Source of the DNA: Mermis nigrescens
Taxonomy: Eukaryota > Nematoda > Enoplea > Mermithida > Mermithidae
Direction: 5' to 3'
Length of the DNA: 64,000 nt
Assembly (NCBI GenBank): GCA_036768485.1
Contig: JAVLUZ010000329.1
Span: forward strand, 372,001 to 436,000
Part shown: positions 1 through 64,000 of the stretch, piece by piece
Layout of the letters: every line of letters starts with the position of its first letter
How positions within the stretch are numbered: position 1 is the stretch's first letter
Program-made: the position numbers and the translations under genes
Notes under the pieces: model-generated
What the model saw: the letters and a program-made list of their open reading frames with translations, nothing else
The model's database searches: none
Told to the model about the DNA's origin: nothing

Positions 1-727
1 TGCATTTTATTACTGATTAAAATACTCAACAACAAAACACATGCTACCATAGCGGCTAAGGAATGACTTGATTTTTGTAGTTAGCAGCACACATGGGCGT
101 TAGGAGTTTGGGGGAGTATACAACCCCCTCATGAGCTGAAACCCTTCCTTGGATTACTGTAGACGCCCGAAATTCTATTTTAGTAACATATTTGGCAATT
201 TTTGGTGATTTCACCCCCCCCCCCGAATTTTCCTGCTGTCCATGTATGGTTAGCAGGCATGCATGCAAAGAGTAGAGTTTGGAAAGTCTAAAGACCCAAA
301 ATAGAAAAATGGAAAATTTTCTATGGAAACTAAGGCGAAATGAAGAGTAAAGATTGATGAAAATCAGAATTTTCGTGGAAAGTTCTCGGGATTGATCAGA
401 AACTGTGGATTAGCATTGATTTTACGTATTTTTAGCATTTATGTCAGTTTTTGAAGAGACCATTTGGCCATGAAAAAAAGCTCTCTGGCTGACCCATTGA
501 GCGGCCATGCTGCGCATCTGTGTCGTGATTTTAGCAGACGTCAGTCCTTCGATATCACTGTTATTTGAAGAATTGTCAGTACCTACTCGAATCAAGATTT
601 TCAAAACCACTATTTCTGGGATTTTTTTAATATTATTTTTGGTCTTTTTTGTCCCTCTTCTACATACCGAATCTCAATTTTTCACTAGTAGAGGTCTTGG
701 TCACATGTAGACTTGGAGGTAGGCAAC
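1..727. other. Repeat-rich, probably intronic DNA upstream of the first cyclase exon
   Basis: No exon of the cyclase or of another gene can be supported here. The stretch about 262-535 resembles dispersed family E: a G/A-rich start, then GGCTGACC and a CATGCTGTGCATCTATG-like end. Relatives lie near 9045-9340, 40984-41226 and, reversed, 53075-53380. The part about 85-262 has CATGGGCGT and CCATGTATGG ends typical of the local MITEs. Confidence 0.4.
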
Positions 728-1003
728 ATAGGTGGGCGGCAATAAAGTTCTGGGGGTGGTTGCAAGATTTTTTCAAAGGTCAAAAAACGGCCTTTAAATG
801 AAGGTATGGCGAAAAAGACACAATTTTTCAACGTTTCTCATCGAGCACTATCCATTGGCATCAAAAAATTGCGGAAAAAAACAAAAAAAATATCGTAAAT
901 TGAATTTTGGGGGTATTTTGGTTTATGGGGGTATTTTGGTTACTAGGGGATATTTTAGTTTCCGAGGGTGCATACCCCCCAACCCTCCACGCCCAGGTAT
1001 GGT
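728..1003 (+). mobile_element. Family D hAT-type MITE, copy D1
   Basis: It begins CATAGGTGGGC and ends in CCACGCCCAGGTATG. The flanking octamers GTAGGCAA and GTATGCAT match at six of eight positions, as expected for a decayed 8-bp target duplication. The interior carries the family's conserved TTTCTCATCGAGCACTATCC segment. No coding capacity is seen. Confidence 0.65.
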
Positions 1004-1007
1004 ATGC

Positions 1008-1226
1008 ATCGCCCAGAAATCAGAATACCACCCAGAAACCAAAATCCGCCCCCCAGAATTCAATTTTTAAATTTTTTCCGTAATTTTGTAATGCCAATGG
1101 ATAGTGCTCGATGGGAAACGTTGAAAAATGGTGTTTTTTCGCCATACCATAATTTTTAAGACCATTTTTAGACATTTGAAAAAACCTAGCACCCCTAGAA
1201 TTTTGGTGCTGCCCACCTATGGGCAG
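1008..1226 (-). mobile_element. Family D MITE, copy D2, inverted
   Basis: Reverse-complement copy of family D. The TACCCCC/CCAGAATT-rich end is on the left and GTGCTGCCCACCTATG on the right. It lies between two + strand copies, so 728-1498 is a head-to-head and tail-to-tail cluster able to form long hairpins. Confidence 0.6.
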
Positions 1227-1260
1227 CACCAAAATTACATGCACGCGGGAGGGTTCTAGA

Positions 1261-1498
1261 CACAGGTGGGCAGCACCGAAATTCTGGGGGGGTGAAAAAG
1301 GTCTTAAAAGTGGTCGTAGGGCGAAAAAACACCATTTTTCGACGTTTCTCATTGAGCACTATCCAATGGCATCAAAAAATCGCTGAAAAAGCAAAAAAAA
1401 TTTCAAAATTTGGATTCTGGGGGGTATTTTGATTTCTGGGGGGTATTTCAACTTCTGTGTGGGTGCATACCCCCCAAACCCCCCGACGCCCATGTGTG
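1261..1498 (+). mobile_element. Family D hAT-type MITE, copy D3, intact ends
   Basis: CACAGGTGGGC...GCCCATGTGTG termini are flanked on both sides by the octamer GTTCTAGA (1253-1260 and 1499-1506). An 8-bp target duplication with CA..TG-type ends is diagnostic of hAT transposition. The element is 238 bp and non-coding. Confidence 0.8.
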
Positions 1499-1808
1499 GT
1501 TCTAGATTCCAAGAATAAAAAAATTGAAAATTTTGAGATCGGTCATGCTGTGCATCTATATTTTGGATACCGATAGTCTGGAAGACCCCCTAAAAATCGA
1601 TAGACCGCAAACTTAATTTTTTTGTGCTATTTTTGTCTAATTCGCCCCATCAGACCACTAGAATGTAATTGCTGCCCATGTATGTTCTCCTGTCCGTGTT
1701 GTGCAGGGCGGGTTAATGCTAACCAATAATTGCGTTGATATCTACATAATTTACTGAATCACGCCTTACTGTTATTTTTTTCACCAGCTAAAAGTGATTT
1801 TTCTGTAG

Positions 1809-1907
1809 GTTCCGCAGTTAGCGGCGTGATCGGCAGCGTATCTCCGCAATACTGCCTATTCGGCGATACCGTCAATGTAGCAAATAAGCTGCTTGAGTTT
1901 GGAAAAG
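1809..1907 (+). CDS. Guanylyl cyclase, catalytic-domain exon (third from last)
   Basis: This is an exon of a class III nucleotide cyclase that makes cGMP from GTP. After two phase-completing bases it encodes SAVSGVIGS, then YCLFGDTVN and VANKLLEFGK, the conserved core around the transition-state residues. The acceptor is TTTTTCTGTAG at 1808. No GT donor fits, but AAAAG|GCAAGA at 1907/1908 is a good GC-type donor and leaves phase 1, which the exon at 8488 completes. The position that is usually Arg in VNTASR is Lys here. Upstream exons, including the catalytic Asp residues and any receptor or kinase-like parts, lie outside the window, so receptor versus soluble type is open. Confidence 0.85.
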
Positions 1908-2177
1908 GCAAGACTACCTTTTATTGAAAGACAGCTACTTCAAATAAACTTTGAGTTTTCGAACTGCGTTTTTGTATTAAAGGGTATTCATATTTTTTAT
2001 GGAAGCAGCATAGCTAAACCTGCCTTAAATATGACTTTTCCAATTGCTCTGTAATAATGTGGTCAACCTATAATTTGTTCTGTGAGGGAAACTTCGTCTT
2101 ACATTGCTGGAAGGCATGTCTATAAAACTAAAAATACGCATTATTAAAAATTAAATTCATTCAGCAGTTCAGAGACG

Positions 2178-3765
2178 ATCTTAGGTAGCGCGTTAGCGCG
2201 TACCTATAATATACTTGGGTACCCCTAACACCTGTGCACCCCCCTACAGCTATAACGGGACACTTCTGGAAGGTGCGGTTTTTTTTAAAAGAATGATAAT
2301 AAAAAAATTCGCTGCCCGTGTTTTTTTGTTTTTCTTGAAACTTAAAATTGACTGTGTAAAGAAGGTGTAAAGTTTTTGTGTAACGTTATAACATAGGACA
2401 AATTTTGGGACCTTTTTGTCACGGCAAGTGGACAACTGAGTATTGATGACTCGAACAATTAAACAGCATAGGATTATAGAGGGATGGATTTTTCGGAACA
2501 GTATTTTTTTGTTTTTTGAAATTCGCATTAGTTTTAGAATGGCAGTGTAAAGAGTGCGAAAATCTGGGGGTGAAAAAACACTTTTTGGTCGAGTTTTCAA
2601 CCTGTCTATGTCTGATACTAACTCCGGTTATGAGTTTTTAAAATGTTTTCTGACAGAAATGTAGAGCGGATCAAGGGCTACATTCTGCATATAAGCAAAG
2701 TCTTCTACGCTCTATGGAGAGTTAGATCCTGGGGTTTAAAGTTTACACTCTAGTGCATGGTGTAAAAAACGGATTTTAAGTAAGATTTCTCTGCCAAATT
2801 TTTCCGCTTATGAGTCAGTGTAAATTGAAGACAGCATTAATAAAGTGCCTCTCAGGGGCTACACATCGCAGCAAACCGCATTTAAAAAAACGCAATATTG
2901 AGTTATTTATGGGGGTGTAAAGTTCGAAATCAGAGGTAAAAAATGGGCGAAAAAACACGTTTTTTCCGAAGTTTGATTAATAAATCATACCAAATAATTT
3001 TTGCAACAGAATTTTGGCACACAGGAATGCACTACGATTTAAAAGGTACAAATTGTACCAAACCGAATTTCTTTAAACTCAATGGGGAGTTCGGTACGGA
3101 ATTTTAAAGTTTACAGTGTTCTAAATGATGGAAAATACGTTTTTGTTGCGTTTTTTGTTCGCCACTTTCTCCGTCCAGAAGTCGGGATAAGTCCAATGGA
3201 ATTAAAATAAAGTGCTTTATATCGGGTGCATGTCAAAGCAAATTGTCTATACATTAATATTCAGCGAGTGTAAAGTCAAAAATTTGGTGTTTAAAATACG
3301 TTTCTGTCTTGTTTTTTCTGCCTGCTTCTCCGGTTATGAGTCAGGGACATGATTATCAAGTCTAGAAATGGACCAGGAACCAAATTTGATATGCCAGTCT
3401 GGTGCATATGTTTACACTCTACAGTGTTGTAAAGTAGTTTACACCTATTGTTAGTTTGCCCATAGAGCATTATGGAGACTTAATTTTTTTCATAAATATT
3501 AATCGTAATATTGAAACAATATCAAAATTACGAATCTGACCAAAATCTTCTTTACACTAGGTGTTTACATGAAGTTTACACTACATATGTATTTATCTTC
3601 GTTTTTGAGCATTCCAGAAACCTAATTTTTTCCTGGAGTCTAGAAATTTTCAAAGAATCAAATGTGAGACGTCACGTAGGCACGTTTGTTTACATCCAAC
3701 AGTGATGTAAAGTAGTTTACACTCATTGTTTATTTGTCCTCAGACCATTGTACTTTGGTATTAAT
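2178..3765 (+). repeat. Family A repeat, copy A1 (truncated at right by A2)
   Basis: It opens with the family head: an inverted pair around GCGCG/CGCG inside AGGTA...TACCT, followed by TATAATATACTTGG. The body is rich in GTGTAAA and TTTACAC words. Almost the same 1.57 kb recurs at 34725-36295. Open frames inside, for example 2250-2600 minus, show no recognisable protein. It lies in the cyclase intron. Confidence 0.75.
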
Positions 3766-4782
3766 ATCATAGGTAGCGCGATAGCGCTACCTATAATATA
3801 CTTGGCCATCCTTTTTCTTATATGTTTATCACAGCGAGTGCGAAATTTGTGTCCCCCCTCACAGCAACAACGGCACACACCTGGGAGGTGCGGTGTTTTT
3901 TAATCGATGGATAATTAAGTAAAATTCGATGCCTGTGTTTTTTTCTTTTGTTTACACTCAATACTGAGTTAGCAATGAGCGTGTAAAGTGTAAAGCAAAA
4001 AATCAAATAATTTGCGGAGGGCCAATTTTTTTAAAATGTTGCCCCCCCAGCTGTAGATTACGAATCTGACCTTAAAATTTCCTTACAGTCAATGGTTGTT
4101 GCACAAAAGTGTAAAGTATACGTGTTTTTTACTCTTTGCGTGTCCTTCAGCTTATCTAACTTAATTTTGGTTTCTGTGCAGTCCAATCGCTTTTATAATG
4201 TAGAGGGTTGTAAAATCTCAAAACGGATTTTTTTCTTTCTTATAACGCAATTTTTCTTGATCTGTGATCGTTTTAGTGTAAAGGGTTCGAGACGAAAAAC
4301 GATATCTCTTCAACTACTCCGCTAAGTAGGCGGAACATGCTAATTATGCTTAAAAGGTGCCCTGACCTTAGTGTTACAGATCCCAGTTTATTTTGTTTCT
4401 ATACACCCAATATTGCGGTATAAGCACAAGTGTAAAGTTTACACCGAGAAGCATTTTTGTGCCCAGAGCATCGTGGAGGATGAATTTTTTAAAAATGTTC
4501 TCCGTAAGGTCAGAATAACGAATCTGACCTTTAAACTTTTCTACAGCCAGTGTTTGTTGAGGTATGAGGAGGTGAACTTTGAATTATATATACATTTATT
4601 TTCTAATGCCGATAGATAACTCCGCATTGCATATTTTTGATCAGATTTTTCGTATTTCAGAGGTTTTTGACTCGTCTTTAATAAATAATTATTTTTATCA
4701 TCATAAATGCACTATTCTTGAACTTCCCTAGAATGATGAATATCATTCAAAATAGGATAATCAAGCTGAAATCTGCTGATAT

Positions 4783-4858
4783 GTCGAGTTAGCGCAGTGG
4801 TTGACAACTCCGTTCTCGGATGCGGTATTAAACAAAGAATGATGGGTTCGAATCTTCT
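4783..4858 (+). ncRNA. tRNA-derived (SINE-like) module or tRNA pseudogene
   Basis: TAGCGCAGTGGTT (4790-4802) matches the pol III A box and GGTTCGAATC (4845-4854) the B box, at tRNA-like spacing. Acceptor-stem pairing is poor, so it is not a functional tRNA. The equivalent places in A3 (about 14200) and A5 (about 38105) keep only a decayed A-box half, so the module is an old part of the A family that is best preserved here. Confidence 0.55.
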
Positions 4859-5949
4859 GAATGCTGACTTTTTCATTTTTTCAATTCTTTTGGCAAAACC
4901 ATGTACTTCATTTGACTCATATATCTATTTAGGTTCTGCGGATAACACTTTTTTGTGTTTTGAATTTCGCCTCAGTTGTCGAATGGGAGTGTAAAGAGTG
5001 CGAAACTCTGGGGGTGAAAAGACACATTTTGGCCGAGTTTTCGACATGTTTATGTCTGCCAAAAACTCCGCTTATGAGTTTTAGGAAATTTTTTCTGACA
5101 TTTTCTACAATCAATACGCTGTTAGTACCAGGGTTTTAAACTTTACACTCTAGTGGATGAGTAAAAAAACAGATTTTTTTCAAAGATTTCACTGCCAAAA
5201 GTTGGGGTTAATTAAATAAAATAGAAATAAAGTAACTTCTAATGGCCACACGTCGAAGCAAGCCGCGTTCAAAAAAACGTAATATTGAGTTGTTTATGGG
5301 GTGTAAAGTTCGAAATCTGAGGTGTAAAGTGGGCGAAAAAAACAGGTTTTTTCGTATTTTGATATAAATCATATCAAATATTTTGCGGAACATAAGTTTG
5401 GCACATACAAACCTACTACAATCAAAGGGCAACAAACTGGCCCGAACCGAACTTATTTACATTCAATGGGCGTTAGGTTCAGATTTTTAAAGTTTACAAT
5501 GTGTTTGACAGTGGAAAATACGTGTTTGTACATTTTTTGTTCGCCACTTTCTCTGTTCAGAAGTCGGGCGAGGTCGGATAGGATAAAAATAAAGTAAAAT
5601 TCTAGTTTTTTTTCTACGTAAAATCAGAATTGGGAATCTGACTGTTAGTATTCTCTACACCTTGTAGTTGTGTAAGGTTTGCACTATTCATTTGTTGTTA
5701 ATATGTAGTTTATACTACAAATTTATTTTACTACCAAATCTAAGCGTTAGTGTTCCTTACACTTGATATTTGCGTGAAGTTCTTGAATTTTTGCCGAAAA
5801 ACTTTGTTTTTTTTCCTCCAATTTTCTTAAAGTTTAAAATCTTTTACAATTCTCTTCATAATTTGATGGTAGGTTTAAACTTTAAGTTTCTCTTGGTTTA
5901 CAACTCTCGCTAAGCAAGCTCATTTTTCAATACTTTTTCATAGTGATCA

Positions 5950-6490
5950 ATCGCGTTTAGTTCGGAATTGGTGGACGGCCCTTATTTTATTACTCGGCTT
6001 AAATAATTCAAGTGACTATCTTTTGATTATTTTCTTTATCGCAAATTCAAACACCCAAATTTCAATTTAAAAATCATGAAAATTATGTCATAATTATTAT
6101 GTAAGATGACTGGCTGGTTGAGAGCTCTTTTTTGTTGTTTTCATTGTTCATTGTGCTCGTAGGAACCAGAAAAGAAATAGTTTTTCGCCATAGGTATTCT
6201 CTGGCGAAAACAAGTTAACAAAGCTTTTTGCGTTAATTATTATTTTGGTCCAAAATAGGTCAACTGACCTAGGGCTAAATTCGGGGCTACTTAATTACTA
6301 CTGCGTTAGGTTTTTAGGGCATAGCTGCCAATAGCTCCGTAGGTACGGACGAATTTAGGTCCGAGGAGTTTGAGACCGTAGTTATTGAGGGTCGTGTGGT
6401 TGAGTCCGGCGTTTCGCCCTAGCAACCTGACCAGCGCTAAGTGTAGCCAGTAAGTAAGTCCCGTAGGTACGTTATATGTCGTTTCCAAGT
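5950..6490 (+). repeat. Diverged LTR relic related to the gypsy LTR
   Basis: Patches match the 3' half of the intact LTR: GAGCTC..TTGTTGTTTTCATTGTTCA, then TAGGAACCA, then AATAGGTCAACTGACCT, then TTTTTAGGGCATAGCTGC, then CCAGCGCTAAGTGTAG. Identity between patches is low, so this is a much older member of the family. The left limit is uncertain and no matching second LTR was found. Confidence 0.6.
6257..6270. promoter_or_regulatory. Inverted AGGTCA-AC-TGACCT site in the LTR relic
   Basis: AGGTCA and TGACCT half-sites in inverted order with a 2-bp spacer, kept without change although the surrounding LTR sequence has diverged strongly from the intact copies. AGGTCA is the nuclear-receptor half-site. 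Receptor binding is inferred only. Confidence 0.45.
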
Positions 6491-6835
6491 TAATTTAAAT
6501 GTGGAACGATCTCTATAACTTACAGGACTGTTTAGAATGTAACATATATTTACCATAGCTAATAAGAAATAGTAAACTTTATACTTCCGACAATCAAGAG
6601 CATATCTAACTCAGTTTTAAATTCTATGCAGTCTGATTGATTTCAAAAGGTAGACGGTTATGAAATCTAGGGAGTCTCTTTTTTTAAAACAATATTTTTT
6701 AAATTTAGAGGCAATTAATTTATGTTAAGAACAATAATGTTTTCCGCGTTCTTGGACTGCTGTCATTATTGTGGTATGCTACTGCATGTGTTTGCTCACT
6801 GATGCACTGAAATCATGCTAATGAAAAGTAGGGTA

Positions 6836-7625
6836 CTAGCAAAGAAAAATGCTCCGATGGAACAAAAAAGATGAATATACTTGGAATTGTGGATTATTAA
6901 GGATGTAAAAGGAGGGGACTAGGGAGAATCTACCTAAAGTCGCAAAATCTGCTAAAGATCACACTTTCTCTAAGCAACGAAAAAAATCGAAGTATATTCT
7001 GCGGCCTCTAAAAAGTGTCTTTTTTAAATAATTTTCAAAATTTCAGATAATAAACGAAATCTATGTTTCCTTTTTTAAATTGCTGGCAAGTAACAACACT
7101 GACTAGCTTCGTATCCTGATTGAAAGAAAACTTAGTGGTATTGTATTTAAAGTTGTTTTATTTTGCTATGAACATTATAGCAAGCAAAGCAGGGGCCGAT
7201 TGATTAGTGCATACAATATTTATCGTTACGGGCATGCTAGTGTACCTACATTTAGTCTGTTTCAAGTCAACTCACGCGAATCCTACTGTTTTGAACCAAC
7301 AATTCTTGCAATTGTTTTGGATGCATCGATGTTTGCTATTTCATTCAATTGGCTTGGAAAGACTGTTACTCGATATCATTTCCCATAGCTGCTGCATAGC
7401 TAACGTGCTGCTTTTTCAATCATTTTTATGGTTAAATATTTATTCTAATGTGTTAACCGCAGAATATACTTCGATTTTTTGCGTTGCTTAGAGAAAGTGT
7501 GATTTTTAGCAGATTTTGCGACTTTAGGTAGATTCTCCCTAGTCCCCTCCTTTTACATCCTTAATAATCCACAATTCCAAGTATATTCATCTTTTTTGTT
7601 CTATCGGAGCATTTTTCTTTGCTAG
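6836..7625 (+). mobile_element. Fold-back element B1
   Basis: The inverted arms 6836-7010 and 7457-7625 are near-perfect complements, starting CTAGCAAAGAAAAATGC and containing AATATACTTGGAATTGTGG. The ~450-bp core is non-coding. The left flank AAAAGTAGGGTA is shared with B3 and, nearly, B2, where the core may have the opposite orientation. No clear target duplication was found. Confidence 0.75.
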
Positions 7626-8108
7626 TCAAAACATCATTGACCTTCACGACAAATTTTAACCTTCTTACTGGCATATTTGTAGATTACAGACAAACGGAAA
7701 TAAAATGGACTTTTAGCTATTTATTTAAAACAAAAAGCTGCCCGCATTTTCATATCCACCCACAAAGATAGATGCACAACATGGCTGCTTCTTGGGGGTC
7801 AGGCGAGCATGAAGATCAGCCAGTTTTTTAAGCTTAAATGGCACTAATAATAGGCGTTGATGCTAAAATAGCATTGTCAGTTTTTGATCGATTTCGAGAA
7901 CTTTTATAAGAAGCTTTAATTTTTGTACGTTTTGGCCATAATTTTTGTCTTGTTTCCGACAAAATTTCTATTTTATGCCCCTCAAATGTTAGACAATACA
8001 TTGGAAGCAGCTGAATTCTGGGTAGTCTGGGTGGTGTAAAACTGACAAAATGAAACAGATGTCAAAAATTTAATTCTGAGGATCTGTCAATTTTTTGGAG
8101 GGTCTGTC

Positions 8109-8372
8109 CATAGGTGGGCAGCACCAAAATTCTGGGGGGAGGTGAAAAAATTTCTGGAGGGTGAAAAAAATTTTAAAGGTCAAAAAATGGTCTTAAAAGT
8201 GGTCGTATGGCGAAAAAAACACCATTTTTCGACGTTTCTCATCGAGCACTATCCAATGGCATCAAAAAATTGCTAAAAAGCAAAAAAACATTTTCTGGGG
8301 GGTATTTTGATTTCTGGGGGGTATTTCAACTTCTGGGGGTGCATACCCCCCAAACCCCCACGCCCATGTGTG
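8109..8372 (+). mobile_element. Family D hAT-type MITE, copy D4
   Basis: CATAGGTGGGC...GCCCATGTGTG ends are flanked by GGTCTGTC on both sides (8101-8108, 8373-8380), a perfect 8-bp target duplication. It sits about 115 bp upstream of a cyclase exon, inside the intron. Confidence 0.85.
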
Positions 8373-8487
8373 GGTCTGTCTAATTCTCAGGGTCTACAAG
8401 TCTACGTCACCCTATGCCCACGTGTGGTCTAGATTGAAAACCCCCACTACATACGTAATGGTCAAAAATTAGACCGCTTTATTTCAG

Positions 8488-8582
8488 GCTCGTGCATACA
8501 TTTATCAGAATGTACGAATAAATATCTTACGGAGGTAAACGGCGGATATTTGACTAAACCTAGAGGCGAGATTGAAGTTAAA
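8488..8582 (+). CDS. Guanylyl cyclase, penultimate coding exon
   Basis: The acceptor is CTTTATTTCAG at 8487 and the donor AAA|GTAAGT at 8582/8583. With the single base from the previous exon it encodes CIHLSECT..., a variable stretch, then GGYLTKPRGEIEVK. The PRGEIEVK block is the conserved end of guanylyl cyclase catalytic domains. Phase in is 1 and phase out is 0, both matching the neighbours. Together with the flanking exons this identifies the family securely. Confidence 0.9.
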
Positions 8583-8643
8583 GTAAGTTTAAGTAATTAT
8601 TTTATTTATGTATAAACAAGTGTTTGATGTTTTTAATCATCAG

Positions 8644-8775
8644 GGAACTGGAACATTCTTCACTTATTGGCTTTTGGGGAAAAAGATGAAGAGCATTGAG
8701 GACAAGACATATTCAAATGACGGAGAGGATTCGTTATCCAAAACTGCTTCGGTTGTCAAACAGAACAAGAATTAG
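8644..8775 (+). CDS. Guanylyl cyclase, last coding exon
   Basis: The acceptor is TTTTAATCATCAG at 8643. It encodes GTGTFFTYWLLGKK, the hallmark C-terminal strand (KGxGxxxTYWLLG), then a short hydrophilic tail ending in KQNKN and a TAG. The tail is lysine- and serine-rich with no PDZ-ligand-like end. An ATTAAA at 8821 could serve as a poly(A) signal. The gene is convergent with the lipase gene, whose last codon is at 11809. Confidence 0.92.
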   Translation, partial: GTGTFFTYWLLGKKMKSIEDKTYSNDGEDSLSKTASVVKQNKN

Positions 8776-9366
8776 GGCGTTATTGCCTTAAGAGGATCGA
8801 TGAGGAAATACGCTTACTCAATTAAATATTACTGATCAAACAGTTTCGATGTTATTTTTAAGTGTAATAATGGTCACCGTCCACTTTACAAACTTTGTGG
8901 TGCATAAAAGTGTCTTTGTACATCAAGGCAAAGCATTTATTACAACACCTGAGAAAAAAACACGTGGTAAAAGTGAAAACACAACCTATACTAAAAAATA
9001 CGATGAGTTACTAAGCATACCTATATGACTCAAACGTCAGCAGCAGGGGCACGCAGTCTTAAAAGAGTGGGGGTCTCTAGACCCCCTCAGAATGGAAGAA
9101 TGGGAAATTTTTTTTGGGGAAATTGAAGAAAAATAAAGACCGAAAATGGATGAAAATTGAGAATCCTCTTTCCTCTTTGAAAGTGCCTAAAATTGACTAG
9201 AATCTGAGCAATAACATAATTTGAACACTATTTTAGCGCTTATACTAGTTTTTAGGTCATTTTAGGCCCAAAAAGCTCATTTTTCGACCCCATCTCAGAC
9301 CGGCTGACCTTCCTCCATAGATCAATCATGCTGTGCATCTATGGTAACAACTGACGCAAGTCCCTT
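8776..9366. other. 3' flank of the cyclase gene with a family E relic
   Basis: Presumed 3' UTR and flank, then a dispersed family E copy (about 9045-9340) with GGGGTCTCTAGACCCCCTCAGA at its left and CATGCTGTGCATCTATGG at its right. No coding signal is seen. Confidence 0.5.
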
Positions 9367-9585
9367 TCAAATAAGAGATAAATCAAAAGCGCTTAGTTTG
9401 CCTTTGAAAACTACAAGGCTAGTTTTGGAAGCGAATTCCACAGATTGGTGTACGTTACTATAGCTGAAATCATAGTTGAGGATATCCGAACGAGACACGA
9501 GAACGATTAGCTTAAAATTGATAACAGAGCGAGCACAATTGTTATTTAAAGCAAAAAAATCGTCACAAAGAATATGTGACTGTCC
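9367..9585 (-). pseudogene. Non-LTR retrotransposon RT relic (C-terminal end)
   Basis: The - strand translation shares GQSHILCDDFFAL, RSDILNYDFS and a KLSAFD end with the larger relic at 50845-51438. The line-up is collinear, so the two are copies of one family. The N-terminal part and catalytic motifs are absent, and an 18-bp array abuts its upstream end. Confidence 0.65.
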
Positions 9586-9605
9586 CGTACGAATTGATCG
9601 GAATG

Positions 9606-9677
9606 CACAACCGCTAACGTGGGCACAACCGCCAACTAGTGTACAACCGCTAACTAGTACACTACCGCTAACTCTTA
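9606..9677 (+). repeat. Four-copy 18-bp minisatellite
   Basis: Four adjacent imperfect units with the core ACAACCGCTAACTAGT. A related GTTAGCGGTTGTGC/AAGCGGTTGTGCCCGCTAAC pair occurs in the other orientation at about 10299-10340. Confidence 0.6.
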
Positions 9678-9679
9678 AA

Positions 9680-11105
9680 ATTGACCTGAATAATATCCTA
9701 AAAAATCTGTAATTGTTACAATATCTTTGCTCAAGTTTAAAAAGCATGAATAATGTGATGAAATGATTAAGTATGAAAACGATGAACCGTGAACCCTTTA
9801 TAAAAGTTTGTTTTATTTTAGTTATGATGTTAATAATATTATTTAGTTATTTATTTATTTATTTATTATTATGTATTTTAGTTATCAAAACCACTACATG
9901 ATGCATACAGATCAAGAGAGCTACATAAAAATTTTTTATGAAACTTGATGTAATGAAACTACAGCCCACCTGAACGAAAATTTATGTATCTACTTTATCG
10001 AGTGAGACAGATTGTTTACTGAATTTCTTGCTTTGCGGAAACATGAATAGTTTTACAATTTAAAGTCGTTTTCAAACTTAGTACCTAATTCTTAAATTTA
10101 GTCTAATGAAACATACTAATGATGCATTGCGAAATTTAGAATATGAAATTGACAATAAAAAGTAATTCTCCATCTACACTAAAAAATATTAAATGCCTTT
10201 ATTTTCCTATTTTAGCAACTTTATAAACCACGTAGTTATATGTACTTACAAAACGAATGGCATACATTACTGGGCTTTCGATTATTTTTATGATTATGTT
10301 AGCGGTTGTGCACTACTCGCAGTAAGCGGTTGTGCCCGCTAACGAAGACGACGCAATTCGTGGCTTTCTAAAACGGTGTAATCGGTAATGGACGAAGTAA
10401 GAGACAAAATTTGATAATCGCGAATGAAGAAGAGGAGCTTTTTGATTATTTTGAGATAGTGCTGTTAAAATTTGAAATTTCGAGATATTAGAACACTAGC
10501 AAATCACGGATAACTCGGAATCAGAAGATAAAAGTTGATTACCAATGAAATATTGACAATGGCAGGTTAGGTAAAAACCCAGTTTACTTTTGTTCAAATC
10601 ACATGATGTAGTTATAAATGTGTTATTAGAGAAAAAAACGGATTCTAACATTTCTTCAGATATTTTACCTACGTATATATATAACTACGTTTCTAAAAAA
10701 ATGAATAGTAAAAGGACAGAAAGGAGAATTTTTTCACAATGAAAATGATAAAACATGCATCAATTATTGACTCGAAATCAGTGTAGTGAATATTTCGAAA
10801 TGCAGTTTTTTTGTCTTCTTCAAGTGTTATTAAATTAAACTCCACATCCATTTGTTTAACATTTGTGTTGTAAAAGGTTAAATAAATAATCGCCGATTAC
10901 AGATTGACAAGGAGGCTTAAAAAGGTCGTTCAACATTTTATAACCAAATTCTATATTTACTTCGTGCTATTTTATTTTTTGGCAGACATTTTTGATTGAT
11001 AACAGATGAGATTTTTGTTTTTTGATTATTATGCTTGCTCGTAAGCAAGTACTGACAGAAGAAATCTGATGACATGGAGAGGTTCTGAGATGAAACGATC
11101 TCTTT
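9680..11105. other. AT-rich intergenic DNA
   Basis: No gene, exon or RNA is supported. Short TTATTTATTTA runs near 9845 are the main low-complexity feature. It lies between the two convergent host genes. Confidence 0.5.
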
Positions 11106-11743
11106 TGTTTAGGAGCTGATTTAAGGGGGCGTGGGGGCCACCTCACCCCATTGGCCCGAAATAGTCGGCGAGATACAGGATGGATATGCAATTTGCAAAT
11201 ATTTTTGGCCGTCATTGATCATAACTTCTCATATTTTTCCAGTGCTTCGCGCTGGATAAAACCTATTAATGACATTTATTTACTTTTTTGACGGCCTCGA
11301 AGCAATTTTTTGCTCATGGAAAATGGTTAAACAATTTCAGGAACAAAAAGAGGTATTTCAGCATAGATTTTTTCTATTTTCAAGCATAAGTTTTAAAATT
11401 TTTTGAGGTTTCGCGTCAAATGCAACAAATATGGTAAATCGAGCAGTAAATCAAGCTTCTAACCGCCATTCGCCTAGATTTGACGAATTTTCTGGCACTC
11501 CGCGCCGGATTGTCGCTAAAGTCAAACGAAATTTAATCTTCGCACAAAATTGTCGAAAATGTTATAATTTTTTGAAAAATGTTGGCGTCGAAAGTGATTT
11601 TAAATAAAAGTAGATAATGTAAAACGCCGAAAAACGCCATTTTGCACTTAAATGGCAAATTGTTGGACCTACTTTTGACTGTTTTTTTTTGAAGAAGTTG
11701 GGGGTACCGCTCCCTTAGTAAAATCTCAGATCCGCCACTGGTC
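11106..11743. mobile_element. Family G-like hAT element, decayed
   Basis: The left end AGGAGCTGATTTAAGGGGG and right end CAGATCCGCCACTG resemble the termini of the intact MITE at 43260-43452. Internal CCCCATTGGCCC is also shared. The flanks no longer show a clean target duplication. The middle contains CAGTGCTTCGCGCTGG hairpin modules. Confidence 0.5.
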
Positions 11744-11808
11744 TTGTAGGATATTGAGACATGTAATGGTAAATACGGAAGACATAATTGCCACAGAACA
11801 ACAGACAG

Positions 11809-11881
11809 CTAACAATGACTTTTAAGAAATGTTTTCACAGGTTTATTGCTTTCCATTTCAGAATCTGCACACGACATCAAT
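11809..11881 (-). CDS. Lipase exon 8 (last coding exon)
   Basis: The acceptor on the - strand is GTTTTGTTATTTCAG, just before 11881. One base completes an Arg codon split with exon 7. It then encodes LMSCADSEMESN and KSHC with a TAG stop. The spaced pair of cysteines, the last one C-terminal, matches how pancreatic-type lipases end. The assignment rests on exact phase agreement and the PLAT context. Confidence 0.75.
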
Positions 11882-11941
11882 CTGAAATAACAAAACTATG
11901 TTTGATTGTGATCCATTATAACGAGAAAAATAAAGTTTCAC

Positions 11942-12130
11942 CTTCGACCCGAAATGTCAGTCATAACGATTTTGACAATAACGAACTCGTGATTTCTATA
12001 CAGCAGTCTGTTGATTAAACCTTTTGAGTGTGTATAATTCAAATCAATGGACTTGATATTAGTTCCTAAAAGCCATGGCAATGTCAGTATGCGGCTAAAT
12101 GGCTTATTTTTGTAAAGCGTATCCCCGTTT
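11942..12130 (-). CDS. Lipase exon 7 (PLAT domain, second part)
   Basis: The acceptor is CCTATATTCTTCAG, just before 12130, and the donor AAG|GTGAAA at 11942/11941. It encodes NGDTLYKNKPFSRILTLP, then LLGTNIKSIDLNYTH and HEFVIVKIVMTDISG. This order (polar loop, hydrophobic strand with GTNI, terminal valine-rich strand) is that of the PLAT beta-sandwich at the C-terminus of pancreatic and lipoprotein lipases. It enters and leaves in phase 2, matching both neighbours. Confidence 0.78.
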
Positions 12131-12925
12131 CTGAAGAATATAGGAATAATATTAGAAATGAGCAAATCAACTCGTGCTTCTATTCTTATTTTTACAATTA
12201 TCGTTACTACAATACAAATGCTAATAAAGTTAAAAAGCACGTTTATCGACCATTATGATCGTAAAAAATTAATTTTGTAAAACGTTCAACTTTGGGATCA
12301 ACTTGCCGAAAGGTAATGCAAGCTTTCAATGAAGTTTAATGTATCCAAACTTTTGATCAAAAATTAGAAAATGTTGAAGTAAAATTAGAAATGGAGGTCA
12401 TAAAATATTAGGCTTCGAAAGATAGAGAAATTAAAGCAGTGACAAAGCACAGTTAAGATGTTCTGCATAAAACGGATTAAGACGTAGAGCTGCTTATATA
12501 TTTATGCACATTACCGAAAATGCCCGATAAATTATTGTTAGCGAGACTGACAGGTAGCAAAAGAATGGAACCTCTTTAGAAATTGCGCCGCCACTACGTT
12601 TGCCCCATTTCCCTTATTCAAGCGGAGTTACTTCAATGCAGTATATGGTAACACAAACCGTTTTCGGAGAATTTATTTACAACTTTTGTTCGATTTCATA
12701 AACCGCCGATCGTTTTTTTGTCTTTTTCAAGTGAAGCTTTCTGCGATCTAACATAGGTTTTGAAGACGAAAACAAATATAATTAATTAAAACAAAATAAG
12801 ATTAGAATTATCGATTTATAAATCCATAAAGGCATTTTCAAGTGATTTGATAATGAACCAATTGTTAGATCGGTTCATGTTGCATTTGGCAATAATTTAA
12901 TGGATTTACATATATGCGTACTAAC

Positions 12926-13034
12926 CTCATTAAGGGAATGTTATCCGATTTTTCACCGACCTCATTTTCGAATCGTACCTTAAGATCTCCAGTTACTTCT
13001 TTATTGGATGTCACTTGAAGAGAAATTTGGCGAC
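12926..13034 (-). CDS. Lipase exon 6 (PLAT domain, first part)
   Basis: It encodes RQISLQVTSNKEVTGDLKV, then RFENEVGEKSDNIPLM, the first PLAT strands (hydrophobic alternation, TG turn, R/SLxGxxG-like loop). The donor is ATGAG|GTTAGT at 12926/12925. The acceptor ACAATTAAG before 13034 has a weak pyrimidine tract. The two leading bases complete the Gly codon opened by exon 5, 28.7 kb upstream in the gene. This join is inferred from phase and domain order, not observed in a transcript. Confidence 0.75.
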
Positions 13035-13363
13035 CTTAATTGTGGGTGATAGTACAAATGGCATACAAATATAAAACAAACTCTATATTGTTGATAAATC
13101 AGCCATATGAAGCTTATTAGAAATGAAAGCTGAAAATAATGATATTGTTCGACACGATAAGCTGAATAGTTGATTTGTGACTGAAACAATGACAATTTTT
13201 AAAGCAGGTAGTTCGTTATCAGTTTCTGAAAGAGAAAGCTTTAAAAAAAACAAAACAAAAACCTTCAAGTAAAATTAAAACGTCCAATTAAATCCGAACA
13301 TTCATGGATACTGAGATAAAGTGCGTTTGCTTCTAATGCTAATCAGTAGAAAGATGGACTCAC

Positions 13364-15373
13364 ATCATAGGTAGCGCGATAGCGCTACCTATAATATACT
13401 TGGCCATCCTTTTTCTTAAATGTTTATCATAGCGAGTGCGAAATTTGTGTCCCCCCCAAAGCAACAACGGCACACACCTGGGAGGTGCGGTTTTTTAAAG
13501 GTAGATATTAAAAAACTTAGATACCCTTTTTTTTGTTTACACTCAATACCGAGCTAGTCGTGAGTGTGTAAAGTTTACACCAAAAATTCAAATGATCGGC
13601 AGAGGGCCAATTTTTTTAAAAAATGTTTTCTCTGATTAGTAGGTTACGAATCTGGTCTTAAAATTTCTTTACATTCCTTAATTATTGCACAGGAGAGTAA
13701 ATTAGGCGGTTTTTTACTGTTTTCATGTGCAGAAGCATATCTAACTCAGTTTTACATTCTATGCAGTCTGATTGGTTTCAAAAGATAGACGCTTAAAAAA
13801 TCTAGGGGGACTTTTTTAATTTTTTTAAGTAATATTTTCAAATGTGGAGGCGGTTTATTGTAAAGAGTCTGGGACAAAAAATTTTTCCGCCCTGAGTGTC
13901 GTGGGTGATGAATTTAAAAAAATGTTCTCCGTAAGGTCAGAATAGCGAATCTGACCTTAAAACTTTTCTACAGCCAGTGTTTGTTGACGTATGAAGAGGT
14001 GAACTTTGAATTATACATCTATTTTCTAATGCCGATAGATAACTCCGTATTGCATATTATTTGATCAGATTTTTTCTTATTTCGAAGGTTTTTAACTCGT
14101 CTTTAATAAATAATTATTTTTATTATCATAAATGCACAATTCTTAAACTTCAGTAGAATGATGAATATTTTTCAATATAGTATAATCAAGCTGAAATCTT
14201 GGCTGCGAGTTGAGTTGGTGCAATGGCTGACGTATCCGTTCTTTTTCATTTTTTAATTCTTTTGGCAAAACCATGCACTTCATTTGACTTATTCATCTAT
14301 TTAGGTTCTGCAGATGACACTTTTTTGTTTTTTTGAATTTAGCCTTAGTTCTCGAATGGGAGTGTAGAAGAGTGCGAAAATCTGGGGGTGAAAAGATACA
14401 TTTCGGTCGAGCTTTCGACTTATTTATGTCTGCCAACAGCTCCGGTTATGAGTTTTAAGAAATTTTTCTGATAGAAATGTACTACGGATCAAGGGCTATC
14501 TTGTGCTTACCAGCAAACTTTTCTACAATCAATGACGCAGTTAGTACCAAGGGTTTAAACTTTACAATCTAGTGGATGAGTAAAAAAACAGATTTTGTCC
14601 AAGATTTCTCTGCCAACTTCTTCGGTAATGAGTTGGGATAAATTGAATAAAATAGAAATGAAGTAACTTCTAAGGGCTACACGTCGAAGCAAGCCGCGTT
14701 CAAAAAACGTAATATTGAGTTGTTTATGGGGGTGTAAAGTTCGAAATCTGCGGTGTAAAATGGCCGAAAAAAACAGGTTCTTTTCGTATTTTGATTGGTA
14801 AATCATATCAAATATTTTGCGGAACATAAGTTTGGCACATACAAACGTACTACAATCAACGGGCTACAAACTGGCCCAAACTGAATTTATTTACACTCAA
14901 TAAGGCGTTAGGTTCAGCTTTTTAAAGTTTACAATGTGGTGGACAGTGGTAAATACGTGTTCGTCCATTTTTTGTTCGCCACATCCTCTGTTCCAGAAGT
15001 CGGGCGAGGTCGAATAGGATAAAAATAAAGTGCTTTCTAACGGGTACGCGTCACAGCGAATTGCGTTTGTTTACATCAATATTTAGCTTTTTCGGGAGGT
15101 GTAAAGTCAAAACAATGGGGGACTTAAAGGTGTTTCTGTCTTGTTCTTTCCTGCCAAGTCCTGGGTATGAGTCTCGACATAATCTCAAGTCTAAAAATAA
15201 ACCAGAAACCAAATGTGATACGCCAGTTTGTTTACACTCAACAGTGGTGTAAAGTGGTTTACATCTGATATTTATTTGTCGTCGGGCCATTGTTGAGACT
15301 TAATTTTTTCAATAAATGTTGATCGCCAATATCAGGAACAATCATCAAAGTTACGAATCTTACCAAAATCTTC
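13364..15373 (+). repeat. Family A repeat, copy A3, left part
   Basis: It starts ATCATAGGTAGC with the same perfect head hairpin as A2. The part 14180-15300 is almost identical to 38085-39210 (A5). It is interrupted at 15373 by the gypsy element and resumes at 29732. Open frames inside (14555-14827, 15051-15290) recur identically in A5 because the DNA is duplicated; no protein is recognised. Confidence 0.75.
15370..15373 (+). other. Target-site duplication CTTC, left
   Basis: CTTC precedes the 5' LTR and follows the 3' LTR (29732-29735). Uninterrupted A copies read AAAATCTTCTTTACACTAGG (about 3543 and 36088), exactly the predicted empty site with one CTTC. A 4-bp duplication fits Ty3/gypsy integration. 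Confidence 0.9.
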
Positions 15374-16136
15374 TGTAACTGCGAGAGTTACGGTAGGCGA
15401 ACCTGCCTTAGCAGTTCGCGATAGCCATCACATAGCCAATACTAGTAGCTATCTATGATAGTGCACTGTGGGCTATGCCTTCGGTCTTCCCATTATTTCC
15501 CCATATTTTAAATAATAAAAAACATTTAGATACTTGTCCGGTAGCATAGAGTTAAGTGTATGATAATAGTAATTGTTTCATGCATACCGCTTGTGCAATC
15601 GAGGACTTTCGATCTGAGATAAAAGTGATTCAGTATTACGTTAATTTGATCTTTGTTTAATTTACTGTAATGGTCCTTGAGGCCAGTGTACTTAACGTTG
15701 TAGTTTAGTCTGGCGTTTTTGTTTTTCGTTTGCCAGTCGTACGTTGATATAGTCCGTACGTTTTCGTTTTCTTTCTGCTTGTTGTCCGGCTATAGGCCGT
15801 GAATTCTTCGTCGAATTAAAATATAGAAAACCTACCCAGTGGTTTTTGGTTATACCGAGGGTTAGGTCGGCACATACCCACGTCGAGGACTTCCACCCAT
15901 CTTAGTGGACTGATAGGTAAATTTCGTATGATATTTTATTTTATTTGGAAATCATAATTTATTTCTCAAGCCAAAAATTGATCAAAAATATTATTTAATC
16001 TTTAGGGATGATTGATCAGCATAGAGCTCGTTGTTGTTGTTTTCATTGTTCAGCGTGCTACACATATTAGGAACCAAAAACATTTCGGATCAGGCACTGA
16101 TTGAAAATAAGTTAAATTACAACTTGAGCTTGAGAT

Positions 16137-16150
16137 AGGTCAACTGACCT
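16137..16150. promoter_or_regulatory. Inverted AGGTCA-AC-TGACCT site in the 5' LTR
   Basis: Nuclear-receptor-type half-sites in inverted order with a 2-bp spacer. The identical sequence is in the 3' LTR (29444-29457) and in the ancient LTR relic (6257-6270). The function is inferred from conservation and motif identity. Confidence 0.5.
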
Positions 16151-16358
16151 CCGCGGCAAATTCCGAGACTAGGTAGGTAGCCTTAGGTCTTAGGGCGTAG
16201 CTGCTGAGATCACCCGACAAGAAGCAGCCAGCAATATTAGGGCTGAGGGGATCGAAGCCGTAAGGTCTCTAAGGGTCCAAAGATCGAAAGCCATTCAGAG
16301 CCGCGCGATCGGGGCCAGCACTAAGCGTAGACTTAAGTACCTACGTACCTAGGTAAAT

Positions 16359-16417
16359 CTCGAAGGTAATGTTAGGCCGGTCTGTGTCGCTCTTGTAGAC
16401 GCAGGCCCCTACATTTA
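16359..16417 (+). ncRNA. U5-end hairpin, 5' LTR version
   Basis: GGTCTGTGTC pairs with GACGCAGGCC (two G-U pairs) around a loop containing CTTGTA. Outer pairs AATGT/ACATT and AGG/CCT extend the stem. The matching region of the 3' LTR has different bases but the same fold. It lies immediately before the primer-binding region. Confidence 0.55.
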
Positions 16418-16419
16418 CA

Positions 16420-17008
16420 TTGGACGTTCCCTCCTTTAGGCTGCTAGCTACAGCCGAGCTGATCAATCATCGTAAACTTATTTTTCGATCCAAAAATCAT
16501 CATTTTGGCCATCTAAAAATGTGTAACATTTCGTTCACCTTTGTTGTTGTATCGACCGCGATCGTGGCAGTGCGCAATTTAAGTAAGCGTCCGTGGTAAA
16601 GATTTTGTGTATCGTGGTAAAGCCATCGTTATTTTTCTATTTCCGTCGAACTTTCATCAACGAAGGCAGCTCTCACGCTCGTATATTCATTTTTCTATAA
16701 ACGTCGACCCACAGGCGACGATTTATCATTTTTCTCAACTGACGACGAAATTCCGTCATTTAGGTTCTTACCTACCTGTTTTTCTAACCACGTACATTTT
16801 CTTGCGCTTTAGGCTTAGTCCTACCTGTTTTCGATCATTTCACGTCAGGTATATCTTACTTCACGTAAGGAAGTACTATTTACGTGGAAAAACCTGTTTT
16901 TCGGATCGATAAAGGCCAAATTCGAAACATTTATTTCGGGAAAAATTTCGACGTACTGAAATTTATTTTACCCAAGGTCACATTTTTCGACATTATTGAC
17001 ACCTAAAA
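16420..17008 (+). other. Gypsy leader with possible PBS and splice donors
   Basis: TGGACGTTCCCTCC (16421-16434) begins with TGG one base after the LTR and may be the primer-binding site; I could not match a tRNA. CAG|GTATAT (16848/16849) and CAC|GTAAGG (16864/16865) are candidate donors for splicing to the acceptor at 23731. A 101-codon open frame at 16607-16912 has no recognisable domain and probably arises by chance. Confidence 0.5.
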
Positions 17009-18115
17009 ATGGCAGGAAAAAAGGTTTTGCGGACACCGCCCACTAAATTGAAAAAACCTTCTACGCCACCTACTTCAGCTCGCCAATTACCTACCGCGCC
17101 TCTTGACTCTAATAGCGCGAGTAATTCTGCGAGTAATGACACAATTACGAGAGACGTAACTACTAATGCGAATAATGATAAATTACCCGCGTCACTAAAT
17201 GCCGCGAGTAATACACAGTCAGAAGATGAACTGTCATTAAGTATCATGCGATCTCGCATTAATCAAACTTCGATAACTAGATCGGACCCTAATATCGACA
17301 ATTCATCAAGTCATACAATGATTGATAATACGACTACCATTAACACGGCAAATAACCCTGAAACCAGTTCGGAGCGCGAAAATCCCGATTCTGACGTAGA
17401 AAGTGCTCATAGTCACAGCATAAATGCCGACAGAGAGCGTGCTAATGCTAATGTGACTAATGATCTTATTTTGAAAGCGCTACAAGCTATTCATTTGCAA
17501 TTTTCGGACCTTTCTACACGCGTTAATCAAGATAAAAAGGAAAATGCAGACGAAATGCGTAAACTGCGTCTGGAGCTAAGCACTATGCTTAAACCCCAAC
17601 CAGTTCTGAATCGCATAGAGAATAATTCATCTGAGCGCGTTAACCACTCAATTGATAGCGCAAATTTTTCTGAATTTAATGCGCAAAGTGCGAATCGTGC
17701 GCAAAGTACGCATCGTGCATCTTCACTGTTGTCCACTGGCAACAGCGCATCAAATTCACGCTCACCTTCGGAAACTGTTCCCGAAAATATCACTCAAAGT
17801 TGTACGAATCGCGCGTCTGAGATATCTAATTTGTCACAGAATCCTGTAAACACGGGTTTGCAATCAGTGCAAAACTCGGGTTTTTCGGAAAATATACCTA
17901 CGATTTCGCAGCCGTCGGTACCGATTTCGCAGACGTCGCGATCTCGGCCGTCGCTGTCTTTAAATCGTAATGCGCTTTCTTTCGTACCTAGTTCTTCTAC
18001 TACGAACTCGCAGCAGCAATTGAATCCACCACCGCTGCAGTATTTTCCACCTCAAGGCGAAATTTTACCAAATAATTATGTACCTAATCCGATAAATGTC
18101 GAAATTACCACCTAA
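17009..18115 (+). CDS. ORF1, Ser/Asn/Thr-rich gag-region protein
   Basis: 368 residues starting MAGKKVLRTPPTKLKKPSTPP. The N-terminus is basic and proline-rich. Most of the rest is low-complexity Ser, Asn, Thr and Gln. Residues about 149-195 (NDLILKALQAIHLQFSDLS onward, ending KLRLELSTML) look like a coiled coil that could drive multimerisation. No zinc knuckle or catalytic motif is present. It ends 20 bases inside the start of gag, which lies one frame over. It may be the N-terminal half of a split Gag, expressed by termination-reinitiation or by frameshift. The function is unknown. Confidence 0.7.
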   Translation: MAGKKVLRTPPTKLKKPSTPPTSARQLPTAPLDSNSASNSASNDTITRDVTTNANNDKLPASLNAASNTQSEDELSLSIMRSRINQTSITRSDPNIDNSSSHTMIDNTTTINTANNPETSSERENPDSDVESAHSHSINADRERANANVTNDLILKALQAIHLQFSDLSTRVNQDKKENADEMRKLRLELSTMLKPQPVLNRIENNSSERVNHSIDSANFSEFNAQSANRAQSTHRASSLLSTGNSASNSRSPSETVPENITQSCTNRASEISNLSQNPVNTGLQSVQNSGFSENIPTISQPSVPISQTSRSRPSLSLNRNALSFVPSSSTTNSQQQLNPPPLQYFPPQGEILPNNYVPNPINVEITT

Positions 18116-19622
18116 TAATCCTATTCTGCATTCTTCTAATATCGAAATGCAACCTGTCGAAATAAACTTATCTGGCATTAACAACGAATCTGCACATTTG
18201 CAAAACGAATCTGCGCCTCTCTCTGAATCATCTAGTAGGAGAAGACATGTCAAATTTTCTGACGAAAGCTCATCTAATAGCTATGATCGCCCGCGCAGCC
18301 GTCGCTCGCGTCGCAAAAGTCGATCGCGCAGACGACGTCATCGTCATAGTTCAGGTTCTTCATCTGAAAGCTCGCGTGGTGACTCTCGTCTCGCTGATTC
18401 CTTGAATTGCGGACCATTTTTGCAGCAGATGCAATTTGCAATTGCTAATAAAAAATTTTTTGATGGCGATAAATCGGATATAAAAGCATATTTCGCAGAA
18501 TTCGAATCACTTGCCAATACCTATGATATTGACAAAGCTGATCGTTTAAAATTCGCTACTGGATTTCTTGACCCTTATGTTTTGCGTTTATACCGTTCGT
18601 TACCTGCTGATATACAACAATCGTATTCAAAAACGAAACAAGCGCTAATAACCGAATTTTGTCCAATGGACACCGGTGCGCTCTTTAATCGTTTTTTGTC
18701 ACACAAACAGCAGCCTAACGAATCGGTTAAAGCTTATTATCTCTCGCTTCGCAAAGAGTTAATTAAATCGGATCCCTATCTTGAAGTTGACTCGCCACAT
18801 TTCAATAATTTAATGCGACATCAACTAAAACAAGGTTTATTACCACACATTTCGAAAGAAGCATATCATAAAAAACCTAGAGCATCATTAGCTGAATTCT
18901 TGGATAATGCGCTAAGCGCTGAATTTGCTAACAAAGAATTTGAGGATAAAAAGGCAGTAACGCCTTACGTATCGGTAACAGCTGCTCCAGTAGGCAGCGC
19001 AGTACCTAAAGATACTCCTCGCGCATCTAACCAAAATGATTCAAATCGTTCACGTCATAAAACGTTTCATCGCTCATCGCGTGCTGAGAAACCAGAAAGT
19101 TCTTCTCGTAAATATTGTACCTTTTGCAAGCGCATAGGTCACACTTATGAGGAATGTTTCACGCGTCAAAGGCAAGAAACGGCTAATAATACTAATCAGA
19201 ATACCCAAGCTGATCGAAATAATAATTCTATGGCTCGCAATTGCAGCCAATCGCGTTCTTTTTGCGTCAAAATCGTTCGCCATCGCATTCGAATTCGCAA
19301 AATAGACATCGATCTCAATCACGATATCGTAACCCAAGTCAACATCGTTCATCTAACTATGCGAATAATGATAATCGCTTTGAATCAAAGCAATCACGAT
19401 CGAATTTTTGGCAAAATCGTAATGATTATTACCAAAATTCGCGTGCTAATTATCAAAATTCGCGTTACGATAATCGTTATAATACTCAACCGCGCCAAAA
19501 TACACCTTTTGTGCAATTCCCAAATGAACAGCGTGGGACATACTATAACTCGAATTACCGCAACGACAATAATTTTAATCGCCCGTATGTCACATATACC
19601 GCAGATAACCAGCCCACCATGA
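18096..19622 (+). CDS. gag: Gag: capsid-like domain and CCHC zinc knuckle
   Basis: The ATG overlaps the end of ORF1. Residues about 45-95 are an Arg/Ser-rich tract (RSRRSRRKSRSRRRRHRH). About 104-275 is a retrotransposon Gag core: FFDGDKSDIKAYFAEFES, LPADIQQSYSKTKQALITEF and ESVKAYYLSLRKEL. C341-X2-C344-X4-H349-X4-C354 is a nucleocapsid zinc knuckle for RNA binding. After about 19262 the frame encodes implausible sequence, while the pol frame (-1) carries on with an Arg/Ser/Asn-rich linker, so Gag-Pol probably shifts at the T tract 19259-19263. The unshifted product would run to 19622. Confidence 0.88.
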   Translation: MSKLPPNNPILHSSNIEMQPVEINLSGINNESAHLQNESAPLSESSSRRRHVKFSDESSSNSYDRPRSRRSRRKSRSRRRRHRHSSGSSSESSRGDSRLADSLNCGPFLQQMQFAIANKKFFDGDKSDIKAYFAEFESLANTYDIDKADRLKFATGFLDPYVLRLYRSLPADIQQSYSKTKQALITEFCPMDTGALFNRFLSHKQQPNESVKAYYLSLRKELIKSDPYLEVDSPHFNNLMRHQLKQGLLPHISKEAYHKKPRASLAEFLDNALSAEFANKEFEDKKAVTPYVSVTAAPVGSAVPKDTPRASNQNDSNRSRHKTFHRSSRAEKPESSSRKYCTFCKRIGHTYEECFTRQRQETANNTNQNTQADRNNNSMARNCSQSRSFCVKIVRHRIRIRKIDIDLNHDIVTQVNIVHLTMRIMIIALNQSNHDRIFGKIVMIITKIRVLIIKIRVTIIVIILNRAKIHLLCNSQMNSVGHTITRITATTIILIARMSHIPQITSPP

Positions 19623-22054
19623 ATGTGCCCCCACCGCAGCCAACCCTTACATCTCCTCATGATGTAAACACGGTTACTGCAAAAGGGCCAGAATCTAGCG
19701 CGCGTCCCAATCTATTCGCGTCGCAAGAATTTCTCGAAGAGTACGAACGTTTACAACGTCGTCTCGCAACTTACGAAAAAATTAATCTACCTCCATCTAA
19801 GACGTTAGATCCTAATATTCCTATCGTAAGCCATGCTGGGACTAACTTACCTACCATTCTCGTTAAAGTTCATGGCATTGACGTACCTGCTCTCATAGAT
19901 ACAGGTTCACAGGTCACCATGATGACCACGTCTGCATTCTTACGTCTTGGTTTTAATTTACCACCTAAACAAGTTTCACAAGTCGTACATGGTGTAGGCG
20001 AAATCACCGCTGTCGTTCGCTATAAAGTAAATATGACTTTAACCATTGCAGAACAATCTATTTCTACCTCAGTAGCTATCATTGATCATTTGCCGGAAGA
20101 CATGCTCTTAGGATATGATTTTTGCGAATCCGCACTCATGTGGGTTAATCCTATTGAGCGCTGTGCTTTTATAAACGGCATAAAGATTAATTTACTCTCA
20201 TCTCATGAAAAATTGCAATTTCGTGCGAAACCCAACGCAACCACCTCTGGTGTTGTGTGTGTGCATGTTTCGTTACCTGAGCCTGTTATAATACAACCTA
20301 GGCATGAATTAATTACACCTGGCTATATAAGTCACGGTTCTTGCAATTTTGATTTCGCATTATTCGAACCAAATCCTGATTTTATGGAAAAAACTTCACT
20401 TTTTGTTGCTCCGTCTATAGTCGATGCTTCACAACCTTTAATACCTGTTCGCGTTTGTAATATCTCCAAAGCGCCAATTCGCATCGACTCTGGCGAAATA
20501 ATAGGTTCTTTAACCTCTGATGCCGAAGTCGTGTCACATGTTTCATCTTTTGATGATAGGACACCAGAACTTTTTGCATCAATAAATAAAGCTTTAAACG
20601 GCTCCGCCGTTGATTCTAGACAACAGCAACAAATTCGTGAATTATGCTTAAAATACGACTCAATTTTTGCATTAAAAAACGAACCTCTCGGACGTACCCC
20701 CTTGATGAAACATCATATTGATACAGGGGATAATCCACCCGTTGTTGGAAAAACTTATCGTGTTGAACATTCTAGAAGGGAATCTATGCAGAAAATTATA
20801 AATGAAATGCTTGCGGATAAAATTATTCGACCTACAACTAGCCCATGGGCAAGTCCATTATTTCTCATTGGAAAAAAGGACGGTTCCCTTAGGCCAGTCG
20901 TCGATTATCGACGGTTAAATGACGTCACTAAAACGCAAGTTTATCCTCTTCCACAATTAGACGATTATTTTGACACCTTAGGCAATGCCGCATATTTCAG
21001 CACGTTAGATCTAAAATCTGGATACTGGCAAATTCCACTCGATAATAAATCTCGCGAAAAAACAGCATTTATATGTCCTGTTGGTCATTACGAATTTGAA
21101 GTTTTACCTTTTGGTTTAAAGAATGCGCCCGCAGATTTTCAAAGACTAATGGAGCTCGTGCTTGCAGGTCTAAATTGGAAATCTTGTCTCGTTTACATCG
21201 ATGACATAATTATTTTCTCACGCACTTTCAAAGAACATTTAAAAGATCTTGAGAATGTCTTTATTGCTCTTAAAAAGGCAAACTTACGCGTAAAGCCTGA
21301 TAAATGCCATCTTGCGCATGCAGAGGTAAAATTTCTTGGCCACAGCATAAGTGCAATGGGCATCGCTCCTGATATGTCCAAAGTAGCAGATTTAATCTCG
21401 TTTCCCGTGCCAAAAACCGTTAAATCCTTGCAGAAATTCCTTGGCTTAGTCCAATGGTTTAAGAAATTCGTTAAAGATCTCGCTAAAATCGCTAAACCGC
21501 TATTCCATCTTCTTCGTAAAGATGTCGAATTTTGCTGGAAGGCTGAACACCAAACCGCCTTTGAGCTTCTGAAGAAAGCATTTACATCTCCACCTATTTT
21601 GCAATTACCAAAATTCGATGATGAGCACCAATTTATTTTAACAACTGACGCAAGTAACTATGCGTTAGGTGCTATCTTGACACAAAAACATTTACCATCC
21701 AAAAATCGTTTTATTCTTAGCTACGCTAGTCGCGTGCTAAATTCTGCCAAATGTAACTATGCTACTTCGGAAAAAGAAGCGTTAGCGGTAGTGTGGGCCA
21801 TCAAGCATTATCGACATTATCTTTACGGTAAAAAATTCATTGTCGAAACTGATCATCGAGCGTTAACCTGGCTAGTAAACGTTAAAGACCCATCAAGTCG
21901 TTTACGCCGTTGGGGTCTCAAGTTACAGGAATACGAATATGATATCGTTTATGTTCCTGGTGCATATAACTGCGCAGCTGATCTTCTTTCACGTCATCCC
22001 AAATATGATCACGCAGAACGCAAATACAAAGTCAGAGCGCAAAAATGTCGTTAA
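19241..22054 (+). CDS. pol: Pol: protease, reverse transcriptase, RNase H
   Basis: In frame from about 19262. After an Arg/Asn/Gln-rich linker comes an aspartic protease with ALIDTGSQVTMM (active Asp at residue 220) and LLGYDF. The RT spans about 480-740 with SPWASPLFLIGKKDGSLRP, LDLKSGYWQI, FGLKNAPADFQRLM and YIDD (652-655). RNase H follows with TTDASNYALGA (Asp 803), SEKEALAVVWA and TDHRALTWL (Asp 871). All key residues are present. The frame stops at 22054 just after LLSRHPKYDH, a normal end of RNase H, through a +1 change at an A5 tract (about 22043), after which an acidic linker continues in another frame. Confidence 0.95.
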   Translation: MQPIAFFLRQNRSPSHSNSQNRHRSQSRYRNPSQHRSSNYANNDNRFESKQSRSNFWQNRNDYYQNSRANYQNSRYDNRYNTQPRQNTPFVQFPNEQRGTYYNSNYRNDNNFNRPYVTYTADNQPTMNVPPPQPTLTSPHDVNTVTAKGPESSARPNLFASQEFLEEYERLQRRLATYEKINLPPSKTLDPNIPIVSHAGTNLPTILVKVHGIDVPALIDTGSQVTMMTTSAFLRLGFNLPPKQVSQVVHGVGEITAVVRYKVNMTLTIAEQSISTSVAIIDHLPEDMLLGYDFCESALMWVNPIERCAFINGIKINLLSSHEKLQFRAKPNATTSGVVCVHVSLPEPVIIQPRHELITPGYISHGSCNFDFALFEPNPDFMEKTSLFVAPSIVDASQPLIPVRVCNISKAPIRIDSGEIIGSLTSDAEVVSHVSSFDDRTPELFASINKALNGSAVDSRQQQQIRELCLKYDSIFALKNEPLGRTPLMKHHIDTGDNPPVVGKTYRVEHSRRESMQKIINEMLADKIIRPTTSPWASPLFLIGKKDGSLRPVVDYRRLNDVTKTQVYPLPQLDDYFDTLGNAAYFSTLDLKSGYWQIPLDNKSREKTAFICPVGHYEFEVLPFGLKNAPADFQRLMELVLAGLNWKSCLVYIDDIIIFSRTFKEHLKDLENVFIALKKANLRVKPDKCHLAHAEVKFLGHSISAMGIAPDMSKVADLISFPVPKTVKSLQKFLGLVQWFKKFVKDLAKIAKPLFHLLRKDVEFCWKAEHQTAFELLKKAFTSPPILQLPKFDDEHQFILTTDASNYALGAILTQKHLPSKNRFILSYASRVLNSAKCNYATSEKEALAVVWAIKHYRHYLYGKKFIVETDHRALTWLVNVKDPSSRLRRWGLKLQEYEYDIVYVPGAYNCAADLLSRHPKYDHAERKYKVRAQKCR
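19257..19265 (+). promoter_or_regulatory. Putative gag-pol -1 frameshift site
   Basis: In the gag frame the codons are TCT TTT TGC; T5 covers 19259-19263. A -1 slip lets the tRNA on TTT re-pair perfectly with TTT one base back and enters the pol frame at TTG CGT. The A-site re-pairing would be poor, so this is not a textbook heptamer. A lost T (T6 to T5) or an assembly homopolymer error is an alternative. Confidence 0.45.
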
Positions 22055-22372
22055 CATCGCAAATTTAGAATCTGAAGACTCTGAGTCAGATGATGAATCG
22101 GTTCCCCTGACCGATCGCGCGATAACGCGCCTGATGCACCAATTAATCATCCAAATGCGCATAATAACAATCCTACTGCACAAACCGATCCTATCAATTC
22201 TAAACCACCTACATTTCGTGAACGCTTGTTACTTACCGACGCCAAAAAAGCTGAAATGCTGACACCTGCGCGTTTACTCGCTGAGCAACGTGCAGATGAC
22301 GAATTGCATAAAATTCGCATCGCATTGAATGACTTAACAACGAAAAAATATCGTGACGAATTTTTCTCGTAA
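22055..22372 (+). CDS. pol: Pol linker between RNase H and integrase (frame-broken)
   Basis: The coding pattern continues through two frames. About 22045-22110 (frame of 21939) encodes acidic NIANLESEDSESDDESVP. About 22115-22372, in the original pol frame, encodes an Asn/Pro-rich stretch and then LLLTDAKKAEMLTPARL..., the usual tether before the integrase zinc domain. It ends in TAA at 22370-22372 because the T5 tract 22361-22365 shifts the frame by -1. Whether these breaks are mutations, sequencing errors or recoding is open. Confidence 0.6.
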
Positions 22373-23826
22373 ACGATGTACTTTTTCGTCGTTTCCAACC
22401 TAAGCGTTCACCAACTGTCGTTCATCAAATAGTCATACCCAAATCTTTGCGTCGTTTTATATTAACGGAATTTCATGAGTCTATTTTCGGAGCTCATTTT
22501 TCATCGCGCAAAATCTTGCCCGCCATACAAATGCGTTATTGGTGGCCGCGCATGGAAAATGATGTGATCGCGTGGTGTCGGAATTGTGATGTGTGCTTAC
22601 AACGTAAGGTCGCATTAAATTCCACATCCGTTCCGTTGCAACCAATTGAAGTATCCGCGCCCTTTGAACTCATTGTGTGCGATTGTTTGCATATGCCGCG
22701 ATCCCCCTCCGGAAATGACCAAATTGTAGTTTTTATGGATTATTTTACAAAATACGTGGAAGCTTTTGCTGTTTCTGACATAAAAGCAACAACTATCGCA
22801 AATTTATTATTACGAGAAATTATACCACGTTATGGAGTTCCTAAGAAATTTTTGACAGATCAGGGGTCAAATTTTACATCTACCCTAATTTCGGAAGTTT
22901 GTAAACTATTAAACGTTCAAAAAATATTTACAACCCCATATCACCCCCAGTGTGATGGGTTGGTAGAACGTTATAATCGAACCTTGATTGATGGTTTGTC
23001 TAAGCTGAGTGCGCGTTCCCAGTATGATTGGGAGCAATTTCTACCTTTTGCATTATTTGCATATCGCGCGACTCCGCAATCATCGACTAATATATCTCCT
23101 TTCGAAATGCTTTATGGTCGCGAACCAGCATTTCCGCTTGACACTTTACTCATAAATGACTTTGTGATAAATCCGAATTTACCATCTGTTGCGGAAAAAT
23201 ACGTCATTGATTTAAAGCTGACTTTACAAGACCTGCATGAAATCGCATCTCAAAATTTAACTCAAGCGCGTAAGCAGCAAAAATCGCAATATGACAAGTC
23301 CGTAACGCACACAAACTTTAATATCTCGGATATAGTCTACCTTAATAATACCTCAGTCATTCAACCCAAAATCGGTAAACTATCACCCAAGCGTGTTGGT
23401 CCATACCGAATTATTGACTTACCTACGCCTGAAACTGCGAAAATCGCATATGTCTATAACCCTCTCATCACTCATCTCGTTCACCGAAATAGACTTCTGC
23501 CTGAGCCTAAGCTACCTTATTCTGACTTAATTGTGGAAAAACACGCGTACGTCCCTGGCGATTTTGTGTTGGTAAAATTACCACATCGCCCTCTTGCCCC
23601 GGCAGTAGTCATAAGTTTTGAGGATTTACTGGGCAGGGAACAAAAAGCTAAGGACTGCGCGCCTATACGTTTATTAAATGGCTCTAAAACAGCACATGCC
23701 GTACCATTATCTAATGTTTTTCCTTTTGCAGACCCATGGCTGCACAAGGTACCCCAAGCAAGGAGGCATTGCTGGAGGCAGCTGGTCGCCAATGCAAATT
23801 CGAGGGGCGTGATCCCGCGTCCCTAG
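22357..23826 (+). CDS. pol: Integrase with GPY module and PWWP-like C-terminus
   Basis: Open from 22357; residues here count from the Met at 22447. The HHCC zinc domain uses H10, H17, C47 and C50 with YWWPRMENDV between. The catalytic core has D79, D138 and E174, exactly D,D-35-E, within CDCLHMP, FLTDQGSNF and GLVERYNRTL. VGPY at 317-320 is the GPY/F module. About 369-427 (PGDFVLVKLP, PLAPAVVI, IRLLNGSKTAHAVPLSNVFPF) follows the strand order of a PWWP/Tudor-like reader, with PLAP in place of PWWP. The last ~90 bases overlap the third unit in another frame. Confidence 0.92.
   Translation, partial: RIFLVNDVLFRRFQPKRSPTVVHQIVIPKSLRRFILTEFHESIFGAHFSSRKILPAIQMRYWWPRMENDVIAWCRNCDVCLQRKVALNSTSVPLQPIEVSAPFELIVCDCLHMPRSPSGNDQIVVFMDYFTKYVEAFAVSDIKATTIANLLLREIIPRYGVPKKFLTDQGSNFTSTLISEVCKLLNVQKIFTTPYHPQCDGLVERYNRTLIDGLSKLSARSQYDWEQFLPFALFAYRATPQSSTNISPFEMLYGREPAFPLDTLLINDFVINPNLPSVAEKYVIDLKLTLQDLHEIASQNLTQARKQQKSQYDKSVTHTNFNISDIVYLNNTSVIQPKIGKLSPKRVGPYRIIDLPTPETAKIAYVYNPLITHLVHRNRLLPEPKLPYSDLIVEKHAYVPGDFVLVKLPHRPLAPAVVISFEDLLGREQKAKDCAPIRLLNGSKTAHAVPLSNVFPFADPWLHKVPQARRHCWRQLVANANSRGVIPRP
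23707..23735 (+). promoter_or_regulatory. Predicted 3' splice site feeding the third unit
   Basis: CTAAT (23711-23715) fits an insect branch point. TTTTTCCTTTTGCAG follows and ends at 23731, and ACCC then leads into ATGG at 23736. This is a strong acceptor four bases before a good initiation context, placed inside integrase codons. Candidate donors lie in the leader at 16848 and 16864. Env of errantiviruses is made from a comparably spliced RNA. Confidence 0.6.
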
Positions 23827-24686
23827 ATGAATTTCGTTCGGCTTTGACCAATATGGCGTTGGAGCGGGGGTTGGTTATGCCAGACCCGCTGCCGCAAAAT
23901 GACGATAGTCGCGTTGGCGGTCTAGAGTCACTTACCGCAAAATGGATAAAACATAAAGCAACACATAAAATCACAAATCACAGAAAGCGTATTAACGACC
24001 AACAACTCTGGTGGGAGAACAGACTTGGTAGATCTCCTTTGGTAACCCCTCGTGTACCAAAGAACAGAGTTCTACCCACTGTCATAATCTCCAATGACCA
24101 GAAGTCGTTTGGCGCCATTTTGGCGTTGATCCAGCCATCGAATATGACAAATGGCACGCTATTCTTAGGCTACGACTCTGAATTTGTTAATGACAGAAAA
24201 GGCAGACATTATAAGACCTGGGACTTGCGTTTTCAGCAATTATGTCCCACTTACCAGGACCTCCATGGCCCATTCGTACGCTACGTCCAAGTTGTGAGCG
24301 CGAACGGCCATGTGTTCTGTTGGGACCTGGCGAAGTTCCCGCAACCTCCGTTTGGGCTTCACCAGTTGCTCGAAACGCGTTTACCAAATGTACATATGGT
24401 TTGCTATGACCCTACGCAAGACCGACTTGCGTATTTTCACGTATACGGTCCAACTTTTGAGGAAATTTTGGCAATTCCGGATGCAGAAATTCGCAATAAA
24501 CTGCACTGGAAAGATCCGTTCATTGCTAATTTTATCGATATTCAGCCACTGGCGAGAGAATTTACTCGTTGTTTCCGTATCAAAGCGCAGTCGCACTCGT
24601 TAAAGCGCTTGGCTGAATTCTTTTTGACATGTATATTGACCCTAATGCGCCTGATAATTTTGGACAGGCGTGGAGCTTACCGTTAA
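23736..24686 (+). CDS. Third unit, part 1: DEDDy-type 3'-5' exonuclease domain
   Basis: Starts MAAQGTPSKEALLEAAGRQC. Residues about 140-296 form an RNase D/WRN/EXD-type exonuclease. Exo I is LFLGYDSEF (D147, E149). Exo II is PTQDRLAYF (D229, possibly D225). The conserved strand FIDIQPLAREF (D268) and helix HSLKRLAEFF follow. Exo III lies across a frame change, in the next entry. Such enzymes remove 3' nucleotides from RNA or DNA with two metal ions. The first ~135 residues are basic and hydrophilic with no signal peptide or membrane segment. The real frame leaves this ORF at T5 24621-24625; the last ~22 codons are out of frame. Confidence 0.88.
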   Translation: MAAQGTPSKEALLEAAGRQCKFEGRDPASLDEFRSALTNMALERGLVMPDPLPQNDDSRVGGLESLTAKWIKHKATHKITNHRKRINDQQLWWENRLGRSPLVTPRVPKNRVLPTVIISNDQKSFGAILALIQPSNMTNGTLFLGYDSEFVNDRKGRHYKTWDLRFQQLCPTYQDLHGPFVRYVQVVSANGHVFCWDLAKFPQPPFGLHQLLETRLPNVHMVCYDPTQDRLAYFHVYGPTFEEILAIPDAEIRNKLHWKDPFIANFIDIQPLAREFTRCFRIKAQSHSLKRLAEFFLTCILTLMRLIILDRRGAYR

Positions 24687-27112
24687 CTCGGGACATGCAG
24701 CATTATTTAGCGATGGACGCCCTCATAACTATCGATGTTTTTATATTGATAGAAGGGTGCATGCAAAATAATCGCATTACTGACGATAGAAAGCCTATAT
24801 CGGTTTCGTTTACAGGCAATGAATTGTACATTAAGGCTAGCGGCCCGAAAGCCAGAGTGCGTATACCGTTGTCGACTAGTAAACCACCACAAGGCCAGTC
24901 GACCAGCATGGCTGCTGAAGTCGAAGTTGATTCGAATGGCAAAGAGCTAATCAGAGTTGAGGACTTTTATGGCCCAGCTCCGCAACTGCCAGCAGCCATA
25001 GCTGCAGCCACCACCGTTGCCTCAGTAACGGAAGCGTTGGCTCACACTAATGTTTTTGACAATCCTGACCTACAAGTTCAGGGTTCGCAGGCCGTTGCCG
25101 ACTCAGTTTTGGGTCCGGCTCATGCACCTGATACCGAACCAAAATCTAAACCAACCAGTTCGAGTACACCAGCTTCTGTGTTTTCCTCGCAAACCGATAT
25201 TCCCTACGATTCGCCCATGGTCCATGTAGAACCATCGATCTCCACTGAGGATGACGATTTATCTCCTAAACGCTTAGTGATGGCGTTATCTGACGCCGAG
25301 GCGGAAAGACAAGCTAACTTGTCGCCACCGCGTACAACACGCATGGCATTGGCCAGAAAAGGGGCTGTTACCGTTTCGCAACCGGTTGTCTCACAATCGC
25401 TTGCGGCGGACCAACAAGCACCCTTGGGCATCAGTTCGCTCGCACCTTTACCGACTTCGCAGCCGGGTTGGGTAGAGCGTGACTCTGAGCCCGACATGAT
25501 CATGACTGAGATTATTGGCTTTCCGCCGATACCACAACGCACATTACCCGCACATGAAGTACCGCAAGTAGCGTTGTACACGCAAGTCGCGTCTCATTCC
25601 GCGCCACAAGGCGTGTCGGCACCGGATACTCGTTTTATGGCTCCTATGACCATGACGGGTGTGTCGAGTACTGTGGCGACTATTCAACCACAGGTTACTC
25701 AAAGTCAATCATCAAATATGGAAGTCGCAATACCTGCGCACATTCAAGCCATTCGCGAACGTATGTCCGCGAATGAAAGCGCTAGAGTGCAAAATTGCTC
25801 GCGCTACGTACAGCACTTTTTCACCACAATGGAAAATATGACGCGTGAACCACCATGCACTATCGCGCCAGTCGTCTTGCACGAGTTACGTTCTTATCTG
25901 GGTGAGGTCGAAGGAACGCGTCTGTACAATCAGCTGGTTGAAGCTGCCCAAGTGTACTTCGACCGAGTGTACGCAATACATTTGCAGTACGCGACTTCGA
26001 CTGACTCTCCCTCGCGTCCGTTAGTGTGGTCTACAATTGCACAGCCTTTGGCTGATGCCAATTGTGAGCCCGCACCTCAATTTATTAGTGAATTGAGCGT
26101 GTTTAACCGATTATTTTACCCAGACCAATACTTCGTGCGCATACGGTTCTTTATTACAACCGGAATGATGTTGTACGAGGTTCCACTACAGTATTTGGTG
26201 GTGCATCCGCACCTTGACGCACCGACTGAGGTGATTGATGGCGTTGCACATCAGGTTTGCCCGGAATTATATCCGCACAGGATGTCTCCAGCGCCAGATC
26301 ACCTAGCGCCCATTTTAATATTGACGCGTCAGATGGTCGATATTTTCGATACTTTCCGAGAATTTCAATCATTATATGATTCGGAGTATCGACACATGAC
26401 GATCTTCTCTTCAATAGACGTCATGCGCGCTACAGCGCTTTTGGAATTTTTGGATAGGAAGTTCCACTTCTTTGCGTACGCCTACGGTAATCCAGGAATA
26501 GGCTGGCGCATGGTGGAGCAGTTACGTCGCATGTTGCGCGTAGCGTTCCTTGGTGAATCTTATACACCTTTGCCAAGTGAGGCTTTCCCGGAATTCCCGG
26601 ACTTAACGGCACGAATCAAAAGTCCACATGTTTTACATAACATGATTCGGCAAATTCGGTTAGCAACCGACCCGCCACTTGAAGTTCCGGCTCAATTCGA
26701 TTGTTTCCGAGGTCGTCAAAAATCTGTGTTTTACCTCAAACATCAAATTCAAGGCGAATTAGAGAAAATTCGTAGAGAAAGGCGGCAGGCATCCTCGCAG
26801 GACCCAAGCGGATCCGCAGCAAGCCTTGATATGCCAGAAGTCGATCTTTCTTTGGAGGCACAAATTGAAATGCGTAGAACACGCATGACGATCGAGAAAC
26901 GCGATTGTGAGAATTTGGCAACGGAAATGCCAAGGCGTGCGACGAGATTACGCGCCGCCGGTTCTCTTGCTGAATCTTCAGAAGTTCGTCATATGTCAGA
27001 AGACGAACATAAAGCCAAATTGAATCGATTTTATGACACTAAATCCGAGCACACTTTGCGTCGGTTAAAAAAATTTGGAAAAGCAACGAGTCAGAAGACT
27101 TGTTCAAGCTGA
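24629..27112 (+). CDS. Third unit, part 2: Exo III motif plus long unrecognised region
   Basis: The first residues complete the exonuclease: WSLPLTRDMQHYLAMDAL gives the Y-x3-D signature (Y26, D30) of the DEDDy subclass, preceded by the usual W-S-x-P-L-T. About 95-370 is low-complexity Ser/Pro/Ala/Thr, acidic in places. About 375-710 looks folded (IPAHIQAIRERMSANES, LFYPDQYFVRIRFFI, YAYGNPGIGWRMVEQLRR), rich in aromatic residues, and is not a family I know. A charged, probably coiled-coil end follows (RRERRQASSQ to LRRLKK). No envelope features: no signal peptide, furin-type cleavage site, fusion peptide or membrane anchor. The frame breaks at A7 near 27066-27072. Confidence 0.75.
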   Translation: MYIDPNAPDNFGQAWSLPLTRDMQHYLAMDALITIDVFILIEGCMQNNRITDDRKPISVSFTGNELYIKASGPKARVRIPLSTSKPPQGQSTSMAAEVEVDSNGKELIRVEDFYGPAPQLPAAIAAATTVASVTEALAHTNVFDNPDLQVQGSQAVADSVLGPAHAPDTEPKSKPTSSSTPASVFSSQTDIPYDSPMVHVEPSISTEDDDLSPKRLVMALSDAEAERQANLSPPRTTRMALARKGAVTVSQPVVSQSLAADQQAPLGISSLAPLPTSQPGWVERDSEPDMIMTEIIGFPPIPQRTLPAHEVPQVALYTQVASHSAPQGVSAPDTRFMAPMTMTGVSSTVATIQPQVTQSQSSNMEVAIPAHIQAIRERMSANESARVQNCSRYVQHFFTTMENMTREPPCTIAPVVLHELRSYLGEVEGTRLYNQLVEAAQVYFDRVYAIHLQYATSTDSPSRPLVWSTIAQPLADANCEPAPQFISELSVFNRLFYPDQYFVRIRFFITTGMMLYEVPLQYLVVHPHLDAPTEVIDGVAHQVCPELYPHRMSPAPDHLAPILILTRQMVDIFDTFREFQSLYDSEYRHMTIFSSIDVMRATALLEFLDRKFHFFAYAYGNPGIGWRMVEQLRRMLRVAFLGESYTPLPSEAFPEFPDLTARIKSPHVLHNMIRQIRLATDPPLEVPAQFDCFRGRQKSVFYLKHQIQGELEKIRRERRQASSQDPSGSAASLDMPEVDLSLEAQIEMRRTRMTIEKRDCENLATEMPRRATRLRAAGSLAESSEVRHMSEDEHKAKLNRFYDTKSEHTLRRLKKFGKATSQKTCSS

Positions 27113-27686
27113 AGTTGCAGCTAAATTAAAAGCGCGTTTAGGCCAAAAGGGATTGAGGCGGCAAGAACCGCAGTCATCCCGGCAACGCTATGCTCAAACG
27201 CATCATCGTTCACAATCACAAGCACAACAGCAAACACAAGTAAAACCACATATACAGCAATACACACGACCGCAGACCCAACCGCGGCAACAGCAGCAAT
27301 TCACGGAATCGCGTGAGCGTTCCGAGGCGTATTCGCAGGCTGATGCTGGTCATCTGTTGCGCTCGCAACAGCAGCAGCCTTATGAATATCGCCGTCTGCC
27401 ACAGTCGAACCGCGGAACTCATCGGGGCCGGTCACAATCCCGTCAACGTCAACAATGGGACCAGTCGTATCGCTCACCGTTGGAACAAAGTCAATCAGCC
27501 ACCGGGGTCTATCAGCCACAACCTCGACCCGGTCCACTTTTGCCAAAACCGTGGCCTGTTACGCAACAACAACAGCGTCCACGCAAACCTTCACGTGAAC
27601 AATCTTATGGTTTTACGCCGGAGCAATTATTCACTCCGACGCCACCAATACCGCGTTGTTACGCCGGACGACTACGAGGACGATGA
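27075..27686 (+). CDS. Third unit, part 3: basic helix and Gln/Arg-rich tail
   Basis: Continues the coiled-coil-like helix in a +1 frame (LEKQRVRRLVQAEVAAKLKA), then Gln-, Arg-, Ser- and Pro-rich low complexity with repeated RSQSQ, QPRQQQQ and RGRSQSRQRQQ, a likely nucleic-acid-binding disordered tail. The real frame changes again near 27650, so the last ten codons here are spurious. Confidence 0.6.
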   Translation: MEKQRVRRLVQAEVAAKLKARLGQKGLRRQEPQSSRQRYAQTHHRSQSQAQQQTQVKPHIQQYTRPQTQPRQQQQFTESRERSEAYSQADAGHLLRSQQQQPYEYRRLPQSNRGTHRGRSQSRQRQQWDQSYRSPLEQSQSATGVYQPQPRPGPLLPKPWPVTQQQQRPRKPSREQSYGFTPEQLFTPTPPIPRCYAGRLRGR

Positions 27687-27888
27687 CGATTTTGAGGACG
27701 ACAATCGACCAGTCGATCCACATCGGCGCTTACGCCAACATCTGTACGGGCGTAGGCAATCGCCATACCAGTACCGCGAGCATTCGAATACGCGTCGCGA
27801 ACCGGAATCGGATCAAGAATATTTTCAACGTCAACGACGTCGCGGAAAATTGTATGGCTCGAAGGCCAATTATCAGGATCGCTATTAA
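27650..27888 (+). CDS. Third unit, part 4: acidic patch and C-terminus
   Basis: In the frame open from 27313 but meaningful only from about 27650: VVTPDDYEDDDDFEDDN, then an Arg/Gln-rich end with RRQSPYQYREHSN and a KANYQDRY terminus before TAA. The acidic run followed by basic Tyr-rich sequence continues the composition of part 3, which supports a single original reading unit from 23736 to 27888 (about 1,380 codons). Confidence 0.55.
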
Positions 27889-28670
27889 TTTACAAGTTCG
27901 ACGTACAGAACTTTTTGGAACTCTGCGACGGCGTCAAATTCGACCAGCAGCTTTTCGTCAATTTTTTCGTTTTTCGTCCTGATGTGGATTCCAGGACTTC
28001 GTGTATCGTTTATTTCCTGTGTATTTTTTCTCTTGTCATTTTTTCTCTTGCTGTAAAATTTTTCTTTGACGGTGCTTGTATTTTTCCCCGTTATCTCGCA
28101 TAATTTGCCATTTTTTCTCGTTTTTATTGTTACCTCGTGTTTTAACTCGTCAGTGTCTTTAAATTTTTGCTCAGCATAATCTTGCCTTATCATTCCGTAT
28201 TTTAATTTGTCTTTTGCTCAATTAGCGGTGTTACTATTATGGTACCTTAACTCTTTAACGGACAAGGGGTTAATTTACACCCAATCTAAAAACTTTTTCA
28301 ATTTAAAATTTTTCTCATTACCCGGGGACTGAAGGAGGCTAATGAGACAGTTGATGGACTGTCCAAGACCGGAGTTCATCATTACTCGGGCAACAATATA
28401 GTTATCCCTAGCGCCATTGAGAGTGTTGCTCGAGAGTTTTCCTGAGTGCGAACGAGGTCATGCGTTGACCGTTACCTGTTATCGCTATTTGTTATTTTTT
28501 TCGTTCTTTTTATTTTCGTTTTTCACGTTTGCTCAGGATGAGGCGTTGCGGACGCCAGAGTTGAGGCGTTGCGAACGCCGGAGAGCCGAGTTATAGAGCG
28601 TCGCCGACGCTAGTGTTGATGGTGTACCCCGAAAAAATTCTCCACTTCGTTACTAATTTTTTTCTATACG
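27889..28670 (+). other. Gypsy 3' untranslated region
   Basis: T-rich non-coding stretch (repeated TTTTTCTCTTG-like words). It ends with three successive small hairpins at 28542-28611 and the purine tract. No ORF with a recognisable product. Confidence 0.6.
28542..28611 (+). ncRNA. Three tandem triloop hairpins in the gypsy 3' UTR
   Basis: GGCGTT-GCG-GACGCC (28542-28556), GGCGTT-GCG-AACGCC (28565-28579) and AGCGTC-GCC-GACGCT (28597-28611). Each has a 6-bp stem and 3-nt loop; the third uses different base pairs, which favours conservation of structure. The position, just upstream of the purine tract, suits an RNA export, packaging or 3'-end element. The function is not known. Confidence 0.55.
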
Positions 28671-28678
28671 TGGGGGAG
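28671..28678 (+). other. Polypurine tract
   Basis: TGGGGGAG directly abuts the TG of the 3' LTR, the expected start site for plus-strand DNA synthesis. Confidence 0.8.
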
Positions 28679-29443
28679 TGTAACTGCGAGAGTTACACGG
28701 TAGGCGAACCTGCCTTAGCAGTTCGCGATAGCCATCACATAGCCAATACTAGTAGCTATCTATGATAGTGCACTGTGGGCTATGCCTTCGGTCTTCCCAT
28801 TATTTCCCCAAATTTTCAATAATAAAAAACATCTAGATACTTGTCCGGTAACATAGAGTTAAGTGTATGATAATAGTAATTGTTTCATGCATACCGCTTG
28901 TGCAATCGAGAACATTCGATCTGAGATAAAAGTGATTCAGTATTACGTTAATTTGATCTTTGTTTAATTTACTGTAATGGTCCTTGAGGCCAATGTACTT
29001 AACGTTGTAGTTTAGTCTGGCGTTTTTGTTTTTCGTTTGCCAGTCGTACGTTGATATAGTCCGTACGTTTTCGTTTTCTTTCTGCTTGTTGTCCGGCTAT
29101 AGGCCGTGAATTCTTCGTCGAATTAAAATATAGAAAACCTACCCAGTGGTTTTTGGTTATACCGAGGGTTAGGTCGGCACATACCCACGTCGAGGACTTC
29201 CACCCATCTTAGTGGACTGATAGGTAAATTTCGTATGATATTTTATTTTATTTGGAAATCATAATTTATTTCTCAAGCCAAAAATTGATCAAAAATATTA
29301 TTTAATCTTTAGGGATGATTGATCAGCATAGAGCTCGTTGTTGTTGTTTTCATTGTTCAGCGTGCTACACATATTAGGAACCAAAAACATTTCGGATCAG
29401 GCACTGATTGAAAATAAGTTAAATTACAACTTGAGCTTGAGAT

Positions 29444-29457
29444 AGGTCAACTGACCT
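29444..29457. promoter_or_regulatory. Inverted AGGTCA-AC-TGACCT site in the 3' LTR
   Basis: Identical to the sites at 16137 and 6257; see those entries. Confidence 0.5.
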
Positions 29458-29675
29458 CCGCGGCAAATTCCGAGACTAGGTAGGTAGCCTTAGGTCTTAG
29501 GGCGTAGCTGCTGAGATCACCCGACAAGAAGCAGCCAGCAATATTAGGGCTGAGGGGATCGAAGCCGTAAGGTCTCTAAGGGTCCAAAGATCGAAAGCCA
29601 TTCAGAGCCGCGCGATCGGGGCCAGCACTAAGCGTAGACTTAAGTACCTACGTACCTAGAGTAAATCTCGAAGGC

Positions 29676-29727
29676 AAATACACCCGTCCTATGTTGATTC
29701 CTTGTAGACATAGGGCGGCTCTGTATT
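29676..29727 (+). ncRNA. U5-end hairpin, 3' LTR version
   Basis: An 11-bp stem CCGTCCTATGT/ACATAGGGCGG with one G-U pair, plus AAATAC/GTATTT outside. The loop-side word CTTGTAGA is kept from the 5' LTR version while most stem bases differ. Confidence 0.55.
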
Positions 29728-29731
29728 TACA

Positions 29732-30564
29732 CTTCTTTACACTAGGTGTTTACATGAAGTTTACACTACACATGTATTTATCTTCGTTTTTTGAGCATTC
29801 CAGAAACCTAATTTTTCCTGTAGTCTAGAAATTTTCAAAGAATCAAATGTGAGACGTCACGTAGGCGCGTTTGTTTATATCCAACAGTATAAAGTAGTTT
29901 ACACTCATTCTTTATTTGTCGTCAGACTATTGTAGACATGCAATTTTTTCATAAATGTTGATAATAATGTCCGAGTAATATCAGATTTACAAATCGGAAT
30001 AAAATCCTCTTTACACTAGGCGGTTGTGTAAAGTTTACACTGCATGTTAGCCTTTGTTCTAGAGCATTGCAAAAATCGAAATTTTTCCCGAGATCTAAAA
30101 ATTTACAGGGAACGAAATATAGGACGTGAGTTGGGCGCGTTAGATTACACTCAGCAGTATTGCAAAGTGGTTTAAACTCTAATGTTTATTTGTCTTTAAA
30201 ACATTATGGAGACTCATTTTTCCATAAATGTTGAAATTAATAACGGATCAATATCAAAATTACGAATCCGACTAAAATATTTTTTATGATATGTGTTTGT
30301 GTAAAGTTTACATTACGTGTTAACCTTAATTTGATAGGCTTGCAGAGACTTTGTAACTGAAGTCAAGAAATTTTAAGGATTCATATGTGAGACATCAATT
30401 AAGTGAGTTTGTTTACGCTGAAAAGTAATCTAAAGTAAAAATAAAAATGTTTCGATCACGTGCTATGTCAATTTCTCATTCTCAACAATAATGTTTCATC
30501 ATATCCTCTAAATTTGTTTTAATTTACCACATTTTTCTTTTTCTTAAAGCTTTAAATCTTTTAC
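29732..30564 (+). repeat. Family A repeat, copy A3, continuation after the gypsy
   Basis: Starts with CTTC, then TTTACACTAGGTGTTTACATG, which continues the monomer broken at 15373. Several further ~270-bp monomers follow with TTTACAC/GTGTAAA pairs, ending at CTTTAAATCTTTTAC. Confidence 0.75.
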
Positions 30565-31194
30565 TAGCAAATGGAGCGCTTCGCTGCCCCATCTGCTAGA
30601 GTGTTTCTAAACAAATAATATCTTAACCAGTAATTAGTATAAAAAATTGAATGACTCTGCAATGGATCGGCGAGCGGTTTGTATATTTTTTATATCTAGC
30701 TGAGCTGCCCGGCGTTGCCCTGGCTGAACTTAGGCCTGATAGCTGTATGGGATTGAGATGTCTCTTGTATTTTTTTATTTTTCGGGACTTTTGATGTTTT
30801 TGGGATATTTCTAAAAAATTGTTGGTAAAAACATATTGTATTTTTTAAATTTTTTTAAACTGTCTTTTGTCAACCATTTCTTTGATTAAATCCATATTTC
30901 TGACGTTATAGAATGGTTCTGAGAATTCTTTATCCTAAATCATATTTTTGATGTTCTGGGATGTTCTGGAAATTATACCATTAGATGGTCTGGGATGTTT
31001 AAAAATTTTGTTTGATCATAACCATATTTTTAACGTTTTGGAATATTAAAAAAAACTTTTTGGTCCAAAACCATACTTTTGATGTTTTTGGAGGTTTAAA
31101 AATTTTTTTGGTCAAAACCATATTTTTGATGTTTTAGGATGTTTAAAGATTTTTTGGTGCAAACCATATTTTCGATGTTTTGGGACACCAATCT

Positions 31195-32317
31195 TACAGC
31201 ACAGGATATGTTATAGCACTGGGTATGGTATATCACGTCCTTTCTTGTAGCATGAGGTATATTTTATCACTTCCTATCTTGTAACACCGGGTATGTTATA
31301 TCACGTCCTATCTTATAGCATGGGGCATGTTATATCACGTCCTATTGTACAGCATGGGGTATGTTACATCACGTCCTATTGTATAGCATTGAGTATGTTG
31401 TATCACGTCCTATCCTATAGCGTCGGGTTCAACTTTGTACAATGTTCAACTTTGCCCTCATTGTAAACAAATGCAAAAAGTTGCATATTAAATTAGCCGC
31501 TAGAAGCAAAAACATTTGGATTTGTATTTTCGAAAGCCGCAAGCTTGCTGCTTTCTTTCGAAAGCCGCATGTTTGCTGCTTTCGATTGCTTCACATTAAA
31601 TTTCACGCGCGCTGGTTTACAAGGTCAAAAATTTAGACTTGGTGCAAGCTCTTTCTCAGTGATTGATCATGTTTATAAGTACCCGTATGTGATTTCCTTT
31701 TAGCCTGTCTCATACATGTTTTATGATGCCAGATCGTATATTTAAAGTAGCGAATATGGAATCGGCGGTCGCAGAAAACCCCAGGGGCCAAATTTTGGAA
31801 GCAATAGTCAATCTGTGCTTCTGTAAAAAGACAAAAACCTAAATTTTACGCTAAGCATAGGGTACCTTTGGGCTCCCGTATCTCAGAAACCAATCCGTGA
31901 ATTTTCTTCAAATTCTACAGTAAGGTCAGTCATAAGATATCCAATAATTGGTCGAAACTTTAAAAAAATTTATCTGCTGCGATTTAAGATATTTGATAAA
32001 ATACACTTGTAAATAAGGTTTTCTTACGGCATCATGGTTCACACCAGTCGATAGCGCATAAAAAGTTAATCTAGGGTGGCTTTAAAATTTTACCCTGCGG
32101 CAATTGCATAAGCGGCTAGAGCTACCAAAATCTTTTACATAAATCCGTAGTTTCCGGGTTTCAGGAGTCCGATCGAGCCATTTTAATCAAAAAATTGTAA
32201 TTAGCGCCCGAGAATACCCATTGAGTGAAAATATAAGTATCACAAAATTATCCAGTAAAAACTTTTTTGCCTCACACACACACACACACACACTTACACA
32301 CAACTCGAAATTAATAT
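31195..32317. repeat. Tandem duplication, unit 1
   Basis: Begins TACAGCACAGGATATG. It contains about six ~34-bp minisatellite units with TATATCACGTCCTAT, then a GCCGCATGTTTGCTGCTTTC duplication, and ends with a (CA)n run and CACAACTCGAAATTAATATTA. It is highly similar to 32318-33466. Confidence 0.8.
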
Positions 32318-33466
32318 TACAGCACAGGATATGTTATAGCACTGGGTATGGTATATCACGTCCTGTCTTGTAGCATGGGGTATATTTTATCACGTCCTTT
32401 CTTGTAACACTGGGTATGTTATATCACGTCCTATCTTATAGCATGGGGCATGTTATATCACGTCCTATTGTATAGCATGGGGTATGTTACATCACGTCCT
32501 ATTGTATAGCATTGAGTATGTTGTATCACGTCCTATCTTATAGCGTCGGGTTCAACTTTCGTACAATGTTCAACTTTGCCCTCATTGTAAACAAATGCAA
32601 AAAGTTGCATATTAAATTAGCCGCTAGAAGCAAAAACATTTGGATTTGTATTTTCGAAAGCCGCATGTTTGCTGCTTTCTTTTCGAAAACCGCATGTTTG
32701 CTGCTTTCGATTGCTTCACATTAAATTTCACGCGCGCTGGTTTACAAGGTCAAAAATTTTGACTTGGTGCAAGCTCTTTTTCAGTGATTAATCATGTTTA
32801 TAAGTACCCGTACGTAATTTCCTTTCAGCCCGTCTCATACATGTTTTATGATGCCAGATCGTATATTTAAAGTAGCGAATATGGAATCAGCGGTCCCGGA
32901 AACCCCAGGGGCCAAATTTTGGAAGCAACAGTCAATCTGTGCTTCTGCAAAAAGACAAAAACGTAAATTTTACGCTATGCATAGGGTACCTTTGGGCTCC
33001 CGTATCTCAAAAACCAATCCGTGAATTTTCCTCAAATTCTACAGTAAGGTCAATCATAAGATATCCAATAATTGGTGAAAACTTTTAAAAAATTTATCCG
33101 CTCCGATTTGAAATATTTGATAAAATACGCTTGTAAATCACGTTTTTCTTATGGCATCACATCAGTTTACAGTGTAGTGTAAAGTGGTTCACACCAGTCG
33201 ATAGCGCATAAAAAGTTGATCTAGGGCGGCTTTAAAATTTTACCCTGCCGCAATTGCATAATGCGGCTAAGAGGTACCAAAACCTTTTACATAAATCCGT
33301 AGTTTCCGGGTTTCAGGTGTCCGATCGAGCCATTTTAATCAAAAAATTGTAATTAGCGCCCGAAAATACCCATTGAATGAAAATATAAGTATCACAAAAT
33401 TATCCAGTAAAAACTTTTTTGCCTCACAGACACACATACACTTACACACAACTCGAAATTAATATT
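32318..33466. repeat. Tandem duplication, unit 2
   Basis: Same order as unit 1. Differences include a shorter, mutated CA run and a ~30-bp extra piece near 33165 (TCAGTTTACAGTGTAGTGTAA). Confidence 0.8.
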
Positions 33467-33470
33467 ATAG

Positions 33471-34724
33471 ATTATTATCTTTATAATTTAATAGAAGGTT
33501 TAAACTTTAAGCTCCTCTTAGTTTACAACTCTCGCTTAGCAAGCTCATTTTTCAAAACTATTCTTTTATGATCAGTCGCTTTCACCGCTTTTGTTTTTCC
33601 ACATTTGCTGGTTTCTATGAACCCAAATTTCGTGATGTGGAAAAGGATTTTGGGCATGGTTCACATCGTGGTAAATTTTTTTCAATGCAAAAATGCGTTC
33701 TTGAAAAGTAAAATTTAAAAATTTTCCGACGGTTCGCGAATCGCGCCTGATTGATTTATTTCTAGTTTAGTTTTAGTCAATGGTCTCGCCAATTCGCGTC
33801 GATTACTGCTCTTTTGTTGATAACTTGCTCTAGCTTATTTGACCAAGATGGAAGTGTGTATTTGTCGCACAAATTTAGGTACCTATCGCTGGTATTTATT
33901 TATTGGATAGAGCTCGTCGATATACGTTCAAAAATGCCTTCATTTTTGCCTGTCTCCTAATGCTTCTTGAGATATTTGACCTCAAAAATTTCGCTCCCCC
34001 CGAAATGAAATCCTGGATACGGGCCTGCCTGTGCCTATAATCATACATGCATACAGGGAGTAAGGAGGTATTGCCACCCCCTCCCCCTTCCACTGAGGTG
34101 AGTCAGACAGGTACTATTGGGCAATTTTGAGTTGACTGAACGTGTTTTGGATTGTTCTTGACTCAAAAAACAGTAAAGATTTTTTAAAAAGTTTTCAAAC
34201 ACTTTCAATTTCTATATTTTTTGGTCTGTAGAATTACAACAAAAAGATATTTTATTGGCTGTTTTGACCCATTTATTTGTTAAAAAAATAAATTTCTGTG
34301 CATCAAATCTACTGTTTTGGATTTCTGAGATTCTGCCCTTCCATGTATATACACCCTGACCTTGTGTACCTATGCTTAATGCTTATATTATGGTATAGTT
34401 GGAAGTTTGTGTATTTTTAATACCCCAGAAAAGGGTGCTGAACATAGATGGGTGGCTGCAAAGTTCTGTGGTGCCACATTTTCAATATTGGCTTCAAAAA
34501 AGTGAAAACAGAAAATTTCTGTTAATCTGGCCTAATTGATTGAAAAAAAAGTCCTGAACCAAAAATTTTTTACCTCTGATTTCGAACTTTACACCCCCAT
34601 AATTTTAGCTTTTGGGGGGTGCATACCCCCAAACCCCCACACCCAGTTATGGTCTGGACTGCATTTATTGTCAGATGTGGAAGCTTTAATGGTGACTAAT
34701 CAAGAAATTAATATTTTCAGCAGT
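33471..34724. other. End of A3 and mixed MITE fragments
   Basis: 33471-33590 continues A sequence (TTTACAACTCTCGCT as at 5905). 33990-34030 carries the TTTCG...ATCCTGGATACGGGCCTG terminus also seen at 60590. 34443-34657 is a broken family D copy. No gene is supported. Confidence 0.45.
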
Positions 34725-37263
34725 ATCATAGGTAGCGCGTTAGCGCGTACCTATAATATACTTGGGTACCCCTAACACCTGTGCACCCCCTACAGCTATA
34801 ACGGGACACTTCTGGAAGGTGCGGTTTTTTTGAAAAGAAAGATAATAAAAAAATTCGCTGCCCGTGTTTTTTTGTTTTTCTTGAAACTCAAAACTGACTG
34901 TGTAAAGAAGGTGTAAAGTTTTTGTGTAACGTTATAACATAGGACAAATTTTGGGACATTTATAATGCGGCATGTAGACAACTGAGTATTGATGACTCGA
35001 AGAATTGAACAGCATAGGATAATAGAGGGATGAATTCTACAGATGGCACTTTTTTTGTTTCTTGAAATTCGCATTACTTATCGAATGGCAGTGTAAAGAG
35101 TGCGAAAATCTGGGGGTGAAAAAGCACTTTTTGGTCGAGTTTTCAACCTGCTTATGTCTGATACTAACTCTGGTTATGAGTTTTTTGAAATGTTTTCTGA
35201 CAGAAATGTAGAGCGGATCAAGGGCTACATTCTGCTTATAAGCAAAGTCTTCTACGCTCTATGGTGAGTTAGATCCTGTGGTTTAAAGTTTACACTCTAG
35301 TGGATGGTGTAAAAAACGGATTTTAACTAAGATTTCTCTGCCAAATGTTTCCGCTTATGAGTCAGGGTAAATTGAATACAGCAGTAATAAAGTGCCTTAT
35401 AGGGGCTATACATCGCAGCAAACTGCATTTAAAAAAACGCAATATTGAGTTATTTATGGGGGTGTAAAGTTCGAAATCAGAGGTAAAAAATGGACGAAAA
35501 AACACGTTTTTTCCGAACTTTGATTAATAAATCATACCAAATAATTTTTGCAAGAGAATTTTGGCACAGAGGAATGTACTACGATTTAAAAGCTACAAAT
35601 TGTACCAAACCGAATTTCTTTAAACTCAATGGGGAGTTCGGTACGGAATTTTAAAGTTTACAGTGTTCTAAATGATGGAAAATACGTTTTTGTTGCGTTT
35701 TTTGTTCGCCACTTTCTCCGTCCAGAAGTCGGGATAAGTCCAATAGAATAAAAATAAAGTGCTTTATATCGGGTGCATGTCAAAGCAAATTGTCTATACA
35801 TTAATATTTAGCGAGTGTAAAGTCAAAAATTTGGTGTTTAAAATGCGTTTCTGTCTTGTTTTTTCTGCCTGCTTCTCCGGTTATGAGTCAGGGACACGAT
35901 TATCAAGTCTAGAAATGGACCAGGAACCAAATTTGATATGCCAGTCTGGCGCATATGTTTACACTCTACAGTGTTGTAAAGTGGTTTACACCTATTGTTA
36001 GTTTGCCCATAGAACATTATGGAGACTTAATTTTTTCATAAATATTAATCGTAATATCGGAACAATATCAAAATTACGAATCTGACCAAAATCTTCTTTA
36101 CACTAGGTGTTTACATGAAGTTTACACTACATATGTATTTATCTTCGTTTTTGAGCATTCCAGAAACCTAATTTTTTCCTGGAGTCTAGAAATATTCAAA
36201 GAATCAAATGTGAGACGTCACGTAGGCGCGTTTGTTTACATCCAACAGTGATGTAAAGTAGTTTACACTCATTGTTTATTTGTCCTCAGACCATTGCAGA
36301 CATGCAATTTTTTCATAAATGTTGATAATAATATCCGAGTAATATCAGATTTACAAATCGGAATAAAATCCTCTTTACACTAGGCGGTTGTGTAAAGTTT
36401 ACACTGCTAATTAATCTTCGTTCTAGAGCTTTGCGAAAACCTGAATTTTTTGCCGAAATCTGAAAATTTATGGAATCAAATAAGGGATGTCAGCTGGGCG
36501 CGTTTGTTTACACTCAAAAGTGATGTAAAGTGGTTTATCTTCGTTCTAGAGCTTTGCAAAAACCTAAATTTTTTGCCGAAATCTGAAAATTTACATGGAA
36601 TCAAATAAGGGACGTCAGCTGGGCGCGTTTGTTTACACTCAACAGTAATGTAAAGTGGTTTACATCTGTGTCTATTTGTCATTAAACCGTTATGGAGACG
36701 TAATTTTTTCATGAATGTTGATCGTAATATCCGAGTAATATCGAATTTACAAATCCGACTAAAATCTTCTTTACACTCGTTGCTAGTGTAAAGTTTACAC
36801 TATATAATAAGCTTCATTCTAGAGCCTCACGGTAACTTATTTTTTCTCTAAAGTCGTAAAATATATATGGAAACAGATGTGATACGTCTGCTAGGGGCGC
36901 ATGAAGAGTAGTGTAAAGTGATTAACACCTAATGTTAATTTGTTCTTAGAACATTATAGAGGTTTCATTTCTTAATAAATGCTGATCGTTATATCAGAGC
37001 AATATCGAAATTATTAATCCCACTAAAATTCTTTACACACTTGTGTAAAGTTTAAAATGTAAATTAAGTTGAGCTCTAGAAAGTTTTGGAAGCATATTTC
37101 TTTACAGGATGTTCTACGTAACATAAGAATTACTAATCAGAATGTTTGTTTCTTCTACAACTAGTAGCTTTGTAAAGTTTAAACCATTCAATTATTAGAA
37201 GAACCGCACAGTAAATGAAATCTAGTATTGTATTTCCAAATCTTGCTAATTAAAAGTGGGGTA
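34725..37263 (+). repeat. Family A repeat, copy A4
   Basis: Head ATCATAGGTAGC at 34725. 34725-36295 is nearly identical to A1. Monomers recur at about 36070, 36350, 36750 and 37015. A recent ~127-bp tandem duplication lies at about 36412-36664. It abuts B2. Confidence 0.75.
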
Positions 37264-38081
37264 CTAGCAAAGAAAAATGCTCCGATGGAACAAAAAAAGG
37301 GAATATACTTGGGATTGTGAATTATCGAGGATGTAAAAGGAGGGGACTAGGAAAAATCTCCCTATGTTATATGCCAAGAATCGCAAAATATGTAAAAAAT
37401 CAGACTTTCTCTAAACAATGCAAAAAATCGAAGTATATTCTGCGGCCTTTGAAAAATGTAAAAGTTTAGTAAACAATTGTTGTAGACATGTGTAAAAGAG
37501 TATCTACATAAGGTCTGTTGCACGTCAGCTTCCGTGTTTCCTACTGCTTTGAACCAACAATATCATCGATTGTCTTGAATGCATCGATATGTACTATTTC
37601 ATTCAATTCGCTTAGCTACTGCATTGCTAATTCGCTGCTTTTTTCAATCAATTTTTTGGTAATTTGAATATTGCTTGCACTTTGACACTTAGAATGGCTG
37701 TATCTGCTAAGTGACATGCTTAGTAATAATGAAATACGAACAACTTAATTATGATTTGTTAACAGCATTTCACTTTCAGTCACATTATTAAGCAACTCAA
37801 AGTTGAATGAAGTCTGCAAAAAGTTGCATTACGTAATATGCTTTTAAGATATTAAGTCAATCAGAAAAAATTATTTTAAAATAATACGTTTTTTCAGAGA
37901 CCGCAGAATATACTTCGATTTTTTGCATTGTTTAGAGAAAGTCTGATTTTTTACATATTTTGCGATTCTTGGCATATAACATAGGGAGATTTTTCCTAGT
38001 CCCCTCCTTTTACATCCTCGATAATTCACAATCCCAAGTATATTCCCCTTTTTTGTTCCATCGGAGCATTTTTCTTTGCTA
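37264..38081 (+). mobile_element. Fold-back element B2
   Basis: Starts CTAGCAAAGAAAAATGCTCC, ends in its complement. The arms contain TCGAAGTATATTCTGCGG. The core has the same orientation as B1 (TACTGCTTTGAACCAACAAT). The right flank is an A-family interior (TTATAGTATAATCAAGC). Confidence 0.75.
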
Positions 38082-39704
38082 TTATAGTATAATCAAGCTG
38101 AAATCTTGGCTGCGAGTTGAGTTGGTGCAATGGCTGACGTATCCGTTCTTTTTCATTTTTTAATTCTTTTGGCAAAACCATGCACTTCATTTGACTTATT
38201 CATCTATTTAGGTTCTGCAGATGACACTTTTTTGTTTTTTGAATTTAGCCTTAGTTCTCGAATGGGAGTGTAGAAAGTGCGAAAATCTGGGGGTGAAAAG
38301 ATACATTTCGGTCGAGCTTTCGACTTGTTTATATCTGCCAACAGCTCCGGTTATGAGTTTTAAGAAATTTTCCTGATAGAAATGTACTACGGATCAAGGG
38401 CTATCTTGTGCTTACCAGCAAACTTTTCTACAATCAATACGCAGTTAGTACCAAAGGTTTAAACTTTACAATCTAGTGGATGAGTAAAAAACAGATTTTG
38501 TCCAAGATTTCTCTGCCAACTTCTTCGGTAATGAGTTGGGATAAATTGAATAAAATAGAAATGAAGTAACTTCTAAGGGCTACACGTCGAAGCAAGCCGC
38601 GTTCAAAAAACGTAATATTGAGTTGTTTATGGGGGTGTAAAGTTCGAAATCTGCGGTGTAAAATGGCCGAAAAAAACAGGTTCTTTTCGTATTTTGATTG
38701 GTAAATCATATCAAATATTTTGCGGAACATAAGTTTGGCACATACAAACGTACTACAATCAACGGGCTACAAACTGGCCCAAACTGAATTTATTTACACT
38801 CAATAAGGCGTTAGGTTCAGCTTTTTAAAGTTTACAATGTGGTGGACAGTGGTAAATACGTGTTCGTCCATTTTTTTGTTCGCCACATCCTCTGTTCCGA
38901 AGTCGGGCGAGGTCGAATAGGATAAAAATAAAGTGCTTTCTAAGGGGTACGCGTCACAGCGAATTGCGTTTGTTTACATCAATATTTAGCTTTTTCGGGA
39001 GGTGTAAAGTCAAAACAATGGGGGACTTAAAGGTGTTTCTGTCTTGTTCTTTCCTGCCAAGTCCTGGGTATGAGTCTCGACATAATCTCAAGTCTAAAAA
39101 TAAACCAGAAACCAAATGTGATACGCCAGTTTGTTTACACTCAACAGTGGTGTAAAGTGGTTTACATCTGATATTTATTTGTCGTCGGGCCATTGTTGAG
39201 ACTTAATTTTTCAATAAATGTTGATCGTAATATCAGAGTAATATCAGAATTACGAATTCGACTGAAATTTATTTTACACTCTGTGCTTGTGTAAAGTTTA
39301 TAACTGCATATTAACTTTAGTTCTAGAGCCGTGCGGAAGCGTAATTTTTTCAAAATGTTCTACGTAAAATCAGAATTGGGAATCTGACTGTTAGTTTTCT
39401 CTACACCTAGTAGTTGTGTGAAGTTTGCACTATTCATTTGTTGTTAATGTAAAGTTTATACTACAAATTTATTTTACTTCCAAATCTGAGCGTTAGTCTT
39501 CCTTACACTTTATATTTGCGTAAAGTTTATGCCGTAAAACTTTGATCTGTTTAAATAATGTAAGGTTGCCTTGTTTAAAAAGGATAATGCTCATGTTAAG
39601 AACAATATTGTTTTCCGCGCTCTTTGACTGCTGTCATTATTATGGCATGTTACTGTGTGTTTACTGACTGATGTACTCAAATCATGCTAATTAAAAGTAG
39701 GGTA
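38082..39704 (+). repeat. Family A repeat, copy A5 (lacks the head)
   Basis: Begins inside the A body at a point equal to 14180 and follows A3 almost base for base to about 39210, then continues to the B3 junction with the shared ATCATGCTAATTAAAAGTAG flank. Confidence 0.75.
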
Positions 39705-40502
39705 CTAGCAAAGAAAAATGCTCCGATGGAACAAAAAAGATGAATATACTTGGAATTGTGGATTGTTAAGGGTTTAAAAGGAGGGGACTAGGAAAAAGCT
39801 ACCTAAAGTCGCAAAATCTGATAAAAATCACACTTTCTCTAAGAAACGCAAAAATCGAAGTATATTCTGCGGCCAACAGATTAAAATGAATATTTAAGCA
39901 TAAAAATGATTGAAAAAGCAGCACGTTAGCTATGCAGTAGCTATGGGAAATGATATTGAGTAAACTGACAGTCTTTCTAAGCTAATTGAATGAAATAGTA
40001 AACATCGATGCATCCAAAACAATTGAAGAAATTGTTGGTTTAAGACAGTAGGAAACGCGTAAGTTGACTTGAAACAGACTAAATGTAGGTACACTAGCAT
40101 GCCCGTAACAATTTAGTGCACTAATCAATCGGCCCCTGCTTTGCTTGCTATAATACTCATAACAAATTAAAACAACTTTAAGTACAATACCACTTAGTTT
40201 TCTATCAATCAGGATACGAAGCTAGTCAGCGTTGCTACTTGCCAGCAATTGAAAAAAGTAAACATTATAGATTTCGTTTATACTTTCTAATCTGAAACTT
40301 TGAAAATTATTTTAAAGAGACACTTTTTTAGAGGCCGCAGAATATACTTCGATTTTAGCGTTGCTTAGAGATAGTGTGATTTTTATCAGATTTTGCGACT
40401 TTAGGTAGCTTTTTCCTAGTCCCCTCCTTTTACATCCTTAACAATCCACAGTTCCAAGTATATTCATCTTTTTTGTTCCATCGGAGCATTTTTCTTTGCT
40501 AG
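39705..40502 (-). mobile_element. Fold-back element B3, core inverted
   Basis: The same arms and the same left flank AAAAGTAGGGTA as B1, but the core is the reverse complement of that of B1 (TACACTAGCATGCCCGTAACA here, TACGGGCATGCTAGTGTA at 7227). Confidence 0.75.
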
Positions 40503-40735
40503 AAACATACTCGTAAACCCAATTCTGGTTGCATCAGTATCTCTTCTTTTAAAAATCGATAAGCAAAGTACCTATAGATTTCTAGTCGCCAGAGTAACGA
40601 ACACTTCGATTGAATTGTGAAACTCCTGTTAATTGAATCAATAAATATAAACAGAAATCTTTTACAGCTTTTCCACAAGACGAACTTAAGAGAGGAGTGG
40701 TCACCAGACATGCATGTGAAGGATTTAGGGGCTAG

Positions 40736-40980
40736 ACACGTGGGCAGCAAGAAAATTCTGGGGGAGGTGTAAGATTTTTCAAAGGTCAAAAAATGGCCTT
40801 TAAAATGGTGGTTTGGCGAAAAAGACCAGTTTTAAACGTTTCTCATCGTGCACTATCCATTGGCATCAAAAAATTGCGAGAGAAAAAACGAAAAAATTTT
40901 CAAAAATTGATTTCTGGGGGGTATTTTGGTTTCTCGGGGGGGGGTGCATACCCCCCAAACCCCTACGCCCAGGTGTATGC
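40736..40980 (+). mobile_element. Family D MITE, copy D5
   Basis: CACGTGGGCAGCA...CACGCC-type right end (TACGCCCAGGTGTATG). GCTAGAC lies on both sides, a partial target duplication. A family E relic follows (40984-41226). Confidence 0.6.
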
Positions 40981-41746
40981 TAGACCCCTATAATAGAAAA
41001 ATGGGCAATTTTCTGAGGAAAATGAAGCGATATTAAGGCCAAAAACGAATCAAAATAAAAAAATTTTTTCAATAGTGCTTAACATTGACCATAAACTACA
41101 AATTAATATAGTTTTTACGCTATTTTAAAATTTATAACAGTTTTTGACGTCATTTAGGACCCAAAAAATTCACTCTCTGAACCCCATACCGGCTGACCCT
41201 CCAAGATCGGCCACGCCGTGCATTAATGGTGGTCAATTACTTACCCTCCATTATTGGTTTTTTCGTAATTTTTTCAGTTTTTATTTTCAAATCCAAAACA
41301 TTTTATGCCAAGTACGATTCTGAGTTAAACTAAGCGGCGGAAAACACCTTTTCGCACGAAAATAACTATTCCTAAACTATTCACGAAAGCTGGGGTACAT
41401 ATTGCTCTTCCCTTACGAAATTCTGGATTCACCACTGTATTTAATCATGGAGTGTGACAAATGAATGTGTGTGTGTGCCACATTTTTCTTGTGACTCTTA
41501 TGATCGCTTTTTAGTAAATCAAGCAGCATTCGTTACTTAGGCTACACAAGTTTGTGTAGTTCTTTCCGAAAATTCTAGTACAAAAGTGATTTTAGTAGAG
41601 CATGCATCCGTAAACATTAAAAACAACGCTGTTTCAGCATTAATTAATTTATATTCAAAAAATTATTTTAGTAGATTAGCGTCTATTGATTAATCTAGTC
41701 GTTATAAAAAAGTCAGGAAAATACATTTGCTAATTGACTTTTTTAC

Positions 41747-42022
41747 CACAAAATTCGCCAATCTTGGCACCATCGTATCTCACATTGAAATAGAATTTTC
41801 CCTGAATTGCGGAATTGACGCTTGGTGCATAATTTGGCATTAAGCATGATGAGTTGTTCGAACAGTCAAAGCAGTCGCCATGATACCATTTCTCTGTCTT
41901 ATTGCAGGAGATTGCCAAAAACTGGCAATGATCTTTCAAACCGCCATGGGCTTTGATTAATTCGGTGTAAATAGCAGGAGCTCTTTGATGACTACAAGAC
42001 ATTGAGGACCAGAGTGCGGAAA
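41747..42022 (-). CDS. Lipase exon 5 (catalytic His, end of hydrolase domain)
   Basis: The acceptor is TTACATTTAG before 42022 and the donor TTTGTG|GTAAAA at 41747/41746. It encodes SMSCSHQRAPAIYTELIK with the catalytic His (residue 324) in the usual C-S/N-H-x-R setting, a cysteine-rich stretch (GDCFDCSNNSSC) and GKFYFNVRYDG, the last strand before PLAT. If intron 5 is not removed, translation would stop at 41730 and give a 409-residue protein without PLAT. Confidence 0.9.
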
Positions 42023-43259
42023 CTAAATGTAATGCGATAGCAAACATCGAAATCCGTATATGATCACACATGGGCATGGATTCTGGGGGTTCTGGACTCC
42101 CCAATCCGTCGAACTTCCCAAAATTGATAGACCTCCGAATGGAATGTTTGGTGCCTTTTCTGGTGATTCGGCCCCTTCGGATCCCCCTGAACCTGGCTAC
42201 TAACTACGCAAGCAAAGGGCTATACTGGTACAAATAGAAATATTCAATAGTACAAAAAGAACATAGAAACATTGAATTTTTCTCGACAAAATCCATGAAA
42301 CTGAACATAATTAGTCAAAAAACTAATATTTATCGTAAAATGCCGAAAAATTTGTGCCAAAGCCGAGGGTTACGATGATTCTATATCTGATCAATGCTAT
42401 AATCGCAATCTGTCAGCTTATTATTGTCGGAGATAGTTTTAAAATTCATGACCGAACTTGTGTGAAACAGACTATAGATGCACAGAGGACTTCAAAAAAG
42501 GTTTTGTGAACATGAAAAAATTTATCGTGCCTATGTTGATGTAAATAAACAAGATGTGTGATATAAGTATAATGCTTTTTAAAAAATTCGTACTACCAAG
42601 CTGCACTTTCAACTTACTTTCTTTTTGCAACTGATTCGTTCCATTCTGACTTAGGCATCAGTAAGAAGCACCGAAACGCGAATTATCTTTGAATTTTATG
42701 CAAAACAGTAAAACTATAGCCTGAAGAATCTGATTTTCTTCAGTAGAAAATGATTTAAGCACGAATAATGAAATTTCCCTGCATCGTCGTCACCGTTCAC
42801 AGTGTCCTATGCCGGATGCATACCTTATCCATGTGTCCAAAACTTTGTCTAGCCTCGTTTTGGCTTCAGTTACATCTTTTTTAGTGGCTCAGCTCGATGA
42901 GAAATTATAGAGTGGTAAGAAATAAGCATTTTTCGCCTATTTACAGTGATTTCACAAAAACTCAAGATGGAAAAATGAGTTTCTAATGAAAAATTTAGTA
43001 GTTTATTTCTTTCCATCTTTTCAAATGCATCCCCTGGTTGCGTTTAACACAACAGAAATCCACCTTTTCTTGCTTTCGCATGGATGTTCAGCAGGTGCCT
43101 GTTCTTATGCATTGTACTAGTTTTTGATTGTAACTCTTTCAGAAATAATTTCCATAGAAAATAACATATACTCGTATATTTAGGAAGAACATAAAAAAAT
43201 GTACTAAATGAAAGTAATAACTGCCAGAGAATGCTAAGAAGGTCTAGCTTAATACGGAC
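42023..43259. other. Lipase intron 4, left part
   Basis: AT-rich intron sequence; no repeat family above or exon recognised. Confidence 0.5.
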
Positions 43260-43452
43260 CAGGGGCGGATTTAGGGGAAAGGGGGGTGGCCGCCCCCCCC
43301 CCCCATTGGCCCAAAATAGTGCGCAAAATTAAGCATTTTTGAGCGATTTTTAGCGATTTTCGGGTTAAAACGGCTAATTTTTCCGCCCAAGTCAGGGTTC
43401 CGCCCCTCCTTAGGGGTACCGCCCCCCTAGGAAAACCCTAGATCCGCCACTG
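43260..43452. mobile_element. Family G hAT-type MITE, intact
   Basis: CAGGGGCGGATTTAGGG and CCCTAGATCCGCCACTG are inverted termini. ATACGGAC flanks both sides (43252-43259, 43453-43460), an exact 8-bp duplication. 193 bp, non-coding, in lipase intron 4. Confidence 0.88.
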
Positions 43453-43676
43453 ATACGGACTAGAAGTTTTTGCCATGATGGCGCATTTCTACTGCAAAAA
43501 CATGATGATAAACGGAAGGTTAAACACCAGCACATGATTTCCTGCTTCTAATTCAAATTTTTCTCTTAATATTCGTATATGCTTCAGCCCTTTTTTAAAC
43601 TACTTTTTGGACAAATCAGAAAACTACGAATTTTCCTTTCGAATGTTCTTCAAGTCCCTCTATAGTAATATCTTAC

Positions 43677-43913
43677 ATTTGATGGAAAAGACATCCTGTA
43701 GACTTCTTGGAATACTCCCATTGTCACAGTCTGGCTGTTCACGTCCTCCACTCACATAATAATCCAAATGACCCAGTTGTTGCATTGTACCGCGACCAGA
43801 TGTCAAAGGATTATTCCCATTTGTATGAAAAATTTGAACCAGTTTGGCGTCCGTAACATCAATCCTGGCAGCAGGATCTTGACAAGCAAATAAGGGACCA
43901 GCTGGATCAAGCC
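43677..43913 (-). CDS. Lipase exon 4 (catalytic Asp)
   Basis: The acceptor is CAACCTTTAG before 43913 and the donor AAAT|GTAAGA at 43677/43676. Joined to exon 3 it gives GLDPAGPLFACQD with the catalytic Asp at residue 236, then DAKLVQIFHTN, HLDYYVSGGREQPDCD and LQDVFSIK. This is the canonical central segment of pancreatic-type lipases, with the lid region before the next cysteine. Confidence 0.93.
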
Positions 43914-44319
43914 CTAAAGGTTGATTCCAGTGCTTTCATGTTTTGTATACACATAAATACATACTACCTCGAGAATTTCTAATTCATTTCACATCACTTT
44001 CATGCTATATAAAAGTTAGTTCATGGGCTATATTAAGGTTTTCGCCCCATATTAATATTTCGATTTCAATATGAGACACCCATCGTTTCAATATCTTAAT
44101 CAAAATATTGTTTCAATTTCCCAAACCTGTCCAAAATCCTAAGGCTTGAGACACTAATGCTAAAAATACGATGGCAAAAATACTTATTATATTTATTATA
44201 TACATCTTTCAGCCTTAGTCTCATATTCTGAATTTTTAAATAAAAATTAATAATCCGTTGTTAGTAAATATAAATCAGCGTATAAAATTATCTACCGCAA
44301 ATGGCAATGATAAACGCAC

Positions 44320-44548
44320 CTATAAGTCTTGTCAAACCAGGCAACATTTTGGCTGCGAATCCTGCAACATGTGCCCCGAGGCTGAATCCGACTAATGTTA
44401 AACTCGACAGGTCTAATCGCCCAAAACTAATCATCGCTTTTATGAAGTATGCTATAGCGGCTCCAACAACCCTGGTATTTGAAGCACCTTGACCATAATC
44501 ATCAACGTTTGAGCCGTTTGACCATCTGACCAGTATCACTTTTTTATC
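44320..44548 (-). CDS. Lipase exon 3 (nucleophile elbow)
   Basis: The acceptor is TTTTTGCTTCAAG before 44548 and the donor ATAG|GTGCGT at 44320/44319. It encodes DKKVILVRWSNGSN, DYGQGASNTRVVGA and LVGFSLGAHVAGF. The nucleophile Ser is residue 213 in G-F-S-L-G, with Phe where most family members have His. It leaves in phase 1. Confidence 0.93.
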
Positions 44549-45105
44549 CTTGAAGCAAAAATTAAATAACACTGGAAAAAAGAACAGACTAGCTAAAATT
44601 GTGGTTTTGAAAGCAGATTTTTCAAAGACAACAAGAAAAAGTACAAAATACAAATTTTACTAATAGTATATCAGACTTTTAAAAGCCTTCTATGGAAGAC
44701 AACGCTAATTCGGGTTTTTACGCAAACTTCTTTTATTCCCTATTTTTACAGTCAAATGCCTGGTGATTCTTTGTAATTAATTACATTAATTAGCAATATG
44801 AAATGACCATCCCGCCCAGCCGGCCAGAAAAAGACACTTGGATTTTCATCTCTATCATCTAAAATGGTATAAAAAGAAACTTAGCCGTAAAAATAGCGCA
44901 AAATATGTGTCAAGGGTCTGCAGTTATTTTTAGCACTCTTGCAAGAAGATTTGGATTTCTGTCTGATTTTCGTTCTAACCTTTGCAAGTGTTCAATGGTT
45001 AAATTTATCATTTTTCTCCAGATGCCTACGTACATTGCTACTAATCTCGCTACCGCAGATTTAGGGTTTTTGTTCGCACCCCGATCGACTTTGTACGTCG
45101 TAGAG
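44549..45105. other. Lipase intron 2, right of exon 3
   Basis: Unremarkable AT-rich intron; no feature recognised apart from the D6 MITE further on. Confidence 0.5.
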
Positions 45106-45366
45106 CACACGTGGGCGTAGGGAGGATCAGTTTGAGGATATGCACCCCTAGAAGGCCGAATACCCCCCAGAAACCAAAATACCCCCAGAATTCAATTTTT
45201 GAAAATGTTTTTTTTCGAAATTTTCTGATGCCAATGGATAGTGTGAGAAACAGTGAGAAACGCTGAAAAATGGTGTTTTTCGCCATACCATCATTTTAAA
45301 ACCATTTTTTAGCCTGTGAAAAATCTTGCACCTCTCCCCCAGAATTTTGGTGCTGCCTACCTATGG
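45106..45366 (-). mobile_element. Family D MITE, copy D6, in lipase intron 2
   Basis: Reverse copy: CACACGTGGGCGTAGGG on the left, GTGCTGCCTACCTATG on the right. The flanking octamers are only partly alike (GTCGTAGA, GTCTTCAC). Confidence 0.6.
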
Positions 45367-45662
45367 TCTTCACCCCCAGAATCTGGAAGACCCTTAAAGA
45401 CGAAAGACCATAGAATTTAACTTTAGGTATTTTTGACAATTTGGCTCCATCGGACCCCTCAGAATAGCGTTACTGCCCATGTACGCATACGAGTAAGTAA
45501 TCTTATTTATGTTCCAGCTACTAAAGCTCTTTTTCTGTGGAAGTTCTGTAGATTTTGTCTCTTTGATCTAGCTACAATTAAATGATGTTTTTCTCTTAAA
45601 TAAAAGCGGAATTTGGCATTTCTTTGCGCGTAAACAGTACCTACACCAAATGCCACACTCAC

Positions 45663-45836
45663 ATTTTTTAATAAAGCATCCTTCATCTGATTCATCCATT
45701 CAACTGGCCAATCGGTTTTCCAACCGTGAATGAGAAGAAAAACTTCATGAAAATTTTTCCACGTGCATTTCTGTATTGAAGAATTCAGACTTGAATATTC
45801 AATAATGCACTCTTTTGTAGTTGTTTTAGAGCTATC
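45663..45836 (-). CDS. Lipase exon 2 (LIHGW segment)
   Basis: The acceptor is TTTCTATTTTAG before 45836 and the donor AAAAAT|GTGAGT at 45663/45662. It encodes HEVFLLIHGWKTDWPVEWMN and MKDALLKN. LIHGW contributes the oxyanion-hole region of pancreatic lipases. Both ends are phase 0; 58 codons. Confidence 0.93.
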
Positions 45837-46191
45837 CTAAAATAGAAAAATGTATGTAAAGGATACTGTTTCATTTTTGTTATACGCGTACTTAACTGAA
45901 CCTCATTCTCGTAAATTTGCATTTTTAACTTTTTCAATTAAACTCGTGGAAGATTAATGCCCTTATTTTCCGCTCATGCTACTCGTATATCGTGCCATGA
46001 GAATCTGAACGAGGACCTAAATTTAAAATTTTATCATGATAATTCTCACGACATCACGTTTCTCATAAAAACTGGAAAACGAAATGACAGTACGAGAAAA
46101 CTTGAAGTAACATTAACATATCTAATTAATTTCTAAGCTTTTTAAAAGTAAATTATTGTCTCCAAAAGTCGTCCTACCTACATTAACGCAC

Positions 46192-46488
46192 CTTAGAATA
46201 CAAATAAAATTCTGGATTTATTTCGTCCGCACACATTGGTTTCCTTGGAAATTGTGTCCACGAATTAGTTGCTGATTTTCCAGATCCCTTGTCAACTTCA
46301 TTAGAGAAGCATCCAAGATTTTTGCAACATACCGTGCCTCGTTTGGCATTGAATCCAAATCCTTTGACTATAAGGTCGTAAGAAGTGCAGTTGAGCCCAA
46401 ATCTCTTTTTAATACTTTCAGCAAGTGATCGGATCAGACTACCGGACGACACGATAAATAGTAAAAGGAAAAAGAACAACACTGGCAT
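46192..46488 (-). CDS. Lipase exon 1 (signal peptide); secreted pancreatic-lipase-family protein
   Basis: First coding exon of a secreted alpha/beta hydrolase acting on lipid esters. MPVLFFFLLLFIVSSGSL is a signal peptide. A ~45-residue pro-like segment follows, then VCCKNLGCFSN and FYLYSK, the family's N-terminal landmarks. The donor is AAG|GTGCGT at 46192/46191, phase 0. With exons 2-8 (45663-45836, 44320-44548, 43677-43913, 41747-42022, 12926-13034, 11942-12130, 11809-11881) the CDS is 1584 bp in frame, 527 residues, with triad S213-D236-H324 and a C-terminal PLAT domain. TTTTTTAG just before the ATG suggests a separate 5' UTR exon. Confidence 0.92.
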
Positions 46489-47000
46489 GCTAAAAAAGTT
46501 TCGTCGTTGATAGTGCAGGTATCATTTGTGCCCATTCCACGCTCGAATTAGGAAGCGAACAACCTTGTGACGTAGATTGAGTGCAATCCAGTTATTGAAC
46601 TACCTACAATATCGACAACTTGCTTTACTCTTTCCGATTATGCAATATCACATAAATCGCGTTGTTGAATCATGAATTCAAAATTTCAATGCTTAAAATG
46701 TTTTTAGAACAGCACTAATGAAAAACTTAAAATTTGAGATACAAAGTGGAAGCATTTTTGGCGTCTAACTGAAAGTAGTAGTAGAACGAACATGTCTCTC
46801 TTCTATGAGAAACCTTTTCAGGTGCATGAACCTGTTTCAATGTTTTTGGAAACTAGTTCTAACGTGCTCATGCGCAGAAATTTGTAAATATTCCAGTTTT
46901 TCTTTTACCTACCTTCACCTCATGTTTCCGATTACATGCGCATCCATACGTGCACAGCATGGTAATTCTGGGGGGCTTTTAAGTGCCTTTATTGGGCTCA
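46489..47000. other. Upstream flank of the lipase gene
   Basis: AT-rich with an acceptor-like TTTTTTAG one base before the ATG. No promoter can be fixed. It ends at the head of A6. Confidence 0.4.
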
Positions 47001-49380
47001 ATCATAGGTAGCGCGTTAACGCGTACCTATAATATACTTGGGCACCCCAAACGTATGAGAGCCCCTACAGCAACATAAGGACATTTTTGGGAGGTGCGAT
47101 TTTTTTAAACATGGATAATTAAAAATCCGGATGTGCTCTTTTAATTACTTTACACTCAATACCGAGTTTGTAGTGAGCGAGTAAAGTTTTGCCTTAATGT
47201 TGTAACAAACAAACCTGTGACGGTTTTCACGCCCAGCTTGTACACAACTCAGCTTGAGTGCCTCATATAATTTAATGGTATAGAATTGTAGAGGATAAAA
47301 TTTTCTAGATGGTGAAGGTTTTGTTTCTCGATTTTTGCATTAGTTCTTAAGGGGAGTGTAAAGAGTGTAAAAATCTAGCGGTGTAAAGACAGATTTTTGT
47401 CGCATGTTTTACTTCTTTCTGTCTGCCAACAACTCCGGATATGAGTCCCCAAAATTTTTTCTAATAGAAATGTACTAGGACCCAAGGGCTACCTTTAGCT
47501 TACCTTGTTACACTAAATATCGAATAAAATTCAGGGGTTTAAAGTGTACACTCTAATGAGTAGCGTAAAAAACGGGTTTTGTATCAGATTTTTTCCGCCC
47601 TCCGCTTGTTAGTCGGGACAAGCTGAATAGAATAAGAATAAGGTACGTTGAAAGGGTTACGCTTCACAGCAAGTTCTGTCAAAAATTCAATATTGAGTTA
47701 TTTCTATAGGTGTAAAGTTCGAAATTAGGGTGTAATTTTGAACGAAGAAAACATTATTTTCCCTTTTTTGATTGGTCAATATCTCAAATTGGATGTGGAA
47801 CAGAAGTTTTTCACACACAAACGTACTACAATTTAAATGCTACAAACTGGCATAAACCGAATTTTCTAACACTCAATGGGGAGTTTGGTTCAGATTTTTA
47901 AAGTTTGCAATGTGTTGGATTATGGAAAAATAAGTTTTTGTCACTTTTTTGTTCACCGCTTTCTCCGTTTAGAAGTCGGGACAAGTCAAATAAAATAAAA
48001 ATGAAGTACTTTTTAAGGAGTACACGTCGCAGCAAATTGCCTTTATTTACATCAATATTGAGCTTTTTCGGGAGGTGTAAAGTCAAAAATCGGGGGTGTT
48101 ATACGTGTTTCGGTCTTGTTTTTTCTGCCAACTTCTCCGCTTATGAGTCTAGACATGATCACAAGTCTAAAAACGTAACAGGGATCAAATGTCATTCTTC
48201 GATTGAGCGCATTTGTTTACACTCAACATTGGTGTAAAGTGGTTTACATCTAATATTTATTTGTCTTCAGACTATTGTACAGAGATAATCTTTTTATAAA
48301 TATTGATCGTAATATCAGAGTAATTGGATAATTAGGAATCCGACTTAAATATTCTTTACCTTCGATGGCTGTGTAAAGTTTACACTGAAAATTAACTTTG
48401 TTTATACAGCGTTGCAAAAGCTATAATTTTTTAAAAATGTTCTATGTTAAGTCAGAATTACGAATCTGACTGTTAGTTTTCTCTACACCCTGTAGTTATG
48501 TAAAGTCTATACTATTCAATTATTGTTAATGTTTAAAGTTTACACTATAAATTTATCTTACTTCCAGAGCATTGCAAAACGTAAATTTCTTTCAAAATAT
48601 GTTCCGTAAGGTCAGGATTACGAATCTTACTGCATGCCTTCTTTGCACCCTATAGTTATGCTATGTTTACACTTAAAATTATGTAACATAGGAGCCCTTA
48701 TGTACCTAAAAACACGCCTACAAGACAAGTCGACGTGACAAAGCCACCAATAGACAAAAAAAGCCTACGTGAAACTCAGCTACTTTCCTCTCTTTTTTTA
48801 CTTTGATTTACACTAATCGGTTTATTCGCTTTTATTGCTTTTTCTACGTATCTGATTAATGCCGCCCAATTGTTGCTATGTCCACGTGCATATTAGCTAG
48901 TTCACACATTACCTATGTTAAAACACTTATTTAAATATTCTATGCTTAAATGTAGAGTCGCTCTCGGTCTCTCTTTTTGGGTCGTTTTTTACCATCGCTC
49001 TCGTGTTACCTATTTTCTTAAGATTTTGGGATTCATTCTTATTATTTTAATATTAAAATGAGTAAGTTAAATATACTATTGTTAGCGTTATCCGTTACTC
49101 TCACAATTAATATTAGTTCTAAAGCGTTGCAAAAGCTCAATTTTCAAAATATTCCATGTAACGCCAGGTTTACGAATCTGCATGTAACTGGTTTTTGCAC
49201 CCATTAGTTGCGTAAACTTCCAGGCTGTAAACATTTCATCTGTTTTAATAAGATAAAAGGTGATCATGTTTAAAAATATAATGCTGATGATCAGAACAAT
49301 ATTGTTTTCCGCGTTCTTGGACTGATGTCATTATTGTAGCATGATGTGTCTACTGACTGCTTTACTCAAATCCTACTATA
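47001..49380 (+). repeat. Family A repeat, copy A6, split by a solo LTR
   Basis: Head ATCATAGGTAGC at 47001 with a CGCG..CGCG hairpin. The body is more diverged from A1-A5 than they are from each other. It contains the solo LTR 48682-49105 and reaches the GTTTTCCGCGTTCTTGGACTG block that precedes B1 and B3. Confidence 0.65.
48682..49105. repeat. Solo LTR, 424 bp
   Basis: TGTAACATAGGAGCCC...GTTACTCTCACA is bounded by ATTA on both sides (48678-48681, 49106-49109). Other A monomers read straight through this point (ACTGAAAATTAACTTTGTT at about 48384), giving the empty site. No internal region remains, so it arose by LTR-LTR recombination. It differs from the large gypsy LTR. Confidence 0.8.
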
Positions 49381-49619
49381 GTCTGTCTCATTTATCTGAG
49401 AGCGTTTTCAGCAAATCTTCTTCGAGGATACAGTAACTCTATCTTCCCTATTCACTGTAGGTCATCCTGCAGCCAAAAAGGAAGGAAGGCTTTTTCAATA
49501 AAATTTCTTACGGCATAATTTATTTTCGACTTATCAGCAGATCATGCAACATGCGGATGGAATTCGCGCATTCAGCTTGTCATAAATTGGCCGTTAAACA
49601 CAATAGACTAGCATTTTAA

Positions 49620-49700
49620 ACATCGCCGAAGACTTCCACTCAGTGTAGTGGTAGGACGTCCGATTGTCATCATCGAAACAACCCGGCTTCCATTTCTGCT
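49620..49700 (+). ncRNA. Possible tRNA-like relic
   Basis: CAGTGTAGTGGTAGGACG resembles an A box/D arm. GATTGTCATC could be an anticodon arm. The B box is poor (CCCGGCTTCC). A tRNA pseudogene is the best reading, weakly supported. Confidence 0.25.
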
Positions 49701-50099
49701 GCATTATTTTTATTTAGCGCACTTACTGCAGTATGTCACAGCACGGTTTAGATGCTTGATTTAAGTCTACATATGGACGGTTTAGTGCATTAAAAACGAA
49801 AGAATGGCGGCCGCTCGCCCCACTCAACTTTTCTGTCTAGTTACAGTAAATCACCTAGTCAGGCATACTGTAGCCTTCAAAAAATTACTGAAAAAGCTGT
49901 CGAATAAATGAATCAGAGTATCTTAAACAGCACGTAGCTGGCCATCCTATTTGGGGGGGTACGGGGTCCAAAAAGGCCAAAAATAGCACAAAATAACGTT
50001 TAAAAAGTCCTATTTTTCCGGTTTTTTTCTGAATTTTGGGGGTCCGGACCGGACCCCCCATTCTCCCTCAGATCTACGTGCCTGGAATTAAAAAGTCTA

Positions 50100-50281
50100 C
50101 TAGTAAAGAAAAATGCTCCGAATGTAACAAAAAGGACGAATATACTTGGAATTGCGGATTATCAAAGATATAAAAGGAGGGGAATATGAAAAAGTCACCT
50201 ATGCGCTCGAAAAATCATAAGAATCTGCTAAAACTTAGATTTCTTCAAGTAACACAAAAATCGAAGTATATTCTGCGGCCT
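50100..50281 (+). mobile_element. Fold-back element B4, one arm only
   Basis: CTAGTAAAGAAAAATGCTCC to ATCGAAGTATATTCTGCGG equals the left arm of B1-B3 with more changes. The core and right arm are missing. Confidence 0.6.
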
Positions 50282-50844
50282 CCGAAAAACGAAGGCGTCC
50301 TCTCAAAATGCTTTTTACTGGTGTTTGTTAAAGAGCTTGGAGAGAAAACTTTGGCTTGTGTAAAGAGCTAATTTAGCTTGAAATCAGTAACATATTTTCA
50401 TGACAATATTTAGTCAATATTCAAGTGAAAGGCTCAATAGGTGAATTATGACATTCGTATCATGCTGTTTATTATGGCTCTGCAATAACACGTGTTGCGC
50501 TAGCGTGATGAGATGATGTCGGTAGGTACACTTTCTCCTGCTTCAGAATTTGACATATCTGAGCTATCAAAATTTCCGCTCTATCGTTAGGCACTATTGC
50601 ATTTATACGCACAGTCATCTCGCTCATTCTTCTTGCGACGTGTGTCCTAAATTCCTTGGTACTAACCTGTTTGCGTATGTTTGATGCTTTATAGCGCTAA
50701 AAATACCACATATAATTACTGTAGGGCCCCTGAGTCATATTTTTTCAAGAAACATTTTCAGCAATTTCACTTAGCCCGACCCCCTCTGAGTTTTTTGCTG
50801 CCCATGTACGATTGTTGCTTCAGTTTGAGAAATAAATAACACTA

Positions 50845-51438
50845 ATGTCTCAAAATTTGAAATTTCAGCAGCACTATCATGAAGTGATTAAAAAAGCTTC
50901 TCAGCGATCCAGTCTGATACTGAAGTTATTCTTCTCTCGTGATCATAAAATTTTGTCTCGTGCTTTTGTTGTATATGTTCGTCCGCTTTTAGAGTACTGC
51001 TGTACCGTTTGGAGTCCTTATCGTATTCGAGATATTGATCGTATCGAGCGAGTTCAGCGCAAGTTTACCCGTTGTATTTTTGGTTTTAGCAGTGGTTTGT
51101 CATATAATGATCGTTTAAAAAGTCTGTCATTAGAACGTCTCGAAATACGCCGTATTCGTTTTGCTTTATCCTTTTATTATCAGATTATTAATGGAAAATC
51201 ACACATTCTCTGTGACGAGTTTTTCGCATTTAATCGTAACTATACTCGCTCTGTCAATAACCTTAAACTGACTGTTCCAGTAGCTCGTTCAGATATTCTC
51301 AAGTATGATTTCAGTCATAGATATGTGAATCTGTGGAATTCACTTCCAGTTGATGTTGTAAATTCACCTAGCTTAGAAATTTTTAAACGCAAACTAAATG
51401 CTTTTGATTTTTCTGTTCATCTGAAGGGGCACGTGTAA
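50845..51438 (+). pseudogene. Non-LTR retrotransposon, 3' part of the RT ORF (5'-truncated)
   Basis: A 197-codon frame with YVRPLLEYCCTVWSP, IERVQRKFTRCIFG, YNDRLKSLSLERLEIRR and VNLWNSLPVDVVNSPS, the C-terminal thumb-side signature of Jockey/CR1-type LINE RTs. The catalytic palm motifs are missing upstream, where a MITE-like end abuts, so this is a 5'-truncated copy. A short T/TTGTTG-rich tail follows the stop. Confidence 0.85.
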
Positions 51439-52258
51439 GTTTTCACGTTCGTGACTGCGTGTCCCGTTGCTGACGTTTTAGTCATATATCGTTTTATCAT
51501 ATCTTTGTATCGTACGCTGTGTCTTTATTTTTACCATGTCTTGTACGTTTTGCAATAAAATCTTTGTTGTTGAAAATCTTTGTTGTTAAACTAATAAATC
51601 TAATTAGGTAAAGAAAACGACAAATCATTCTGTTTATTAACTTTAACTTATCTGAATACAAGTCCGAACGACCGCTGTTGAAATCGAATAAAACAGATTA
51701 CACATACCCCACTCATGCTCTTAATTATTTTTCGTATTTTTGTTCACAGTAAATCTTTTGTATAGTCTGTTCCAACTTATTTTCTTTCGATAGCTTTCTC
51801 CGAATGGATGATTTTTCTGAAAATAATGTTTTTGCTGCTTGACATTAGTCAGCGAACAGCGAATTATACCGCAGTGCATAGTATCTTTGCGCTGTGTCGC
51901 TAAACTGAGAGTATTCCAAAAAGGCAGGGTTTTTAATCTTTGATTTTTCAGCTTATTTTCTAGGTTTTTTTTGGGAAGTGTTTTTGTAGAATGGTGATGA
52001 TTTCATGATTTACACATCGGGTAGGGTGTGGCAGGTGGCGCTGAGAAAGAGATGCAACAAAGACATAAGATTAGCCAGAATTTTCGCCAGGGGAAATCCA
52101 AAATTTTTTTCTATACGGAAAAACTCATAAAAACGAGAGGGGCTGTTAAATAAAGTTTTTTGGCTTTTCGCATCGTCCTGCAATCTGCAGCAATAGAAAA
52201 TTTATTCTTTCAAAATTTTTCAAGTTTTTGATTGACGGAAAAAGTGCTGGATAAAGTG
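51439..52258. other. LINE tail and AT-rich DNA
   Basis: The 3' tail of the LINE relic to about 51600, then AT-rich sequence with no recognised feature. Confidence 0.4.
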
Positions 52259-52912
52259 CTGAATATGGGTTCCACCAGAAATTGTTAAAAATCAGTTGTT
52301 TTTATTTTTAATAAAACTCGCAGAAATGATTAAAATAGGGCGCGGAATATTAGGTTCATGAAAATCTGTCTAATATTGATGGAGCTATAGGGTTTTAAAA
52401 TTCTCAATTCAACAGTGCTTAAGAATAGGCGCTTTTTGACATTTATCTTATAAGTCGGCTTGCTCTTAATTTTTCTTAGACTGGCTTAGTTATCGATGAA
52501 GGAGAATTTTAGGCTGCTTAGGCCGGTATTACTCCCGCTTACGTCGACATGTAGCTGCATAGGTCGATGTATAGATTTTGGACGAAAATTTGCATAAATT
52601 TGCAATTTCACTTGTAAAAAAGGTTTACAAGCAAAAAATTGGTTTATTCGTCATCAGCATATCGGAAATGACACGGAAAATAATTTTTTCGGCGAAAAAT
52701 TGTGAAACCATGAATTTAATGTCTAGTGCTAAGTCATAAAAAACACGAATTGAGCGTTAAAATCCGGAATATTTTGGGGAAACAATATGAAGTTTTCAAT
52801 CAAACTTATTTTCCGCGCCTTATTTTAACTATTTCAGTACGTTTTGCAAAAATCCGCTTTTTCTTAACCTGTTTTCACGGATTTCTGACGGAACCCATAT
52901 TCTGTATTTACT
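52259..52912. mobile_element. Inverted-repeat (fold-back) element, about 650 bp
   Basis: GAATATGGGTTCC (52261) and its complement GGAACCCATATTC (52890) end two diverged arms of about 100-180 bp. Inner matches include AAAATAGGGCGCGGAA/TTCCGCGCCTTATTTT. No ORF. Confidence 0.6.
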
Positions 52913-54717
52913 CCAAATTGCTTATAATGCGTGCGAAGCGCTATTTTTTTGACTTTTCCTGTAATCAAACTATGGAAACTGCCAGAAGATATAAGAAATC
53001 GGCGCGAAGCGCCGAAGTTTTTTCTGCGTCGCGGAATAGCATCATGCAACCATATTGCTCAGTTCTTATACATGTCGAAATTCTCCCCAGGGTTAATTCC
53101 CCTTCCTCCCACTGGCTAAGCCAGTGAACGAATCATAGCCAATATGGAGGGGGTCAGCCGGTTTGGGGGTCGAAGATTTAGCTTTTTTGGGCCGAAATGA
53201 CCTAAAAAGCAGGTATAAGCAAATATAGCATTAGAATCACATTATTACACAGTTTCTGGTCGATTTTTCAAAATTTTTGGAGAAATTTTTCGAATTTTCG
53301 TCCATTTTTGGCCTCAATTTCATCTCTTTTTCACTAAAAAAATTTTAATTTTTTATCCTGGGAAGTCTTGAAACTTATTCTTGTTTTTCTTCACGAATAA
53401 TAATAGAAATGAAAATGTTTATACGGTCTAAAAATCATTACCCTAAAGCAGGGAATGTGCATTATCAATATTTGAATAATATAAAAGCTATACATGATAT
53501 TAAACCATACATAACATTAGTGAACCTCTCCAAAATAAAAACAGAGCCTGCTTTTTTGTCTCGGGAGCGCTCAAAATTGATGAAAAATCGAATGTGTAAC
53601 AGCAGACGACTATTTACGGTAAAATAGCGTGTTATACCTAGCCTTTATGAAGGTTCATCGACCGATAAAACATTTTTTTAGATACTGGAGCGATTCCTCG
53701 GCATTTTAAACGATTTTGTCTGAGAAAAACCGTTCAAACGTGCGTATTTCTATAATAAAAATCGTTAATTAAGCCGAGCTTTTTAAAAATGCATCAAATT
53801 GATTCAATGTTCACTCAAATCTTAGTTATTGGATTACCTGAAACGAAACAAAACAGTAGTCTTATCTCAATTTGACCGTTATTTAGCTTAATTTTCGAAA
53901 TAAATAAATATTACGTACATTGTATAATCCTATAAAAATGATTGATTTTATATCATTTTCATTAATGTTTTCGTCTTTCACAAGTCCTGGCCCTAGGCTG
54001 GCCCCTCTGCCGGGGCCGGGGCTGGGGCCTGGGTGGCACATCTCTACACCCAGGCTCGTATCCACGATTTTGTTTCGGGAGGATAGGGAAGCGCGACCAA
54101 AACTTTCAAGGGGGACCAAAGGATGAATTCAAAAGACGTTTTACGACTTCTAGAGCTGTACACTTTGTAAGTTTTGCTACTCAGATGCCTCAAAGATAGT
54201 GAGAATTTAATCGACACTTTCTTGAACAAATCTCATTTTCTGCAGAAAACCTGAGCAGAACAGTAGACAAGGATGCAAAATACGCTTAAGTTTGTATAAA
54301 GATTAAAAATGGAATGTTTAAATCGTGACTACTTAAAACTAAATAGACTCTAATTATAATTGTGAAATTCGGCGCAGCGCCGAAATTTTTTTTGCGATTT
54401 TTTGGCTTAAAAAGCAGAGGGAGAAATAAAGGGAAATTTCATTCTCATATTTCATTTCGGGGGGGGGGCATGTGCCCATGGATCGAGCGGGCACCCGGGC
54501 CCGGTTTTTAAAGGCCGGGCCCGGGCCTGAAATATCATATTCGTTATATTTTGTTATTCAGCACAACTTACGCTCTTCGTACCAGCTTGTATATTGTTGT
54601 TCTGTAAAGAATAACATAATGCAAGCTGAGGCTGCTCGTTGATTTAGAGTGAGCCTTTCTGTTCACGAAATTTTACTTCGTCTCGGCAGCTATTAAATCT
54701 CAAACCTATACTATTGC
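52913..54717. other. MITE fragments and low-complexity DNA
   Basis: A reverse family E copy lies at about 53075-53380. A GCCGGGGCCGGGG tract is at about 54008, and a GGGCCCGG palindromic stretch at 54488-54530. GGCGCGAAGCGCC hairpin words occur near 53003 and 54371. No gene is supported. Confidence 0.4.
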
Positions 54718-56145
54718 CATAGGCGTAGCCAGGGGGGGCATTGGGGGTACATGCCCCCCCCCCCGAATTTTTTTTGAAATATTGTTGATTTTTCTGTTGC
54801 AATAATGTGTGTCCAGAAAACTGAGTTCAAAAAGACAAAAACGTCAAAATTTTCCGGCGCTTCCCGCCGAGTCATTATTATTTATTGTTATATAGATCCA
54901 ATGAATTTAAAAGCTTGAATCAGCTAAAATAATCCAGCACTCCACATCACTTTAGTAATTTTATGCACTAATTGTTCGTTAGTAAAAGTGCGAAAATGAT
55001 TGTGTACCAGTTTTTCTGTTCTTTGCTTTGTTTGTCTTTCTTTACAAGGACACATAATCCTATTTTAAATGAAAGTAATGGCCAAATTTTCTTATGTTTT
55101 TGCGCCTTTCCTGTTTTCTGAAGTGCATCTTGTTAATAAGGCCACAAATGGGCCTGAAAACGGTAAGAACAAAATTTTCATTGATACATTTTTCTATATC
55201 TTATTGGCAGCGACCCGTCGCTGCGCTATGTAATAAGCAGAGGTCGAAAAATGCATTTCAGCTCAGAAGTTTTGTGCAATGTGAGAGTTCATCAATTTTA
55301 ATTGTTTTTAAGCTTGATTCAGGACCGAGATTTCGCCGATTTAGCGAAAATTTTAACGTTAATATTTAACATTAAAATGCTTTTTTTTTACAAAATTTTT
55401 CTAGACTCTGCCCCGGACCCCGCTGGGAACGCTTGAGCGCGCCATCCCAGACCCCGCAGCCGTAAAATCTCTTTGTACATTGTAGCAAGATTTTAGGGAG
55501 AACAAGCCATATAAAAGAGTTGGGAATTTCTAAAAATTCCCGGCGTTTTGCGCCGGCATTAATTTGTCTGTTTTGTATGATTTAAGCGGTATCAATTGAG
55601 TTTATATTGCAAAAACGTTAAAATTTTCCGGCGCATAGCGCCGCCAGTTACTCTCTTTCTTTTGTAAAGCCCCAGCATTGCTTTTAAAAGCTTGAATCAC
55701 TCAAAATATCTTCAGGTAGAATTAGTAATTCGCAGTTTTTCTTGTTAGAAGCCTGGACTGTCAAAATTATTTTGTACGAATTTGATAATTTTCTGCTCTG
55801 TCAGACTATTAGTATTCACAGAGCAACAAAATGTTGGGGGCGGTGAAAAATGACTAAATTTCTTGGCACTTTGCGCCACTTATAATTTCCGAACTGTTTG
55901 CCAATAGAAAGGCCGTAAATTCTACATGAAAACGGTAGAAATTCCAAAAATTTTCGGCACTTCGCGCCGCATAACACTTTTTGTATTTTTGATCGTTAGA
56001 AACCCATAAATTAGCTTGGCTACACTTCTAAAAGTCGAAAAACTCAGTTTTACTATACATAACGTTATACTGACATTCAATGCAAAAGTAGTCCTAAAAA
56101 ATTTTTGTTCATGCTCCCCCAACCAAAATTCTGGCTACGCCTCTG
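54718..56145 (+). mobile_element. Family F hAT-type element, 1428 bp
   Basis: CATAGGCGTAGCCAG and CTGGCTACGCCTCTG ends are flanked by ACTATTGC on both sides (54710-54717, 56146-56153), an exact 8-bp duplication. The interior holds several GGCGC-loop-GCGCC hairpin modules next to AAAATTTT. No transposase frame is recognised, so it is non-autonomous. Confidence 0.85.
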
Positions 56146-56706
56146 ACTATTGCAAAAGTGCATTCTCTGTTATCCATCTTTTATCAAGCGACTCGTTTCT
56201 ATGTACGCAATATCCTTCTTCCGTGCTAACATTTCTCATGTACATGTATCAGTGTTGTCAGCATGGGGGGTTTTCCCTCAGAAAGTTTGAGTTTTTTTCT
56301 TAAGATTGTGGGGATTTTTCAGGTTCGAAGTATTTATTTTACATATTTTTGTTTTAATTCTGTCAGAAAAAGCTTAGAAACAGTGCCTGAATAATCTGAG
56401 TACCGAAAAATCATGAAAACTAATGTATAAAACGCATATTATAAACCTTGACTAGCTATTTTTGAGGTTTTTCTAAATTTCTGAGGTTTTAATGAGGTTT
56501 TTCACAGCTAAGCTTAGCAACACTGATGTGTATATGTATTCGTTCTAACTTTCAATATAACATTCAACTCTTATACTTCAGGGGAATATTAGTCTTAAAA
56601 ATTTAATTAGCAGTAATGACGTCGCCTATTCGGCAATTTTTCGACTTAAAGCTTTCAGATCTTTAAGTTGCAATTTGCAAAAAATGCAAGACGCATATTT
56701 CACGAG

Positions 56707-58366
56707 CAGTGATCGTACGGGGTCAGATTTTCACCCCCGATCGGGGTCGGGATCGGGATGAAAAACCCCGGTTTTCGGGTCGGGGTCGGGGTTGAAGATT
56801 AACAATTAACATTGCATGATTACATACCAATTTGAAAAGGATAAAAACGATATCTTCACTTGTTTGTAGAGCATACTAATAAAGCTGGTTATGTTCAACA
56901 TTTCACAGTTTTTTCATAACGGTTTTATATGGCGCACTGATTGTAGAGGAGCCAATGGCGCGAAGCGCCGAAAATTTTCGAAATTTTTACCGTTTTCACG
57001 TAGAATTTACGCCTTTTTATTGACAAACAGTTCGGAAATCATAAGTGGCGCAAAGCATCAAGAAATTCAGTCATATTTTACCGCCCTAAGACAATAATCG
57101 GCGGTGCTAAGCGCAGGAAAATTCTGACGTTTTTACTCTTTAAACTCAATTTATACCGCTTAAATCATACAGAACAGATAAACTAATTGCGGCGCGAAGC
57201 GCCATAAATTTTAAAAATTCCTAATCCTTTTACCTTTTCTGTCCTCCTAAAAATCTCTTTCAACATGTAGAACGAGATTGTACGGCTGGGGGTCTGGGGT
57301 GGCGCGCTCAAGCGCCACCAGCTAGGTCCAGAGCAGAACCCCCGAAAATTTTGTAAAAAAGCACTCTAATTTTTAATTAGTAAAGTTGAAATTTTCGCAA
57401 ATTGGCAAAATCTCGGTTCTGAATTAAGTCCAAAAAAACTTAAAATTGATTAACACCTACACTGCACAAAACTTCTGTGCTGAAATGCGTTTTCGACCTC
57501 TGCTAAGTATGTAGCGCAGCAACGGGTCGCCGCAACCAATAAGTCATTGAAAGATGTATCAATGAGAATTTTCTTCTTACCATTTTCAGGCCCATTTGTG
57601 GCCTTCTTATTAACTAGTTCAGAAAACAGAAAATGCGCAAAAATACAAGAAAATTTGGCCTTTCCTTTCATTTAAAATAGAATTATGTGTCCTTGTAAAG
57701 AAAGATAAACAAAGCAGAGAATAGATAAATTGGTACGCAAACATTTTCGCACTTTTACTATTATGTTCAACAAGCATGTGCAGTTTCATTCAATGTACTA
57801 ATAGTGCATTAAATCACTAAAGTGCTGCGAAGTGCTGGATTATTTTAACAGATTCAAGCTTTTAAATTCATTGGATCTGTATAACAATAAATAAAAATGA
57901 CTCGGCGCGAAGAGCTGGAAAAATTTTGACGTTTGTGCCTTTCTAAACTCAATGTTCTGGACACATTGCGCCAGAAAAATCAACATAATTTCTGAAAAAT
58001 TCCGAGGGGCATGTGCCTCCATTCCCCCGGCTACGCCTGTGATTCCGCAGTAATTTCGGCGCACTTCATAATGGAAAATATGCGAACATGTATGTACGTC
58101 TTAACAACGTGGCGACCAGGCGTACTTTTTATGAAATATCGCGAGTGTCGAGTTTAACATATTAATTTTGCTGGTGAATGAATCGTCCTTGTTCCGAATT
58201 TGCTATTTATACAATTCTTCTATGTACCAACAAATAAAATGCTATATTTCACCCCGAAAAAAGGTTCAACCCCGACTCGAAAAATCATGCCCCCGGTCGG
58301 GGGTCGGGGTCGGGGTTCAGGCCGGGGTTTTTCGGGGTCGGGGTCGGGGTCCCCGTACGATCACTG
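56707..58366. mobile_element. Family H hAT-type element with G-rich inverted ends
   Basis: CAGTGATCGTACGGGG and CCCCGTACGATCACTG ends lie between perfect 8-bp duplications TTCACGAG (56699-56706, 58367-58374). Subterminal arrays of CGGGGT words (56738-56795, 58295-58350) are inverted and could form G-quadruplexes. A partial family F copy fills most of the interior. Confidence 0.85.
56945..58041 (-). mobile_element. Partial family F element inside H, inverted
   Basis: The reverse complement of much of 54718-56145 (CCAATGAATTTAAAAGCTTG at 54899 pairs with CAAGCTTTTAAATTCATTGG at 57855). The terminus GGCTACGCCTGTG is present at the right only. Confidence 0.7.
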
Positions 58367-58374
58367 TTCACGAG

Positions 58375-59454
58375 AAAAAGGGAATTCAGCGGCAAAATGG
58401 GGCAATGGCTCCGTGTTTAATGGCTAGATCGGCTCAATAAAATTTTGAAATGATTTGTTCATTTGATTTTTCTGCTGATCATAGCATTTCTAATATCGAC
58501 TAATTTTGTCCTGCTCCAACTTACCATTTCTAATTATTGATAATGTTTTGAAGGAACGAGGCTTTACTGTCATCCTATAAAGTGTACATGAATGCATAGG
58601 CTCCTTAATGTATTATATGAAGGCTGGGCCCGGACCCGGACCCGGTAGAAAATTTGAGGCCCGGGTCCGGTTTTTTTAGGCCCGGTCGTTCGCTGCATGT
58701 GCTCCCTATCCTGGAACTCTAAGGGCAGAAATCACTGAGTTTGTCTTGAAACGGCGCGAAGGGCCGAAAAATTTGACATTTTTCCTTTTGAAATGCTATT
58801 TCTGCCATAATAAAGATATAGAGCACACAATTACTTAATTTTTGCGAATTTCAGACCTTTTTGCAATTCTGTCTTCCCAAAAATCTTCTGTACATGTACA
58901 AAGACGGTCCCGAAAAGTCTTTGTACATCGGTAAAAATCTCTGCCGAGTACAAAAAACAACACTGGTCAACATGATCAACAATCATAAATAAATAATGAA
59001 TAATACTGTTCAGAATAAGGCTAAGCTAGCTTTGATCCTATCGGCTCATGATAAATGGATTTGCATGATGTACATAGCTCATTAAAAGGTTTTTTAATGT
59101 TCATGAAGTGAAACTGTGATGACTTTGTTTTTTCCAGACAATGAAATAAAGTATAGGCTACATCTGTATATTGTCCCACTGCTATATAAACCCTAGCGCA
59201 AGCATATTTTAATTTTTCCAACCAGCAATTTTTGGGATTAAATACTTATTTCTCAGTTTACTCAGAAAACAGTTTGACTCGGTTCTGTAAAATTCATAAT
59301 TTTCGGGTCAGGGTCCGGGTCCGGATCTTTACTTTTGAAAAATTTCGGGTCCGGGTCCGGATCTCTGCTTTCGAAAATTTCGGGTCATGATCCAGAAAAA
59401 CAGTCGGATAGTGCCGGATCCGGGTCCGGATAAGTGGACCCGGTCCATCCCCTA
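58375..59454. other. Low-complexity G/C-rich words and AT-rich DNA
   Basis: A GGGCCCGGACCCGG stretch at 58626-58690 and GGGTCCGGGTCCGG repeats at about 59305-59445. No coding sequence is recognised. Confidence 0.4.
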
Positions 59455-59565
59455 CTGGCGACAATCTCGATTTTTTGGCCATACCACCATTTTAAGACCA
59501 TTTTTTGACCTTTAAAAATCTTGCTCCTCTCCCCAAAATTTGGTACTGCCCATCTATGGTGGTTA
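59455..59565 (-). mobile_element. Family D MITE fragment, copy D7
   Basis: The reverse copy's last ~110 bp, ending GGTACTGCCCATCTATG, directly before D8. Confidence 0.5.
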
Positions 59566-59566
59566 C

Positions 59567-59811
59567 CATAGGTGGGCAGCACTCAAAATTCTGGGGGGTG
59601 CATGATTTTCCAAAGGTCAAAAAATGGTGTTAAAATGATAGTACTGGTGGAAAAACACCATTTTTCAACGTTTCTCATCGAGTACCATCATTGTCAATAA
59701 AAAATTGCTGAAAAAATTCAAAAATTGAATTCTGGGGGTATTTTGGCTTGCGGAGGGTGTATTTAACTTCGGGGCGGGGGGCACTTTCCAAAGCCACCCC
59801 CGCCACGTGTG
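59567..59811 (+). mobile_element. Family D hAT-type MITE, copy D8
   Basis: CATAGGTGGGCAG...GCCACGTGTG is flanked by GTGGTTAC on both sides (59559-59566, 59812-59819). Confidence 0.82.
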
Positions 59812-60014
59812 GTGGTTACTTGGTTATTACTTTGGGTTCGAGCCGTTCAATAATAATATTGAATGATTTTAAAGCGCTGCTACCATGGGTTCTGTGAATA
59901 GTATAGTGATAAGGGTTAATGGGCATGGGGTAGGACTAATACCGCTATTTCTACGGAATAATAACTGGTCATGATGTCATCAGCACTAATAATATTGGTA
60001 ATCATACATTCAGG

Positions 60015-60244
60015 CATACCTGGGCATGGGGCTTTGGGAGGTATGCACCCTCGAGAAACCAATATACCCCCAGAATTCAATCTTTGAAATTGTTTTTTTC
60101 GCATTTCAATGCCAATGGATAGTAGTGCTTGATGAGAAACGTTGAAAATGGTGTTTTTCCGCCAAACCACCATTTTTAAGGCTATTTTTTTACCTTTGAA
60201 AAATCTTGCACTCCCCCTTAGAATTTTGGTGCTGCCCACGTATG
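60015..60244 (-). mobile_element. Family D MITE, copy D9, inverted
   Basis: CATACCTGGGCATGGGG to GTGCTGCCCACGTATG. The flanking CATTCAGG and CATGTAGG match at six of eight bases. Confidence 0.65.
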
Positions 60245-63200
60245 CATGTAGGCCCGTATTATTAATTTGAGCTTGATATGCAGAATATGTCAAAAAATTT
60301 TGGCGCTTCGCACTGAATATTCATTATCTGTATTGTTTTATCAGTAAAGCAAATGATTAAATACAAAGGCTAGCGATAAAAATCAATTCGTCGATTAACT
60401 GATGAGAAATCAGCTTAAATGATAAATTTGCTGTATATCATATAAAATGAAGTAAAAATTTTTAGAAATTTTTGAAATTCATATTCACCATCGCATGGAG
60501 CTTGCCGAAATTGCGCTCGAAATTGCCTTTATTTTCCTAATGGTTCTCGAGGTATCTGGCCTCAAAAATTTTCGGCCTCCTCCTTGAAATAAAATTCTGG
60601 ATACGGGCCTGCATACATCTTACAGGTGGAATGAGGGGAACCCCCACCAAAGTTAATCGTCCCCCAGCCCAAAGGCAAAAAATTTTGACCCTAACGTTTT
60701 TTTGGGGAAAAAATCACGTGTGTTGGCCGTTTTGGTCACAAATTGGAGGTCACTCCTCTTCCTGAAAGTGGCTGGGACCCCTAACCCGAAATTTTAAGCT
60801 GTTACGTGTTTGACGGTATTAGTAGCAATAGCCACACATGGGCATAGAGAGGTGAGGGTTAAAACCCCTAGATAGGTATTGAAAAATCGGATACTGTCAG
60901 GCGATTTTGAGAAAACGAAAGGTACCGCAAAACAATTTCGAGCTTGGTTGGTGAAAAGGCCACAAATTCTACTTGAAAACGGTTAAACTATGAAAATTTT
61001 CCATGGCTTCGCGCTGTATTGGTATCTCTCTAATCTTTTATGGTTATAAGAGATGCATAAATTGACGAAAATACACTAGTAAAGATCAAAAGAGGCAGTT
61101 TAAGCACACAAAAACGCATTTAGGTATGTATTAGTGAAAACACTAAAATTTATTATCTACATGTTTGCAGGCAGATTGAGCAAAAATTTTTAGTTACTAC
61201 CTTTGTTCATGTAAAAATGGACCTTATGCAAAATAATGACCACAATTTGGTGTATGATTATTTCTGGATTTCTCTTCCTCTGGCCACCTCTTCCTTGCCT
61301 ATCGTATGGCAATGACTATGTTTTTATAAGATGATATGTCTTGACCATCAAACAATCGGTAAAGCATGAATAGCTAGTGTCAATAAACAGCCTAAACTCA
61401 AGGAAAATTAATACAGCGGGTTGTTTCAAAACAGAAGTTACTACTCAGATAAGATCAAACACTGTTAACAGTTCTTTTACTTAGCAATTTAACTTTAAAA
61501 GTTAAAGTTGCCAGATACCACGGCTTCTTATCTAGTCGTGAGAATTCAGTATATTATCGTATGGCTGGTTATTTAGAGACTACTAGCCTACATTATTTGC
61601 TGGCCGTGGCTCAGTCAAATTTCATGCATTTATCTGAAAATTTTTCTTTTTTAAATTTTTTAGATCATTTCAAAGAATCTACGAGTATATTTAATTATCT
61701 GGTGTTCTAGTCGAATCTATTAGTGTTTGATCGACAGACAGTCCGCGACCAATCCTTATTCTTCAAGATGATAGTGCAATCAACACTATTTACCGTTAAG
61801 AAACTACATAGTTTGCCTTTGACGAGATCAGTGTACTTAAAATCGCTCATGGCAAAGGTAATAAAAAAGATTTTTAATAAGTAGCTTCGTGTATTTAAGA
61901 TGGATTATTATTATACGTGACCTAGATGGAGGTGGCCGGTGGCCACAGGGGTGGGGTGAAATCTAGGATTGGTTATCTATGGGTGTACGTAGGGGTATGG
62001 GTGTACGTAGGGGGGCTGGGAGGCAGCCGCCTGCCTCTTAGTCCAAAACAATCTCGGAAAGATAAAGTAATAAATAGAGGAAATTGGCAATTTTTAACGT
62101 TTTACCATATGATCATTATTTTCCATAATTTGGTCTCAAGGGCGGCCAAAAACGTAATTTTTCATCAATATATTAAGTGAAAATATATTGAGAGAACATA
62201 ATTTTTTTCGAAAATTTTGTATTTTATAAGCATTATACATGTTCGGAAACGTCAAAAAGTGCACTTTATTTTATGCCCCGGCGAACGATTCCTGAAATAT
62301 AGGGTCACCAATTTTGGATCGCCCTCTTATAAAATCCTGCATGCGCTGTGGGTCATGAAGTCTAAGTCAATTGTTGTCATTGTTTTTGTACAAGGGTTTT
62401 CTTGTGCATGAAAAGAAAGACGATATGTACCTGACTACCAAAAATGTTCTTTCTTTTCATACTCGTATAATAAATTTTAATATATAAACCATCGCATCGT
62501 TTTATTTGTTTAAAATGCTTTTTTTGACCTGTATTGCCTTTGTCACTTTTTTCTATATGGGACAAAGATTTTTAAGGCTCATACGAAAATTTTGGAGCCA
62601 TCTTTGTACAATGTGAAATGAGTTTTTGGAACAATGATAGTAACTTTAATGCTTTTTGAGTATCTTTCAGCAAAATTTGAAAAATTAATATTGTAATTAC
62701 AGTCTATTTAGCTTGAAGCACGTGTATTAAACACTTCTAAACCCGTCTTTGAGTAATATCAAACATCTTTGTACAGAGTCAAGCATCTCTTTTGCATCTA
62801 TCTCTTACTTTTTAATTTTATGCTGAAATGCACAAGAACTATTTAGCTGACTTTCAGCATTCTTTTCTGCCGTGTTGACGACAAAATTGGCTTCTTTATG
62901 TATATGTTGCATCAAATTTATTAGTGCATTGGTATTCATCATGAGATGCATCAGAATATTGCAATCGCTGTATTACTTCTGATTTTGTAATATGTAAAGT
63001 TATTTCAGCTTTCTGACCATAGATGCTGCAAGGTTCAGGTGGCTAGTGAGGGTTGAGCTCCGGGATTTATATGACAGTCTATTTGTATTGTACTAGGGTA
63101 GATCAGGTCGGTCAATTCACTTGAAAATACTTTGCCGCGAGGCTGGAATTCATCCGACAGTACCTAACTTTCAGGGCCCTATACGGGGGTGACCCTCTCT

Positions 63201-64000
63201 CATGCCCTCCATTTGTGCATGTACATATGTTTCTGAAGGCGAGTCCTTACGTGCAAATTCAGCCAAATTGTCAATGGCGCTGAATTCGGCGAAGCGAATG
63301 AACACCTACATGGATAAGACATGCGGGTTCGCAGATTGCAGACCGGTCTATGTGCATTCTCTAATCTCTTTGCGTGCATATTACACGTGAAAAAAATTTC
63401 GCTCGTACAATGTCTCATACCGGAGCACTTTGCACATGTACAAAGAGGCTCGTACCAAGGACGTATTACCTTCGCCGCCTAATGCATCTCTACTATAAAA
63501 GATTCCAACGGTCTTACATTGGCGCTCTCGCGCCCGAAAATTTTGATATTTTGACCATTTTCAAGTCGAATTTTGCGGTCTTTTCAAAGACAAAGGAGGT
63601 CGCGAAAGTTAACGGGCGTAAAATGCAGGGAAATTATGTCATTTTTCCCTGCCTTTCGAAACCACATTTTAACACGCTTCATTTTCTGAAGATAATTTAA
63701 AACTGGCTCAAAATAATTTTTGCGTCAAATTGTCATTGATGTGAGTACTGTGTTGCTGTTACATTCTGGTTGATTCTAACTGCCAAACCCAGAGCAAATT
63801 TGAGGTTAAAAAAAATAAATATGGAAGTTTATGCAGAATTTTTTTGTTTAAGAGCACGTAAATCAATCCTAGCAGCCACATGCTGACCTAAGCGATAGTA
63901 ATACCGTCTCAAGCGCTCTAAAATTCCCGCTCATTCCAAATAAGCCTGAGTCTATAAAAAACTAAAGAGAAAGAAATGTAAAGAAAAATATACAGATAAG
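60245..64000. other. AT-rich DNA with scattered MITE ends; no gene seen
   Basis: ATCTTGGATACGGGCCTG-type termini near 60595, a GGGTGTACGTAGGGG duplication at 61981-62012, and GGCGCTCTCGCGCC next to AAAATTTT at 63520. The open frames here lack family motifs, splice context or composition that would support them as genes. Confidence 0.45.

Follow-up and report, generated by a model that had tools for sequence, protein, structure and literature searches.

A probable DEDDy 3'-5' exonuclease gene downstream of integrase in a multi-copy Ty3/gypsy retrotransposon of Mermis nigrescens

We detected a Ty3/gypsy element of 14.3 kb with a third open reading frame (ORF3) for a DEDDy 3'-5' exonuclease directly 3' of integrase in the genome of the nematode Mermis nigrescens. 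The element lies in a stretch of 64,000 nucleotides (the window; contig JAVLUZ010000329.1, positions 372,001 to 436,000). The sequence makes it probable that ORF3 encodes a DEDDy exonuclease, belongs to the element and is a working gene, all three together. It shows the identity of the domain, its position, its linkage to the element in multiple copies, the constraint on its catalytic core and the tree splits in common with integrase, whereas we infer splicing, catalysis and substrate. A preliminary description of this DNA assigned a DEDDy exonuclease to the env position of a Ty3/gypsy element, as a part of that element. The assignment is supported by a profile match, by invariant residues and by all 73 integrase copies examined, and the element proved to be multi-copy.

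Structure and copy number of the element

The features of the window copy are as follows.

15374..16366, + strand: 5' LTR, beginning TGTAAC, ~993 bp, exact 3' end approximate (blastn to the 3' LTR)
17000..19622, + strand: gag region, in two overlapping frames in the window copy (17000-18115 and 18096-19622)
19226..22054, + strand: pol part 1, aspartic protease, reverse transcriptase and RNase H (Pfam PF13650, PF00078, PF17917)
22357..23826, + strand: pol part 2, integrase (Pfam PF17921, PF00665) with a GPY motif seen by eye
23710..23731, + strand: probable 3' splice acceptor just 5' of the ATG at 23736, with a branch-like TCTAAT, a pyrimidine tract and CAG
23736..24614, + strand: ORF3 N-terminal region and Exo I-Exo II with D147, E149 and D229 (motifs, alignment, profile match)
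24617..24760, + strand: Exo III (W-S-x-P-L-T ... Y-L-A-M-D), in another frame in the window copy (motifs, alignment)
24761..27112, + strand: ORF3 tail, a P/S/T/Q-rich linker and then ~300 residues without a recognised fold (composition, Pfam blank)
27069..27686, + strand: basic Q-rich stretch, probable C-terminus of ORF3, in another frame in the window copy (composition)
28670..28678, + strand: likely polypurine tract, purine-rich and adjoining the start of the 3' LTR (read from the sequence)
28679..29674, + strand: 3' LTR, exact 3' end approximate (blastn to the 5' LTR)

The two LTRs (15374-16366 and 28679-29674) are 99.0% identical over 996 columns (blastn), and the Ty3/gypsy domain order PR-RT-RNase H-IN is present by Pfam. 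The gag region has a CCHC zinc knuckle, recognised by eye, and a match to PF03732 (E 1.4e-4) just under the cut-off. The integrase C-terminus matches the integrase end of a related element, L072 (BLASTP 6e-12), which ends in a PWWP domain; no Pfam match to PWWP was obtained in the window integrase itself. No Pfam family for a dUTPase between PR and RT was found in 19226-22051 at E 0.1, a search that a diverged domain could escape. ARAGORN found no tRNA in the window, and Rfam returned nothing at gathering level.

The motif set and the location of the unit, 3' of integrase and flanked by the LTRs, both agree with the preliminary description. On the other hand, the clean target duplication that it reported was not recovered. 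With the LTR start set at TGTAAC, ...ACCAAAATCTTC precedes the 5' LTR and ...GAAGGCAAATACACC stands at the end of the 3' LTR, and no 4-6-mer common to these boundaries was seen by eye, the 3' boundary of the LTR being approximate.

The unit is present in many copies, with 124 scored matches listed in the genome, 22 of which have open ORF3 frames of 1388-1390 aa. The integrase copies listed number 93, of which 73 were examined; all 73 carry the ORF3 unit directly downstream, which rules out a one-off insertion, and copies without the unit, by which such an insertion was to be recognised, were not found among them. Likewise, integrase lies directly upstream of ORF3 in all 30 loci of a set picked by similarity (L009-L038).

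The acceptor TTTTTCCTTTTGCAGACCCATGG is identical in these 30 loci. The pyrimidine tract and CAG are also unchanged in 7 of 11 other loci (L073-L083), with a single T-to-C change in the remaining four; six of the 11 have stops in the ORF3 unit. No clear candidate for a splice donor was found in the leader or gag. The conserved acceptor suggests that splicing probably yields a subgenomic RNA from which ORF3 is translated, in the manner of errantiviral env.

In the window copy, the reading frame is broken between Exo II and Exo III: D147 and E149 are encoded at 24174-24182 and D229 at 24420-24422, and the tyrosine and aspartate of Y-x3-D (24704-24718) lie in a different frame. This break is common to 10 of the 30 loci, and the downstream frame is stop-free over 75 codons in all ten. 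The loci with the break differ by up to 11% in DNA, the closest locus to one of them is an unbroken one, and in L017, which also has it, F replaces the Exo III tyrosine. Frame-broken loci rank first because the query held residues after the break. The shared break may reflect a recurrent indel, an assembly error or slippage. Further downstream, the probable C-terminal stretch has a K+R fraction of 0.19 and a P+S+T+Q fraction of 0.44; the frame 27244-27888, which overlaps it, is likewise open.

Identity of the ORF3 product

The open copy L033 was aligned with six other ORF3s, each 20-23% identical to it (alignment A1, which does not include L017). D147, E149, D229, Y324 and D328 are invariant in the seven sequences, i.e., the four acidic residues of Exo I-III and the Y-x3-D motif that mark a DEDDy (PF01612-type) exonuclease are all present. 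The A1 profile matches the WRN exonuclease (E 6.5e-9) and MUT-7 (E 4.4e-4), and further EXD2 and NrnC (PDB 2fbt, 7jw2, 6k17 and 7mpr for WRN, MUT-7, EXD2 and NrnC), and this significant match rules out chance motifs. By profile these proteins have the same domain as ORF3; to our knowledge, none of the four is part of a mobile element. An open copy alone gave a sub-threshold match to PF01612 (E 0.042), and it is related (BLASTP 2e-8) to an ORF3 family of ~490 aa that matches PF01612 at 3.6e-10. D147, E149 and D229 are also kept in all 30 loci of the similarity-picked set.

The profile check proposed in the preliminary description therefore succeeded with the relatives added, but not with the window pieces alone, for which no Pfam match was obtained. 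These pieces had no match in a protein collection at E 0.01, and a further search of the protein collection at E 0.001 gave none either. No match to the first piece was found in the PDB, and no relative was found in viral contigs. A structure model of a lone window piece had a mean pLDDT of 36.9, too low to judge an RNase H-like fold.

Selection and shared ancestry

Purifying selection acts on the exonuclease core, with a pN/pS of ~0.05 against 0.25 in the tail, and the N-terminus and tail of ORF3 vary more than the core. In seven open loci, pN/pS is 0.051 over Exo I-II (bootstrap 0.016-0.106), 0.000 over the 50 codons of Exo III and 0.124 over the N-terminal region (bootstrap 0.040-0.272, a range that overlaps that of the core), rising to 0.238 in the linker and 0.253 in the tail, over the part of this region that the fetched loci cover. 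For the integrase core, the value is 0.010 in 6 of the 7 open loci, and a wrong-frame control over 28 loci gave 1.72 and 3.47. In the 30 loci L009-L038, pN is lowered because they were picked by protein similarity to the ORF3 region itself; a sample ranked by integrase gave 0.078 for the exonuclease, correcting this bias only with n=6, four of which are near-identical.

Three further gypsy lineages in the genome carry related ORF3s, and ORF3 stands beside integrase in all four lineages looked at. The integrase and ORF3 trees have four splits in common. The split of the window element, L071 and L072 from the rest has a support of 100/100 in the integrase tree and 85/83 in the ORF3 tree, the latter below the program's starred level, in trees that have no outgroup and long branches for which the program warns of false joining. 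The related ORF3s and the common splits rule out a capture limited to the window family, and most simply suggest that ORF3 was inherited along with integrase since before the four gypsy lineages of this genome split. In a related lineage (L069, L070) the ORF is retained but the catalytic residues are lost, and some elements can therefore do without catalysis.

Known systems and possible functions

The preliminary description knew of no LTR family with such a domain; DEDDy ORF3s have, however, been described in the LTR retrotransposons Juno and Vesta of bdelloid rotifers (Rodriguez et al., 2017; PMC5408684). According to that report, these are likewise LTR elements with a separate ORF3 for an RNase D-like DEDDy exonuclease downstream of pol, and spliced messages are the typical source of ORF3 expression in LTR elements. 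As described there, Juno and Vesta differ in their LTRs (159-551 bp, ~1 kb here), in a dUTPase between PR and RT (no Pfam dUTPase match here) and in the change of DEDD to DEED (DEDD is kept here). The bdelloid DEDDy ORF3 is reported to be missing from the earliest branches and to have been gained on two or more occasions, whereas four splits are common to the integrase and ORF3 trees here. Few full-length copies are described in bdelloids, compared with 124 scored matches listed here and an open frame of up to 1390 aa, and the variation of the bdelloid ORF3s sequenced, of env and GDSL types, is given as mostly neutral, unlike the purifying selection on the exonuclease core here. The sister lineage with the tetrad lost also sets the present elements apart from Juno and Vesta as described (PMC5408684). 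Thus, a DEDDy ORF3 in LTR elements was already known, and what is new here is the clear selection, the retained DEDD, the long LTRs and the ancestry shared with integrase. DEDDy exonuclease ORFs can also be held by the Terminons (Athena Penelope-like elements) of bdelloids, retroelements too, but described as Penelope-type, endonuclease-deficient, telomeric and up to 40 kb long (PMC6431247). Dada elements are mobile and have a DEDDy 3'-5' exonuclease with all four catalytic residues kept, but as a domain within the transposase of a DNA transposon, reported from Laccaria bicolor and Ectocarpus siliculosus (PMC3706591).

We propose that the ORF3 product consists of a WRN/MUT-7/RNase D-like DEDDy exonuclease, a long flexible linker and, at the C-terminus, a basic region, and that it is encoded by an old gene of the element that selection has kept. 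As an accessory factor, it would most likely remove 3'-terminal nucleotides, either from RNA or cDNA of the element itself or from silencing RNAs aimed at the element.

Errantiviruses have an env ORF3 after pol and express it by splicing, and the ORF3 described here is alike in position and likely splicing. This position, and the blank Pfam result for the window pieces, would fit a degenerate env, or another structural protein, in which the motifs arose by chance. We nevertheless reject this reading as having a negligible probability, considering the significant profile match to exonucleases, the invariant catalytic residues and the hydropathy: in contrast to env, no membrane-anchor-like segment was found in the window ORF3 pieces, and in their main frames hydropathy is highest for the 19-mer that corresponds to the Exo III helix. 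A passenger gene captured from the host, with no function for the element, would agree with the mostly neutral intragenomic variation of bdelloid env and GDSL ORF3s (PMC5408684), but it is highly improbable given a pN/pS of 0.05 in the core that is specific to the right frame, the retention of D147, E149 and D229 even if in a similarity-picked set, and the four lineages with tree splits in common.

Two roles for a working exonuclease remain to be weighed. Trimming or proofreading in the particle, whereby non-templated or mismatched 3' nucleotides of cDNA would be removed, or RNA trimmed, before integration, is a real possibility, if short of an even one. The WRN-like best profile match and the position of ORF3 beside integrase in four lineages point to it, although other gypsy elements manage without an exonuclease, and ORF3 has its own ATG behind the splice acceptor, out of frame with pol, and therefore its entry into the particle is not a given. 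The DEDDy domain of Dada is thought by its authors to process cleaved 3' ends (PMC3706591), and 3'-end processing of element RNAs has been proposed for the bdelloid ORF3s (PMC5408684). An action against host small-RNA silencing, by trimming piRNA or siRNA precursors or targets at the 3' end, or binding them there, is a tentative suggestion. Nibbler, EXD1 and MUT-7 take part in host small-RNA pathways, and MUT-7 and EXD2 are among the A1 profile matches. ORF3 is a separate, probably spliced ORF with an N-terminus and tail more variable than its core, a pattern often seen in host-facing accessory proteins. EXD1 and Maelstrom are described as catalytically inactive derivatives that retain RNA binding, to which the L069/L070 lineage offers a parallel; the best profile match, on the other hand, is WRN, listed among those possibly acting on single-stranded DNA (PMC5408684).

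It is unlikely, though worth stating, that this gypsy clade kept the exonuclease since before the lineages split as a dedicated weapon against small-RNA silencing, and that one branch later dropped catalysis and kept nucleic-acid binding only. If so, the EXD1/Maelstrom transition of the host pathway would have been repeated inside a transposon.

Whether such ORF3s serve the element was left open for bdelloids (PMC5408684). In Mermis nigrescens, constraint on the catalytic core exceeds that on the linker and tail several-fold, and ORF3 has splits in common with integrase. The product is therefore probably a working enzyme, with a part in retrotransposition or in the conflict with silencing. Since one natural lineage has the catalytic residues and another lacks them, the question of catalysis or binding is directly testable.

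Element structure and copy number

In the 524 Mb assembly of 860 contigs that holds the window, the unit coding for the putative exonuclease (ORF3, starting at 23736) lies within the following feature:

15374-29674, LTR element of about 14.3 kb, a pair of LTRs enclosing Ty3/gypsy genes

The LTRs are 99.0% identical across 996 columns of a nucleotide alignment, and the order of genes between them, based on ORFs and Pfam matches, is gag frames, protease, reverse transcriptase, RNase H, integrase and then ORF3. The target duplication previously described around the element was not seen at the LTR boundaries that could be set. Elsewhere in the window, 34-bp and 47-bp tandem arrays occur at 30984-33450, the former inside a direct duplication of about 1.1 kb, and an open frame of 200 aa (50836-51435) resembles by eye, through a motif, the C-terminal part of a LINE-type reverse transcriptase.

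The first ORF3 piece gave 124 scored matches in the assembly, from 1809 first-look candidates, which may include identical copies from segmental or allelic duplicates. A window-type integrase, broken in some cases, is located directly 5' of the unit in all 30 window-type loci fetched. A search with the integrase gave 93 listed matches from 4371 candidates, with the unit starting right behind the integrase in 62; of the remaining 31, 11 were fetched, and all contained the unit, interrupted by stops in six of these loci. Thus, the unit is downstream of the integrase in all 73 copies examined among the 93 listed, no copy lacking it was found among these 73, and the proposal of the preliminary description that it belongs to the element, here a multi-copy one, is supported.

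Exonuclease identity and ORF3 architecture

The two ORF3 pieces of the window had no Pfam match on their own, the first also had no PDB match, and AlphaFold modelling of a lone window piece gave a structure of too low quality to use (mean pLDDT 36.9). L033, an open copy among the window-type loci, had no PDB match and matched PF01612 with an E-value of 0.042 only, at the Exo III end. A search of the assembly with the PF01612 profile retrieved 22 matches, including a family of ORFs of approximately 490 aa, of which one member (L003) scored 3.6e-10 against PF01612 and 2e-8 in BLASTP against L033. The strongest match, L001 (3.1e-12), is probably a host EXOSC10/Rrp6 exon. L033 was aligned with six members of the 490-aa ORF3 family, each sharing 20-23% identity with it. 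Residues D147, E149 and D229 of Exo I-II and Y324 and D328 of Exo III were invariant in all seven sequences, and the resulting profile matched the solved structures of the WRN exonuclease (6.5e-9), NrnC (1.9e-4), MUT-7 (4.4e-4) and EXD2 (0.0054). Given these invariant residues and profile matches, the earlier assignment of the unit as a DEDDy exonuclease stands, as a prediction made through its relatives.

Since 22 of the 124 matches are open over 1388-1390 codons, full-length ORF3 is predicted to comprise about 1380 residues. By composition, the exonuclease is followed by a P/S/T/Q-rich linker, a region of approximately 300 residues with no assigned fold, and a C-terminal part that is basic and rich in Q. 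The hydropathy peak of the main ORF3 frames is the Exo III helix, and the product is therefore unlike a membrane-anchored envelope protein.

In the window copy, the reading frame is broken between Exo II and Exo III (24614-24686), and an early stop 18 codons past the break is common to 10 of the 30 sampled loci, which rank first partly because the query included residues past the break. These ten do not form a tight group, their DNA diverging by up to 11% and the closest broken/unbroken pair being 0.7% apart versus 1.1% for the closest pair inside the broken class. Downstream of the break, the frame is stop-free over 75 codons in all ten (pN/pS 0.128), and in one, L017, F replaces the Exo III tyrosine.

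The sequence TTTTTCCTTTTGCAGACCCATGG, identical in all 30 loci, contains the start codon of ORF3 and a probable 3' splice acceptor of good quality. Among the 11 loci picked by integrase, the acceptor tract is unchanged in seven and has a single T-to-C change in four, and acceptor-like sequence was seen by eye ahead of a few of nine related ORF3s (L039, L047). No clear candidate for a splice donor was picked out. We infer that the ORF3 message would be spliced.

Selection on ORF3

In seven loci open through the fetched tail, Exo I-II had a pN/pS of 0.051 (bootstrap 0.016-0.106), the 50-codon stretch holding Exo III 0.000, the N-terminus 0.124 (0.040-0.272), the linker 0.238 (0.143-0.358) and the tail 0.253 (0.176-0.378); in six of the seven, the integrase core had 0.010. 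As a frame control, 28 exonuclease sequences gave 0.053 in the right frame versus 1.72 and 3.47 in the wrong frames. The first 295 ORF3 codons of all 30 loci gave 0.090, and D147, E149 and D229 are retained in all of them; selection of these loci by similarity to the ORF3 region itself tends to lower pN. Within the integrase-picked set, the catalytic trio is D, E, D in seven of 11 loci; the remaining four contain stops, with part of the sequence in a wrong frame. When the five loci lacking stops, of which four are near-identical, were combined with the window copy, pN/pS was 0.078 for the exonuclease region and 0.244 for the N-terminus. Overall, these values point clearly to purifying selection on the ORF3 of this family.

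Related lineages, known systems and proposed role

The 490-aa ORF3s lie behind gypsy integrases, 31-45% identical to that of the window, in 19 of 30 loci (L039-L068, several of which are fragments of a single site or copies identical to one another), and no integrase was matched in the fetched flanks of the other 11. Two further types were fetched. In the first, represented by L071 and L072, the integrase shares 40 and 44% identity with that of the window and is followed by an ORF3 with the catalytic residues. The second comprises L069 and L070, whose ORF3s can be aligned with the others from the N-terminus through Exo I-II (hhalign E 5.1e-15) but have lost these residues (D147 to H, E149 to T/S, D229 to E/N, Y324 and D328 replaced):

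L069:1693-3201, ORF3 without catalytic residues, exonuclease region kept
L070:208-1698, ORF3 without catalytic residues, exonuclease region kept

The integrases at L071:2-1270 and L072:1-1152 have C-terminal ends that match Pfam PWWP (PF00855, E 2.7e-14 and 2.7e-11), which may resemble a built-in chromatin reader of the LEDGF type; no report of such a gypsy integrase was apparent by title among the few papers retrieved. The C-terminus of the window integrase aligns with the PWWP-bearing region of that type (BLASTP 6e-12) and has no Pfam PWWP match.

Integrase and ORF3 trees of 10 sequences each have four splits in common. Neither tree has an outgroup, both contain unresolved forks, and the program cautions that their long branches may be joined falsely. 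The window, L071 and L072 are separated from the rest with support of 100/100 (integrase) and 85/83 (ORF3), and the other shared splits are {L071, L072}, {L069, L070} and {L047, L050}; the position of {L069, L070} among the seven others differs between the trees. The simplest reading would be a single old acquisition of ORF3, co-inherited with the integrase, with one branch having lost catalysis.

The preliminary description knew of no LTR family with such a domain, which was mistaken because DEDDy ORF3s 3' of pol were described in the Juno and Vesta elements of bdelloid rotifers (Rodriguez et al. 2017, PMC5408684), with mentions in passages of later texts (PMC6431247, PMC5718144, PMC6338049), and some Dada DNA transposons are also stated to bear DEDDy domains (PMC3706591). 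Outside bdelloids, no LTR element with a DEDDy domain was apparent among the titles listed from the open-access literature. Unlike Juno and Vesta, the window element has LTRs of about 1 kb, no Pfam match to dUTPase and a retained DEDD set rather than DEED, and its family has many copies, tree splits shared between ORF3 and integrase, and clear purifying selection on ORF3.

As to its substrate, the exonuclease might trim the ends of the element's own RNA or cDNA or, almost as probably, attack silencing RNAs; neither reading is more likely than not, and other or mixed roles take up the remaining probability. The reading to which we commit is that ORF3 would be translated from a spliced message as an accessory protein, a functional 3'-5' exonuclease of the element.
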